From contig JAFCMP010000009.1 of NCBI GenBank assembly GCA_017506865.1, positions 124,001 to 188,000 of the forward strand: DNA of 64,000 nucleotides, in the 5' to 3' direction. A model generated the notes under the pieces. The model was not told where the DNA came from and did no database searches. It worked only from the letters and a program-made list of their open reading frames with translations. Shown in pieces: positions 1 through 64,000 of the stretch. A program made the position numbers and the translations under genes. This DNA comes from Tribonema minus (lineage: Eukaryota; Sar; Xanthophyceae; Tribonematales; Tribonemataceae). The first letter of the stretch is position 1. Each line of letters opens with the position of its first letter.

Positions 1-2533
1 ATCGAGAGATCGACGAGTTCGCCCAGGAGTTGCTCAATGCCTCCGCTGGTGATAACACCATCCGACGTAGCAGCGACTGATGGTGCTGATGTGCAGCACA
101 TCGATATGGTGAAGTTGGCGAAACGCCGCCGAGGCCGCACAGGTGGCTCGTGTCGATCGTCAGATGTGGGCGCCAAGATGAACGTGATGCCATCGTCGCT
201 GAATGAGTCTGGAAACACAGACAAGAGCGCTAGGCAGGCTCTGCTGGTGCCGTCTAGGAAGCCATGAAGCCACACACCCAGTTGCTGCACCTGGGCGTTT
301 AGCCTCGACTTTGTGTCCACCGGCAAGTCGGCATGCGCTTGTGCCGCACTGACGACTTCCTGCAGCGGAGGGCAGGAGATGTTGTCAATGTGCATTAATT
401 TGTGATGATGGTCGCAATGCATGAGGACAAGCTAAAGGCGAAGAGCTTACCTGCAGTTTCTCAGGACATTTGCTGAGCAAGCTCGTCAGAGCCTCCAACA
501 TGAGAGGATTGTGGCCACAGCGCTTTGCCAGTACCCCAGCCTCGGCGCCGGTCATGGTGGCCTGGCTGCGGACGAGGGCTCGAGCGTCTTTGTCTTCAAG
601 AGGCTCCACCGACAGCACCGCAAACTTGCAGTAGAGGTCACTATGCTCCCGTGATGTCACAAGCACCGCCGCTCCCTCGTACTGTCGAAGCTGCTCAAGC
701 ACTTCTGCTAGCTCCTGGAACAAGACATGAATAAAATCAAGGATATCAGCGTCAGCAATTGACCGGAGGCTTTCAAGAATTCACGGGCTTGCTTTGCTTA
801 CATTCGCTGCACCCACGAAACTGCCGCTGACGCTCTCCGCGTTTTCGATTGCCAACAGCGCCCTCCTTACGCCTCTCAATCCGTTTAGCCAGGCCAGAAA
901 AGCAACCCACTGTTCCTCTCCCGGCTGTAGCACCATGGCCGCCTTGATGCCGTCCTGCAAAGCAGTGCGGACAATTCATGTTGGTGGGCGTTGAACCTTT
1001 CACAGCTCAAGACAGCAATCTTCAGGCGGACAAGTTCTCACCTTGCACTGAACAAGCTGTTGGTACATGGCTGCTGCAATGTGCTTCTTGACAGCCTCGA
1101 CCTTCAAGTCGGCCAGCTTCTCGTCGACCAGAAATCCTGCACCAAGGAAGGGAGCAATGTATCAGCAAAATGCATCAAACGAGCAGACACCCCGCGTGCA
1201 GTATGTATCACTCACCCTTCATGTCCACCATGAACGTCCCCCCCTTGTACTCTCCCGATTCCTCCAGCTGGCACGCTGCCTCCATTGCCACTGACGTCTT
1301 ACCCTCCCCAGGCCCACCGTGCAGCAGCACCGCCCGCTTATGCCGAAGATTTTCCTTCACGGTCTTCACCAGTTCGTCACGCCCAAGCAGTTCGTCCTTT
1401 TCCACTACACGATGCAAGGACCTCGCCAGCGGAAGTTCCTTTCTGTCGACCGCAAGTCCTTGTCGCTTCAGCTCCTCGAAGATCCATTCTGCCACGTCCG
1501 CCGCATACTTTCCTTCAAAGTTGTAAGACTGTGACCAAACAGAGGACACAGCAGAGGTGAGGAGGGGCCACATGCATCATCAGAGGTGAGGAGGCGCCAC
1601 ATGCATCATCACGAAGCTCAGAATTGCACATACCTGGTCCAGTCGCTGACCGCAGCGTTCGCACAGTTTGCGCATGTCCGCAACCCAAACCTCATTGGTG
1701 GCATCGTCCGGCGCCACACGATCGCCCCAGTCATGGGCTGCGTACAATTGTTCTATCCCGTCCGTGCACTGTGTCGGCCTCAGCTTGTAAAACACCGGAA
1801 TGAGTTTGATCTCCTCTCCAGAGTCGCAGCGCTCAAGCAGTCGGTGGAGCTCCAACATCGGCCATTTCCTCGTCACGAAGTCTTCACTGAGCACGAAGAT
1901 GCCTGCAGTACACACAGAAAATTCAACGACGGCTGTTGAAGTCTCGTTGTGATGGCAAGCTCGGGTTGCGTCGCATACTCACCTATCTTGGCTGACTCCA
2001 ATGCCTTTGCAATGTCTGGGTTCCACTTCTCACCAGGCTCCAGAGAGTGTTCGTCCAGAAAGAGGTGGTCCTTGTCCACACCTTTGCCGCGCAGCCAATG
2101 GTACACGATGTCGGCGAAATCCTTCTTCTGCGGACCTGCGTGACTGATGAACACCACGGGGCCTTCACCCTCCTGCGTCTGTGCATTGTATGCACCAGCT
2201 GCAGATTGAAAGGGTTGAACATGAAATAAAATGCTGACAGGCACACAAGGACGCTACATACTTGTCTTCTGGAGCAATGCAAATGATGTCAACAAGTGCG
2301 CCAAGCAGCGCAGACTGTTATTGTGATGGCAACATGAGCCTGGAGCGCAGAACACCTTGCTCGAAGCATAATTACAGTGAAAACTGGGTTGCATGGAGCG
2401 TTTTCCAATTCGTTTCTTGTAGCCACATGTCTCCTATGCGTTGCATCACACCGCATTGATGATCCCGGAGATTTGTGCATGCTTGAAGTGCTGCACTTTG
2501 CGTACCTGGAGCTTCTGGCGCCGGAGATGTCAT
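1..2533 (-). CDS. NLR gene A: TIR-NB-ARC receptor, 3' end beyond window
   Basis: Likely cytoplasmic innate-immune-type receptor of the STAND ATPase class. Eight exons fit with consistent phase: 2533-2506, 2198-1983, 1902-1634, 1528-1216, 1136-1042, 954-802, 714-451 and 359-1. The start ATG (first residues MTSPAPEAP) is conserved in paralogues B and C. Exons 2-3 give a TIR domain (VVFISHAG, then TRKWPMLEL, whose Glu matches the TIR NADase glutamate position). Exon 4 has the P-loop GGPGEGKTS. Exon 6 has a weak kinase-2 (ALLAIENAE). Exon 7 has VLVTSREHSDLY and the GLPL-like GHNPLML. Exon 8 begins the winged-helix part (LLSVFPDSFSDDG) and is cut by the window edge before the TPR array. No lesion is visible. 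Ligand and signalling output are unknown. Confidence 0.85.
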
Positions 2534-2654
2534 GAGTGAGCTGCCTCCTGATGCGCTGCGCTGCTGATGCTGCTCCTGCACTGACTGATGCACACCTACG
2601 TAGCTGCTGCTGCTGTAGTGATCAGAAAAAGCACTGCGGAAAATAACTGCAACA

Positions 2655-2830
2655 ACTGCAACAGGGAATTTCCGTACAAAGTCATGTGGAATTTCCGTAC
2701 ATGTGCTCAGCACATTGCTGCTCAGCCCATTGCGCAACCTCTTTTGACTGTTGATTGATGAGTCAGCACGGCGTGTAGGTGTGCTCTGCGTCACACAACA
2801 TGCGTAGCTCAAAATGGCGCACAAATCATG
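2655..2830 (-). promoter_or_regulatory. Conserved block upstream of gene A
   Basis: A stretch containing GGAATTTCCGTAC, TGTGCTCAGCACATTGCTGC and GATTGATGAGTCAGCA is conserved upstream of A, B (9240-9400) and C (15290-15460), about 120 to 300 bases 5' of the conserved start ATG. Reading frames through it are not preserved between copies although the DNA is, which argues for a non-coding role such as promoter or 5' leader. It may instead just reflect recent tandem duplication. Gene D lacks it. Confidence 0.4.
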
Positions 2831-3736
2831 TCATGTGCTCTTCGTTCGACTGCCCGAAGAGCGAAAGGATGTGCGCTGTCGTGCCCTCGCATGTACTGCG
2901 CCTCATCGTGTTTCTGAGCCATCGTTTGACAACATGCACACTGCTACGGCGCTCCTGTGCCTGTGTCTCATCTTTGAAAGGTTGCGGGCTGCACCTGCGC
3001 CTGCTCTGCGCCCCTCCTGCTCGCTGCAAGTGTGTTGGCTTCGCGACACTTTGTCCCTGGCGTCTGCAACGCCGCCTCGTGCACGCCGACGCTCGCTCTG
3101 CGGCGCATTCACGCAAGACAACGTTCGCGAAGCACGCATCGCACACGGCGCAGTCACTGGGGCGGCGGCGCGCATGTGCCTGAAACGCCGAGTCGAGCGT
3201 CGAGACATCGCAGTGCTGCATGCAATGCTGCTAGACTCAATGGTGTTTTGACATGCGCGCCCAGCTGCAACGCACTACGCCGTTCGTGTGCTGTGTGTGC
3301 GATGCTTGCAGATCATGTGCAGTGTGTGCTGTGTGCAGATCGTGTGCAAATTGTGCAGTGTGTGTGCGCAAGCGCCGTGTGTTCGTCGAGACGCCACGCT
3401 CGCAGCCTCCATTTTCATGTGCGACTGTCATGCGACAATTGCCAGTAACTACATGTCACGACGCACGCGAGAAACACGTTGCGCTCGACGAACACAATGC
3501 CTTTGGGAAACGTTATGCGCTCGACGAACAATATGCGCTCGATGAAAACGATCCGAATTCTGTCGCAGACTTCGCCGAGCACGCACCCGGCGGCACGCGG
3601 CTGCGTGAGTCGCATGCGACGCACACTACGCAGTGACTTCGGTGCGAATCGAGACGAATGCGGGACGCTCTGCAGGCACGGCGACGAACGCGCGCACAGG
3701 CGAAATGGCAACGCACGACACTGCTCAGCTGATACA

Positions 3737-3931
3737 CGAGACGACTGCCCTACGGGCAGGCCCGACCTTCGGTCGGTCGATGCACACCTTGCAATTGAGA
3801 TGTGCGCACGAGACGACTGCCCTTCGGGCAGGCCCGACCTTCGGTCGGTCGATGCACACGATGCAATCGAGATGTGCGCACGAGACGACTGCCCTTCGGG
3901 CAGGCCCGACCTTCGGTCGGTCGATGCGCAG
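3737..3931. repeat. Three copies of a 72-bp tandem repeat with two hairpins each
   Basis: ACGACTGCCC starts at 3741, 3813 and 3885, an exact 72-base period. Each unit carries two adjacent inverted repeats with TTC loops: CTGCCC-TTC-GGGCAG (first copy has TAC) and CCGACC-TTC-GGTCGG, six base pairs each. Related hairpins recur in later spacers. Confidence 0.85.
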
Positions 3932-4134
3932 CAGTTATGCACGCAATTGAAGACATCGTATGCGATTGACGACAGCGCACGACATGTGCATGCATGCCAA
4001 GAGTGAACATGCGAGCACGGCGACGATGCACACAAAAGCATAGCGCACTACACGTGTGAAACAAAGAAAGCGCGCGAGCACAGTGCACGCGAGGAATGAC
4101 GTGATATTGATGACAGAAACTGTTGCCGCGTTCG

Positions 4135-7100
4135 TCACTGCATACTACAAATACTATTGCCGTGTTTCGGTGCGCTGAGGCGTTCGAGCGCGCGTTGCAC
4201 TGACACTGTACGGGGATGTGTAGGTCCCAACATTTCATTACAAATGGCGAGCAAGCGACGGTACATCGCCTCAGCTTCTGCAAATTTTCCCTGATTTTCG
4301 AGGAGGTCAGCGAGGTTGTATAGCGAAGTTGCCGTGTCTGGATGCTTGGGCCCAGCACCTCTTTGCGAATGGCAAGAGCGCGCTCGTACAACGGCGCCGC
4401 TTTTGCCAACTCGCCTTGAGCTTCCATGAGCATGGCGAGGTTGTTGAGCGACGTCGCTGTGTCTGGATGCTTGGGGCCCAGCACCTCTTCGCGAATGGCA
4501 AGAGCGCGCTCGTACAACGGCGCCGCTTTTGCCAACTCGCCTTGAGCTTCGATGAGCATGGCGAGGTTGTTGAGCGACGTCGCTGTGTCTGGATGCTTCG
4601 GACCCAGTGCCTCCTCACTGATGGCGAGCGCGCGCTCGAACAATGGCGCCGCTTCCGCAAAGTTGCCCTGCGCTTGATGTAACGAAGCGAGGTTATGGAG
4701 CGACGTCGCCGTGTCGGGATGCTTCGGGCCCAGCGCCTCCTCCTGGATGGCGAGCGCGCGCGCGTACAAGGGCGCCGCCTCCGCAAAGTTGCCCTGCGCT
4801 TGATGTAACGAAGCGAGGTTGTTGAGCGACGTCGCCGTCTCCGGATGCTTCGGGCCCAGCGCCTCCTCCCTGATGGCGAGCGCGCGCGCAAACAAGGGCG
4901 CCGCCTTTGCAAAGTTGCCCTGTGCCTGATGTAACGACGCGAGGTTGTTGAGCGACGTCGCCGTGTCTGGATGCTTGGGGCCCAGCACCTCCTCGCAAAC
5001 GGCGAGCGCGCGCACGTACAATGGCGCCGCCTCCGCAAAGTTGCCCTGCGCTTGATGTAACGAAGCGAGGTTGTTGAGCGACGCCGCCGTCGAGGGATGC
5101 TTCGGGCCCAGCGCCTCCTCCCTGATGGCCAGCGCACGTGCGTACAAGGGCGCCGCCTCCGCAAAGTTGCCCTGCGCTTTATGTAACATGGCGAGGTTGT
5201 TGAGCGACGTCGCCGTGTCGGGATGCTTCGGGCCCAGCGCCTCCTTGTTGATGGCGAGCGCGCGCGCGAGCAAGGGCGCAGCCTCCGCAAAGTTGCCCTG
5301 CGCTTGATGTAACATGGCGAGGTTGTTGAGCGACGTCGCCGTGTCGGGATGCTTCGGGCCCAGCGCCTCCTCCTGGATGGCGAGCGCGCGCGCGTACAAG
5401 GGCGCCGCCTCCGCAAAGTTGCCCTGCGCTTGATGTAACGAAGAGAGGTTGTTGAGCAGCGCCGCCATGTCGGGATGCTTCGGGCCCAGCGCCTCCTCCC
5501 TGATGGCGAGCGCGCACGCGAGCAAGGGCGCAGCCTCCGCAAAGTTGCCCTGCGCTTCATGTAATGAAGCGAGGTTACCGCACGACGTCGCCGTGTCTGG
5601 ATGCTTCGGGCCCAGCGCCTCCTCCCTGATGGCGAGCGCGCGCACGTACAAGGGCGCCGCCTCCGCAAAGTTGCCCTGCATTTGATGTAACGAAGCGAGG
5701 TTGTCGAGCGACGTCGCCGTCTCAGGATGCTTCGGGCCCAGCGCCTCCTCATAGATGGCGAGCGCGCGCGCGTACAAGGGCGCCGCCTCCGCAAAGTTGC
5801 CCTGCGCTTCGAGGAGGCCGGCGAGGTTGTTGAGCGACGATGCCGTGGAAGGATGCTTCGGGCCCAGCGCCTCCTCGTTGATGGCGAGCGCGCGCACGTA
5901 CAAGGGCGCCGCCTCCATCAGCATTTGTCTGTCCACTAACTGGAAAGCAAGCTCGTGAAGCTTGGCGGCCCAGTTTTCGCTGTCGTCAATTTCGAGCAGT
6001 GTCGTCAGCTTCCGCAAGTTCTGCTGTTCGCTGGACAGCAATGCCAACACTGGCGCCAGCACGCCTGCTCCCTTCTCCGGACGGCGTGCTCGCAGCGCGT
6101 CCGCCAAGCTGACGGCGAAATGTGCGAACTTCCGCTTGGCGATATCTGCCGCCTCTGGCGACAACAGCCGCTTCGCCGCCTCGCGGTGCATGGCGTGCAT
6201 CGTGTACCGCGCGCCGCCGGGGACTGCGACCGGCGGATCCGGAAGGCGTCGAAGGATCGAGAGATCTCGGAGTTCGCCCAGCAGTTTCTCGGTGTGGCTG
6301 TTGGAGCCGACAGCAGGCAATGGCTCGGATTGCACCAGTGGTGGGTTGGTGCTTCCGCCGAGTAGGGGCAGGTGGGAATTGCGGAGCAGACGCCATATCC
6401 AGCGAAGCTGCGGAAGGGCTGTAAGGGCCAGCAGGCTCCAAATCCGTGATGGAGGTCCTCTGCCGATCATGGCAGCAGCGCCAGCGTTGCTGAAGCTGTC
6501 AGGAAATACTGACAGCTGAGCCAGGCACTTCCTGCTGCGTTTGTCCAAGAACTGCTCAAGCCAGAAGTTGAGCTGTGCCACCATTTTGTAGAAGCGTGCG
6601 TTCTCTTCCACTGGCAAACTGGTATCTACTTGCGCCGCGCGAACGACTTCCTGCACAGGAGGGCAATTGCAGAAGACATTGTCATATGGGCACGGTGACA
6701 TCATGCTTCATTGTACCCATGTCACTGCTCACAGGTTCAAGTCTGACAGCAATGCCAGCATCACTGAAGCCGTCGATAACACGTAGCTGAGCCATGCAGT
6801 TCCGACTGTAATTGCTTGAAAAATTGAGAGGCCATGCTTCAAGCTTGACGACTTCTTGCAAAGGATAGCAGGTGCAAGAGGGCCTGTCACAGGGTTGCTG
6901 TAACGTTGTGCTTGCACAACAGCACACAGACAAACCAATGCCTACCTCGAGCTGCTCAGGGCGGTAGTGCAGGAAGCTCGTGAGAGTGTCCAACATGAGA
7001 GGATTGTGGCCACAGTAGCGCGCCAGCACACTGGCCTCGGTCTCAGTCATGTGGATCCTGCTGCGCACGAGGGCGTGCGCAAACTCGTCGTCAAGTGGCT

Positions 7101-9142
7101 TCACCTCCAGCAGAAAAAAGTTGTTGACACTGTAGAGGTCGCTGTGCTGCCTGGATGTCACCAGCACTGATGTGTGCTCATGCCGGCGAAGCTCGTCGAG
7201 CACTGATGCGAGCTCCTGTGACGGAGAACATTGGCAGGCGACATGCAGCGACAAAACTCGTGTCAGCTCATGTGCCTGCGCAGCTGACAGCAATGCATCG
7301 CAGTGGACTCACATCAGCGGCACCCGCAGGTATGGCATCCTCTGCGTTTTTGAATGCCAACAGCGCCTTCCTGTGGCTGCTGAGCCGACTCAGCCACGTC
7401 TGCAGGCTCAACCACTGGTCCTCCCAAGTGGGTGGCTCTGTTTGCCGATTTGCGGTTATGCCATCCTGCACCGCATAGTATGCAAGCATCAGAGAAAGAG
7501 GATAATCAGGCCTTCAGTGCATCAGTGAGGATTGCTTATGCAGAAGTATGATCTCCCAACGCCTGCCATCAGCACAAGGTGGGTGAAACTTGCATAAGCT
7601 ACCAGAGCTGTGCATACTTCCAGTCATTTCTTGCCGGCCAAATTACAACACACAGCCAGGCAAACAAGTATCTTACCTTGCACTGAAGCAGCTGATGGTA
7701 CATTGCTGCAGCAATGTGTTTCTTGACAGCATCAGGCTTGGAAAGTCCACCATCCATCTTGAACCCTGCACAGCAATCATCAAACAGGCGTGCACGTCAG
7801 AACACAGCAAGAGGCAGAAACAAGCCAAACGGTTGCACTTACCCTTAATGTCCACCTCGAACGTCCCCCCCTTGAACTCCCCGTCACCCTCCAGCTGGCA
7901 GGCAGCCTCCATTGCCACCGACGTCTTACCCTCCCCGGGTCCCCCATGCAGCAAAACTGCCCGTGTCTGCTTCAGCTCCTGCTTTATGGTCTCTACCAGC
8001 TCATTGCGCCCCAGTAACTGATTGCTGTCGATGACCCTTCTCAAAAATCTCGCCCGGGGAAGCTCGTCTTTGTCGACCACAAGTCCTTGCCGCTTCAGCT
8101 CCTCAAAGATCAATTTTGCCACGTCTGCCGCACACGTTCCCTCGTAGTCGCGAGACTGAGAGCAAAGGGAAGATGAAGCGAAGGTGAGGGGGTGCCATGT
8201 GCATCATCACAATGCTCAACTTGAACCGCACCTGATCCAGTCGCCACCCTGAGCGCCCACACAATTTCCGCATGTCTGCGATCCAACCCGCAATTACGGC
8301 ATCAGCCGGCCGCCCGCGATCGCCCCAGTTGCAGTCCGTGTACAGTTGCTGCAGCCCGTCCGACTCGGAGTCCGTGCACTGGGTCGGGTTCAGCTTGAAA
8401 AACACCGGCAGGAGCATGATGTTTTTGTCCAAGTCGCAGCGCTCCAGCAGTCGGTGCAGCTCCAACATCGGCCACTTCCTCGTCACGAAGTCTTCACTGA
8501 GCACGAAAATGCCTGCAGTACAAACAAGAAATTTCGCGAGCGATTGTTGGCTTCGATTCAACATGGTATGCTCGGATTGCATCGCAGACTCACCTATCTT
8601 GGCAGTCTTCAGGGCAGTTGTGATGGCTGGGTTCCATTCTCCACCAGGCTTCAGAGAGTGTTCATGCCAGAAAGAGAAGGTCCTTGTCCACACCTTTGCT
8701 GATCAGCCATTGGTACACAATGTCGGCGAAATCCTGCTTCTGCGGACCGGCATGACTGATGAAAACCACGGGGCCTTCACGCTCCTGCCACTGTGCATTG
8801 TACACACCAGCTGCAGATTGAAAGGGTTGAACATGAAATTAAATGCTGACAGGCATACCTGGACGCTTCATAGTGTTCTGAAGTAATGCAATAGATGTCA
8901 ACAACTGCGCCAAGCAGCGCAGACTGGAGTTTGTGATAGCAGCATGAGCCTGGAGCGCAGAAAATCTTGCTCGAAGCATGATACAGTGAAAACTGGATTG
9001 CATGGAGCGTTTTCCAATTCGTTTCATGTAACCACATGTCTCCTATGCGTTGCATCACACCGCATTGATGATCCCGGAGATTTGTGCATGCTTCAAGTGC
9101 TGTACTTTGCGTACCTGGAGCTTCTGGCGCCGGAGATGTCAT
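4135..9142 (-). pseudogene. NLR gene B: TIR-NB-ARC-TPR with two frameshifts
   Basis: Same exon plan as A and C: 9142-9115, 8810-8594, 8512-8232, 8155-7843, 7765-7677, 7465-7313, 7215-6946, then one long exon 6650-4135. The TIR, P-loop (GGPGEGKTS), GHNPLML and MHAMHREAAKRLL (MHD position) are all recognisable. Twelve 42-residue TPR units (consensus around GPKHPDTATSLNNLA) precede the break. Lesion 1: exon 2 has one extra base near 8664-8667 relative to A and C, shifting the TIR frame into a stop. Lesion 2: one G is missing near 4348 (GGGCCC where neighbouring units have GGGGCCC). Past it a thirteenth unit and the family C-terminus ending SMQ are still legible to 4135. Both are single-base events, so sequencing error remains possible. 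Confidence 0.75.
6682..6870 (-). pseudogene. Decayed extra copy of the start of exon 8 inside an intron of gene B
   Basis: Between exon 7 (ends 6946) and exon 8 (starts 6650) the minus strand reads QEVVKLEAWPLNF and then NCMAQLRVIDGFSDAG, matching the family exon-8 start (EVV...) and winged-helix segment (ECLAQLSMFPDSFSDAG) with an internal deletion. It looks like a partial duplicate of exon 8 degenerating within the intron. It could conceivably act as an alternative terminal exon. Confidence 0.55.
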
Positions 9143-10414
9143 GAGTGAGCTGCCTCCTGATGCGCTGCGCTGCTGATGCTGCTCCTGCACTGCCTGATGC
9201 ACACCTACGTAGCTGCTGCTGTGGATAGTGGCCAGAAAATGCGCTGCGGAAACAACTGCAACAGGGAATTTCCGTACATGTGCTCAGCACATTGCTGCTC
9301 AGCGCATTGCTCAACCTCTTTTGACTGTTGATTGATGAGTCAGCATGGCGTGTAGGTGTGCTCTGCGACACACAACATGCGTAGCTCACAATGGCGCACG
9401 ATTCATGTCATGTGCTCGATGTTCGACTGCCCGAAGAGCGAAAGGATGTGCGCTGTCGTGCAGTCGCATGAACTGCGCCTCATAGTGTTTCTGAGCCATC
9501 GTTTGACAACATGCACACCGCTATTGCCGTCTAGCCACGACTGAAAGCAAAGGGCGAGGTATTCGTGTCATCACGGGTGCATCACTCAGGCACACTTCGA
9601 GCACTGCAGCACACGGTCGCATCACGAAGATGTAAAGGCGAACAGACAACGTGGTGGAGAGAGCGGCGTGATGTCCAAAATTGGCGAAACACAAAGTGTA
9701 GTGACACGCAAACACGTTTCACATCAAGCTATGCGGCGACCGTCGCCAATAAAGCTTGCAGCCCTCGAGATGCAGTGCACATGACTGTGTCCTTGACGCG
9801 TCATTGACGACATGGCACATCGCCGTTGCTGTTGGCCGCGCCTGGTGAGGCATCGGTGTCATCACGTGCACAACACTTACGAAGCACACTTAGAGCGCCG
9901 CAGCACACGATCACATTATAAAAATGGAAAAGCAACAACATAGTGCGGAGAGCGGCGCGATGTCCACAGCTGTCGATCGTGCAACCAGATGTTGCGACGC
10001 GCAAGCATATTTTGAAGCAAGTGACATGGCAACCTGTCACAAAACAACAACTCGCAATGCACACAATGATCGAGATCTACTCTCAAACTCAGGCTTGCCA
10101 ATGCGGTTTGCGACGCCGCTGATGCTGAATACCCGTGATAAATCACGAGGTCCCAATATCGCCGACCACCGCTCTGCCACAACTTTGAACACATTGTCGC
10201 CTAGGCGTGCGGCGACGCTGTTGCACACAAATGTGACGAACTTGCCGTCAAGGCGTGCGTACCACGCCTCCAACGGTGCGTCGAACACAACTACGCAGTC
10301 GATTGCACGGGAGTGCCATGAATGAGATGGGGGCAAGCAAGTCACAGCAGGTCGACGAGGCGAGGACGCTCTGATGTTGAAGGACGAAGCGTAACTTAAT
10401 GCCAAAAAATCAAG
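9143..10414. other. Spacer between NLR genes B and C
   Basis: Contains the conserved upstream block of gene B (9240-9400) and two copies of a spacer motif family reading roughly GTGTCATCACG...GCACAC...GAGCGGCG.GATGTCCAC (around 9560-9680 and 9850-9975). Nothing that looks like a gene. Confidence 0.55.
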
Positions 10415-13400
10415 TCACTGCACATGACACCACCCCTGGTCGCTGTCTGTCTGCTGCGGTGCGAGGAGGCGCTCGAGCTTGCGCCGACTGTAAACAGTTG
10501 AAGGATGCTCCGCGCCCAAAACCTCCTCACATATGGCGAGCTCGCGTGTGTACAACGGCACCGCTTCTTCAATTTTACCCTGATTTTCGAGGAGGTCAGC
10601 GAGGTTGTATAGCGAAGTTGCCGTGTCTGGATGCTTGGGGCCCAGCACCTCTTCGCGAATGGCAAGAGCGCGCTCGTACAACGGCGCCGCTTTTGTCAAC
10701 TCGCCTTGAGCTTTGATGAGCATGGCGAGGTTGTTGAGCAACGTCGCTGTGTCTGGATGCTTCGGGCCCAGCGCCTCCTCGCTGATGGCGAGCGCGCGCA
10801 CAACCAAGGACGCCGCCTCCGCAAAGTGGCCCTGCGCTTCATGTAACGAAGCGAGGTTGTTGAGCGACGTCGCCGTCGAGGGATGCTTCGGGCCCAGCGT
10901 CTCCTCCCTGATGGCGAGCGCGCGTGCGCACAAGGGCGCCGCCTCCGCAAAGTTGCCCTGCGCTTTATGTAACATGGCGAGGTTGTCGAGCGACGCCGCC
11001 GTCGAGGGATGCTTCGGGCCCAGCGCCTCCTCCTTGATGGCGAGCGCGCGCGCGTACAAGGGCGCCGCCTCCGCAAAGTTGCCCTGCGCTGCGAGGAGGA
11101 CGGCGAGGTCGTTGAGCGACGTCGCCGTCCAGGGATGCTTCGGGCCCAGCGCCTCCTCGCAAATGGCGAGCGCGCGCACGTACAATGGCGCGGCAGCCGC
11201 AACGTTGCCCTGCGCTTCGAGGACGCCGGCGAGGTTTTTGAGCGACGCCGCCGTGTCTGGATGCTTCGGGCCCAGCGCCTCCTCCCTGATGGCGAGCGCG
11301 CGCACGAACAAGGGCGCCGCCTCCGCAAAGTTGCCCTGCGCTTGATGTAACCCAGCGAGGTTGTTGAGCGACGATGCCGTGTCTGGATGCTTCGGGCCCA
11401 GCGCCTCCTCGCTGATGGCGAGCGCGCGCACGTACAAGGGCGCGGCCTCCGCAAAGTTGCCCTGCGCTTCGTAAAGAGAAGCGAGGTTGTTGAGCGACGC
11501 CGCCGTCGAGGGATGCCTCGGGCCCAGCGCCTCCTCACTGATGGCGAGCGCGCGCGCGTACAAGGGCGCCGCATCCGCAAAGTTGCCCTGCGCTTGGAGG
11601 AGGCCGGCGAGGTTGTTGAGCGACGTCGCCGTCAAGGGATGCTTCGGGCCCTCCGCCTCCTCATTGATGGCGAGCGCGCGCACGTACAAGGGCGCTGCCT
11701 CCGCAACGTTGCCCTGCGCTGCGTAAAGAGAAGCGAGGTTGTTGAGCGACGTCGCCGTGTCGGGATGCCTCGGGCCCAGCACCTCCTCGCTGATGGCGAG
11801 CGCGCGCACGTACAATGGCGCGGCAGCCGCAACGTTGCCCTGCTTCTTATACAACGCAGCGAGGTTGTTGAGCGACGATGCCGTTTCTGGATGCTTCGGG
11901 CCCAGCACCTCCTTGTTGATGGCGAGCGCGCGCGAGAGCAAGGGCGCCGCCTCCGCAAAGTTGCCCTGCGCTGTGAGGAGGCCGGCGAGGTTGTTGAGCA
12001 ACTGTGCCGTCAAGGGATGCTTCGGGCCTAGCGCCTCCTCGCTGATGGCGAGCGCGCGCACGTACAAGGGCGCCGCCTCTGCAAAGTTGCCCTGCCCTTC
12101 GAGAAGGCCGGCGACGTTGTTGAGCAGCGCCGCCATGTCGGGATGCTTCGGGCCCAGCGCCTCCTCGCTGATGGCGAGCGCGCGCACGAACAAGGACGCC
12201 GCCTCCGCAAAGTGGCCCTGCGCTTCATGTAACGAAGCGAGGTTGTTGAGCGACGCCGCCGTCGAGGGATGCCTCGGGCCCAGCACCTCCTCCCTGATGG
12301 CGAGCGCGCGTGCGCACAAGGGCGCCGCCTCCGCAAAGTTGCCCTGCGCTTTATGTAACATGGCGAGGTTCTCGAGCAACGCCGCCGTCGAGGGATGCTT
12401 CGGGCCCAGGGCCTCCTCACTGATGGCGAGCGCGCGCACGTACAAGGGCGCCGCCTCGACAAGCATGTGCCTCTCATTTAATGTGAAAGCGAGCCAAGCA
12501 AGCTTTGTGGCCCATCTCGCCGTGTTGTCTATGTCAAGCAGCGTCGTCAACTTCCGTAAGTTCTGCTGCTCGCTCGACAGCAATGCCAGGACCGGTGCCA
12601 GCACGTCTGCGCCCTTGTCCGGACGCCGTTCTCGCAGCTCGTCCGCCAAGCTGACGACGAAGTGTGCGAACCTCCGCTGGGCGACCGATGCTGCCTCCGG
12701 GGACAGCAGCCGCTTCGCCGCCTCGCGGTGCATGGCGTGCATAGTGTACCGCGCGCCGCCTGGGACTGGGACCTGCGGATCCGGAAGGCGTCGAAGGATG
12801 GAGAGATCGCGGAGTTCGCCCAGCAAGTCTTCGATAGCGCTGTTGGTGTCCGGCGCATTCGAGTCGTCGCTCTCAGGTGTGAGCATGGCGCTGATGCCAG
12901 CATCACTGAAGCTGTCGGGGAACATGGAGAGTTGAGCCAGGCACTCCCTGCTGTGCTCGTCCAAGAACTCGAGCAGCCAGGCATAGAGCTGCTGCACGTT
13001 GGATTCGTACTCCGACTTCCTGTCCGCTGGCAAGCTGGCGCGCAATTCCGCGGCACTGACGACTTGCTGCAGAAAGCACAAGTGTGAAAGCCACATCAAG
13101 TGCTGCTGGCACGATACTTTGCAGCGCTGATGACTAGCCGCAAGGCAGCACAAGCAGGACATCAGCGTCAAGCAGAATCTACTGGTAGGATTTGTGAAGC
13201 CATGTAGCAACAGATGCATATGATTTTGTCGTGTACCTTAAGCTTCTCGGGCCGCCTTTCCAGGAAGGCTGCTAGCGCCGTCAGCATGAGGGCATTGTGG
13301 CCGCAGTACTTCGCCAAGGTCTGAGCTTCGAAGCTGTCCTTCGCCACCTCGATGCCGCCGCAAAGCAGAGTCCGAGAGCATTCATCGCCGAGCGGCTGGA

Positions 13401-15181
13401 CTTCCAGCCTTTTGTAGCTCTTGAAGCGATCGAGATTCTCCCTGGACATGACTATGATGGACATGGCCTCATGTCGACGCAGCTCCTCCATGCACAGGAA
13501 CAACTCCTGGAAATTAGAGATACACTGTGTCAGCATGTGAGCAAGCAAGAGTGTGAGCAAGCTGTATGTCAAGGTATAAATTGCACTCACATGTCCTGCG
13601 CCCGCCGGATTGACGTCCTCTGCCGTATCAAATGCCACCAGCACCTTATTTGTGCTTGGCAGCCGCCTGACCCAGGTCAAAACGGCATGCCACTGGTCTT
13701 CCCACGCCGGCCGCACATTGCCTGCCCGTACACCATCCTGCAAAATGCACATTAGGGTGATGTCCATCAGGTGTGATGTAACAACAAGAGAGCATACGTT
13801 GCGGCAAACTCTTGTCTTACCTTGCACTGAAGAAGTTGCTGGTACATGGCCGTAGCAACATGCTTCCTGACAGCATCCGCCGCGGATAAACGATCATCGA
13901 TGTGGAAACCTGCGGTGATACAGCACGAAGGGAAGATTAGTGGACCAGCAGGCCATGACTCGCAACCCAATACCTCAATGCAGTCACAATGTCGTACTCG
14001 CCTTTCATTTCCACCATGAATGATCCTCCGCCAAACACTTGTTCAAGCTGCACAGCTGCCTCCATTGCCACTGAGGTCTTGCCCTCCCCAGGGCCCCCGA
14101 AAAGAAACACGGCACGTTTCTGCTCAAGCGCCTTCTTGATGTTGATGATCAGTTCGTCGCGGCCCAGCAAATCGTCGCTGTTGGTGATGACACGCTTCAA
14201 GAATCTCGCCGGCGGAAGTTCATCTCGATCAGCCGCGAGTCCTTGCCGCTTTAGCTCCTCAAAGATCGCCATCGCCACATCTGCCGCACACTTCCCCTCG
14301 AAGCCGCGCGACTGCAAGCAAAGGGAGCATGAATCAAATGTGAGGCGACGCCACGTGCTTCATCTCAATGCTCAAAGGATAACCGCACCTGATCCAGTCG
14401 CCATCCTGAGCGCCCGCACAATTTCCTTATGTCTGTGATCCAGCCCGCAATTACGGCATCAGCCGGCCGCCCGCGATCGCCCCAGTTGCAGTCCGTGTAC
14501 AGTTGCTGCAGCCCGTCCGTGCACTGTGTCGGGTTCAGCTTGAAGAACACCGGAAGGAGCTTGACCTTGTGTCCGGAGTCGCAGCGCTCCAGCAGTCGGC
14601 GCAACTCCTGCATCGGCCACTTCCTCGTCACGAAGTCTCCACTGAGCACAAAAATGCCTGCAGTACACACAGACAATTCACGGACCGTCACGGCTGTTGG
14701 AGTCACTTCAACATGGCAAGCAAGGATGCATCGCAGACTCACCTATCTTGGCCGTCTCCAGTGCCCTTTTAATGTCTGAGTTCAATTCCTCACCAGGCTC
14801 CAGAGAGTGTTCGTCCAAGAAGAGGAGGTCCTTCTCCACACCTTTGCTGATCAGCCATTGGTACACAATGTCGGCGAAATCCTTCTTCTGCGGACCTGCG
14901 TGACTGATGAAAACCACGGGGCCTTCGCGCTCCTGCCTCTGTGCATTGTACATATCACCTGCAGATTGACAGTGATAGCATCATGAGCCTGGAGCGCAGA
15001 AAGCCTTGCTTGAAGCATGATCACAGTGAAAGCTGGGGTGCATGGAGCGTTTTCAAACTCGTTCTATGTACTCGCATGTCTCCATTGCGTTGCATCACAC
15101 CGCATTGATGAACCCGGAAATTTGTGCATGTTTGAAGTGCTGCACTTTGCGACCTGGAGCTTCTGGCGTCGGAGATGCCAT
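10415..15181 (-). CDS. NLR gene C: intact TIR-NB-ARC-TPR receptor, about 1326 residues
   Basis: The complete member of the cluster. Exons: 15181-15154, 14958-14743, 14657-14389, 14311-14002, 13909-13821, 13737-13591, 13506-13237 and 13066-10415; phases close to a 1326-residue protein. TIR spans about residues 18-170 (VVFISHAG; RKWPMQEL with the catalytic-type Glu). The P-loop GGPGEGKT is at about 243-250, kinase-2-like VLVAFDTAED follows, then GHNALML, winged helix LSMFPDSFSDAG and MHAMHREAAKRLL. From about residue 665 there are fifteen 42-residue TPR units plus a capping half-unit ending CHVQ. TPR arrays of this kind usually bind peptides or partners; here they replace the LRR of plant receptors. 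Intron 4 uses a GC donor (AAAG/GCGAGT), and the exon-1 donor is GTCGCA where A and B have GTACGC. Confidence 0.9.
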
Positions 15182-17163
15182 GAGTGAGCTGCCTCCCTGA
15201 TGCGCTGCGCTGCTGATGCTGTTCCTGCACTGAGTGATGCACACCTTCTACGTAGCTGCTGCTGCTGCTGTGGATGTGGCCAGAAAATGCGCTCGGAAAT
15301 AACTGCAACTGCAACAGGGAATTTCCGTACATGTGCTCAGCACATTGCTGCTCAGCGCACCTTGCAGCCTCGTCGCAACCTCTTTTCATGTGTTGATTGA
15401 TGAGTTAGCATGGCGTGTAGGTGTGCTCTGCGACACGCAACATGCGTAGCTCACAATGCCATGCAATTCATGCGATGTGCTCGATGTTCGACTACCCGAA
15501 GGGCAAGAGGCGAAGGATGCGCGGAATCGTGCCCTCGAAAGAAATGCACATGCGTTGTGTACCTGACGCATCAATTGGCAACATGGCACACCGCCACTGC
15601 CGTCGGCCACGCCTCAAAGCAAAGGGCGAGGCATCCGTGTCATCACGACCGCAACACTCACGAAGCACACTCCGAGCACCGCAGCACACGATCACCTCAC
15701 AAAGATGGAGAGGAGAACAGACGACGTGATGGAGTGTCGCCATGTCCACAACTGGCGACATCGCTCAGGCAAAGTTGCGACACCCAAACACGTTTAACAT
15801 TAACCTACATTGTTTTTCACAAAACAACTTGCACTTCACATGATGATTGAGATTTGCACACGACACGATGCGCGCATCGAGACTCACGAGGCGATGCAAT
15901 TGCACACGATGCATGTAATTGACGACAGTGCCGAACAGACGCGAGCTGCAGCAACAAGGCATGTGAAGTGCACAGTTGCGCACACTGCATGTCAGGTGCT
16001 CGACTGCGCAGGCCCCACTCCTGGTCAGTCGAGAAGTGAAGGATGTGCGCAGTCGTGCTTCGGATGCAGTGCACATATGTGAGCTCCCGACGCATCATTG
16101 GCATCACGGCACACGGTCAATGTCATGCGGGCGTGACTAAAACCAAAGGGGGAGGCATCGGTGTCATCACGTGTGCATTACTCACGAAGCACACTTCGAC
16201 CGACCTCTGGCCGGCCCTGCCCTTCGACCGGCCACAGGCCCGGCCCAGCCGAAGGCTGGTCGGCAGTCGAACACCGCAGCACACGATTGCATCACGAAAC
16301 GCAAAGCGGAGTGGAGAGCGGCGCTATGTCCACAAATGGCGACATTGCAACAAGATGTTGCGATATGTAAACACGTTGTGAAGCAAGCAACGTGGTATCT
16401 CACAAAACGAGAAGTTGCGATGCACAAATGATCGAGATGCGCACACGACAGAAAGCGCGCATCGAGAACCCATGAGACGATGCAATCGAGATGCGCACTC
16501 TGTGTGTCACGAGACGATGCGCATGCATTTGTGCACACAACTGCACACATCGATCGACGACAACGCACGACGCGTGCCTGAGCTTGAAGAGTGACGATGC
16601 GAGCACGGCGACGAAAAACTCAATGGCACCGCACACAGGGCGTGTGAAACTTCGACAGTGTGCGCAAGCGCTGCGCGAAGATGGATTGCAATGATAGTGA
16701 CGACACAAACTGTTGCCCTGTTGGAAGCGAGGATCTAGCAGGAGTCTCCAGCACAAGACCAAGCAGGAGAAAGGGCACGAGGCAGGGGGAAGAGAGACTC
16801 CGGCTGGGCCGAGTGTGGAAGAGAGTTTAGTACTAACCCTAAGTGGTGTATTATGACAGAAGAGTGTGCAATAGGAATGTTTATGGTTAAACTATCCTAG
16901 AAAGATGACATGGCCAGGAGTCGCACCCATGGTCACCGAATTCACAAGCAAAGTCAAACGACTACACTAAATCCAGCACCTGGTGGCGTGCAGGTTTCTG
17001 CTACTTGTACAATATCACACAGTCATGACTCTCCTGGGAATGGGGCCATTGCACCACTCTTGCGCACACATCATCAGCAGCAGCTCCGACTCATGCTGCA
17101 CTGATAGGCTATAGGTAGACTCAAGTAAGGGTGTGGATGTACATGTTCCGACAGCCTCGCTCA
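15182..17163. other. Spacer between NLR genes C and D
   Basis: Holds the conserved upstream block of C (15290-15460), several copies of the cluster spacer motifs (15540-15740, 16020-16100, 16150-16350), and a palindromic GC-rich segment (16192-16272). From about 16700 to 17163 I see nothing recognisable. Confidence 0.55.
16192..16272. repeat. GC-rich palindromic spacer element
   Basis: A dense set of inverted repeats built from CGACC/GGTCG and GGCC units, including CTGCCCTTCGACCGGCCACA. A near-identical version lies at about 23128-23206 and shorter relatives at 22501-22570 and 22741-22832. The stem-forming units match those of the 72-bp repeat at 3737. Mobility is not shown; I find no clear target duplication. 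Confidence 0.6.
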
Positions 17164-20100
17164 TCACTGCATATTACAATTACTGTGTTTCGGTGCACCG
17201 AGGCCGTTGAGCGCGAGCTGAGCGCTCACTGTATCGGGATGCTCGGGACCCATCACTTCCTCAAAGATCGCTAGTGCGCGACGGTACAACGCCTCAGCTT
17301 CTTTGAGTGTGCCTTGAGTGTCGAGGAGGATGGCGAGGTTGTATAGCGATGCCGCTGTGTCTGGATGCTTCAGGCCTAGCACCTCCTCGCGTATGGCAAG
17401 CGCGCGCCGCTGCATCCCCTCCGCACCCTGCAAATCGCCTTGTGCCCGAAGCACAATGCCGAGATTGCCGAGCGTCCTTGCCACCTCCATGTGCTCTTCC
17501 CCGTACACTTTCTCCTTGATGGCGAGCGCGCGCCGCTGCATCCCCTCCGCACCCTGCAAATCGCCTTGTGCCCGAAGCACAATGCCGAGATTGCCGAGCG
17601 TCTTTGCCACATCCACGTGCTCTTCCCCGTACACCTTCTGCTTGATGGAGAGCGCGCGCCGCTGCATCCCCTCCGCACCCTGCAAATCGCCTTGTGCTTT
17701 GAGCACATTGCCGAGATTGCCGACCGTGATTGCGACCGCCAAGTGCTCTTCCAAGTACACTTTCTGGTTGATGGCGAGCGCGCGCCGCTGCATCCCCTCC
17801 GCGCCCTGCAAATCGCCTTGTGCCCGAAGCACAATGCCGAGATTGCCGAGCGTCCTTGCCACCTCCATGTGCTCTTCCCCGTACACTTTCTCCTTGATGG
17901 CGAGCGCGCGCCGCTGCATCCCCTCCGCACCCTGCAAATCGCCTTGTGCCCGAAGCACAATGCCGAGATTGCCGAGCGTCTTTGCCACATCCACGTGCTC
18001 TTCCCCGTACACCTTCTGCTTGATGGAGAGCGCGCGCCGCTGCATCCCCTCCGCACCCTGCAAATCGCCTTGTGCTCGAAGCACATTGCCGAGATTGTTT
18101 AGTGTGATTGCGACGTTCACGTGCTCTCCCCCGTACACCTTCTGCTTGATGGAGAGCGCGCGCCGCTGCATCCCCTCCGCACCCTGCAAATCGCCTTGTG
18201 CTTCGAGCACAATGCCGAGATTGCCGAGCGTCCTTGCCACCTCCAAGTGCTCTTCCCCGTACACTTTCTGGTTGATGGCGAGCGCGCGCCGCTGCATCCC
18301 CTCCGCACCCTGCAAATCGCCTTGTGCCCGAAGCACACTGCCGAGATTGTTTAGTGTGATTGCGACGTTCACGTGCTCTTCCCCGTACACTTTCTGTTCC
18401 ATAGCGAGCGCGCGCCGCTGCATCCCCTCCGCACCCTGTAAATCGCCTTGTGCTTCGAGCACATTGCCGAGATTGCCGAGCGTCGTTGCAACCTCCACGT
18501 GCTCTTCGCCGTACACTTTCTCCTCGATGGCGAGCGCGCGTTCATACAGGGGCAGAGCCTCGGCCAACATGTGCCTCTCATGTAGCTCGAAAGCAAGCTG
18601 ACAAAGCTTACGAGCCCAGCTCTCCGTGTTGGCAACGTCGAGCATCATCGCCAACTTTCGCAAGTTCTGCTGCTCGCTTGCCAGCAGCGCCAACACGGGT
18701 GCCAGCACGGCAGCTCCCTTGTCTGGACGACGCTCTCGCAGCTCGTGCTCCAAGCTGACGACGAAGTGTGCAAATCTCTGCTGGGCGACCTCTGCTGCCT
18801 CTGGCGACAGTAGCCGCTTTGCCGCCTCGCGGTGCATGGCGTGCATCGTGTACCGCGCGCCGCCGGGGACTTCGACCGTCGGATCCGGCAGGCGTCGAAG
18901 GATCGAGAGATCGCGGAGTTCGCCCAGGAGCTGCTTGACACGTTCGCTGGTGATGGCACTGTCTGACATTGCAGCGACTGACGGTGCTGTTGTGCAGCAC
19001 GAGGGCAGGGCGAAGATGGCGAAACGCCGCCGAGGCCGCAGAGGTGGTTCGTGTTGATCGTCGGACGCGGGTGCCAAGACGAACACGGCGCCATTATCAC
19101 TGAATGAGTCTGGAAACACAGACAAGAGCGCAAGGCTGTCCCTGCTAGGGCCGTCCAGGAAGTCGTGAAGCCATGCACCCAGTTGTCGCACGTGGTCGTC
19201 AAACCCCGAATTCGTGTCCACTGGCAAGTTGGCTTGCGCTTGCGCCGCCGCACCGACGACTGCCTGCATCCGAGGGCGAGAGACATGGTCAGATGACAGC
19301 AGAGGCACCACACTCACAGGACGTGTAAACGAAGCGGAAAACGTCAGGTCACCTTGAGTTTCTCGGGGCGCTTCGCCAGGAAGCTCGTAAGAGCTTCCAA
19401 CATGAGGGGGTTGCGGCCACAGTAGCTCGCCAGTGCGTGCGCTTGTTCATGCTCCATCTCGATCTTGCTGGAAACGAGTGCTCGGGCGCACGTGTCGTCG
19501 AGCGGTTCCACTTCCAGCACGGCAAACTTAATGTAAAGGTCGCTGTGCTCCCTCGAAGTCACCAGCACAGCGCTATCGTGCTGACGCAGCTCCTCGAGCA
19601 CGATTGCCAGCTCCTGCAAAACGATCATGCAGGCGACATTCCTGGTATCAGCGTTTGAGTGCGTGAGGTGTTCAGCAAAATAAAGTGGTGTACTCACATG
19701 TGAAGCTTCCTGGTGTCGGGCGTTTTCCGCATTCTCGACTGCCAGCAGTGCCTTCCTCTGGATTTGTGTAATTCCGTGAAGCCAGCCCAGCAGCCGTTGC
19801 CACTGCTCCTGCCATGTTGGTTCATCGCCGGCGGTCGCTGTGATTCCGCCCTGTGAAGCAACAATAGAATGCCGTCAGCACGCAAGACATGCAGCATCAC
19901 TGCTGAGGCGAGCAAGCAGGTCTCTCACCTCGCATCGCAGGAGATGGTTGTACATGGCGGCCGCGATGTGCGCCTTGACAGCATCTGCAGCGATGTCACG
20001 CGCTTGCCTACAGTGGTGCGGCAGCTCACCGTATTCGATTTGCAACCCTGCACGCGAAGGGCACACAGATCACGGAGTGAGAGCAGTACGAGTGATGCGC

Positions 20101-21190
20101 TGCGCGATGACTGTATCTCACCTTTCATTTCTACCAGAAAGGTACCAGCAGGGAAGGTCCCCGTTTCTTCAAGCTGGCAGGCCGCCTCCATCGCCACAGA
20201 GCTCTTTCCCTCCCCGGGTCCCCCATGGAGCAATACCGCTCGAGTGCTCAGGAGCTTGAACTTGATGGCCTCCACGAGCTCCCCGCGGCCAAGCAACCGA
20301 TCGGTGATGCGCCGCAGAGAAGATTGTGGCGCACGTCTGCTCAGCAGCACCACGTGTCCTTGTGCTTTCAGCAGGTCAAAGGTCAGCACCGCCACGTCCC
20401 TGGCGAACATGCCGTGGAAGCCGCGAGACTGGCAGCAGCAGCAGAGACAAGGCCGTCAGTCGCGAGGGGCAATACCAGTTGCAAAAGCTGGTCATTGAAT
20501 GAGACGCACCTGATCGAAACGGTGCCCTTGAAACTGGCACAGCTTCTGTAGATCCTCTCTCCACTGCTGTAGCAGGTCAAGGTCATCACAGCTGCATTTG
20601 GCGTACAGTTCATCCAGTTCTTGCCCTTTACACTGAGCGGTGGTCAGCTCATAGAAGACCGGGATGAGCGTGACTTGTGGATCCTGCTTGAGTCTCTCCA
20701 GCACGGCGTGCAGCTCTCGCATCGGCCACTTCCTCGTTACGAAATCCTTCCTGAGCACGAAGATGCCTGTGATGATCACAGAAGGCAGAAAAGGTTGATG
20801 TTAGAATGGAGAAGTGACAGGTTCACACTTGCAGGGAGGCTCACCTATTTTCGTGGATTTCAAAGCGCTCTCCAGCTGCGGTTCAAACTCTCCTAATCTC
20901 ATGGAGTGCTCATCCAAGAAGATGAGCCCATCATCCACGCCCCGGCTCACCAGCGTCCAGTAGATGATGTCCGCAATGAACTTCTTCTCCGGACCGGCAT
21001 GGCTGATGAACACCACAGGACCGGCACCTGTTTGCCGCATCTGCCCATCCCGCCACAGAACATCGAGACGACAGTGACACAGTTCAATGCGGTGAAGTGA
21101 GGCTGTTTGATAGTAGTGTACTGCAAGTATGCATCTCCACTCATCAGCGCAGACTTTTTCCCAGCCATTATGACATGTCGCTGATGTCAT
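17164..21190 (-). CDS. NLR gene D: TIR-NB-ARC-TPR with a divergent TPR subtype
   Basis: Exons: about 21190-20845 (start unsure), 20766-20510, 20428-20122, 20047-19929, 19850-19698, 19613-19353 and 19263-17164; internal phases agree. TIR motifs VVFISHAG, FLDEHSM and RKWPMREL are present, as are P-loop GGPGEGKSS, degenerate kinase-2 ALLAVENAE, GRNPLML, LLSVFPDSFSDNG and MHAMHREAAKRLL. The array differs from A-C: nine 42-residue units of the type KVYGEEHVDVAKTLGNLG...GAEGMQRRALAI, then one unit of the common GLKHPDTAA type and a C-terminus ending CNMQ. The conserved MTSPAPEAP first exon of A-C was not found; ATG at 21190 is in frame, but a nearer Met or an upstream exon is possible. The exon-8 insert after the winged helix resembles that of gene A. 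Confidence 0.85.
17450..18090 (-). repeat. Recent two-unit duplication inside the gene D TPR array
   Basis: TPR units 5-6 and units 8-9 of gene D are identical in protein over most of 84 residues and almost identical in DNA. The copies lie 378 bases apart, exactly three 126-base units. This points to recent unequal exchange or gene conversion within the array. Confidence 0.8.
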
Positions 21191-23623
21191 GCAAAGAGAC
21201 GGAGGAGCGAAGGGGTGTGCACAGTGTGGTGGATGCAAAATGCGTGTGGGCGCAGCTGGCGCAGGAGCTGTCCTACTGCCTGTCAGATGCGTTGCCCTGC
21301 TGCTGCGCTGCACCTGCGTCGCTGCTGCGCAGCCTGCCATAAAATGCGCACTGATAGCTGTGATGGAGACATCTCCGCATTTGTGCTCAGCAACAAAGGC
21401 TGCTCAGCATGCGAGTGGTGAATTTTCTCGTATCCCTGGCCAGGATGGCATCAACCAGAGGCATGTGCGACTGACGACAACGGCGAGATGAAGCATTGCG
21501 TGCCTGCCTCGGCGTCAAAGCAAGGAGTGTTCATCTCGCGCCATCAAATTCATCCCAGTTTTATCTTCTGCGCGCACACGGCGAAACATGCACTCTTGCC
21601 AGTTGAACAACATTCCGCCGCCACATACAGCGGCACACTTCGCACACGGCACAGACAGTACGGCAACGGCGTGCAAGTGCCTGGTTCGCTATTTCGAGTT
21701 TTTAGTCCACGAGCAGAGTTTTTGATTTCATGACGCCTGCATCTGCTTTCATCGCGCTGTCACGCCTGCCGCCACCGTTGTCATCTGCGACCGCTCACGC
21801 AACGCACACCGTCACACGCCGCACAACGGGGGTCGAAGCTCGGTGCTGCTGCTCACCCGGCATGAGCACCATGGCGACAGGCGGTCACTACCAATCACAG
21901 CGCGGGAGATGCACACACAATGCGCTGCAGCAACACGATGCGCTCGTGATCATCTCGAAACTCAAGATGCGCTCGGGAAACACGATGTGCTCGAGAAACA
22001 CGATGCACTCGAGAAACACGACGCACTCGAGAATTGTGATGTTTTCGAGAACGACAATGCGCTCGAGAAACGCCATGCGCTCGAGAAACGCGATGCAGCA
22101 CATGCAGCTGCACAAGTGCGCCGGTGCAGTCAACTCGACGCATGCAAGACAACGGATCAAGACGAATGCCGTCCGCTCTGCAGGGCACAGCGACAAGTGT
22201 GCAAACAGGTGAAAATGCACACGCACAGCACGATGTGATCGAGACGGCAGCGACAAGTCATGTGTGGCGGACAGTTGCACATACAGCATGTCATGTGCTC
22301 GAATGCCGGAAAGACAAGCTCGACCGGAGATCGGTCGAGGCGCGCAAACTCAACTGCAATCGTGCCCTCGAATGCAGTGCACATCCCTTGTGTTCAGTGT
22401 CAACAAGGCACACCACCGCTGCTGTTTGGCCACCCCAGAGAGCTAAGCGCGATGCTTCGTATCATCACGCGCACAACACTTTGCGGGTAAGTTTGTGTGA
22501 CCTTCGGTTGGGCCTGCCCCTCGGCCAACCGAAGGTCGGGTCCAGCCAAAGCCTGTTCGCCAGTCGAGCACCACGGCACACGATGGTGTCACGAAACGTA
22601 AAGCAGCAAGCAGAGCGGCGCGATGTCCACAGCTAGCGACATTTGCACCAAGATGTTGCTCAATGCAATCACCCTTGAAAGCGACGTGTTGCCTGAAGAA
22701 CTTACAAGGTACAGGATGATTGAGATGTGCACACGACACGACTGCCCTTCGAGGACGATCGAGTTCGAGGACGACCAAGCGAAGAGAAGCTCGATCGACC
22801 TTCGACTGCCCGAAGGTTGGTCGGTCGGTCGATGCTCATGCAGGTTTGCATATGGCCGCAATTGCACACATTGCAGGCGATTGACGACGGCGACGACAGA
22901 CGCGGTCTGAAAGGGACGAGGCATGAGTGGCTCACATTGCGCAAAATGCATGTCGAGTGCTCGACTGCCCTTAGTGCTGATGCCATTCGTGCCCTCGAAT
23001 GCAGTGGACATGTCTGTGTTTGTGAGGCATCATTTGATAACACGGCACACCGCCGTTGCCGTCTGGCCGCGGCGGAAAGCAAAGGGCGAGGCGTCCGTGT
23101 CATCACGAGCACGATGCTCACGAAGCACACTTCGAGCGACCTCCGGTCGGGCCTGCCCTTCGACCGGCCACAGGCCCCAGCCCAGCCGAAGGATGGTCGG
23201 CAGTCGAGCACCGCAGTACACGATAGCATCACGAAACGCAAATTGGTGCGGAGCGGCGCGGCGTCCACAGTTGGCCACATTGCACACGAAATGCACACGA
23301 AAAACTGTGACATGCAAAGTTTTTTCAAATCAAGCTACATAATGCGTGCGGTACACACGATGAGTCGAGATGCGTACTCGAGATGTTGCACGCGATGTCC
23401 GGTGCACACGATGAATGCTGATGTAGTGCGGCGAGTGCACAAAAACAACACTGGTGACGTCTCACACTTGAACTGACGCAATTGCAGAGCTCATGATTGC
23501 AAGAAGTTGGAGGTGAACACGAAGCGATTGGAGGAGAACACAAAGCGGTTGGCTTGCAGTCTTGGCTCTGTACATTGAGGCATCAGTGCGAGCAACAATC
23601 ATCCCTCTACGTGCCGACTTCGC
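21191..23623. other. Repeat-rich spacer right of the TIR-NLR cluster
   Basis: No gene recognised. Contains an 18-bp tandem array (21961-22094), GC palindromes (22501-22570, 22741-22832, 23128-23206) and further copies of the cluster spacer motifs (22255-22400, 22920-23060, 23075-23290). Short open frames in the array region are products of the repeat unit. Confidence 0.6.
21961..22094. repeat. Degenerate 18-bp tandem array
   Basis: About seven copies of a unit close to CTCGAGAAACACGATGCG, with a XhoI-like CTCGAG palindrome in most units. A weaker relative (GCGCTCGACGAACACAATGC and similar) occurs at about 3480-3550 in the A-B spacer, so the motif belongs to the cluster spacers in general. 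Confidence 0.75.
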
Positions 23624-25776
23624 TCACGCTGCGGGTGGGGGACGCGACATCTGGCTATCGAGCATGAACTGAGCGTACGCAAAAACGACACCCTCGAGTA
23701 CAGATGCGTCGCGTGCCTGCGCAATTGCTTGCCTAATCGTCACCCGAGCAGGCTCGTTGATGGCGTCAAAAGGATCACGGCACAGCACCTCCACTACAGG
23801 TGCGAGTGACGACTCTTGTAGTTTGCTCATCGCCAGCGATACGCTCCTCAGCGCTGACATGTCCAGCATGTGCATTGCCAATGCAGCCATCGCTCGCCTG
23901 ACAGCAGCTCGCGAACCGTTGTAAACAGCCTCAAACGGATCTGATCCCGCATTGAAAAGCAGCGCCGCCATGTCACCGGTGTTTGCAACTGCAAGTGGCG
24001 TCTGCCCGTCCAAGTCAGCAGCCGCCACCTGTGCCCCATGCTGCAGCAGCAGAGGGACCACTTCTTTACAGTTGCATTGGACTGCAAAACTGAGTGGCGT
24101 CTTTCCTAACGCGTCGACAGCCGCCACCTGTTCCTCAGGTAGGTGCTGCAGCAGCTTTGACACCAGTTTTACATGATGGTGTATGACTGCCCACATGAGT
24201 GGCGTCTGCTCAGTCGCGTCAGCGACTGCCATCTGCGCTTGTGTAGGGTTACCCCACTCCGTATAATCGCAGTACTACGTATACGTATAAACACGCTTCT
24301 ACGGCGTATAACTGTCAGGACTTCCACACCGAGCGTATAATGGCAGTTGTGGGCTCGTGTGCGCTGCGAAGGCTCGCTGTTGCTTCAGTACATAAATTTA
24401 CAAGTACAGCAGCCGAAGGCTCATGCCAGCGCAACGGTATCAGCAGCTCAGGCACATGCGACTGGCGAGGAGCAGCAGCAGCAGCAGCAGCAGCAGCCTG
24501 AGCCTGGTGGACTTTATTTCCGAAGTCAGCCCGTGTTGTGTGAGATGCGAGGTATCGACGAGTGCTTCGTTGAGTGCACGTCGGGCAAGAGGTTCTTGTC
24601 CGCTTCCGACCCAAGTCCGAGAGTTTGAGTGTGTCTGTCGGACACCGGCTGTGCTGGACTTCAGGAGATACCAGCAGCAGCAGCAGCAATTTCCGACCCG
24701 CCCACCAATGATTTGGGGGATCCAACACCAGCAGGAGAGTAGCATCAGCTGAAGCAGCAGCACCGGCCGTGCAGCGGGCCGTGCATACTGGAGTAGCTCT
24801 GCAAGGCATGATCGCTCGTGTTGTGACCGCCCCACAGCAGCTTATTTTCAAGCAGGACTTTGCGCTCGTCACCTACAACGCAGGGGTCTCTCTGCACTTG
24901 ACCCGGCACCCTGCTCTCAAGAAGGCGTGGCTGTTGTGGGAGCGCCCAGCCTGCACCAGTGTCTGGTCTGCTGCTCAAGCGCGCCAACAACACTGTCAAA
25001 GTGGCCGCTCAGGGGAGCTGGCTTTGGCTGTTTGAATCCAGCTTGCGACCGACGGCTGGAGGCGTCGCGCAGCAGTAGGTGGCGATCCGCTCTTCAGCAT
25101 CATGGCATCGCTGCCAAACGGAGGTTGCATTTTCCACGGTGTATGCAATGCGTCTGCAGTCACCAAGGATGCCACAAGGCTAAAGGCAGCTCTGTGAAGT
25201 GGACGATGGAGGTCACTGACAACCAAGTTTATTGATGGTCCATCAATATATGATCACTTATAATGCTGGTGCAGAGATGGCCCGTTATATGCTGTTGTAC
25301 GCTTTATACGCCATTATACGCATAGAATTATACGCATATAATTATACAAGCATATAATTGGAAAAGTTATACGCTCTGGGGTAACCCTACGCTTGTGGTA
25401 TCGCAGCAGCAGAGACACATCTACAAGATTGTTCATGACTGCCCACATGAGTGGGGTCCACCCGAGCGAGCCTACAGCTGTCACCTGCGCCTCGGGGTGG
25501 TATTGCAACAGCAGAGGCACTAGTTCTACATGGTTCAAAAGTGCCAACATGAGTGGTGTGTGCCCATTTGAGTTGACAGCCGTCACCTGCGCTTCAGGTA
25601 GATACTGCAGCAGTATAGGGATCACTTCTACACCATTTCTCATCACTGCCGACATGAGTGGCTTCCCCCCCCCCCGCATCAGTCGGGATCAACAGCGCCT
25701 GCAGGTCCGGGGTGGTCTGGAGCAGGTGGCGGATAGACGCCGCATATTCGCTGATCGCCATGGTGGACTCGTTCAT
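23624..25776 (-). pseudogene. Ankyrin-repeat protein gene disrupted by a transposon
   Basis: The 5' part starts at ATG 25776 (or Met at 25761) and reads MAISEYAASIRHLLQ. A run of eleven C (25665-25675) then shifts the frame. Next come two to three ankyrin repeats (GHTPLMLALLNHVELVPLLL; GWTPLMWAVMNN) to about 25398. After the inserted element the frame resumes at 24232 with three more repeats (TEQTPLMWAVIHHHVKLV; GKTPLSFAVQCN; GQTPLAVANTGD) and an Ala-rich helical C-terminus ending at 23624. Ankyrin arrays are protein-binding scaffolds; no other domain is visible. Even with the element removed, the joining repeat would be about four bases short of its neighbours, so precise excision alone would not restore the frame. 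Confidence 0.75.
24245..25389. mobile_element. hAT-like non-autonomous DNA transposon (1145 bp)
   Basis: Terminal inverted repeats: the left end reads TAGGGTTACCCCA then CTCCGTATAA, and the right end in reverse complement reads TAGGGTTACCCCA then GAGCGTATAA, so they differ at three positions. An 8-bp target duplication CGCTTGTG flanks it (24237-24244 and 25390-25397). TIRs starting TAGGG with 8-bp duplications are typical of hAT elements. Subterminal zones are rich in GTATAA/TTATAC. The interior has CAG runs and no transposase-like ORF, so it must depend on a transposase elsewhere. It sits inside an ankyrin exon. Confidence 0.88.
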
Positions 25777-26155
25777 TCCACTCTTGTGTGGTCTTTGCAC
25801 CTGCTGAGATAGTCGATGCGATTGACATCGTGAGCTTCAGTTGTAATCTGCATGTTTGGGTGCAGCCAAGCGCTTGCTGCACTACAAGTTGACAGTGTGA
25901 ACAACAGTTCTTATACTTTTGCTGCCTCTGACTCTGCTGCTGCACCACATTGCATAGCACTACGTCTCAGTCGCATCAGTGCCTGCTGTGCTGTTGTTTT
26001 GCTACTGGTGCATTGCTACTGCTGCGCTGTCTAACATGCCTGATACATGACAGGATGAGTGCAAGGGGTCGTCGCAAGCAGTTGTTATCGCAATCACATG
26101 TGTGTGAGGTGAGTGAGTGCCACATTCTGCCTCGCCGGCATCATCACCTGCTGGC
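25777..26155. other. Gap without recognised gene
   Basis: I see no domain, repeat or RNA gene here. It separates the divergently oriented ankyrin gene (minus) and HNH-like ORF (plus), so promoters of both would be expected in it, but no specific element can be named. Confidence 0.5.
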
Positions 26156-27472
26156 ATGACGAACGCAGTCAATGGTGGTATTATTATCTCAGGTGCTTGC
26201 AAGGTTATGATGGCGAAAGAGAAGTATAAGAGGTTGACGGGCAAGCAATTGAAGGCCAAGAGGGCGTTGGCTCAGAAGATGACAACAGCCGAGCGCTTGA
26301 AGCTCATTGCCAAGTGTAAAAGCACGGCTGCAAAATGCAACGTGCTGGTCGTCGCGGGGTCGTCCACGCCTGCGAGCCTCAAGGACACAATCTTCAACTT
26401 GTACACGTATGCTAACTTCGTAGGAGTGTGGCACGGTCATGTCATTGTAGACTTTTCGAAAGAAGTGAAGTTCACTGCAAAAGAAACAGAGGTGCTGAAG
26501 CTGGAATCATCGTTGAGTGTGACCGCCATAACTCGCCTCGGTGCCAAGGTATGCTTAGCCAGTATTGTATACGAAGAGATTGTGCGACGTGACATCGCAA
26601 TGCCTCCTGAGCCCCCGTGTGCATATGGCTTCATCAACACGGCCAACGTCCGAAAGTGGCGACAGACCCCGGCGGTGCTACATGTCATGAGGGTGATAAT
26701 CAACAGCATGGAGATTAGCTCACAAAAACGAGGCCATGTCTTCAACAAGATGCTCGTCATCATGAAACTCATCGAGTGTATGCGGGACAGTGACGGCAAA
26801 TGCGCTTGCGGGCGTCACAACTGTGATGGTACAATGACATTCAACGGACCAAACGGAATTTCGCCTGATCGCCACAAACAGGCACTCGGTTATGGTGATG
26901 CAGGGCAAATTCTCAAGCTTACGACCAAGAGGCACAACACTCACATCATGGCACGATCCGAACCATATCTTCGCAGTAAGCCCGTCGGATGGCTTACGTC
27001 GCAAGCATCATCTATGACGGGGAATCATCAGACGCGCATGGAGATGCTTCGATCCAAGGCCAGCAAATCGGAGTCCGAGATCGCACAGCTTACAGAGTAT
27101 GACGCCCAAGAGCTGGACGCCAAGTACGATAGATACCAAGACTTCAGACGCATACTGGTGGACAAGAAGACTGCAATGCCTGACTGTTGTGATTGCGGTG
27201 ACCGACTAGATTATGGCAATTTGCAAGGAGTGATGACTCATGCCAACGTGCCGAATCAGGCATCCGCGGATCGCATCAGGAACAGCGAGGGTTACACTGC
27301 TGACAACATCAAAATGGTCTGTGCAAAATGCAACCTCGTAGAGAGAGACTACAGTCGTCGCAGTGACGTCGTCTCCGTCAACACGCCGATCATGGCATTT
27401 GATGAGAACGTAAGGAATGATGCCATTGAACTGCTCAAAAGCATGGCAGTGAAGTGCGTCAGTGATGTGTAA
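26156..27472 (+). CDS. Intron-free ORF with two HNH-like zinc modules
   Basis: ATG at 26156 is chosen because the frame further upstream has only a GTG; a later ATG pair near 26207 is an alternative. The product is about 438 residues. The first module is around CACGRHNC...NGISPDRHKQALGYGD. The second runs from CCDCGD to ADRIRNSEGYTADNIKMVCAKCN. The DRI...GYT..N...VC..CN pattern is characteristic of HNH endonuclease-fold proteins of phages, giant viruses and mobile elements, although the usual first HNH histidine is not obvious in either module. The N-terminal 190 residues are basic at the start and unrecognised. The single exon contrasts with the intron-rich neighbours. TGTAA, the usual algal polyadenylation signal, overlaps the stop codon. 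Function unknown; a nuclease or a degenerate DNA-binding relative is possible. Confidence 0.6.
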   Translation: MTNAVNGGIIISGACKVMMAKEKYKRLTGKQLKAKRALAQKMTTAERLKLIAKCKSTAAKCNVLVVAGSSTPASLKDTIFNLYTYANFVGVWHGHVIVDFSKEVKFTAKETEVLKLESSLSVTAITRLGAKVCLASIVYEEIVRRDIAMPPEPPCAYGFINTANVRKWRQTPAVLHVMRVIINSMEISSQKRGHVFNKMLVIMKLIECMRDSDGKCACGRHNCDGTMTFNGPNGISPDRHKQALGYGDAGQILKLTTKRHNTHIMARSEPYLRSKPVGWLTSQASSMTGNHQTRMEMLRSKASKSESEIAQLTEYDAQELDAKYDRYQDFRRILVDKKTAMPDCCDCGDRLDYGNLQGVMTHANVPNQASADRIRNSEGYTADNIKMVCAKCNLVERDYSRRSDVVSVNTPIMAFDENVRNDAIELLKSMAVKCVSDV

Positions 27473-28417
27473 CCTGGCATCAATAAACATTCTTGACGGC
27501 TTGCAATCATTGACTCGGGCAGTGCTGCGACTGCACTCTCTGCTTGCCATTGCTGCAATGAATTGAGGCACACATTGCTTGAATTATTGAATTGCCAGCC
27601 TTGTGCAAGCCTGTGTTGGAAAATTGAGGTAACACAAGATGTAAGGAGCAGGTGTTGTGGTTCACCATGCTGCTCATTGCCCCACACTTGCCTGTTGCTC
27701 CTGTGCTGCTGCTGCGGCACCGCAGCTGCGCTCGTTCTCACGCTCCTGACAAGCTAGTCTGGGATAGTGCCTGCTTTGTTTCCTGCCTGATCCAATGCTG
27801 CACCTGCTGCTGTTGCTGCTGGCGCTGCTGCTGTCTGTTGCTGCTGCTGCTGCTGCTGCTGGCACTCTGCTGCTGGCGCTGCTGCTGTTGCTGCTGGCGC
27901 TGCTGCTGTCTGTTGCTGCTGCTGCTGCTGGCACTCTGCTGCTGGCGCTGCTGCTGTTTACTGGAGGCTGCTGCCGTTGTTGCTGCTGCCGTTGCTGCTG
28001 CTGCCGTTGCTGCTGCTGCCAACGCTGCTACTGTTTCCTGCTGCTCCAACGCTGCTACTGTTTCCTGCCTGCTCCAACGCTGCACTTGATGCTGCTGTTG
28101 CTGGCGCTGCTACTGTTGCTGCTGCTGCTGCTGACGCTGCTGCTGTTGCTGTTGCTGGCGCTACTATTGCTGGCGCTGCTGCTGGCGCACACTGATGACT
28201 ATGAATGCCGCACTGTCACAACGCTGCATCTACCCCTACTGTGTTCCTCTGGGATGCGGTTCAAAAAGTGCTGCGGGGCATTTGAAAAGCAGTGTACACA
28301 GTGCCTGTTCATTTGCGACCTTTCGTGCGAAACGCCGCAAGGTGACGTTTTTCAGAGTCTGACACAAAGTGACCTTTCACGTTTGCGACATATCGGGTGG
28401 CATTTTTTACTGCTCTG
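27473..28417. other. Non-genic stretch dominated by a CTG/GCT repeat tract
   Basis: No gene beyond the triplet repeat at about 27690-28195. The flanks show nothing specific. The right end is the border of the duplicated Fanzor-like block at 28418. Confidence 0.55.
27690..28195. repeat. CTG/GCT-rich imperfect microsatellite
   Basis: About 500 bases of GCTGCTGCT mixed with GCTGTTGCTGCTGGC-type variants, with internal higher-order duplications (for example CTGCTGCTGGCACTCTGCTG twice). The Leu/Ala/Cys and Gln/Ser open frames on the two strands follow from the repeat and are not treated as genes. Confidence 0.85.
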
Positions 28418-31034
28418 CAGAGGAGAATGCAATGAACATGAGTGGAGGGGGGGGGAGGGGTATCAGCAAGCTATTGGGTGTACTATTCAGTCTGCCCATG
28501 AGGTGTATACAATAGCACAGCGCCATGACAATCGGCGCCCTCACTGATGGCATGCTGATGGCATGCTGGAGTCACAAAGGTGAGGCTACACAGTGTCTGC
28601 ATGCAGTCGACATTGAATTTTCACATGATATCCAGACTGTGTCAGCACGCCATCGAGTCAGATTGCAAATGGGACTTCATGGCGCAAGTATGACATACTA
28701 TCAATACCACAGTGGCAATGTTCATGATCGGCAAGAAAGCTGTTGAATCAATTAATCAACCTATGATTGAGTCAACGGATGCAACAGTTGTGATGCGCGC
28801 CCCTCACCAGGTTGCATCTGCAACTGCAACATACGTTGTAGAACTCCGAGCAGCTGCGCCTAATGCAGCATTTAACATCAAGTCGGGTACAAGTACCTGA
28901 TTGATGAGCATTACACAATGGATGATGACACTTTCTCTTTCAACCAGACATTCCTACGAGCTATCAGTAAGCACAGTGCTTGGCACCTGATAACCCCTCC
29001 GCGGCAGTTTGGTCAGGCCATGGGGGCCTTGGTGCGAGTCGTGGCTGGTGACCAGCAGAAGCTTGAGCTGGTGCCCATCGGTCATGAAGGTCCTGTCCAC
29101 CAGCCACGGGCCAGGATGCGGTACCCTGGTTGGCCGGCGCGCTCAATCGCCCGCATCACACCGCGCTCGCTCCGCGCATAGTGGTTGGTGCGCTGCCGCA
29201 TGGTGGTGATGTTGGCTGCCTTCGCCCATGGCTGCATGAACTTAGCATACCACCAGGGGCCCCGGCCGGCCATCCGCGCAGCAAGACCTGGAAACAGCTC
29301 GCCCATGCCGCTGCATATCAGAGGGGCAGCGCATGACACAGCGACAACAAAAGCACATCATGGTGAGACACTGTCACCAATGTCACGCTGCGATGCGATG
29401 GATGCATACTGAAAGTATGCAAGCATGGAACCAACCAACCGGTTTGAGCATATGACAATCTCAACCATCACAGTTGCCTGTGACTGCCAGGTTTCAGCGT
29501 ATGATGCTGACTCAGACAGCCGCTCAGTGATCACCATATCACACGTATTAGAGTGATGAGACCATGATTGTCACACCAAAAGTTGACAGAGTGACAGGTC
29601 AAGCGCGCTGATAGGACATCTGCAGTGTGCTACTACCAGCAGCTAAGCTAATAGGACATCTGTATGTAGTGTGCTACTACAGTACTAGTAGGCTAAGCGT
29701 GCTCATCCTGTCGACAGGCACTACGCAGCGGGGCTATGCCTGCAGCCCTAGAGCACCCATATGCACGCGTACGCCGTGCCCCTGTCAACTTTGGTCAGTG
29801 AACTTCAAGCAACTTGAAGGGCGAAGGACCTGATAACAACAGCTATGAGACAGATGCGGCATCGTGTTGGCAACTCACGTGCGGTCGATGCGGATGAATG
29901 CCGGCTGGGGCTTGAAGCGGGGGAGGGGAGCAGTGAGCTTTGGAGGGACCGGCAGCAGGCCCCACACAGCGTCCCTGTTCTCGCGGCGCGCTGCGGCATC
30001 ATCAGGAAACTGCTCGAAAAGCCCCGACATCAGATCCTGGTAGTCTGTGCGGTCGGTCTCCACATAGAGCTGCTGCAGCTGTGCCAAAAGCCGGCGCTTG
30101 CTAGCGTCGCTGTCGCCGTCGGGCACGTGGCGCACTGTCTTGCAGATGTCCAGGATCTTGAGGTAATCGGCGCCCTCCTGCACGTCTCCGTCATCGTCCA
30201 GCTCTGCGCCCCTGAAGCCCAGCTGGTTGAGGCGTGCCTGCAGCTCCCCGTGCAAGTCGTTGCCGGCATAGGTGGTCACCAGCTCAGCCAAGTCATGTAC
30301 AGCCCTGGGAGCATCACGTGCAATCAATTTGGCAAGTGGAAGTCCGTAAGTTAGGTGGCAAACAAGCACTGTCGCTCTGACTGTACTTGCAGGCCACATC
30401 CAAGCCTGGCTAGAAGGCCAAGTCAAGAACATCCAGACTGCGGGTTGATTATTCTGAGCAGGCCATCACACATCAACTTTCTTGCATGTAGGGACAGAAT
30501 AAGGCGCATACATGCAGCGTGTGGCTGAACCAACGAGTAAGGTTGAAGTTGTCCACTGCCACTTGCGCTCAATGGCCAAAAAAGCTGCCTGCTGCCATTT
30601 CCACCTCTGCCGAGCAGGGCTGGCGCAAGTGTGATTGCAGCCTGCACCCAGCCCTCTGTGCAGGTTACATCACGCCGAACATAGTGCACCACAAAAACAG
30701 CAGAAATGTGAGCCGTTGAGACACCCGCATCACTTGCACAAATGCCTTGGTGCTGATGAGAGGATGCGAGCCGTTCCAGAAACTGCTTACAAATGTATGC
30801 ACAGTGTACCTTGTGAATACAGGCATTTAACTAGGCATTTGCCGCCCACCTGGTGAACAAGCGCACAGTCATGTCGACTTGGGTATCAGGGTCATCATCG
30901 TCGTTCATGATATGCGCCCGCAGGGCTTTGAACAGGGCCCAGTGCGTGATGGCCAGGCGCCGCCGCTGGAAGTGCACCTGTATGTACGTGCTGGCAACCG
31001 TTGCCATGTCCTTGGCCACATAGAGGAAGACCTC
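28418..31034. repeat. Duplicated block, copy 1 (2617 bp)
   Basis: Nearly identical to 57334-59398. Shared borders are CAGAGGAGAATGCAATG on the left and TAGAGGAAGACCTC on the right. Copy 1 has 552 bases (about 28698-29249) that copy 2 lacks; other differences are scattered substitutions and tiny indels. It carries the middle exons of a Fanzor-like gene. Confidence 0.9.
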
Positions 31035-31055
31035 GCAGTACTCCGCAGCAATATT
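28987..31055 (-). pseudogene. Fanzor/TnpB-like gene, decayed copy 1 (middle exons only)
   Basis: Three exons join in phase on the minus strand: about 31055-30850 (KDMATVASTYIQVHFQRR), 30304-29879 (AVHDLAELVTTYAG ... PLPRFKPQPAFIRIDRT) and 29310-28987 (GMGELFPGL ... TDGHQLKLLLVT ... LPRRGYQ). The last exon has one base too few between RILARGW and the TDG segment. An IRIDRT-type strand, a TDG-containing strand and then, in copy 2, a GVDPG RuvC-I motif is the order I know from eukaryotic TnpB relatives (Fanzors), which are RNA-guided nucleases. Copy 1 lacks both the N-terminus and the RuvC exons, so it cannot encode an active nuclease. The family call rests on motif order, not on a search. Confidence 0.45.
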
Positions 31056-31064
31056 GTGTCCTCA

Positions 31065-34000
31065 CTACACAGGCACCCGCTTGTCCTGTAGCTCCGCGAG
31101 ATTGCGACGCGATGTCGCTGTGTCCGGATGCATCGGGCCGAGCGCCTCCTCGCGGACGGCGAGCGCACGCTCGTACAACAGCGCCGCTTCCGTCAACTTG
31201 CCCTGAGCGTCGATGAGACCCGCGAGGTTGCTCAGCGACGTTGCCGTATCTGGATGATGTGGGCCCAGCACCTCCTCGCGGATGGCCAGCGCACGCTGGT
31301 ACAGTGGTGCCGCCTCCGCCAACTTGCCCTGAGCTTGGAGGACTAGGGCGAGGTTGTTGAGCACAAATGCCGTGTTGGGATGCCTGGGGCCCAGCGTTTT
31401 TTCAAGAATGTAAGAGCGCGCTCATACAACGCCACCGCCTCCGTCGACTTATCCTGATCTTTCAAGACACAGGCAAGGTTGTTGAGCGTAATCGCCATGT
31501 GTGGATGCTTCACGGCCAATTGCTCCTCGCAGATGGCGAGCGCGCGCTCGTACAATGGCGCCGCCTTGCCGGAATCGCCCTGAGTCTCAAAAAGATAAGC
31601 GAGGTTGTTGAGTGACGTCGCCGTGTTCGGATGCATCGGGCCCAGCACCTCCTCGCAGATGGCGAGCGCGCGCTCGTACAACGCCGCCGCTGATGCGTAA
31701 TCACCCTGCGTTTCAAGGAGACCGGCGAGGTTGTTGAGCGACGCCGCCGTGTCTGGATGCGTCGGGCCCAGCGACTTCTCGCGGATGGCGAGTGCGCGCG
31801 CGTACACAGGCGCCGCCTCCGTCAACTTGCCCTGCACTTCGAGTAGACCAGCCAGGATGTTTAGTGATGTCGCCGTGTCGGGATGCTCAGGGCCCAGCGC
31901 CTTCTCAAAAATGGAGAGCGCGCGCTGGACCAACGACGCCGCCCTGTCGTAATCGCCCTGAGCTTTGAGGAGACCGGCGAGGTTGTCAAGCGACATTGCC
32001 GTGGACGGATGCGTCGGGCCCAGCGCCTCCTCGCGGATGGCGAGCGCACGCTCGTACAACGGCGCCGCCTCTGTCAACTTGCCCTGAGCTTTGAGGAGAC
32101 CGGCAAGGTTGTTGAGCGACACCACCGTGGAGGGATGCGTCGGGCCCAGCGCCTCCTCGCGGATGGTGAGCGCACGCTCGTACAACGGCGCCGCCTCCGT
32201 CAACTTGCCCTGCACTTCGAGTAGACCGGCGAGGATGTTCAGTGACGTCGCTGTAGAGGGATGCTAGGGCCCAGCGCCTTTTAAAAAATGGAGAGCGCGC
32301 GCTGGACCAACGACGCCGCCCTGTCATAGTCGCCCTGAGCTTTGAGGAGACCGGCGAGGTTGTCAAGCAACATCGCCGTGGAGGGATGCGTCGGGCCCAG
32401 CGCCTCCTCACGGATGGCAAGAGCGCGCTCGTACAACGGCGCCGCCCTGCTGTACTCGCCCTGAGCTCCGAGGAGTGAGGCGAGGTTGCTGAGCGACGCC
32501 GCCGTGTCGGGATGCGTTGGGCCCAAGACCTCCTCGCGGATGGCTAGTGCGCCCTCGTACAACGGCGCCGCCTTGCCGTAATTGCCCTGAGATTTGAAAA
32601 GGAGATTGGCAAAGGTGTTGAGCGACGTTGCCGTATCCGGATGCTTCGGACCCAGCTCCGCCTCGCGGATGGAAAGTGCACGCTCGTACAACGGCGCCGC
32701 CTTGCCGTAATTGCCCTGAGCTTTGAAAAGGAGATTGGCGAAGTTGTTGAGCGACGTTGCCGTATCCGGATGCCTCGGGCCCAGCTCCGCCTCGCAGATG
32801 GAGAGTGCACGCTTGTACAATGGGGCCGCTGCGCCGTAATCGCCCTGGGCTTCGAGGAGACCGGCAAGGTTGTTGAGCGACGTCGCCGTGTCCGGATGCG
32901 TCGGGCCCAAGACCTCCTCGCGGATGGCGAGAGCGCGCTCGTATAACGGCGCCGCCTCACGCAGCACGTTGCGTTCCATCAGCTCGTCCGCCAAGTCCGA
33001 CAACCTTCGCGCCCAGCTGGCGTCTTTCCACTGTCCATCAGGCAAGCACGTCAATAATTTCCTGATATTCGGCAGCTCCGCCGACAGCAGCTCCATCGCC
33101 GGAAGAAGCGCACCTGCGCCATCTTTCGGCCGTCGTTTGCTCAGCCCATTGGCCAGTTCCAAGACGTGCAGCGCGAATGCGTCAAGGACGTGCTGTTTGT
33201 CCGCGACAGGCAACAGCTTCTCCGCCGCCAGGTGGGACAGTGCGTGCATGCTGTAGCGGATGCCGCCGGGGATGGGGACTGCAGTCGGCTGCTCGCGAAT
33301 GAGGGACGCGTTGCAGAGCTCTTGCAACAGCTCGTCAACAGGTCGCTCCTGAACTACGGACACAGCTGCCGCGCCTCTGGCACTGAATCCTCTGGGGAAG
33401 ACCGATAGCCATGTCAGCAGCTGCTGTGTGTCAGCCTCCAGGAAGTCTGTCATCCAGTGACACAGCGTGGTGACGCGGCCTGCGAGATCGGCCTTCTTGG
33501 GCAAAATCAGATGTTGCTCGTGCTCCGCTGCTTTGATGACATCCTGTGTACAGAGCAACAACGTGTACGCCTTGAGCTCATGAGGTGCAAGGTGTCTCAA
33601 GTTCAATTATGACAGGGTCTCTTACCGAGAGCTTCCTGTCATCCGATCCGATGAGGCCGGCGAGGGTTTCCATCATCATCGGGTTGTTACCGCAGTATCG
33701 AGCAATCGTGGACGCCTGAGCATCCGTCGACAAAGATTTGCTGCGAATAAGCTGCATTGCGGGCTGGACATCAAGCGGTGGCGCCATCTGCTTTGTGAAC
33801 CTGGAGAAGTTGCCGCAGTTCTCTCGCGTGACGACCATCAGTAGCACTGCCATAAACTCATGCAGCTTCGTCAGCACATCCCCGAGCGCCTGTGAACATA
33901 GCAGCGCAAGCAAAACAGCAGCCACTGAGTCCTTACTGTCATGCCCTACACGGTGACAACAAATTTGCAGGCAGGCAGACAATGGACACTCACATGTGAG

Positions 34001-35626
34001 ACATCCGCATTGGCCTGTTCCGCATCGTCGAACACCAGAAGCACCGTTTGGCCACGAGCATTGCATCGACGCAGCCACAGCAGAAAATCGTCCCACTGCT
34101 CCAATGCATTCGCTTTGGCATCAGAGGGCGCGTCAATGCCGCCCTGACATCATAACACGTTCGGAGAGCATTGATCGATGATTGTTAGAGGCAGCGAATC
34201 AGGCATCGCCCTGTCAGGAATCAGGGATCGACTCACACTTGCACACACCTCGCATTCGATAAGCTTCCTGTACAGAGCACCACCGATGTGCGCTTTCACG
34301 GCATGGCTCATATCGTGGGCGCCCGCAATGACAATGCCTGCGGAGCAACACACGCAAGGGATTATGGCGAGTGATGTCCCTCGAGTTATAAACAACGACC
34401 CTACAATGACGCACCTGTCATGCTAATTGCAAAAGTGCCGCCCATGCAGTGCCCCTCGTCGACCAGCTCCACCGCTGCCTCCATTGCCACTGTAGTCTTG
34501 CCCTCACCCGGCGCACCATACAAAACCACAGCACGCTTGTCTTTCAGATTGTTCTTGATCTGGTCGACCAGCTCATCCCGTCCCAGAAGCTCTTCACGCG
34601 GTATGACACGGTGAAGGAAAAACGGCTTGACCTTCTGTGTTGCGCTGCAAGCAGGCGACGTAACAGGAGCGGGTATTAGTAAACGTTCGAGACTGACAAG
34701 TCGGGCGCCAAATGCATTGCAAGACGTTGACGGACATCATACGTACCTCTGGATGTGGCTATTTGAACAATTCTCCGCCAGTGTGGTCACCGTTGCATGA
34801 ATACCGACCACCGCCACTAGGGTCAACCGACTGCAAATGCGGTCCATGTCACCAATGAGCGCCGTGAGTTTGTCTGTGGTGTCTTGAGCAATAAGAAACT
34901 CAGCAAGGCGGTTGTTTTGCTTTGCGCGCATCACAAGCTCCTCCAACTCAATGCCTTTCGAATTCAGGCTGTTCACCAGGTCCACCACGCCGTCGGGAGT
35001 TTTTCCTGTTGAAGCCCATTTGCTGACTTCATTGAAAACCACCTGAAAGATGACGGCAAGGAGTGCAAGCGTTAGGTCATGGTGCAGCGAAACGCCACAT
35101 ATTGCATCTTATGGCCCACCTGGCAAATCCCACCGGGCTGGAGCTGATCCCACACCTCCTTGCACAACGCTACCGTCGCTGCGTCGGCGTCGTACAATTT
35201 CAAAGCCTCATCTACAATTGTACTGAGAGCGCCCACCCAGGGCACTGCCGCTGCAGCCGTTGCGGTCATACAGGCCATGGCTAGAAGCGTCTGCTTGGCC
35301 ATTGAAGCAGTTGAGCTTGTACCGCTCGCATCGCCGATGGGCTGTGCAGCACTGAGGCTTCCCCCGACTCCTGTCGCAGCGGTGCCACTTGATGCAGTAG
35401 CAGCGGCAGCATCCGCGGTTGCGTGATCTGATGCAGTTGCTGCAGCATCCAAAGCGCCAGCAATGATTGGCAATTAAATCGTGTTGCCGCTGAACGGCGC
35501 AGTGACGGCATCCCCATCTCCGCTACCATCACCTGGTTTAGAAACACCGGGAGATGATGCATTACTGTCCTTTGCCGGTGCATCTGCATCATCTGACGCA
35601 GCGGCCTTGCTCCCCTTGCACCCCAT
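31065..35626 (-). pseudogene. NLR gene E: acylated/HeLo-like N-terminus, NB-ARC, TPR; TPR part broken
   Basis: Exons: 35626-35533, 35439-35120, 35042-34747, 34644-34415, 34337-34249, 34143-33994, 33889-33626 and 33543 onward; all phases agree. Exon 1 starts MGCKGSK, a classic Gly2 myristoylation plus Cys3 palmitoylation pattern. After an Ala/Thr/Ser linker, exons 2-3 give helices (PWVGALSTIVDEALKLYDA; NNRLAEFLIAQDTTDKLTAL) resembling MLKL/HeLo/RPW8 four-helix domains. NB-ARC: GAPGEGKTT, acidic kinase-2 VLLVFDDAE, GNNPMMM, WLSVFPRGFSARG, MHAL. Some six TPR units precede a TAA at 32281. Single-base deletions follow near 32266 and 31400, with further legible units to the stop at 31065. If translated, the protein would end at 901 residues with membrane anchor, switch and a short TPR array, so it may still function. 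Confidence 0.7.
31810..32400 (-). repeat. Three-unit duplication in the gene E TPR array
   Basis: The sequence from CCTGCACTTCGAGTAGACC (31831 and 32209) through the CTGGACCAACGACGCCGCC unit is repeated with a 378-base offset, i.e. three 126-base units. The right-hand copy is the one carrying the TAA stop and the one-base deletion, so it may have decayed after duplication. Confidence 0.7.
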
Positions 35627-37237
35627 CGCGACCCTCGTGTCTCCGCCGTGTTTTTTTTATGAGCAAAATTTTTGGGTGAAGTTTGTCCATATGGCGATGA
35701 CTTGCAGTTGAGTGAGACTGCGTTTCCAGGGCTAACAGAGGCAGGAGGAGGCTGCATCCTCTACGTCGATGATTGCAAGAGTGTCGAGCAACTGCTGACG
35801 CTCCTTGTTGCATCGCATGGCAGCCCTGGCGGCGGATATGCCACTTCAAGACCGTCAATTAGCCTTCTGCGGCAGCTGGGCTAGCGTTCTTGCTGGCGCC
35901 TCTTACAGGCAGCAGATATTGGCAATGCTTCAGTTTTGCTGCAATTGAAGATTCACCAGCCTTGCAGAAGACGGCGTGTGCAGCAGCTCACAACTGGATG
36001 TTGCGGGGGCAGCGCGGCATCGCTCAAGGAGCTGACGGGGAGCTGCGGCTTTGATGCCAGGGAGGATATCAAGCGCTGGCAATCATGAAAGAGGATAAGA
36101 TGGCACATGAGCATGCCACTGCGCTGTGGAAGCTGCTGCGCAGTGAGGTGCTCCTGCTGGAGGCGCAGCCAACGAAGGAGGACCTGGTGCTGTCACAGGA
36201 GCTGGACTGGAAGTGTTGTGGGCCTGCATTGACGTCTCAGGCGAGCTGTTGCATTCTGATCAACCACAAGCGAGCAAGCGCGATTGCAGCATAGTGGCAT
36301 GCTCTTCTGGCGCGTGCCATGATGCCTGTGCACCATTCCAGTCACTTGACAGCTCGCATGTGCTGCTCGTGACATGCCTGCGTGTCGCCGAGTAGTACTG
36401 GCACGTAGCTGGCAATAGTGAACCTGGGCCGCTCATGGAGCTGAGTGGCAGCACAAAACCTCTGCAGCGCCGTGTGAGCTGGCGTCAACGCAAACACACA
36501 TAACTATAGCGGCGGCGCGCACGCGTGCTGCCGTCCATGGAAGCTGGCGGCGGCGCGCATGTGTGCTTGGCTATTCACGGAGGCGGTGGTGTGCACTCAA
36601 TCTGCCACGTTAAGCAGCCAGCGAGAGTGACATAATCTTCACAGGTGATGCAACCTTGCTGCCGCCCATGGACGCAGGTGGCAATTGAATGCCATACTTT
36701 GCAGGTCATGTATTCTCAGGCTCAGCTGGTGGCGGTGATCACAATTGTTAAGCGTTGCTGCACATGCAGTACAGCTCGGTGCAATGCGCATCAGTGATGT
36801 GCCCATTCAACGTGAAGCCGGCGACATTGCGTCATGCGGCGGCGTGCACGCTCGCAGCGTCGCCCATTACATCTGGATGCTATGCGCACACGCATCGCTT
36901 GCAGGCACCGGGCAGCGGCGGGGGTACCCATGCACTTGGCGCAGCTTTTGGGTGTGTCAAAGCCTACCATGCTCGGTTCCTTGAGTAGGCGCTGCGTGGC
37001 GCGCAAATTTGTCTGCTTGGGGTGGCGGCACACTGGCTGCTGCGTTGCTTGGCTTGCTCTCGGGGTGCATGTTGGCTTGCAAAGGTGCAATTGCTATTGT
37101 GCAGCAAGTGCTGAGTTTGCAAAGCACGTTTTTATGATCAGAACCCATAATATGTGGACACCTGGTCTCTAAGCAACGGCGCGGGTATGCTACTGGTAAG
37201 GGGCCATGCATGGGGGGTTTAACTTTAAATTATTGCC
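35627..37237. other. Gap between NLR gene E and the retrotransposon
   Basis: About 1.6 kb with no recognised gene. Short frames here lack domains and conservation. Small duplications such as GCGGCGCGCACG(CG)TG followed by CCATGGAAGCTGGCGGCGGCGCGCATGTG (36510-36565) are present. Some of it should be the promoter of gene E, but no specific site can be identified. Confidence 0.5.
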
Positions 37238-37472
37238 TGTGGTGATTCTGTAGTATCACCAAGTGTTTGCACACAGTGCCCCAACAGGTCCATACCCCCA
37301 CCATGTCAGGTGTAACTTACGTTGAACTGCCAACTGCAAGTCTTGCGACCTGTGCTTTCAGAGCAAGGAAGCAAGCCTCTTAACACACACACTTTGGCTG
37401 AGTGGTGCTGTGCGTGTGAGTGCATTTGCTTTGCCTTGTTGTGGTGTTGTTTGCCATAGCAGCAGCACTTCA
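37238..37472 (+). repeat. 5' LTR (235 bp)
   Basis: Starts TGTGGTGATTCTGTAGTATC and ends CAGCAGCACTTCA, i.e. TG...CA. Compared with the 3' LTR it has an extra 11 bases within GTGTAACTTACGTTGAACTG. Promoter and polyadenylation signals would lie here; none is identified with confidence. Confidence 0.9.
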
Positions 37473-37474
37473 CT

Positions 37475-37492
37475 TGGTTCCGGTGCAAACAG
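37475..37492 (+). other. Candidate tRNA primer-binding site
   Basis: Two bases after the 5' LTR the sequence is TGGTTCCGGTGCAAACAG. It begins with TGG, as expected for a complement of a tRNA 3' CCA end. I cannot name the tRNA from the sequence alone. Confidence 0.5.
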
Positions 37493-37531
37493 ACGAAGCG
37501 TATTCTTCGCTGATCAGCGATCGACACGGAC

Positions 37532-38941
37532 ATGTCAAGTTACACGAGCCACGGTCACGCGACGCGACGCAGGTCTGCTGTCCGGAGCTCGCCACTCCTT
37601 GGCAACGACGCCCTCCTGACAGTGTTAGCCGACCCAGCTCTCACTCGCCGTAAGGCACGTGGGGGCCGATCCGAGTCCCAACCGGCGGGCCATGCCGGCA
37701 AGGACTCCGCTGCTGCGGCACCGCCTGCAGCAGCCACCAGCCGCCTAGCGGAGCCGAGTGCCGCTGTATCTCCTGCTATGGCCCAGCAGGACGACAACAG
37801 CAGCGCCGGCTCCTGCAAGGGCGGCCCCGCGTCAGCGCCAGAGCCACTCTTCGACGGCACGTCAGAAGCTCAAGGCGGCGAGACGCCATCATCGTCTGCA
37901 CAACGGCGCCCCGGCATGGCCGCCAGGGGACCCAGCAGCGACCTATCTGTCCCACAGGGACAACAGAACGACCCGTATGGCGCCCTGGCGCTCTCTAGCG
38001 CCTGCAACAGCCCCTACCACGGCTCCGTCTCTTTGGGGAGAGGGGGTGTCATGGTGGATCTCACTCAGCAAGTCAAGTCTCTCCTGCAGGCGGACATCCC
38101 TGAGCCTATCCGCCGCTCCCTCAACCTCACCGAAGCAGCCGTTGAAGACCTCCAGGGGAAGTTTGTCGACTACGCTGCGCACGTCGCGGACATGCAAGCG
38201 GGCGCCTACCAGCAGCGCCGCGAGCAGCAGCGCCGCGACACGGACCTCTCCGACGCGCTCACCAGTGATCCGCAGGCACTGCAGACTCGTCTGGAGGAGG
38301 CAGAGCGGCGCGCCTTCGTGTGGGCTGACCGCGCCATAGCCGCGGACGAGCGCGTGGCGGCGGCCGACACGCACGCCGCCGCGCTGGAGTCGCGGCTGGT
38401 CGCAGAGGAGGCGCGCAACGCCGAGCGCGTGGCAGCGGCCGACACGCGCGCCGCCGCGCTGGAGTCGCGGGTGGTCGCAGAGGAGGCACGCAGCGCCGAC
38501 AACCTCAGGACGGTGATGGTCTACGTCAACCGCCTTGAGGCCAAGGTCGACAGCCTCCTCGACGACGCGGCCGCATCCTCTCAGCAGCGTCGCCAGCGCT
38601 CCTATACGCCCGGCTCTGCGTACCACTCGGTGCAGCAGATGCTGTCGGCGCCGCGCGCTGAGCTTAACGAGCTTAACCTTCGCACCTTCGGCGGCAGCGC
38701 CGTGCGCCGCGACGACGATGAGCGCTCGCGCATCAGCATGCACTCGTCGCGCTCGCTGTGCGCCCCACGCCGGCCATTCAGCTCCCCCCGCACCCTCGCT
38801 CCGTCTACGACCTGCCGACCTCCTCCGCCACCGCCACCGTCCGCGACACCTCCGCGCGTCCCCCTGTGCCCTCTTTCTCCTTCTCTCTCGCTCTACCCCT
38901 CGCAAAGGCATCTGCGCGTGAGAGCGACAAAGGCAGCCTGA
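37532..38941 (+). CDS. gag: Gag, N-terminal part (coiled-coil rich)
   Basis: ATG at 37532 is the first after the 5' LTR and primer site. The frame gives 469 codons: a Ser/Ala/Pro-rich start, then a long helical stretch with tandem AADTHAAALESR/VAEEAR-type heptad repeats (about residues 270-330) likely to form a coiled coil for particle assembly. Sense-looking sequence (ISMHSSRSLCAPR) ends near 38765 and then becomes Pro-rich nonsense-like. The natural continuation is in the -1 frame starting in the overlap at 38758. Either a frameshift mutation or a programmed shift could explain this. Confidence 0.7.
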   Translation: MSSYTSHGHATRRRSAVRSSPLLGNDALLTVLADPALTRRKARGGRSESQPAGHAGKDSAAAAPPAAATSRLAEPSAAVSPAMAQQDDNSSAGSCKGGPASAPEPLFDGTSEAQGGETPSSSAQRRPGMAARGPSSDLSVPQGQQNDPYGALALSSACNSPYHGSVSLGRGGVMVDLTQQVKSLLQADIPEPIRRSLNLTEAAVEDLQGKFVDYAAHVADMQAGAYQQRREQQRRDTDLSDALTSDPQALQTRLEEAERRAFVWADRAIAADERVAAADTHAAALESRLVAEEARNAERVAAADTRAAALESRVVAEEARSADNLRTVMVYVNRLEAKVDSLLDDAAASSQQRRQRSYTPGSAYHSVQQMLSAPRAELNELNLRTFGGSAVRRDDDERSRISMHSSRSLCAPRRPFSSPRTLAPSTTCRPPPPPPPSATPPRVPLCPLSPSLSLYPSQRHLRVRATKAA

Positions 38942-39288
38942 AGGATGAGGCGCGTGCGCAGCTGGACGGCGCTGTGCGCGAGGCCCGCGGCCAGCAGCTG
39001 TGGACACTCACACAGACGCAAGCGCGCACGGACCCCATGCAGCAGCTGGCGGCGGAGAGGGCCGAGCACGACACCAAGGTCGCAGCGACGGAGGCAGCGC
39101 TGCAACGCGAGCGGGAGCTCCTGCGCGTGGAGCGCGAGGAGGTGGAGCGCGTCAAGGCGGAGCTCGCGTTGAGCGTGGCCAGCCGGGACGGCGACGGCAG
39201 CGAGAGCGTCCGCAGCAGCGCGCCGAGCCGCCGTCGCGACGGCGGCGGCGGCGGCGGCAGCGGCGGCGGCGGCGGCGACGGCAGTGGC

Positions 39289-39319
<31 letters not shown>

Positions 39320-40695
39320 GCGGCGGCAACGGCAGTGGCGGCGGCGGCAGCACGGCCGCTAGCTCGAGCCACGGGGGAGGCAGCGGGCCCAGCGCCGGCG
39401 CGGCACCGGCGTCAGTACAGGCGCCAGCGCCAGCGCCAGCGGCGCAGCCGGAGTGGCCGGGGCGGCCTGCAAGCGTGCCCATCGAGGGCTGGTTTGACGA
39501 GCGCGGCTACGCCATTACGCGCGTCAGCGTGCAGGTCAAGGAGTCTGACCTGCCCAAGACCGCCATCGTCGGCATGTCCATGGTGCCGCTCGTCAACCTG
39601 CACAAGATGCTGCCCAGCCTCATCAGGGAGTTCGCGGACGACAAGCGGCAGAAGCAGCGCCCCATGTGGCCTGCTCTCATCAAGGACGACGACTTCGGCT
39701 CGAAGTGGTTCTCCTCTGTTGTCCGCACCGTCATCAACTGCATCATCAGCGGCGGCGGCGACAACTACCTGGTGAGCTCGCTGGCAGGGGAGGCGGCGGA
39801 GTGGCAGAAGGAGGGGGAGGCCCTCACAGTCTCGGACACGGAGCGGCTCGAGTGGTTCTTCACTCGCATCGCTAAGTTCTTGGAGCTGCGGCGTCCTGCG
39901 GAGCTTGCGACTGACCTCGTCATGTGGGTTGTCAAGCCCGGCTTCCCACTCAAGGACTTCGTGTACGAGTACTCTGCTGCCTCCACCGCTATTCTCTCCA
40001 CTGACCCCAAGCAGGACCTGTTCGTCTTGTCTGCGCTGCTGGAGGTCTGCCGCCAGCAATACGCCATCACTGCTCCGTCATGGACCCACATTGACGAGGA
40101 CCCGCACAAGCACACCACCCGCAACTTGCTGGAGATCCTGCGCCGCCAAGCTGAGCGCGCGAAGTACCAGGCGACGTCGCGCGAGGACAACCGCGCCGTC
40201 TACCCCAGGGACCTGCGCTCGTACAGCAAGGGCGTCATCAGCGGCGGCGGCAGCGGCTTGCCACCCAAGCAACAGCCGCAGCAACAGCAGCAACAGACGC
40301 CCAGCCTTGCCGAGAAGAACGCGAGGCGCGCGCAGGAGCTGCTTAAGCGCCAAGAGAACCAGATCAGCTTCATGGTCTACCAGATGAATGCCTTCAGCTC
40401 CAGCACCGGCCCCGCACGCACTTGCTTCAACTGCGGCAGCGACCAGCACGTCTTCGCGCGCTGCACTCAGCCCTACAGCGCGGCCAACTGGCAGGCGGCA
40501 GCTGAGAAGTTGCCGTGGGTTGCCAAGTTCCGCCCCTGCGGGGACGAGGACTTCAAGCGGCTGTGCGCAAAGGCGCTGGAGCGCGCAGCGAGCGGTGATC
40601 GCGGGCGGTCAGCTCAGGTGGTCTATGAGAACAGGCGGAGCGGCGGTGGGCGCGGGCGCGGCGGGCACGGCGGCGGCCGCGGCGGTGACCACTAG
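38758..40695 (+). CDS. gag: Gag, C-terminal part with CCHC zinc knuckle
   Basis: Frame overlapping the N-terminal gag part and ending in TAG at 40693. It has a coiled coil (AAERAEHDTKVAATEAALQR), a Gly/Ser low-complexity run from a GGC repeat (39240-39355), a capsid-like helical region (about 39480-40200; PMWPALIKDDDFGSKWF, RLEWFFTRIAKFLELR), and one zinc knuckle CFNCGSDQHVFARC (C-x2-C-x4-H-x4-C) near 40427. The C-terminus is RGGRGRG-like and probably binds RNA. Confidence 0.8.
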
Positions 40696-40738
40696 GGGTG
40701 TGACCCCGCGCCAGCCCTCGGCGCGGGGGAAACACTAG

Positions 40739-42061
40739 GGGGTACTGCTGCGGCTGGGGGCGGTAGTGACGCACCGGACGACAGTCAGCGCGCACGGCGC
40801 GCCAGCGGCGGACGCGGCAGCTGCGCACCAGCAGCCGCAGATGCCCACGCTTGTGGTAGCCGCTGCTATGCAGCAGCAGTCGCAAGCCACGGTGGACACA
40901 GCCTCGACTTCAGAGCCACCGCCCTCCGCTGCAGCTACTACGCAGCAGCAGCCCATCCCTGCAGTTGCTACGCAGCAGCAGCCCGTTGCTGCAGCTGCAC
41001 CGCAGCAGCAGCGGCTCCCCGCCCCTTCTGCGGCGCCTGCAGGCGGCGAGCTTAGGCCAGACGCCCCAACCTTTGTACCGGCGCCGTCTGCGGGGCCGGG
41101 GCGGCGCGCACGGCGACGCCGCGGCGCGCGCGAAGAAGGCCCCAAGGCGGCGGGTTTTCCGCTTGTGACCCCCTACTCCGCAGCGGCGTTTGCGCCGCGC
41201 GAGCCGGCCGCGCCTGCGCGCGGCACACCGGCGCGGCGTGTTTCTGCCACGCACAGCGCCGGCGCGGGGGGCACTCCAGACCAAGGGGGGGTGAAGGCTG
41301 GCTCAGCAGCTTCGCCAGCAGCGGACGCGACGGCGCAAGACGCGCCCTCTTCTCTTTCGCCTGCTTCTGCAGCGGCAGCGGCGCCTTCGGCGACGCCAGC
41401 TGCAGCGGACGCGGCGCACGCGCCGGCGACGGCGCCTACCCCTGCTGCTACGCCCGCGATGGCGCCTGCACCTTCGAGTGCTCCCATTCCAAGCGCTGCT
41501 ACTTCAACATCTGCAACCTCAACATACGCGCCAGACCCCCCTGCGCCCTCCCCTTCTAAGCACACGCGCGACGCCGCCGGCGCCACCTTCATCAAGGGCG
41601 CGATCGTGCTGTACGTCAAGGCAGGCGCCACGGACGGCGAGCGCGCCAAGATCCTCGCCATAGACGACCAGAACGGCGGCGAGCCCTCATACTCTATCAT
41701 GCTACTCAGCAACTGCCAAGAAGTCGACACCATCGCTTCTCGCCTGCGCCCATGCCCGCCAGCGACGGCGGCAGCGGCGCCGCCAACTTCTGCATCTACG
41801 CCTGCCCCTCCGCCGGCGCCAGCGGCGCGCACGCCGCTCGGCACCTTCGCCAACACAGCGCCGGAGCGCGTTCAGTGGGCGGACCTCAAGCAGTGCGCGG
41901 CGGCGCGCCTGGCGCAGATAGAGGAGGTTCAAGCAAGGTCGCGCTTGCACTTGCAGGGCGCCTTCGAGGATGGCATTTGGGGCAGCATGCTGACGCCAAC
42001 GCTGCAGCACAGCGAGGCGACGGACATGGCAGAGATTGCTGAGGGGAGCATGGACAATTAG
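40739..42061 (+). CDS. Ala/Pro/Gln-rich ORF with SH3/Tudor-like stretch
   Basis: The frame is open between a TAG at 40736 and a TAG at 42059 and has no obvious ATG near its start, so it may depend on readthrough or frameshift from gag. About 270 residues of Gln/Ala/Pro low complexity precede a globular part, FIKGAIVLYVKAGATDGERA...GEPSYSIMLL...DTIASRLRPCPP, which has the spacing of a small Tudor/SH3-like barrel often seen in algal and protist retroelement proteins. Its role is unknown. Confidence 0.55.
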   Translation, partial: GVLLRLGAVVTHRTTVSAHGAPAADAAAAHQQPQMPTLVVAAAMQQQSQATVDTASTSEPPPSAAATTQQQPIPAVATQQQPVAAAAPQQQRLPAPSAAPAGGELRPDAPTFVPAPSAGPGRRARRRRGAREEGPKAAGFPLVTPYSAAAFAPREPAAPARGTPARRVSATHSAGAGGTPDQGGVKAGSAASPAADATAQDAPSSLSPASAAAAAPSATPAAADAAHAPATAPTPAATPAMAPAPSSAPIPSAATSTSATSTYAPDPPAPSPSKHTRDAAGATFIKGAIVLYVKAGATDGERAKILAIDDQNGGEPSYSIMLLSNCQEVDTIASRLRPCPPATAAAAPPTSASTPAPPPAPAARTPLGTFANTAPERVQWADLKQCAAARLAQIEEVQARSRLHLQGAFEDGIWGSMLTPTLQHSEATDMAEIAEGSMDN

Positions 42062-42079
42062 GGGCGCGATGCGGAGGAG

Positions 42080-44330
42080 GTGGACGCGCAGCGAGTCGCG
42101 GCGTACGTGGAGGACCTCATTGCGGCGCTCTACACACCGGAGAGCCGCGTGCGCAGCGGCGGCACCGACGCGCGCGACAGCGCTATCATGGCGCACTACC
42201 GCGAGGTCGCAGCGCTGGAGGCGCAGCTTCTCCCCGTTGCACAACAGGCTGAGGCAAGTAAGTTGCGTGGCTCAATACACGCGGACTTGTTCTCCCTATT
42301 TAAGTGCAGACTGCGCTCCTCACGCGCCAAGCGTTTTGCCTTCCTCAAGCGCGCACTGTGGGACTCCGGCGCCTCTGTTACAGCCATCTCGCAGAGTTGC
42401 TATGACCGCCTGGTAGCCAAGGGCGCTATTGACAGCGACGATGTGCGCAGGTTGTCAGCACCACGCAGCGTAGGGGGCATAGACACTAGCGCCGCTCCAC
42501 AGAAGGTCACAACCCTGGTAGCATTGCACTTTGATGCTGCTGGCCCCGCTGGCCTTTCTGCTCCAGTCATGGCGTTAGTCGTGCCGCGCTTGCCATACAA
42601 TCTCATCTTAGGGCGTGATTTCATCAACCGTCACGCATGGACGGCTTCCAATACACCCCTTTTCGGCAAAGATGTAGACCCCAACAATCCCCCTTCGCCC
42701 GGTGTTACAGCCCCCGGCAGCACTGAGTATAAGTTTGCCGGCACGCCATCGCCTTCGCAGCCTCCGCAGTCAAGCAGCGATCCACCCGCGCCTCCCGTTT
42801 TCGTGTACGGCAAAGACCAGAACTGGGTTGCAGTCGTGCGCGTAGCTGCCCAATCGCCAGAGACCCCTGCAGATTCCACAGCCCCAGTTTGGATCCAAAT
42901 CATGGAAGCAGACGGCATTACGCCAGTGCAAGCGCATTGCGAGCAGCTAGTGCAAGTCATACTGGCCCCAGCCCACAGCGCCACCATAGCTAGCACAGAG
43001 CTTGCCACCGGCGTCCATGCCAAACCTGTGCTTCTGCAGCGGCGCGCCAACACGTCGCTCGACTTGCCACGCGGCACCGTGCTTGGCAAGACCATGCCGC
43101 TGCATTGCGCCGCGCCTGAGGATCTGCACCGTGAGTACACGGCGCGCCCACGCGCCGTGGAGGTCTACTGCGGCGTCGGCGGCCTGGCAGAGGGCCTACG
43201 GGGCTGCATGGACATCAAGCTTGCAGTCGACTGCGAGCAGCGCGCCCTCGACGTCTACAGCGCCAACCACCCCGACACGCGGAAGCTGCAGCGCGACATG
43301 ACGCTGCCTGCAACACGCGCCGAGATCATCGCCGAGATGCTGCGCTTGCAGGCGCAAGCGCTCGTCGGCGGCCCGCCATGCACGCGCTTCTCACTCTCCG
43401 GCACGCGGCAAACTGCGCTTGGCATACCGCACCTCTACTACATGCTGGAGGTCGCCATGGGCGCCAGCTGCCTCCGCATGCTCATGTTTGAGAATGTGCC
43501 CGGGCTGCAGAGCGCGCCGGAACTCGCAGAGTTCTTGCGCTGCGCTCACCACGGCGGCTTCACCTTGCAAGAGAAGCTGTACGTGCGCGGCGACGACGCG
43601 CACTTGGCGCAGACACGGCACCGCGTCTTCTACATTCTGGCGCGCCCTGGCGACGGTGAACGCGACGCGGCACGCTTGCGCGCTTCATTGGCACAGGCGC
43701 GCGAGCTGCTCGCGTTCGCTAAGGCGGGCGCGGCGTACGAGACCGTGCGCGAAGCAACAGGGGACGTCTTGGACAGCGCAGGACAGCGGCGGCAGTACTT
43801 CACCACGGTCGGCCGCAACCGCGCCGCCAAGCAGGTTTACAGCATGGACGGCCCCGCCCCCACCACGCGCGGCAGCACGTACCGCCGCGACCCCACGCCA
43901 ACCGGCGTGCAGTCCATCATGCGCCCCTGCGACGCCACTCAAGACCCCGCCGAGTTTGCGCGCTCTGAGCACCTACCATGGTCAGCGCTGCGTGCAGTGC
44001 ACAGCTTCCCTGCCTCGTATCAGTGGAGCGCGCCAGAGCCTGGCGACACCACTGCGTATGCACAATACCTTGCAAACGCAGTGGCACCGCGCATGGCGGA
44101 GCTAGTCGGCGACATCCTGCAGCAGAGTGGTCTCTTGCATGAGATCACTGAGCAGTCGTCGCGACCGCTGCCGCCGGCCATCCAGACGCTCACCAACACA
44201 GGCACGCATACCACCTTCGGCACGTACGGCGTCAAGCTCGCAAACGAAGCACTGCAGCGCATGCGCGAGGCGGCGGCGCCCGCGGCGGAGTCCTGCAACG
44301 ACGGCGAGGCGCGCGCACAACTGCGGCAAC
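42080..44330 (+). CDS. Retropepsin fused to C5-cytosine DNA methyltransferase
   Basis: One frame, in phase with the preceding ORF but separated from it by TAG 42059. Residues counted from 42080. Retropepsin: LWDSGASVTAIS near 93-104 and LILGRDFI near 174-181. From about residue 355 a methyltransferase has the family motifs in order: I EVYCGVGGLAEG (from Glu361), IV GGPPCTRFS with catalytic Cys434, VI MFENVPG (Glu471-Asn-Val), VIII QTRHR (511-515), a target-recognition-like region, IX-like LRAVHSFPASYQW, and X ANAVAP (665-670). This is a full catalytic set, about 335 residues, and would transfer methyl groups from S-adenosylmethionine to cytosine C5. After about 44250-44330 the frame turns into Leu/Arg-rich sequence while an Ala/Pro/Thr-rich linker continues in another frame, so a shift occurs there; the frame formally stays open to 44710. 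Confidence 0.88.
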
Positions 44331-44651
44331 TACAACTGCAACTTCAACTGCCCCGCGCGGCGCGGCCCCTGCCGCGCATGCGCGCTCTACGGCTACACCA
44401 ACTGGCGCCGCGGCCCACGCTGCGGCCCACGCTGCGACCACGCCAACACCTGCACCACCACCGGCTACGCCTGCCGCGGCTCCTGCCGCAGCGGCGCGCG
44501 ACTCTACACCCACTGCGCGTCCGGCTGGCATGCACGCTGCGGCCCCTGCCGCGGCGGCGCCACCTGCGTGCGCGCCGCACGACTCATCCCCGCGCCAGCA
44601 CGCTGCGACGTTCGCAGCGGCGACTCCAAACCCTTTTACAAGGGGGGGTGA

Positions 44652-45885
44652 AAGTGGCAGCGACGCGTTTTGTTCGGCTGCGACATTTTCGCGCTGGACA
44701 TGCGCACTGACGTGTGGAGCAGCGCCAGCGTCGTGGCAGCAGAAGCGCGTGCCGATCATGGCGGCGTTGATGCCGACGCGGCAGCACCAATGGACGCAGC
44801 GGCTGTTTGCGAGGCGCTACAGCAGCAGCTGGGTGAGTCAGTCTCATTTGATCAGTCTCAAGAGGGAGCTAAAGTTCACATACCTGAAAGTGGCGGCGTT
44901 GCTTTAGGGACCTATCAGCACAAGGACCCTTCAGTTAAGAAAGCACTTGAAGAGGCTCGCAAAGTTCTGCCTGCACACATGCTTGCAGTTCGCGTAGACC
45001 TCGAGGGCTGGTCAGCAGACCAAGTGGGTAGGCTGTGCTTCATGTTTGCAGACTTAGCAAACAAAACCTTCTCAACAGATAAGTGGGATGTTGGGTTCTG
45101 CGATACCCTGCCTTTCCGCTTAGATCTCAAAGAAGGAGCCACGCCTTGCCAAGACCGGCCCTACAGGTACTCCCCCGCGTTGACAGCGCTGATCAAAGTG
45201 GAGATTGACAAGCTGCTTGCTGCTGGCATAATCCGCCCTTCGCTGTCCAACTGGGCTTCCCCTGTAGTTGCAGTGCTCAAGCCAGACGGCACAGCGCGCA
45301 TTACAGTCAATTACAAGAAGCTGAACGCCCAGACCATAGTGCCGCAGATACCCATACCAAACATCGAGGACTTGCTCAACAGCCTTGGTGGGGCGTCTGT
45401 TTTCAGCACTATGGACATCACTAGCGGATACTTCACCTCTTCCATCAGCCCCGACGCCATCCCCCTCACCGCCATGGTGACCTCGTTCGGCCTCTACGAG
45501 TGGTTACGTTGCCCCCAAGGCAGCGCCGGTGCTCCTGGCCATTTCACACGGCTCATGCAGACAGTACTTGCAGGTCTCAGCCGCGTGCAGCCCTACATTG
45601 ACAATGTTATAGTGTCCAGCACATCCATTGATCAGCACCTTGATGATCTTAAGGGTGTCTTTGCCCGCTTTCAGACACATGGCATGAAGCTGGCCCCCGC
45701 CAAACTGCATGTAGGGTGCAAGCACGTCAAGTTTCTGGGCCACATTGTCGGCGTAGATGGCATCAGGCCTGATCCTTCTAAAGTTCAAGCCCTGGTAGAA
45801 ATGCCTGAGCCCAGCAACCTCTCGCAGCTGCGCGCGTGGCTAGGCCTCGCCAACTACTATCGCCGCCAACTACTATCGCCGCTTT
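44652..45885 (+). CDS. pol: Reverse transcriptase (YIDN active site), frameshifted at 3' end
   Basis: Ty3-type RT palm and fingers: TPCQDRPYRYSPALTALIK, IRPSLSNWASPVVAVLKPDG, ARITVNYKKLN, FSTMDITSGYF (first catalytic Asp), then PYIDNVIV at 45594-45605. There the family has YxDD, but the last Asp codon is AAT (Asn). KFLGHIVGVDGIRPDP and LRAWLGLANYYR follow. A 16-bp tandem duplication (45851-45866 and 45867-45882) throws the frame just before the connection to RNase H. The extreme N-terminus before about 44670 is uncertain because low-complexity frames overlap. Confidence 0.88.
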
Positions 45886-46956
45886 GTGCGCGGCATGGCT
45901 CAGCTTGTAGCCCCTCTCACCGCTCTAATGGCGAAAGGCTTGGAGTTCAACATCAGCAGCGATCAGCGGCGCGCCATGCGCGCTGTCAACGAGGCGTTGG
46001 CGCTGCACACCGTCATGCGCTACCCTGACTACGCTGCTGCCGCCAGCGGCGCGCGCCCCTTCATCCTCGCCACCGACGCCTGCAAGGAGGGCTTCGGCGC
46101 TGTGCTGTCACAGGCTGACGCCGACGGCGTTGAGCAACCCATTGCCTTCACCTCGCGCGCGACGCTACCCAACGAGCGCAACTGGTCTACCACGGACTTG
46201 GAGGCTGGCGCGATCGTCAACGGCATCAAGAAGTTCCGCCACATGTTGTGGGGTACGCCTTTCACGCTCCTCACCGACCACCGCGCCTTGCAGTACATGG
46301 ATTCCATCCGTGAGCGCACCGCGCGCGGCGGGCGCTGGGCCGAATTCCTCTCCGCCTTCGACATCACCGTTGCCTACAAGAAGGGTGCCGATCACGGCAA
46401 CGCCGATGGCCCGAGCCGCAACCCCCTTCCTGCCACCGCTGAGGACGCCGCCGAGGCGTCGCGAGAGCGGCTCCTACACGCCTACGGCCTGGAGGCCGGG
46501 GACGCGCACCGCTTGGAAGCGCTCGCCACCGGCGAGTACTTTCAGATCTGCATGCTCATCACAGACGCAATGCGTGGCGGCGGCGTGGACGAGCTGCTTG
46601 CCGTGCAGGAGGCAGAGGGCTCATCACCTGCGGCTTGCGACGCTTTCGCTGAGCATGAGGAGCTCGGCCGGCTCACGCCTGGCGACTGGCAGCGCGAGCA
46701 GCGCGACGACCCACAAATTGGCGCGCTGTACGTCTACGTCGCCGACGGCACGCTGCCAGCTGATGCAGCACTTGCATCTCAGGTGAAACTGTGGGCAGGC
46801 GTCTTCCGCGCTACACCCCTACGGCAATTGCCAGCTTTTAGTGCGCTTGCCTCCGGAGAACCCACACTCCGCGCAGATTGTAGTGCCCCGCTCGTTGCGC
46901 GCTCTGGTCATGGACGCTTTTCACGGCAGCACTTGGTCAGGTCATCAGGGCATTAA
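45886..46956 (+). CDS. pol: RNase H domain and linker to integrase
   Basis: Continues the polyprotein after the 16-bp duplication: RGMAQLVAPLTALM, ILATDACKEGFGAVLSQ (catalytic Asp), NWSTTDLEAGAIV, FTLLTDHRALQYM and ADGPSRNP are the usual Ty3 RNase H signatures. Coding sense runs to about 46830, after which integrase continues in another frame. Removal of the RNA strand during cDNA synthesis is the family role. Confidence 0.85.
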   Translation: MRGMAQLVAPLTALMAKGLEFNISSDQRRAMRAVNEALALHTVMRYPDYAAAASGARPFILATDACKEGFGAVLSQADADGVEQPIAFTSRATLPNERNWSTTDLEAGAIVNGIKKFRHMLWGTPFTLLTDHRALQYMDSIRERTARGGRWAEFLSAFDITVAYKKGADHGNADGPSRNPLPATAEDAAEASRERLLHAYGLEAGDAHRLEALATGEYFQICMLITDAMRGGGVDELLAVQEAEGSSPAACDAFAEHEELGRLTPGDWQREQRDDPQIGALYVYVADGTLPADAALASQVKLWAGVFRATPLRQLPAFSALASGEPTLRADCSAPLVARSGHGRFSRQHLVRSSGH

Positions 46957-48469
46957 GCGCACTACTGAGCGTGTTCGTGCACAATGTTGGTGGCCTAGCT
47001 GGACGCGTACAGTTAGCTACTGGGTCAGCCACTGCTGGCCTTGCCAGGCATACAAGCGTACAGGCAAGCTCTCGCGCCACCCCCTAGTTTGGCGCGACAT
47101 GCCCCCTCACCCTTTCCACACCATTGCCATCGATCACTTCGGCCCCCTGCCCCTCAGTAGCAGCGGCCACAGCTACATCTGAATTGTAATGGACATGTAC
47201 AGCGGCTGGGTTTGGTGTTACCCTATCACAACAGACAACTTCAACTCTGTTGGCACAGCGCACATCCTAGTTGACCAACACAGCACGCTGCACGGAACTC
47301 CTGCCAAGCTCCTTAGTGATCGCGGTAGCATCTTCATGTCAGCTCTAGCACATGCTTTCTACTTGCAAATGGGCACTCGTAAGCTCAGCACTACGGCATA
47401 CCACCCCGAGTGCAATGGCAAGTGTGAGCGGTTCATGCAAGAGTTGGCGCAGATGCTTGCGATGTCAGTTAGACTAAGTGAAGGAGGCGGTGACTGGGTG
47501 CCACATGTGTCATTTGCACACAACACGTCGCACAACCGTGCAACTGGCGCCACCTCGTATTTGTTGGCCACTGGTCGCGAGGCTCACTACGCCTTACACC
47601 AGATCCTTGGTGAGCTTAAGCAGCCCCTTGCCCCTGCCGGTACCAGCCCCTCCGCATTAGAGTTGGTGCAAGAGCTCACGCAGCGCCAGCGTGCGGCGCA
47701 CGATGTCGCTTCTCAGCGGCACGCTCTGCGTCGCGCCCGTGTTCTGCGTGAGAACGAGGAGCTCGCGAACGCTTTTGGCTTGCGCACGCACTACAAGGTT
47801 GGCCAACGCGTGTGGTACTACCACGCGCCGCGCACGCACACGGCCATTACGGACGTGGATCTTGACCCCAAGTCGCCCAGGTTCAGTCAGGCACTGCGCA
47901 CGCTCTTCAGCAAGAAGATGCTTGACCGCTGGCAGGGCCCCTATCGGGTCCTGGCCGTCGGTCCCGGGACGTTTCAAGACCGGCCCGTGCAGGCAAACGT
48001 GCTTGTTGCAGAGCTTCCAGAGGGCCCCACGCGCATCACTCGCGCGCTCGTCAAGCACTGCCGCGACCCCACCCTGGCGACCAACGAGGGCCCACCGGGC
48101 GCGCTGCCCTCGGGCTTTGCCAAGTACCTCCTAGCAAAGCACTGGCGCGGCATGTCACCTGGCTCGCTTACGCTTGAAGACGCCAACCACGACGACGAGC
48201 GTCACGGCGTGGAGGCCATCCTACAACACCGCATCGCCGTGCAGGCGCGCGATCGTGGCCAGCGCCTCGAGTACCTTGTGCGCTGGGAGGGCGACGTCGC
48301 CAACTCGTGGGAGAGCGCCCTCAACATGGACGCATGCGCATCAGTGCTACGCGACTACTGGACGACGCAGAGCCGCGCCACCGAGCTGCGCGACGACCTG
48401 AAGATCCCCGGTGCGGGCACTGAGGTCGTGCGACGTGAGCTGCAGAAGGTCGAGAAGCGGCGTGGCTAG
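46841..48469 (+). CDS. pol: Integrase with chromodomain, in-frame TGA
   Basis: Zinc-binding HHCC region AFHGSTWSGH...HCWPCQAYK, then AIDHFGPL (first Asp), a TGA stop at 47180-47182, and the same frame continuing MDMYSGWVW, LLSDRGSIFM (second Asp) and YHPECNGKCERF (Glu of the DDE triad). After a basic region (KMLDRWQGPYRVLAV) the C-terminus (VEAILQHR...LEYLVRWEGDVANSWESALNM) is a chromodomain, which in chromoviruses guides integration to histone-marked chromatin. Stop TAG at 48467. Confidence 0.9.
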
Positions 48470-48474
48470 GCGGC

Positions 48475-48867
48475 GTGTTAGCGCAATGTGGTCGCAGCTC
48501 GTACGAGCTCGCGCCTGGCGCACGCGCAGTGCTTTCAGCGCTATCAGATGCGGCATTGTTTAGCGCAGCAGTGCGTGGCATGATGGTCATGGTCGTGTAC
48601 AACATGACTGGCGACGACGGTGTAGTGTATCAGCAGTGGTTTGAAGCTGAGGTAATCCGCGTTGTTGTGCCCAGCTCCACGCGTACTCGCTCCAAGCGTA
48701 GGGCATCAGCTAAGAAGCTTAGGGTGTTCTGGGTAGCTGAGGGCAAGTACTCAGAGCTCTCGTTTGTGGCTGAAACGTATGGCACAGAGCCTACGTCAGC
48801 TGCAGGCACTTGGTTTCTTGTTGGCACACAGGCACAGGTTGACGCATTGGCCAGCATTGCGGAGTAA
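48475..48867 (+). CDS. Small ORF after pol, possible Tudor/Agenet-like fold
   Basis: About 130 codons between the chromodomain and the 3' LTR. No ATG at the start of the frame; the first good ATG pair is near 48580 (MMVMVVYNM). Then follow YQQWFEAEVIRVVVP, a basic RTRSKRRASAKK stretch, LRVFWVAEGKYSELSFVAE and a short C-terminal tail. W-F-E-A-x-V followed by a charged loop and a V-x-W/F strand resembles small chromatin-reader barrels, but this is weak. It occupies the position of the accessory or env-like ORF in other LTR elements; it has no membrane segment. Confidence 0.4.
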   Translation: MLAQCGRSSYELAPGARAVLSALSDAALFSAAVRGMMVMVVYNMTGDDGVVYQQWFEAEVIRVVVPSSTRTRSKRRASAKKLRVFWVAEGKYSELSFVAETYGTEPTSAAGTWFLVGTQAQVDALASIAE

Positions 48868-49117
48868 GGCATAGCATGTGTGTGCATCGCATGTGTGTGC
48901 CTGCTAAGTGTGCACAACTTTTGTGTGCACCGCGTAGGCGTTAGCTGTAGCTTTCTCAGAAGTCGTGCGTAGCGCATATTAGCATGCTATCTGGTGCTTC
49001 GCATCATCAGTGAGAGGCAGCTTTGCTATAGCGTTACGTGCAAGCGGTCATTGTTGCAGTGTAGTTGCAGCAGGGAAGTCATGGTTGCTTCCCCATTATC
49101 GGGCTATGCATAGCCCT

Positions 49118-49129
49118 AGGGGGGGTGAC
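49118..49129 (+). other. Polypurine tract
   Basis: A-G7-TGAC directly before the 3' LTR, the expected place of the plus-strand primer. The same A-G7-TGA string occurs internally at 41284-41294 and 44641-44651. Confidence 0.75.
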
Positions 49130-49353
49130 TGTGGTGATTCTGTAGTATCACCAAGTGTTTGCACACAGTGCCCCAACAGGTCCATACCCCCACCATGTCA
49201 GGTGTAACTGCCAACTGCAAGTCTTACGACCTGTGCTGTCAGAGCAAGGAAGCAAGCCTCTTAACACACACACTTTGGCTGAGTGGTGCTGTGTGTGTGA
49301 GTGCATTTGATTTGCCTTGTTGTGGTATTGTTTGCCATAGCAGCAGCACTTCA
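49130..49353 (+). repeat. 3' LTR (224 bp)
   Basis: TG...CA ends as in the 5' LTR; collinear except for the 11-bp indel and a handful of substitutions. Followed by the TGCC target duplication. Confidence 0.9.
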
Positions 49354-49674
49354 TGCCCGAATGTCAATTGCCCTAGAACTGAGCAGGATTTTGATCCTGT
49401 AAATACATTGACCACTTCTGTTGCATCAACTCTGAACAGTGCATTGTAAATGCCATGCAGTGCACATCTCAATTTTGTGCGCAAATGCTTCATACAGGCA
49501 TGGACTCTCACCATTTCGGACACATGTGGCATCAAAATATGGCAAACTGGTCCTGCTTTTGCACGATTCTGCAGCTGTGCCCTTGCAGCGGCCATCACAT
49601 GTGCTGTGCTGTATGTCTTTATGACGCTGCACACCAGACGCCGACAAATTTTAGGCCTGAAGCCGCGCTGCGCG
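49354..49674. other. Short stretch between two LTR elements
   Basis: 321 bases with no recognised gene or repeat. AT content is higher than in the flanking elements; probably pre-insertion host DNA. Confidence 0.5.
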
Positions 49675-49934
49675 TGTAGTGAGGCAACCCTAGGTGGAGC
49701 AGTAGTTGAAGTAGGACTTGCAGTGCGAATGCCTTTTTGTGCTTATAAGACACCTTACACCATGACCTCCTGACTGGACTTCTTTCCACTGCCTTGGCTG
49801 CTGGCATTGCTTCCATTTCATATGGGCTTGCACACAGTACACGGGCGTGTGGATCTGAGGTCTCAGGAGTGCTGAGGTGTGTAGTTTTGTAGCAGTAGAT
49901 CATACACAGCAGTGAGGAATCTCATGCTAAATAT
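49675..49934 (+). repeat. Left LTR of the 3.4-kb element
   Basis: Begins TGTAGTGAGGCAACCCTAGG and ends ...CTCATGCTAAATAT. A TGGCAGATCTCGGCAG string begins within its last base and could be a primer site, but this is weak. Confidence 0.75.
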
Positions 49935-49982
49935 GGCAGATCTCGGCAGTCCTTAACCGGCCAGGAGACGCGTTGGAAAGGA

Positions 49983-52262
49983 TTGTTAGCTTTCCGCTAT
50001 TTCCGTCGGCACCTCTGCTGCACGCAACCCACGAGATCCGGGCAGTCAGCAGCTGTAAGCGGCGATAGCAGAGATTTTCGAGATTTCAACAGCTGGGGGC
50101 GTGCTCTTCACAAGGCGCCCTTCGGCTCTCAACTAGCAGCGGCAGTAGCAGCTGCTCCAGCATACCGCCACCTTCCTGGTGGCACTTGCTCAACACCATC
50201 AGCAGCTCAGACACCTTTTGCTGGAAGCAAAATGGTGGGGGGGGGGCGTGCTATTGTGAGTCAGGCTGTAGCGCATGAGCTGCATGCCTGGTTGATCGAC
50301 GAGGGGCGTTGGGGCTGGCGCTGGTTTTACAGCAACTCCAGCAGCAACGATATGTCGGACAAGCTCGATGAGGTGCTCAGCGCTATGGACTACTTCTTCG
50401 CGGCTGAGGAGAAGCTGCTTCAGAAGCAAACCCGATCCAGGGCACGCCTTGATGAAGTCAGACAGGGAGTCGCTGAGGAGCAGCAGAGAGTTAGCATGCT
50501 GCAAGAGCGGCTGCAGCGAAGCAAGGAGGCGGAGGCAGCAGCGCAGCAGGCGGAGCTCAGCTTGCAGCAGCGTTTGGCAGGTGCGGAATTACGCTTGCAG
50601 TCGCAGGTTGCAGATGCGGCAGCGCAGGCAGCAGATCTGCAGGCGCGCATCAACAAGCTCAACAGGCAGAACACAGAGCTGCTCAATGAGGCCGAGGAGG
50701 CAGAGCTGCGGTGCTCCAATCAGATAGACCACTATGAAGACGTGCAGTATACGCTTGAGCTACGCATCAAGGAGCTGGAGTCATCAGCAGCAGGTATGCT
50801 AGTTCTGGAGCTACAACAACGACTTCAACGCGTGGAAGCAGAGAATGCACAGTTGCGTGCCGGAGCGGAGCATCCAGCAGCAGCTGCTCAAGGCACTTCA
50901 ACCTCCACTGCAAGTACGCAGACGGACAGCAGCTGCGAAGTACCCGCGGCAGCAAACATGGAGGCAGGCAGTGTGGTTGACGCTCCTCGCTTGCAGCAGT
51001 TGGAGCGGCAATGCGCTGCCGATTCAGCAGCGCTTTTGCAGCTGAGGAGACGGGTGTCGGAGCTGGAGGAGGATGCTGCGAGGAGCAGAGCGTGTGCAGA
51101 GGGGCTGCAACAGCGGCTGAGGACCGCTGATGCGCAGTGTGTGCACCTGCACATGGTGTGCGACGCGGGAGCGCGCGCAGGCGCTGCACTGCGTGAGCAA
51201 CTCGCATGCGCACAAGCAGCCAGCTTGGTGTCGGCATCTACTGGCGGCAGCGGCACTGACGCTCTCAACAGCGGCAGCGGCATCAGCTTCGGCACAGCGC
51301 CACGCTCACCAGTGGCTACAGTGCTGGCGTCGGCGCGTGCAGGCGACGACAGCGCGGACAACAACAGCTGCGCCAACAACAGCGGCGGCGCATGTGCCGC
51401 ACGCTCAGCGCCGACGGAGGCGCTTACAACATCGCAAGCATGCAGCAGTGGCGCGCTTGGCAGCAGCAGCACTGCAGCTGTGCTCTCAGCGCCGACAACG
51501 GCGGCGCATGCAGCTGTGCGCGCATGCGACATCGGCGGGCACAACAGCAGCGGCACCGCAGCCGCGCTTTCGGCACCGGCGACAGCGGCGCTTTCATCTC
51601 TGCGCGCACGCAGTGGCGCGCGTGACAGTGGCGGCACTGCGGCCCCGCTCCCAGCGCGCGGCGGCGGCAGTGGCGGTAGCGGCGGCGCGCGCGGCAACGG
51701 CGGCGGCGGCGGCAGCAGCGGCGCACGCGGCGGCGGTAGCGGCGGCGCGCGGGGTGGCAGCGGCGGCGCGCGAGGCGGCGGCGGCGGCGCACGCCACCAA
51801 AGCGGCGGCACGGGCGCAGCGAGCTTGCCGACGGCGACGGCAACGGTGCCGATGCAACAGCGCGTGGGCGTCAGCGCTGCGCGGTGGGGCGGCCGCTCTC
51901 ACGGCGGCAGCAGAAGTGGCGCGAGTACTGGGCGGCGCATACGCTTAAGGAGCAACAGCGCCTTCGTGACCAGCAGGCGCGTCACAAGGCGGCGCTCGGA
52001 TGGCGCACAAGCATGTGCGGGCGTGGCGCTGGCGCAGAGCCGCCAGTCACACCAGCAGCGGATGTGCGCAGCGGCGCACGCACAAGTGCAGCAGTGTCTT
52101 TCAGCAGCGATCAGGCTGTTCACAGCACGTATTGTGCTGATGTTTGTGAGACACAGATGGCAGCAGCTCTTTTGTGCGCCATGTGTCTTACCAGTGCATC
52201 TTGAGCGGTTTGGCTCATGGGGGCGCTTGTTTGCAGGTTCACTGTTGAGCCTGTACGTTTAG
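49983..52262 (+). CDS. Coiled-coil, Gly-rich ORF of the 3.4-kb element
   Basis: Open for about 759 codons; the first credible ATGs are near 50232 (MVGGGRAIV) and 50352 (MSDKLDEVL). From about residue 125 a long coiled coil (EEKLLQKQTRSRARLDEVRQ, LQARINKLNRQNTELLNEAE, LQQRLQRVEAENAQLRAG) runs about 270 residues. Then come Ala/Ser-rich repeats, a GGC-encoded Gly/Arg/Ala tract (51650-51800) and a basic Arg-rich C-terminus. A nucleic-acid-binding, self-associating gag-like protein would fit, but no capsid or zinc motif is seen. The Gly tract creates long Ala/Arg frames on other strands, which I ignore. Confidence 0.5.
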   Translation: MLAFRYFRRHLCCTQPTRSGQSAAVSGDSRDFRDFNSWGRALHKAPFGSQLAAAVAAAPAYRHLPGGTCSTPSAAQTPFAGSKMVGGGRAIVSQAVAHELHAWLIDEGRWGWRWFYSNSSSNDMSDKLDEVLSAMDYFFAAEEKLLQKQTRSRARLDEVRQGVAEEQQRVSMLQERLQRSKEAEAAAQQAELSLQQRLAGAELRLQSQVADAAAQAADLQARINKLNRQNTELLNEAEEAELRCSNQIDHYEDVQYTLELRIKELESSAAGMLVLELQQRLQRVEAENAQLRAGAEHPAAAAQGTSTSTASTQTDSSCEVPAAANMEAGSVVDAPRLQQLERQCAADSAALLQLRRRVSELEEDAARSRACAEGLQQRLRTADAQCVHLHMVCDAGARAGAALREQLACAQAASLVSASTGGSGTDALNSGSGISFGTAPRSPVATVLASARAGDDSADNNSCANNSGGACAARSAPTEALTTSQACSSGALGSSSTAAVLSAPTTAAHAAVRACDIGGHNSSGTAAALSAPATAALSSLRARSGARDSGGTAAPLPARGGGSGGSGGARGNGGGGGSSGARGGGSGGARGGSGGARGGGGGARHQSGGTGAASLPTATATVPMQQRVGVSAARWGGRSHGGSRSGASTGRRIRLRSNSAFVTSRRVTRRRSDGAQACAGVALAQSRQSHQQRMCAAAHAQVQQCLSAAIRLFTARIVLMFVRHRWQQLFCAPCVLPVHLERFGSWGRLFAGSLLSLYV

Positions 52263-52853
52263 ACACCACACCGCTTGCATACCATCAGCAGTGTAGTGTC
52301 TGGGGGCAATTGTCGTACAGGTCGAAACGCGTTGCATTGACCACCTGGGCGCACAAACCCACCCGCCCACCCTTTAGTTTTGTTTCAGTTGTACAAGCGC
52401 ACTTCTTTTGCGTGTGTTACACAAACGCTGGGGGAAATAAGTGCGCAGTGCCAACATGTCGGGGGCGTACATACTATAGTAGCTGTAGAATCATGGTGCA
52501 CTTGCTTGCGCACTTGCTTGCGTTGGTTGCGCAGTGCCAACATGTCGGGGGCGCATATAGCAGCGGAGCAAGTTGCTTGCTTTCAAGTTTGTTTGTTGCA
52601 GCGTTGGAATATTGTATTGTTTTGCAACAACGTAGTTGCCATTCCAGCCAGATGCACCACATTCTTTCTGAGACGTGTTGGTGGCGGAGGGTTGCTGGTA
52701 TATGCCCGTGTTATTTGAGAGTTTCGGCGGTCGCGGAGGACTGCTGCGCTTGCATTGCATTTCATAGCAGTATTGCATGTGTAGTATATAGGGCGCCTCA
52801 CATGAGTGCATGGCTTTCGACTTGGGGAGTGGAAGAGCCATGCAGGGGGCGAT

Positions 52854-53115
52854 TGTAGTGAGGCAACCCTAGGTGGAGCAGTAGTTGAAGTAGGGCTTGC
52901 AGTGCGAATGCCTTTTCGTGCTTGTAAGACACCTTACACCATGACCTCCTGACTGGACTTCTCTCCACTGCCTTGGCTGCTGGCATTGCTTCCATTTCAT
53001 ATGGGGTTGCACACAGTACACGCGTTTGTGGAACTGAGGTCTCAGGAGTGCTGAGGTGTGTAGTTCTGTAGCAGTAGATCATATACACAGCAGTGAGGAA
53101 ACTCATGCTAAATAT
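52854..53115 (+). repeat. Right LTR of the 3.4-kb element
   Basis: Direct copy of 49675-49934, roughly 95 percent identical by eye. Confidence 0.75.
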
Positions 53116-54444
53116 ACGGTCCTGCCGAGATCGCCATTGTGGTGGTGCTAACCCACAGAGGGTGAAAGTGTGTGAGACTCAGTCTCAACCTTGACTTGCA
53201 ACAGCCGGAAATGCCCACTGCCTGGTGGACCGGAGCGCCCTCCCCAAGTGCAATATCACCGTGATATGCAAGCGTGGCTAACAGGTAGAAGCAGAAGAAG
53301 CTGTGCCATGTTGAAGGTTAAAGTCGTGTCTGATTACTGCACAAAAGGCATTCACAATGCAAGCCCTACTTCAACTACTGCTCCGCCTAGGGTTGCCTCA
53401 CTACAATGACCACCTGGGCGCACACGCGCGGTGAGTATGCCCGCGGCGGCGGCAGCGAATTTCAGCCAAAATCTCCTCTCTTTCCCCCTCTTTTCTTGCC
53501 CCTTTCTTTCCCCCTCAGACCCACACTGCTAAAAAATTGCTGTTGTCTTTGCTGCATAACAGAGTGCTCGCGCACGCCGCGCGCACCGCTGTCGTGTGTC
53601 GTGTAACATACATAATATGCGCAAAGGCACCATGTTGGACGATGCCCCTGGAGTGGCATGAAATTGACCAGTGCGCAAGCTGCAGTCAGGTATAGAAGAT
53701 TGCACAAACACAACTGTGACATGGAAAAGCGCAACACACAATCTTGGCGCAGCATACTGAGTCATCGCATGCAGAAGCTGCCTGTACATTTCCAAAGCTG
53801 CAGGGGTGGTCAAACAGCAAACAAGCTGCACATGTGCATACACCGCCAGAGACATTTTCACATGGAGTTGCTGCCCGCTTGCACTGGCAGTTGCACATGG
53901 CACGCGGCAATCTGACACAGGGACCAAACACGTGGCTGGGCGCATGAATGCTGGGTGTTTGAATGCGGCATGACGATCGGGCTAGGGCAAGGGGTAGGTT
54001 GTGTCGCCGAAGTATGTACTGTAGGGGTTAGGTCAACAGTGTGTGCTGGTGTGCGGTCGCATTAACCGAAGGGGCACCCATCTGGGCAATCAGTGCCCCA
54101 TCAGGACAAATAGAGGCTGAACATGACACACTGAATCCGGAGGTTCTCGGCTGAACTTGGATATAGGAATAAAACCCCAATATTCAACAACTTTGTCAAA
54201 ACCCACGCGCTACTGCCTGCTGTAGCGCATGGCGGCAGCTGTAGTGACCATTGACTTCATGATAGGCAGCTGCAATAAGCGCCGCCGAGTGAGGCCCTTC
54301 TTGGTCATGGATATCCTGTTGGTGAAAAGAGCTGCGCGGGCTTGCTTGCTACTGCTACTCCAAGCTGTGTTGCAACTTAGATTTTCACTTCATCGAAGCT
54401 GGTGTGGTGGCTGACCTCCTCAATTCACTGCTGCTATTGCGCCA
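53116..54444. other. Gap between the LTR element and the RRM gene
   Basis: Contains an inverted LTR fragment (53341-53405). The phrase TGACCACCTGGGCGCACA at 53406 also occurs inside the element at about 52339. No gene recognised; a pyrimidine-rich stretch lies at 53470-53520. Confidence 0.5.
53341..53405 (-). repeat. Inverted 65-bp LTR fragment
   Basis: Reverse complement of the first 65 or so bases of the 3.4-kb element's LTR, ending exactly at its TGTAG terminus (53405). Remnant of another insertion or of a rearrangement beside the element. Confidence 0.75.
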
Positions 54445-56519
54445 ATGCCGCGTCAGGATATGGAGCGTGCAGCCAGTCAGGCACCTGAGCGTTCCGCGCC
54501 GGCTTTAGCAGCGCCGCCTTCATCACCGGCGACCGGTGACTCATCACAAATGGTGCTGCTGGGCAAGGTAAGAAGTTTCAGAGATTTTTCCCCATCTTTC
54601 CCATGTTGCATAGCTGGCACCAGTTGCTCAACCTTCTCACATCCGCCTTCACTCTTTCTTGGTGGTGCTCCCTGCAGAAGCGGCTGAACGCACAGGTGCC
54701 TGGACAAACATTGGACTAGCAGTGGCAGCAGCAGCGATGTTGATGCCGCGCGCAAGCAGTCTGCTGCGGCTTTGAATAGGGACAACAAGCCTGTGTCTCA
54801 GGAAGAGAGCAACCTCTTCGTGGGCGACCTGGCACGGGGGCTGTCAGAAAAGGAGCTGCAGGCAGCATTCGCCCAGTTCGGCAGGTGAACAGGCTGTACT
54901 CACGCCAAGAGCGCATGTGCGGAGCCATAAGGCTTGCTGCTGGTTTCAACATGCATGCTGCACGAGTACTCTCACCAGCGCTGCATTTTTGTTTCATGTG
55001 CATGCAAATGCTGATCTGTACATCTTCGCTTGTTGACTCATGGGCACAGCAACTTCAGCTTGATCATGTGCGTTGTCCCGAAATTCGATTGCTTCTGCCT
55101 GATCCAGGGTGGTGACAGTGAACATAAAGCGAGACAAGAACACGGGCAAGAACCTTGGATATGGCTTTGTGCGCATGGGTATGCATGAGGAGGCAGTAAT
55201 CGCCAAAGACAGCATGCACAGGTACGTCATAGGCAATTGTTAATGTGAGATGGTCATAGTCTGCTTAGTGCTTAGTGCGATGCTGGCGTCTCATCAGCCT
55301 TTGACCGCTGTGCTTCACCTGCTAGCACATAAAGTTTGTAAAAGCTATTGTCGGCGACAGCTTTTTTGCAAAGCCTTTTCAGACCAGTGGGCTGCATGTT
55401 GCAGTTATAGCCATGCTTTGCTGAGTTTTTGTCTCAGCCATGTCATCTTTGCATCCTTTTTTTTACCTCTGCTCACATCATCACATGATGGTTGCATTTT
55501 GTGTGTGAAGGGCGGAGTTGCGTGGGAGGCGCGTCAGGGTCGGCTGGGCACAGAAGAACACTTCACTATTTTGTGGAGCGCTACCTGAAATACCACCAAT
55601 CAACAGCTCAGGGCACTGTTTGGCCAATCTGGCCCCCTCGATGAGGTTAGTAGATATGCGCAACCTACAACCATTGACTTGGTGTTCGGAAAGCTCTGGC
55701 AGACCACAAATCATATGGTTCCTGACGCGCTGAAGCACTGGAGACTATGAGGCTGCATGTCTACAGCAGACGATTGAGCGAAAGGTGAATTTCTGTGAGC
55801 ACTGTCCATGATCATGGCAGGTCAGTTTTGCCATGAGGCACGTTCACTTGCGCAGCATTATCATGTCGAGATGACTTGTGCGCATATTCAGTGCCTCAGT
55901 ATTGACAAACGACAGCTGTCATTGTGTTGGAAGCTTCAATGCCGTGCTGCCAGATGGTCATGATGATCACCAATGACACATCCATCCCATGTCATCCGGT
56001 GTTTTGTACTGTTGTGCGGGAGCATACCAATGTGGTCCGCGCTGGTCGTAATGGGCTGGTCAAGTTCCGCTACAGACTGCATGCAGAGCAAGCTCGCAAG
56101 CAACTCAACGGCGGCACAGTGAGAGGAGGCAGCGGAGGAGGTCGAGGGGCAGGAGCAGCTTGAGCAGCAGGACCGGCCCGTTTATCTCACTATGAGTATC
56201 AGGGCATCGAGCGTGAGCTGCGGACCCAGGTGGATCTGAGGACAGCCTGGCAGCTGCATTCAGCCGAATCCCCTGCTCCCCTGCCTGTGCGCATTTTCAC
56301 GGACGTGGGAGAGCAGTATTTGGCCTTGACGCAGAAAGGTACGCAATGGTGCGTTGCAGTAGTTTTGCGCCTGATCTGTGTTGCTGCGTTTTACCCACTA
56401 TTCCTGCAAAGCAGCAGACTGCAGCGCACGTGATTATCCTTCCAGGTGTGGACACGCAGCTTTGGTACATGGAGGCCTCTCACAAATCATCCAGTGGCTT
56501 TGGGGGCGATGATGCGTAG
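54445..56519 (+). CDS. RNA-binding protein with two RRM domains, possibly damaged
   Basis: Exon 1 54445-54567 (MPRQDMERAASQAPERS ... VLLGK, donor GTAAGA). A later exon gives EESNLFVGDLARGLSEKELQ (RNP2, donor after 54893), spliced in phase to 55111-55221 with KNLGYGFVRMGMHEEA (RNP1) and to about 55510 with AELRGRRVRVGWAQKNT, completing RRM1. RRM2 starts TSLFCGALP, and its second half is RNGLVKFRYRLHAEQARKQLNGG near 56040-56110, followed by a Gly/Arg tail. Final exons give QYLALTQKG and VDTQLWYMEASHKSSSGFGG, ending TAG 56517. One-base frame breaks are seen near 54716 and 55590. RRM proteins of this plan act in mRNA processing or stability. The exon chain in the RRM2 region is incomplete in my reading. 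Confidence 0.6.
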
Positions 56520-57022
56520 CTCGTCAGCGCAATTCATCAGACAGTCGTGTCTCGCGCATTTTTCTGCGTCATTTAATCCTCACTTTGACACACCAAGGTG
56601 TTCTAGCTTACGCGTCAGAAACCAGCAGCGAATGTCAAAGTGTAGCGGCTTGAAGGTCGTCGCAGGAGCTATAGCTATAGTGTACGACAGCCTGACCCAC
56701 ATGGCTGTAAATGTATGAACACGCCGATACGATCATTGACCGTGCCCTGGCCGGCAGAGGCACTCTAACTCGGTGCCTGGGGCGTCTTGCACTAACTGTA
56801 CAACATTTTTCACGCTGTTGCACCCTCCAATGCCCGTTAATCGCCACGTACAACGCGCAAGCTCATTTATGGAATTTGTCCAGCCCGCACGCAGCTTAGA
56901 ATTCATGCCCATTTTCGGAGTTTGCGGCCTCCCCAAGATTAATCTGTCCAAAAATAGGCAAATTGCTCTTGTTCATAAAGTCACCGGACATTTGCGCGCA
57001 AGCGCTTGGGGCCGAAGGGTGT
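56520..57022. other. Gap without recognised gene
   Basis: Separates the end of the RRM gene from the Fanzor-like exon on the opposite strand. The expected downstream RuvC-II and zinc-ribbon exons of a Fanzor would have to lie here on the minus strand; I could not find them. Confidence 0.5.
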
Positions 57023-60000
57023 TCAGGCCACATCTGGCCCCCAAAATCCCTCTGGGAGCGGATTTGCTGCAAAATCCGCGGCGCTATCGCGCCTCCAGCG
57101 CTGGCCAAGGGCAGTGACCGCACTGAAAGCCAGCACCTGGCCCGGGTCCACCCCAGTCACCACGACATGGTCCTGGGCGTGCAGCCGCTCCTGTGCAGCA
57201 GGGGTACCGTCCGCCACCGTAGCCCCTATCTCCCTGTGCACACGCTGGAGGCGGAACACCCCATTGGGGCCTTCAGCCACCTCCCCCTCCAGCACATCCC
57301 CCAGCTCCTCATTGATGTACCCAACCTGTGACACAGAGGAGAATGCAATGAACATGAGTGGAGGGGGGGGGGAGGGGTATCAGCAAGCTATTGGGTGTAC
57401 TATTCAGTCTGCCCATGAGGTGTATACAATAGCACAGCGCCATGACAATCGGCGCCCTCACTGATGGCATGCTGATGGCGTGCTGGAGTCACAAAGGTGA
57501 GGCTACACAGTGTCTGCATGCAGTCGACATTGAATTTTCACATGATATCCAGACTGTAACGGCACGCCATAGAGTCAGATTGCAAAATGGGACTTCATGG
57601 CGCAAGTATGACATACTACCAGGGGCCCCGGCCGGCCATCCGCGCAGCAAGACCTGGAAACAGCTCGCCCATGCCGCTGCATATCAGAGGGGCAGCGCAT
57701 GACACAGCGACAACAAAAGCACATCATGGTGAGACACTGTCACCAATGTCACGCTGCGATGCGATGGATGCATACTGAAAGTATGCAAGCATGGAACCAA
57801 CCAACCGGTTTGAGCATATGACAATCTCAATCATCACAGTTGCCTGTGACTGCCAGGTTTCAGCGTATGATGCTGACTCAGACAGCTGCTCAGTGATCAC
57901 CATATCACGTATTAGAGTGATGAGACCATGATTGTCACACCAAAAGTTGACAGAGTGACAGGTCAAGCGCGCTGATAGGACATCTGCAGTGTGCTACTAC
58001 CAGCAGCTGAGCTAATAGGACATCTGTATGTAGTGTGCTACTACAGTACTAGTAGGCTAAGCGTGCTCATCCTGTCGACAGGCACTACGCAGCGGGGCTA
58101 TGCCTGCAGCCCTAGAGCACCCAAATGCACGCGTACGCCGTGCCCCTGTCAACTTTGGTCAGTGAACTTCAAGCAACTTGAAGGGCGAAGGACCTGACAA
58201 CAACAGCTATGAGACAGATGCGGCAGCGTGTTGGCAACTCACGTGCGGTCGATGCGGATAAATGCCAGCTGGGGCTTGAAGCGGGGGAGGGGAGCAGTGA
58301 GCTTTGGAGGGACCGGCAGCAGGCCCCACACAGCGTCCCTGTTCTCGCGGCGCGATGCGGCATCATCAGGAAACTGCTCGAAAAGCCCCGACATCAGATT
58401 CTGGTAGTCTCTGCGGTCGGTCTCCACATAGAGCTGCTGCAGCTGTGCCAAAAGCCGGCGCTTGCTAGCGTCGCTGTCGCCGTCGGGCAGGTAGCGCACT
58501 GTCTCGCAGATGTCCAGGACCTTGAGGTAATCGGCGCCCTCCTGCACGTCTCCGTCATCGTCCAGCTCTGCGCCCCTGAAGCCCAGCTGGTTGAGGCGCG
58601 CCTGCAGCTCCCCGTGCAAGTCGTTGCCGGCATAGGTGGTCACCAGCTCAGCCAAGTCATGTACAGCCCTGGGAGCATCACGTGCAATCAATTTGGCATG
58701 GGGAAGTCCGTAAGTTGGGTGGCAAATAAGCACTGTCGCTCCGACTGTACTTGCAGGCCACATCCAAGCCTGGCTAGAAGGCCAAGTCAAGAACATCCAG
58801 ACTGCGGGTTGATTATTCTGAGCAGGCCATCACACATCAACTTTCTTGCATGTAGGGACAGAATAAGGCGCATACATGCAGCGTGTGGCTGAACCAACAA
58901 GTAAGGTTGAAGTTGTCCACTACCACTTGCGCTCAATGGCAAAAACAGCTGCCTGCTGCCATTTCCACCTCTGCCGAGCAGGGCTGGCGCAAGTGTGATT
59001 GCAGCCTGCACCCAGCCCTCTGTGCAGGTTACATCACGCCGAACATAGTGCACCACAAAAACAGCAGAAATGTGAGCCGTTGAGACACCCGCATCACTTG
59101 CACAAATGCCTTGGTGCTGATGAGAGGATGCGAGCCGTTCCAGAAACTGCTTGCAAATGTATGCACAGTGTACCTTGTGAATACAGGCATTTAACTAGGC
59201 ATTTGCCGCCCACCTGGTGAACGGGCGCACAGTCATGTCGACTTGGGTATCAGGGTCATCATCGTCGTTCATGATATGCGCCGGCAGGGCTTGGAACAGG
59301 GCCCAGTGCGTGATGGCCAGGCGCCGCCGCTGGAAGTGCACCTGTATGTACGTGCTGGCAACCGTTGCCATGTCCTTGGCCACGTAGAGGAAGACCTCAT
59401 GCAGGCGCCAAGGCGCCCCGGGGGCCTACAGGGCCTGCAGGTTGCTGTTGTTGCGCAGGTCCTGAAATCGTTGAAGCGTCGAGGGGGGCAACTGCACAAC
59501 AGGAAGCACACGAGGAGCGCGTGTCACTCCACATGAATCGGTTGACCCTCGCCCTGGCTTTCATTGTCTTGACCAGCGCTGTAACCAGAGTAGCCAGCTG
59601 TGATGATCACAGATTGATTGAGATTTGCATTCTGGTCCATGCGAGTGTCAGTACCACTCGCACATGTGACATCTCCAGGCACGTTGCGCAAGTCATTCAG
59701 GTACTGTGAGGCTGTTGGCATACTGGTCGACAAGGTCATTATGTGCTGGACGGAAGGCTGCCTTCACGACACTGTTTGACAAGCATGCATGAATGGCTCA
59801 CCATGCACATCCTTCTCTGATAAGGTCGTGAGCCATGGACGAACAACAAGTCATGCGACATTGTTGAAGTCCTGCGTGAGTTCCAACGCTGACCAAAGTT
59901 ATATCTCGCGCCTGAGGCAGCAGCATGCGCTTTTTTGAAACGCAGAAACAGTCACTGTTGTTGTGCGGATGCGCAGGGAATAGTGATGCCCAGTGCACGG

Positions 60001-60482
60001 TACCGCTTCAAAGGCCACGCTGCAAAGAAGAGAAGACTTTGTTCTTGTACCTAAGCAGCTCCAGGTCCTGCTCCGTTCGTGTAACCTGCCCCCGCTCCTG
60101 GCACATAGCAGGTCAAACACTCCATAAAGAAGCGCTGCGTGGCGTCGGGGAAGGGCTGTCCGAGATCTAGCTTCCATGTGCAGATGTAGTTGGCCAGCAA
60201 GGAGGCCAGATGCCGCACCTTCCCCACGTAATCTGCAGCGTCCTGGAGTGTTTGGGCGATCTCAAGGCTAGGGTGCCGATGCAGGACCTTTGCAAGGCTG
60301 CAAGAGACGGTCTTGTGCCTGAGCTTTACGCCTTGATCCGCTCCAAGGATGCGTCGCCTTCGCTCGAAGGTCCGCAACAGAGTCTCGTGCAGCCGGTGTG
60401 TGTGTGAGGGCTCATGCCCCTGGGCAGTATTCACCGCCGCCTGCCCGAACCTGTTGATGAGCCGCTCGACCAGGTCCGCCAT
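57023..60482 (-). pseudogene. Fanzor/TnpB-like gene, decayed copy 2 (N-terminus, middle, RuvC-I)
   Basis: Minus-strand exons: N-terminal 60482 to about 60085 (MADLVERLINRFGQ ... YVGKVRHLASLLANYI), 59395-59214 (VFLYVAKDMATVASTYIQVH), 58668-58243 (AVHDLAELVTTYAG ... FIRIDRT), then 57325 to about 57110 (VGYINEELGDVLEGEV ... DHVVVTGVDPG). The VTGVDPG string is a good RuvC-I motif with its catalytic Asp. The exon with the TDG segment present in copy 1 is missing here through the 552-bp deletion, and no RuvC-II, RuvC-III or zinc ribbon follows. Phase from the first exon to 59395 does not close with an obvious donor, so an exon may be missing between 59515 and 60085. Family assignment is by motif order only. 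Confidence 0.5.
57334..59398. repeat. Duplicated block, copy 2 (2065 bp)
   Basis: Counterpart of 28418-31034. The deletion joins ACATACTA directly to CCAGGGGCCCCGG. Outside the shared borders the two loci are unrelated: here the block continues into further Fanzor-like exons on both sides, whereas copy 1 abuts gene E and the CTG tract. Confidence 0.9.
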
Positions 60483-62083
60483 AATGTGAAAATCGCTGCA
60501 CCATGTGGAGGAGACAATACACAGAGACAGGCTGTGACTGTCGGCGTGGGCACATAATCAGGCACAGGTGGTTTGATCACGAGTCAAAGTGGATGTACTG
60601 GGAGCTTGACACATGGGGTGCTGGGGCTGACAAATGGAAATTGCCACTTTCACAAAATCCGCGAATCCCATTAATGGATACTATGCGAAAAAGCGATGCT
60701 GAATGCTGCACTGGCGATGCGATAAGATGATGCGATGCGATACGGATAGCGAAGAAGCCTCGCAAGCATGGCGACGTGTCCACACTTGAAACGACGAGGA
60801 TAATCGGTCGGACACTGCGGCTGTCGCGAGACCCGGCAGCCTCAGGAGAACTAAAACATACTGTAGCCGCGAACACTGCACCGAAGTGGTGCACGAAGAC
60901 AATGGGCGACAGCACCATCAGCAATTTATGACCTCAGCGAGTGCGCACCTGTCGTCTCTGCATCAGCGCCAGCGCCAGCGCCCGCACACCTAGTTTTTAC
61001 TTCTATTTCCCAGAACTGCGCGCGGAGAGTCACATCTTCCAAGTTGAGGTGCAAGGAAAAATCGGCAACACGCTTGCTTGTCGTTCCCTTGTATCATATC
61101 ATGGGGCATGCTGAACAGCTCCGTTGTTGATGAAGAGACAAATTAGGGAGGTTACATTCATGGCTGAACCTCACATTGCTTGTGAGCTCGGTGGTGGCCT
61201 GTACACGAGAGAATAGTCCGTAGTGCAGTTGCGGCACTTGTGCTGTATACATCATGAGCTTGCCTTCGTGTTTGGGGCGGGACCTTACATTACCATGGGT
61301 TGATGTGAGCTGGGGTATGCATTCCACAGCTTACACTCGAGTGGTCTGGGGAGTACAGTAAACTAGATAGCACACAATCGACTCCCGTGTCCCGTGCAAG
61401 TGCCGGCTTGCTGTTATGGTGCACTTTCAGCAGCTGCACAATGTGACAGTGTTCATGTGGCAGATAGGCAGCCTTGAGAGGGCTCATCGCAAGTGCGAAG
61501 TTCGCTAACGGCAAGTACAGGTCTGAATTTCATATGTGACCCAAGCAAGTTGAGCAAGCAACCGTTTGGTCAGCAATTGAATCAAATCATGCATATAAAC
61601 TCACCAGGGTGGCTTGGTTGCCTGTGAAGTTGGCCACACCATAGAAGATCAAAGAGCTTGCATTGAAGTTCTCGACACCTGCACCCTGCAAAAAAAAAAT
61701 GGCAGTGGCGGCGGCTCCGACAAATATTTTGAAGTAGTTGTTTCAAGCCAAAGGCTGAACACATGCAGCAGCAATGACATTCGCTTTAAACAGTAATGTG
61801 GGAGCATACCCTGAGCCCCGTACAAACTGGAGAAACACTGATGAAGAAACACATGGATTGCTTGGGACAAGTATGCCAATTGCCTCTATGAAGACGCAAG
61901 ACAATTTTGTACTCCTGTGTGAAACCAATTTGAAGAGCTGCTCGCAGTATGCAACAGCAAAGTCAGCCTCATGATTGCAGTGCTGTTCGACTGATGTCAT
62001 GTTTGTATGCACTTGTCAATGTCAGCGCAATGGAAGCGCGCTGTGCATATGTCATGTCGAACATGCGTACCCCGCAAAAAAAC
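60483..62083. other. Gap without recognised gene
   Basis: Moderate GC, short frames only, no domain, array or RNA gene that I can support. An A9 run at about 61690 is the only simple repeat of note. Confidence 0.5.
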
Positions 62084-62313
62084 TATCCGACCCCATCATA
62101 ACAGCATACTTCGAAGTATCAAAGACAGTAGGCACTATCCGTAATCATGATGTGCACTCACTCAATTGGTGGCCACATTGCCTTCAAACGTCGTAGCCTA
62201 TCCGACCCCATCATAACAGCATACTTCGAAGTATCAACGGCAGTAGGCACTATCCGTAATCATGATAGTGCACTCACCCAGTTTGTGGCCACATTGCCTT
62301 CAAACGTCGCTGT
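62084..62313. repeat. 115-bp tandem duplication
   Basis: Two units (62084-62198, 62199-62313) starting TATCCGACCCCATCATAACA, nearly identical. Each contains the 12-bp palindrome TACTTCGAAGTA, which also appears at about 62429. The unit reads as an open frame (DPIITAYFEVS...VGTIRNHD) in the second copy, so it could be a duplicated exon piece. Confidence 0.8.
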
Positions 62314-62444
62314 CTCCTCAAACACCATTGTGCTCCGCTCATTGTACACTGCTGCTCCCTGCGGCGGACACCGAAGCAAGGCACACTGACCTGGATGGAC
62401 ATTATGCAACAATGTTTGAACTCCACATACTTCGAAGTACTATT

Positions 62445-62886
62445 CTAGGATCCAAGCATTGCTTACACATATCATGAGCAATCACCATGTCCATATTTGG
62501 TTTTCCTAAGATTTGACCTACCTGTGACAGGATGCATTCGCAATCAAAGACGAGAGCTGTATGTAGTCCTTCCGGGCACCACAGATCATCACAAGTTCAG
62601 TGCAACTTCTCTGCATCTCAACAAGACGCCCAATTGGATGGTTGCTTTCCATTACTCCGAAGTACAATGCATCGTGGAGCTGTGCACAGGAACAGTAGTT
62701 GATGAAGTAGTGCTTACGTGTGCATCGTGTGTGGATCCACGAACACACCGGCGCTGCAACCCCTACCAGCCGATAATGCTGTTCAACGACCATGCAAGCT
62801 CTGGTCTACTTGAGTTATGGTGGAGTGCTGCAAGTGGACCTATGCTGGAGTGCTGGTGTCGAAATGCTGACTTATGTACCATCTGA
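62445..62886 (+). CDS. Possible terminal exon of an unrecognised protein
   Basis: Open frame after a TTCTAG that could be a splice acceptor, running to TGA at 62884. The frame is free of low complexity: CPYLVFLRFDLPVTGCI, ELYVVLPGTTDHHKF, TPNWMVAFHYSEVQCIVELC, VVLTCASCVDPRTHRRCNPY, LLELWWSAASGPMLECWCR. Eight or more cysteines and an even hydrophobic pattern suggest a real, perhaps secreted, protein, but I recognise no family and see no ATG at its start. Upstream exons may include the 115-bp duplicated segment. Confidence 0.35.
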
Positions 62887-64000
62887 AGCGCAGCTTGGCC
62901 ATTAGTGGTCATCAGCGCCATCGATGACATGATGCAGACGAGGAGCAGCACCAGAGGCAGAGGCAGCATAGCAGATGACGCACCAGATAATTGCAAACTG
63001 TCAGTGTCAGCTGAAATCAAAGAAAGGTTTGTTATCATAGGCCAGTAAATGATGAGCTAGCTGCAAAAGCGCATGTTAGTGGCACTCTTGCACACCTTGT
63101 ACCCGGGGCCCCTCCCTCTGCCATTTTAGCTGCTGGCTGTAGGAGGTATGTAGAGCGGGGTATCAGACAATGGTACACGGGGCACCAACTGCTTTGCAGC
63201 AAGCCTTTGCGTCACCGTTGCCAGCAATATAAATAGCATGCAGTGGTGCACAGGCAGGACAAGTACGAGTACTTTTGAGGAGCAATGAGTAGGAGTATTA
63301 CTCTTTACAAAGACAAGGAGTAGCACTCTAGTATTCATGTGAATTCTAATGTTGTCGGAGTACTTAGTACTCGAGTACTTGTGCAAAATTCGGACGTTCC
63401 CAAGGAGTACGTTTGGAACACAACTCGTCTGACGGTGAATCCGTTCGAGTGCTATATCTTGCCCTGCACGATGCATGCTAGTTCCAGCAATAAGACATGC
63501 TTACAATTGCTTCAAAAAAGCATTATCTCATCATCGTTGGTACTCTTGGCTCTCTTTGCATGCGCGACTTGTGGACTACTCAAGTACTCGTCAAAAACCT
63601 GAGTATAGCTAGACTCAAACTTGTGTGAATTGTCAATTTTGAGGGGAGAAGTACTTTGGTATTCGTGTTAACGTCTGATATTACCGGCAGTAGCACTCCA
63701 GTACTCGCCTCTCATACTTGTCCTGACTGTGCAGTTGTGACACGCGTAGCTAAACGTCAAGCTCGTACAATGATTTGGTCAGAGTGCGGAACGTGTCTAT
63801 CTTTTCCTGCGAAGCCGATTCACGCACGCGCTGCACATCGCGCGCGCCCCCCTGAGCCTGACGGAGGCGGGAGGGGCATGAGCTGTCACGTATGGTGACA
63901 TCTATGCAACAAGCTACTTCAAAGCCGCCGCGCAGTTTAGTGCACCGGCCTGCCGCTACCGCGTCTGCGCTCGGCTGCACTCTAGGGACTGGAAGGCAAA
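62887..64000. other. Terminal stretch with AGTACT/CTCGAG-rich sequence
   Basis: Around 63250-63720 the hexamers AGTACT, GAGTAC and CTCGAGTACT recur (for example GTACTTAGTACTCGAGTACT), in a loosely duplicated pattern with GTATTC.TGTTAA. No gene supported to the end of the window. Confidence 0.5.

Follow-up and report, generated by a model that had tools for sequence, protein, structure and literature searches.

The window analysed here is a 64,000-nucleotide stretch of Tribonema minus DNA. It contains, at 37238-49353, a Ty3-type LTR element with a predicted C5-cytosine methyltransferase (MTase) between its protease motifs and its reverse transcriptase (RT). The Ty3-type assignment was made from two LTRs, a short target-site duplication (TSD), a polypurine tract and a Pol order of RT, RNase H and integrase, as listed below in window coordinates.

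37234-37237 (no strand): left target-site duplication TGCC, from sequence
37238-37472 (+): 5' LTR, TG...CA, 235 bp, with an 11-bp indel relative to the 3' LTR
37475-37490 (+): candidate primer-binding site, beginning TGG, without a tRNA match, from sequence only
38722-40695 (+): gag-like open frame with a CCHC zinc knuckle, recognised by eye, without a Pfam match
40739-42061 (+): open frame without a Pfam match, one stop before the protease-MTase frame and in the same phase
42362-42622 (+): retropepsin-like motifs DSGA and ILGRDF, by motif match
43154-44104 (+): C5-cytosine methyltransferase PF00145, with the catalytic Cys codon at 43379-43381, by Pfam, motifs and predicted fold
45276-45749 (+): reverse transcriptase RVT_1, by Pfam
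46054-46359 (+): RNase H (RT_RNaseH), by Pfam
46883-47059 (+): integrase H2C2 zinc finger, by Pfam
47180-47182 (+): in-frame stop within the integrase region of the window copy
47186-47407 (+): integrase core rve, by Pfam, 18.6 bits, under the 32.6 cut-off
48209-48361 (+): chromodomain PF00385, by Pfam, 25.8 bits (cut-off 25.1)
49116-49129 (+): polypurine tract CTAGGGGGGGTGAC, preceding the 3' LTR, from sequence
49130-49353 (+): 3' LTR, 224 bp
49354-49357 (no strand): right target-site duplication TGCC, from sequence

Anatomy of the window element

A first-pass annotation of this DNA had placed an MTase and retropepsin motifs ahead of RT, within LTRs bounded by a target duplication and in an element that also carries a chromodomain, and each of these features was recovered. 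The MTase displays C5-MTase motifs I, IV (with its Cys), VI, VIII and X, in agreement with the Pfam match and the predicted fold. No Pfam protease was matched anywhere in the window. The integrase core of family A, one of the related families described below, scores 31.3 bits and hence also falls just under the cut-off, and the polypurine tract recurs at one locus each of families A and B. That annotation had also remarked that the MTase of the window copy shows no frameshift, but an intact MTase would be expected by chance with a probability of about 0.51 and its survival here is not significant. Across the element, the observed/expected CpG ratio is 1.03, leaving no trace of heavy CpG decay (a proxy that assumes CpG as the target context) and thus giving no support to lasting CpG methylation of this copy.

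Two neighbouring features were noted. Long frames with TPR_12/TPR_10 domains and NPHP3-like TPR matches lie at 3750-6707, 10415-13237, 17164-19446 and 31343-33606, all on the minus strand, and form an expanded gene family adjoining the element. Just 3' of the element, the region 49670-53416 contains a direct repeat of 239 nt (95%), with related arms in inverted orientation at 49675-49737, 52843-52916 and 53343-53416, perhaps representing another small mobile element.

Copies, families and selection

The window's own assembly (158,181,000 bases in 554 contigs) was searched with the window MTase protein and with the Pfam MTase family, giving at least 122 matches (119 of 380 candidates scored) and at least 123 matches from 378 candidates, respectively. 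Family A shares 78-79% MTase identity with the window (frames up to 2,763 aa), family B mostly 62-65% (up to 2,936 aa) and family C 37-39%, while a few copies are nearer to the window MTase, at 74-83%. Families D, E and F, with frames of up to 3,376, 3,501 and 3,180 aa respectively, were assigned from their profile range and the length of their frames, with reading confined to sampled loci. Frames of at least 2,000 aa were found in 26 of the 89 rows taken from the 122 of the protein search, from which further pieces beside kept rows had been dropped, and in 38 of the 79 taken from the 123 of the Pfam search, after removal of A-C type, stand-alone, G, H and unplaced rows. Several MTase loci present single frames of 2,400-2,936 aa. 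One A and one B copy were followed from end to end, and in each a single frame encodes MTase, RT, RNase H, H2C2, integrase and chromodomain; in a C copy, the same domains are spread over broken frames.

The MTase DNA is identical over 1,014 nt in five of six family A1 loci and lies within 0-2 nt of the first locus at all 12 family B loci, which indicates recent spread. Indels are the most likely cause of the high ungapped difference counts of L014 (78), L015 (457) and the L005 and L021 flanks. Stops interrupt the MTase in several copies, for instance L012 and L017. Many family B copies are found no more than about 10 kb from a contig end (e.g. C13:6047, C41:8297, C64:4631, C536:646148). This bias may reflect clustering in subtelomeric regions or breaks of the assembly within the repeat, and such breaks may inflate the copy number, one copy being counted twice.

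Beyond these families, the searches returned two further divergent MTase families with open frames of 553-1,204 aa, namely G (L044, L046 and L047, at C212:393739, C212:363356 and C312:335932) and H (L036 and L045, at C204:43083 and C549:212220). Stand-alone MTase frames of 367-390 aa also occur (L031, L032 and L033, on contigs C223 and C181); the two that were placed in a tree branch outside the element MTase group.

Selection on the MTase was estimated as NG86 dN/dS, which was defined in nine of 11 pairs (dS being undefined for A-C and D-E) and is quoted here because YN00 returned values for just three of the 11. The nine values range from 0.06 to 0.28: 0.063 for A1-A2 at a dS of 0.41, 0.134-0.141 for window-A, 0.144 for D-D2, 0.191 for C-C2, 0.201 for E-F, 0.221-0.235 for the comparisons with B (window-B and A-B) and 0.283 for D-H. 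This pattern indicates that the element MTases are under purifying selection. In a domain-by-domain comparison, where dS was undefined in five of nine rows, the A-B values were 0.235 for the MTase versus 0.131 for RT and 0.124 for the integrase (dS 1.0 to 1.9); at about twice the value of its neighbours, the MTase appears constrained, but less so. Rather than a one-off transduction, the outcome set beforehand as speaking against an element gene, the genome thus yields many MTase loci with constrained substitution, long single frames and A and B copies open throughout, and the earlier view of the MTase as a gene of the element is borne out.

Two lineages and the source of their methyltransferases

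The position of the MTase within Pol divides these families. A protease motif precedes the MTase in the window element and in A, A2 and C; the motif pattern was not found at the two family B loci inspected. The D, E and F copies examined, one per family, each encode MTase, RT, RNase H, H2C2 and integrase in one frame. In D, a Pfam protease follows the MTase at residues 650-733 (22.7 bits, under the 28.2 cut-off), and E and F have a VDCGA or VDNGA motif between MTase and RT, at residues 551 and 566. Family F (L066) is unusual in its VDNGA protease motif and in the replacement of PPC by SSC in MTase motif IV, although the E-F dN/dS is 0.20.

The RT sequences follow the same division, and the C-terminal domains appear to do so. 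A chromodomain C-terminal of the integrase, a chromovirus feature, is present in the window element. Against the chromodomain cut-off of 25.1 bits, B scored 29.4, C 33.7 and A 24.5 as a whole frame or 27.1 as a C-terminal piece, and searches with the C-terminal pieces of D, E and F listed none at E-values up to 5. All three of the latter match a Tudor-like model at the same place (0.031, 0.13 and 0.0028), each under the cut-off. RT identity is 83% for A-B and 64% for A-C, with the C copy 64-65% identical to A and B; it is 58-59% for D-E and D-F and 90% for E-F. Between the two sets it is 28-32% nearly throughout, one window piece reaching 36% against D. On these sequence comparisons, A-C, with the MTase after the protease motif, and D-F, with the MTase before it, are two MTase-carrying lineages in one genome, a situation newly described here.

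Profile searches of the PDB returned DNMT2 as the top match for both MTase groups (2.5e-14 and 2.8e-17), and DNMT1, DNMT2 and bacterial enzymes are named among the matches listed in the profile and predicted-fold searches. DNMT3 is named neither among the 49 and 51 PDB sequences of the two profile searches (E up to 0.01) nor among the best 50 rows of the fold searches, an absence that does not exclude DNMT3; it suggests, short of proof, that the element MTases belong to another class. The idea of a possibly independent capture, raised in the first-pass annotation, is to that extent compatible with the matches listed, though not proven by them.

Metagenome proteins reach 78% identity to the window MTase (P0002, 70% of the query covered), and two of them (P0003 and P0004) have an upstream linker that by eye resembles that of the elements; such elements are therefore probably present elsewhere. 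A protein-database search with region 76-420 of the family A polyprotein gave 3265 candidates, none at E 1e-5, and viral contigs searched with A1, A2 and P0126 revealed no relative. The free-living group A4, used as query against viral contigs and prokaryote genomes, yielded 12 viral and 25 prokaryote loci; of these 37, 27 frames were read and 17 placed in a tree, in which the six viral rows are separate from the element MTases.

MTase trees were built from 74, 57, 42 and 48 hand-chosen rows, long-branch rows such as G being dropped after the first. The A-C MTases and their metagenome kin form a clade with support of 100/100 (42 rows) and 100/99 (48 rows), and D-F with H and P0121 form another (100/99 in both trees). 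Both clades fall in a larger group (99/96 and 95/96), which also includes a Rhizobium protein and free-living MTases from metagenomes, about 390-505 aa long.

The second lineage most likely obtained its MTase by a second capture or a later swap. The different position of the MTase relative to the protease motif and the low RT identity between lineages favour two gains or a swap, while the MTase sequences themselves would fit one gain or two. In the best trees, the D-F clade joins the free-living metagenome MTases and the Rhizobium protein, albeit weakly (81/68 and 87/90). We tentatively propose, at somewhat short of even odds, that two distant Ty3 lineages separately gained the same kind of non-DNMT3, orphan-type MTase at different sites of Pol and next to a chromatin reader in each case (chromodomain or Tudor-like), and would thus be convergent reader-plus-writer retroelements. 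A single ancient capture, in which the MTase came from a common Ty3 ancestor or passed from one lineage to the other and later changed position, is a plausible though rather doubtful alternative: the two MTase groups do lie inside one larger group, and AU tests did not reject a single clade of all element MTases (p 0.199 and 0.276), but the difference in position, the RT distance and the weak pairing of D-F with free-living enzymes all speak against it.

Proposed role and comparison with known systems

We consider the window element to be probably one decayed copy of a multi-copy Ty3-type family whose complete Pol MTase, inherited and kept by selection, is predicted to methylate the element's own cDNA; the second lineage carries its MTase upstream of the protease. 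RT and integrase of Ty3-type elements travel in the particle. The MTase would be made within the polyprotein and, since it is in frame with these particle-borne enzymes, its packaging with RT and integrase is the simplest reading. It could then methylate newly made double-stranded cDNA, either ahead of integration or during it. Self-methylation of cDNA is a published proposal for MTase retroelements, SymbioDIRS included, and CG methylation is reported for the DIRS MTase (PMC5890265). The chromodomain may in turn steer integration to marked chromatin, and a new copy would, in our proposal, arrive already with the mark of resident silent DNA and so be tolerated instead of treated as foreign.

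Two other roles merit discussion. DNMT2 is an RNA enzyme and, because it leads both profile searches, an RNA substrate is a real rival: the MTase might act, as DNMT2 does, on the element transcript or the primer tRNA, which we judge unlikely. Equally improbable to us is that the MTase limits the element, its copies being marked for silencing and their number kept tolerable; self-limitation has been published as one possibility for such elements (PMC5890265), but near-identical copies at many loci point to recent spread, and the CpG ratio is near 1. An assembly artefact or contaminant, to which the many copies near contig ends might lend some colour, is hardly credible given copies deep within long contigs (e.g. 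C66, C279, C301 and C551) and a window element with LTRs and TSD at 167 kb of a 545-kb contig. A neutral passenger or chance host-gene fragment would suit the decayed window copy and the chance expectation for its intact MTase, and we give it next to no credence: for the family it is refuted by copy number and by dN/dS below 0.3 in all nine defined pairs.

With many related elements and an MTase in two positions, mobile DNA in this genome may set chemical marks of its own. Should elements acquire and retain DNA-marking enzymes time and again, methylation would be a parasite tool and not just a host weapon. With its two MTase positions, its several families and its many young copies, this genome offers a natural experiment in which one could examine what life-cycle step depends on the mark and whether element enzymes influence the methylomes of hosts.

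A literature search, conducted mostly without full texts, gave no recognised report of a Ty3 element with a non-DNMT3 C5-MTase, nor any of a genome in which two such Ty3 lineages differ in MTase position; the available parts of PMC9998398 and PMC9033089 likewise show no element of the former kind. DAM- and DCM-bearing Ty3/Gypsy and DIRS elements are mentioned, in a general statement, for several groups including green algae (PMC6338049). Sola1 transposons of Ectocarpus resemble the present case as algal mobile DNA with a DNA-methylating accessory protein; they encode ParB and a predicted N4C/N6A MTase, with similar ones in green and red algae, and as DNA transposons with a different MTase chemistry they are unlike the Ty3 C5-MTase elements described here (PMC12477816). 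ChloroDNMT and orphan DNMTs, compared by their published description, are eukaryotic MTases outside DNMT1/2/3/5/6 (PMC12344493), as the element MTases may be.

Retrotransposons bearing a cytosine MTase were already on record, among them a Gypsy element whose enzyme is of DNMT3 type (PMC5890265). In Symbiodinium, SymbioDIRS-Dnmt3 and SymbioLINE-Dnmt share with the present elements a high copy number, an MTase in retroelement frames and the occurrence of more than one MTase retroelement type per genome; by their description, they are set apart as DIRS and LINE elements with MTases of DNMT3 or orphan class, whereas those described here are Ty3 elements with an integrase (PMC5890265). Also similar is KnitGypsy-Dnmt3 of Klebsormidium nitens, a Gypsy element with LTRs and several copies whose Pol frame includes a cytosine MTase, reported as intronless with Ka/Ks below 0.2 (PMC5890265). 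Its MTase is DNMT3-related, whereas no DNMT3 is named among the matches listed here, and it is given a DIRS-like repeat structure in contrast to the two plain LTRs of the window element; moreover, the available account of Klebsormidium describes one such element family (PMC5890265), whereas Tribonema minus harbors two lineages with two MTase positions.

Follow-up and report, generated by a model that had tools for sequence, protein, structure and literature searches.

The window, i.e. the whole stretch of 64,000 nucleotides of DNA that was analysed, carries a long terminal repeat (LTR) retrotransposon whose Pol region includes a C5-cytosine DNA methyltransferase (MTase) domain. Its features are the following:

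37238-37472, plus strand: 5' LTR (TG...CA), 235 bp, found by direct-repeat search
38722-40692, plus strand: gag frame, recognised by gag similarity to an open copy, with a zinc knuckle CX2CX4HX4C at 40423-40464
40693-40740, plus strand: UAG stop of gag, then nested hairpins
42062-44707, plus strand: unbroken, stop-free frame of 882 aa with protease and MTase
42356-42622, plus strand: retropepsin-like protease by motif reading (LWDSGAS 42356-42376, ILGRDF 42605-42622)
43154-44104, plus strand: C5-cytosine DNA methyltransferase domain (PF00145, motifs, predicted fold)
43157-43183, plus strand: MTase motif I
43367-43393, plus strand: MTase motif IV, GGPPC, with the Cys codon at 43379-43381
43487-43504, plus strand: MTase motif VI, ENV
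43610-43630, plus strand: MTase motif VIII
44069-44095, plus strand: MTase motif X
45276-45749, plus strand: reverse transcriptase (RT; PF00078), its catalytic motif altered in the window copy
46054-46359, plus strand: RNase H (PF17917)
46883-47407, plus strand: integrase, zinc-binding PF17921 and partial core PF00665 (below cut-off), across two frames
48209-48361, plus strand: chromodomain (PF00385, 25.8 bits against a cut-off of 25.1)
49130-49353, plus strand: 3' LTR, 224 bp

This build is that of a Ty3/Gypsy chromovirus: protease, RT, RNase H and integrase follow one another in this order, RT and RNase H match the models usual for Ty3, a chromodomain lies 3' of the integrase and, in the window copy, the one examined for this, direct LTRs were found together with a short target duplication (TGCC, 4 bp, at 37234-37237 and 49354-49357). 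Aligned over 224 bases, the two LTRs differ by 5 mismatches, besides an 11-bp gap (K2P 0.023), and they are the sole direct repeats of at least 60 bases flanking the element between 34000 and 56000, no DIRS-like repeats being seen in this search for direct repeats. The first-pass annotation had described a retropepsin and an MTase sharing one frame between gag and RT, inside LTRs and a target duplication, and this is indeed what is seen, with the frame at 42062-44707, a PF00145 score of 61.5 bits and the TGCC duplication. For the protease, the motifs in the window are joined by a PF13975 match at the same place in the open copy L029, which lies below cut-off (18.9 of 28.2 bits) and is the only Pfam protease match of the open copies L029 and L030. 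The annotation had also noted lesions in every polymerase-side domain and no visible frameshift across the MTase core of roughly 335 residues; the protease and MTase frame is unbroken, and RT, RNase H, integrase and chromodomain are spread over several broken frames 3' of it. However, since the pol region of the window has about four frame changes, a single long stop-free stretch could be due to chance, and it does not demonstrate a selection shielding only the MTase of this copy. A second LTR element neighbours the first at 49670-53087 of the window; its 239-bp repeats, of 95% identity, flank a 787-aa frame that resembles a coiled coil and gives no match to RT, so that this element looks non-autonomous.

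In the window frame, PF00145 matches residues 365-681 (profile positions 3-317 of 324, E 1.2e-16, cut-off 22 bits). Motifs I, IV (PC), VI (ENV), VIII and X occur in order and the predicted two-lobed fold is complete, so that by its motifs and its predicted fold the domain fits the C5-cytosine DNA methyltransferase class. The catalytic cysteine formerly numbered Cys434 coincides with the cysteine codon listed above when residues are counted from position 42080.

The domain is present well beyond this copy. Searches of the same 158-Mb genome returned at least 119 matches with the window MTase as query and at least 150 with the window RT. The 150 listed RT matches were merged into 144 copies, and an MTase-like match was sought within 6 kb upstream of each: it was found for 56 of 63 and 13 of 18 RT copies of the window lineage, and for 3 of 5 and 51 of 58 copies of distant lineages, i.e. 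123 of 144. The 21 RT copies without a match represent an upper figure, because most but not all MTase rows were compared, and at least two of them (C31 and C515) begin less than 2 kb from a contig end. The earlier view of the MTase as a gene of a Ty3 chromovirus is thereby supported, and the possibility, raised at the same time, that other copies lack the domain does not hold. That a fragment of a host gene was transduced once, into the window copy alone, could be suspected from the decay of this copy elsewhere, but the domain precedes the same RT in tens of copies, a good number of which have long open frames, and purifying selection acts on it; this explanation was ruled out and is given next to no credence. 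The merged count reaches 323 MTase places, of which 120 lie in frames of at least 2000 aa; these places are defined by their domain match, the element context having been read at the named loci. The count omits the four genes that are standalone or host-like, pieces adjoining a counted row, rows of a lineage already counted from a search of its own, and a short type III fragment. In the open copies L029 and L030, MTase, RT, RNase H, integrase and chromodomain lie in a single pol frame of 2758 and 2936 aa, respectively. Besides, MTase pieces 53-87% identical to the window MTase were found on JGI contigs (P0008, P0010, P0011 and P0015), and close relatives thus occur in other public sequence sets.

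The first-pass annotation had also called for the dN/dS of the domain over other copies, and this ratio, estimated by the NG86 method, ranges from 0.08 to 0.25 for the MTase between subfamilies and sublineages. More precisely, it is 0.15 between the window and L029, and 0.24-0.25 for pairs with L030 (dS above 1). In subfamily A, the comparison of two sublineages yields 0.08-0.10 at a dS of about 0.4, and a closer pair 0.16; in subfamily C, the ratio is 0.10, 0.20 and 0.23 for three pairs and 0.70 for one recent pair, two pairs being uncomputable. Very recent pairs, which differ by few changes, scatter between about 0.1 and 2.3, those of subfamily B being mostly at 0.4-0.6. The MTase in the Pol frame is therefore under purifying selection along the older branches, while the young ones are little informative. 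Between the window and L029, the RT shows a dN/dS of 0.04, so that the MTase is less constrained than the RT.

In both open copies, gag terminates in UAG and pol continues in the same frame, which is why readthrough is inferred. Nested stems lie 3' of this UAG in the window, in L029 (1478-1520) and in L030 (658-700), with differing spelling but retained pairing. The TAGGGG start is also present in 7 of 9 further copies, and in L022, from a distant subfamily, a differently spelled but paired sequence was recognised by eye; the fetched pieces of L084 and L089, as well as L028, gave no match to the search pattern. From one subfamily to another the stems vary in a concerted manner, and this conserved hairpin is a candidate readthrough signal. 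Such readthrough would make Pol, and hence the MTase, a minor component of the particle.

The single case first reported is real, and the genome holds five lineages of such elements, one of which lacks the catalytic motif in all three of its copies that were read; they were labelled types I to V in this analysis. Type I, the window lineage, has the order protease-MTase-RT (L029). In type II (L016), the MTase (984-1131) precedes the protease (1547-1630, below cut-off), which is followed by the RT (1974-2130). Type III (L027) occurs at 11 places, with an identity of 45% at one, and has RT at 262-423, RNase H at 515-631 and MTase at 688-850, with the integrase in the next frame. In type IV (L015 and L024) and type V (L051-L053), the MTase lies upstream of the RT. 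The domain thus occupies at least three places in the polyprotein over the five lineages. In the RT tree, types IV and V join (98/97), type II goes with them (90/88), and type III sits on a very long branch, for which the program warns of long branches meeting. In the MTase tree, type I forms one group (100/99), and types IV and V (91/76), types II to V (91/80) and types III and II (82/50) group together. RT and MTase distances are correlated (r 0.85, p 0.0002; 8 representatives, type III left out). This agreement of trees and distances suggests, as the simplest reading, that the MTase is an old gain inherited along with pol. As regards type III, its RT is distant (19-28% identity) whereas its MTase is not more so (17-31%), and the domain could therefore be a later transfer in this lineage.

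Concerning the origin of the domain, a profile search of solved structures ranked DNMT2, a prophage enzyme and DNMT1 first. DNMT2 being narrowly the best match, one may consider that the enzyme acts like DNMT2 and methylates RNA, either the genomic RNA of the element or the primer tRNA; we regard this as improbable. DNMT3 was not among the 53 matches at E<=10, although the structure library that was searched contains at least 29 DNMT3 sequences. In a tree of 75 rows, all 22 retroelement rows fall on one side of a branch of weak support (64/65) and group with P0014 and P0016-P0018 (84/87), which, by their form, are inferred to be bacterial or phage proteins. Approximately unbiased (AU) tests reject the union of type I with DNMT2 (p 0.029) and leave its union with DNMT1 (p 0.44) and DNMT3A (p 0.22) unrejected. 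A DNMT2 origin of type I was consequently rejected, and a host DNMT2-like exon (L012, 4815-5402, minus strand) forms a separate group with two solved DNMT2s. Searches for a DNMT1 or DNMT3 of the host recognised none, but were too limited to tell against their presence. DNMT3A stands in another group than the retroelement rows, on a long branch, and DNMT1, represented by a single row with no CMT row in the tree, is not their sister. BAH or RFD partner domains were not found at E<=0.01 in the frames scanned. By structure, a phage enzyme gives the best Foldseek match in two libraries, with E 8.8e-21 and TMq 0.70. In another structural comparison, the 50 entries listed contain no DNMT3, a comparison too limited to weigh against DNMT3. 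On the basis of the tree group and of this Foldseek match, a bacterial or phage-type source of the MTase is favoured. P0014, P0016-P0018 and the BFVD entry A0A8S5PVD1 resemble the retroelement domains in being their nearest non-retroelement rows, in a common NAV(P/A)P motif X and in providing the best Foldseek match, but they lie, as far as listed, outside retroelement polyproteins and share 22-30% identity with them. Viral contigs contributed 25 loci of 22-33% identity to type I, of which those put in the tree group apart from the retroelement rows, and phage records reach at best 24-31% identity among 15 of 35 matches.

The same genome also contains standalone C5-MTases of 367-390 aa on contigs C223 and C181 (L009 4778-5947, L010 4698-5798 and L011 4420-5526), whose closest families are HhaI-type and phage ones; a stretch resembling motif X precedes their last motif. 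A ResIII helicase and DUF4379 repeats adjoin L010, and the region is possibly an insertion of a large DNA virus.

Retroelement MTases have been described in other algae. DNMT3 was reported in a Klebsormidium Gypsy element and in Symbiodinium DIRS elements, and an orphan DNMT in LINEs (PMC5890265), in agreement with the captured MTases of dinoflagellate and charophyte retroelements to which the first-pass annotation refers. Orphan eukaryotic DNMTs and known retroelement DNMTs have been catalogued (PMC12344493), and DAM- or DCM-encoding Ty3 and DIRS elements were listed in stramenopiles, red and green algae and charophytes, in terms that do not separate the two enzymes (PMC6338049). Like the present elements, KnitGypsy-Dnmt3 of Klebsormidium nitens is described as having an LTR Gypsy pol, a cytosine MTase within the Pol frame and many copies, with a Ka/Ks below 0.2; it differs by its DNMT3-type MTase, where no DNMT3 match was obtained here at E<=10, by DIRS-like repeats, where the window element has plain LTRs and a target duplication, and by the domain having here at least three positions and one lineage without the motif in the copies read (PMC5890265). 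Its MTase domain showed no activity in yeast, a result termed inconclusive by the authors (PMC5890265). The dinoflagellate SymbioDIRS-Dnmt3 and SymbioLINE-Dnmt likewise amount to hundreds of algal retroelement MTases, but these are DIRS and LINE elements instead of Ty3, and their key residues are reported as kept in all three structural families, unlike those of the type V copies read and of P0002; one Symbiodinium class is active on CG in yeast (PMC5890265). Another nucleic acid-modifying domain gained by a Ty3 pol is the RNA m6A demethylase of an orchid Ty3/Gypsy element, which involves another enzyme, another host and a gain titled as recent (PMC9289625). Since no DNMT3 occurs among the 53 profile matches, a capture separate from that of Klebsormidium, as first proposed, is plausible, although the AU test leaves the DNMT3 union standing.

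The host itself had been taken for a chlorophyte, which its light-harvesting exons do not support. In the genome, 92 matches to PF00504 were found, most of them in short pieces. The antenna names ACPI, CAC and FCPI belong to cryptophytes, haptophytes and diatoms, and such antennae outrank chlorophyll a-b binding proteins in the matches of two of the three light-harvesting exons retrieved (L079 and L081). By summed domains, the first match of these exons is a polyprotein (9vfj) from Euglena (PMC12577709). Because the two exons match ACPI, CAC and FCPI antennae first, the host is likely a chlorophyll a/c alga.

The catalytic motif is kept unequally over the lineages. In type I, the catalytic cysteine is present in all 28 rows in which motif IV is covered (one with PLC for PPC), including subfamilies whose identity to the window falls as low as 36-62%. 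In type II, some domains have APC or SSC at motif IV and lack the Gln of motif VIII. In type V, PF00145 scores 50.1, 42.0 and 22.3 bits in a direct scan (cut-off 22), so that an earlier description of this type as devoid of a Pfam methylase was dropped, and a profile of the other retroelement domains, with no type V row inside, recovers the three copies at E 4e-40, 4e-38 and 9e-24. In these three copies, motif IV of the C5-MTase class is not found: STRC replaces PPC in L052 and L053, and the motif is absent from L051. This deletion was read directly in L051 only, and 28 type V search matches start at query residue 101 or 105 and end at 321, as would be expected if they shared it. Type V frames nevertheless reach 3561 aa. 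P0002, a polyprotein of 2106 aa with the window architecture, chromodomain included, on a public ENA contig of 22.4 kb, has PPT in place of PPC and has lost ENV; its RT is 83% identical to that of L029 and its MTase 38%, the MTase therefore evolving far faster than the RT.

In this context, the domain might in all lineages mainly bind nucleic acid or SAM, or serve as a structural part of Pol, rather than act as a catalyst. The type V copies without PPC, in which the domain still has a dN/dS of 0.16-0.21 (dS near saturation), and the long open frame of P0002 despite the missing cysteine and ENV both point this way, but the cysteine retained throughout the covered type I rows argues against it, and we consider it unlikely as a general explanation. 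A combined view is put forward tentatively, as possible rather than probable: the C5-MTase fold would have belonged since ancient times to the core of Ty3 pol in this algal lineage, derived from a bacterial or phage enzyme, inherited together with the RT, placed in at least three positions, and turned into a non-catalytic particle module in one large lineage. Animals have an inactive DNMT partner, of which the non-catalytic lineage would be the retroelement counterpart.

With respect to function, the reading we prefer, and hold to be about evenly balanced between right and wrong, is that of a Ty3-type family with its own selected C5-MTase in Pol, the enzyme being borne by Gag-Pol, enclosed in the particle and methylating the element cDNA before integration. 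It starts from what is observed, namely the place of the domain, its motifs, its presence throughout the family, the open frames, the purifying selection and the gag UAG with its hairpin of conserved pairing. The domain would have been acquired long ago from a bacterial or phage-type enzyme and then inherited with pol. Through readthrough of the UAG, the MTase would be produced solely within the Gag-Pol fusion, which would be packed in the particle, where the protease would free the MTase or the MTase would act inside Pol. It would then methylate the double-stranded cDNA of the element before integration, and the simplest benefit would be that the incoming DNA resembles methylated host DNA or gains shielding from nucleases. 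In the lineages without the catalytic motif, the domain would serve through cDNA binding; methylation cannot be essential to all, as motif-less copies also have long open frames.

Alternatively, the MTase could act on chromatin at or near the insertion, guided by the chromodomain, new copies being silenced or hidden and the host thereby spared. A chromodomain is indeed found in the window, in the open copies and in P0002, but its scores are marginal (25.8 in the window, 28.9 in L030 and 29.0 in P0002 above the cut-off of 25.1 bits, 24.0 in L029 below it), and none was found in the scanned type II and III frames (some of these loci end early), in which the MTase is yet kept. This alternative is consequently viewed as rather doubtful. 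CpG decay was considered as a footprint of self-methylation and proved weak: CpG transitions are weakly raised (p 0.18 and 0.068; 0.037 when pooled post hoc), and the observed/expected CpG ratio of the window element is 1.03, that of the remaining window 0.90 and that of seven other loci 0.67-1.01, with no clear depletion. The principal reservation about methylation of the cDNA within the particle comes from the relatives that have long open frames but no catalytic motif.

In the titles and abstract openings of the open-access papers covered by the searches, no non-DNMT3 C5-MTase in Ty3 elements and no catalysis-lost version were seen, which is not proof of their absence. Cytosine methylation normally silences transposons, and elements carrying an MTase therefore reverse the usual conflict. 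Beyond the dinoflagellates and the charophyte of 2018, the present family offers another setting, in which a seemingly other enzyme class is spread over five Ty3 lineages and both long open frames and nearly identical copies occur. Finally, catalytic versions of one domain and versions that have lost catalysis form natural pairs within one host, which makes it testable whether the elements depend on methylation or on the fold of the protein alone.
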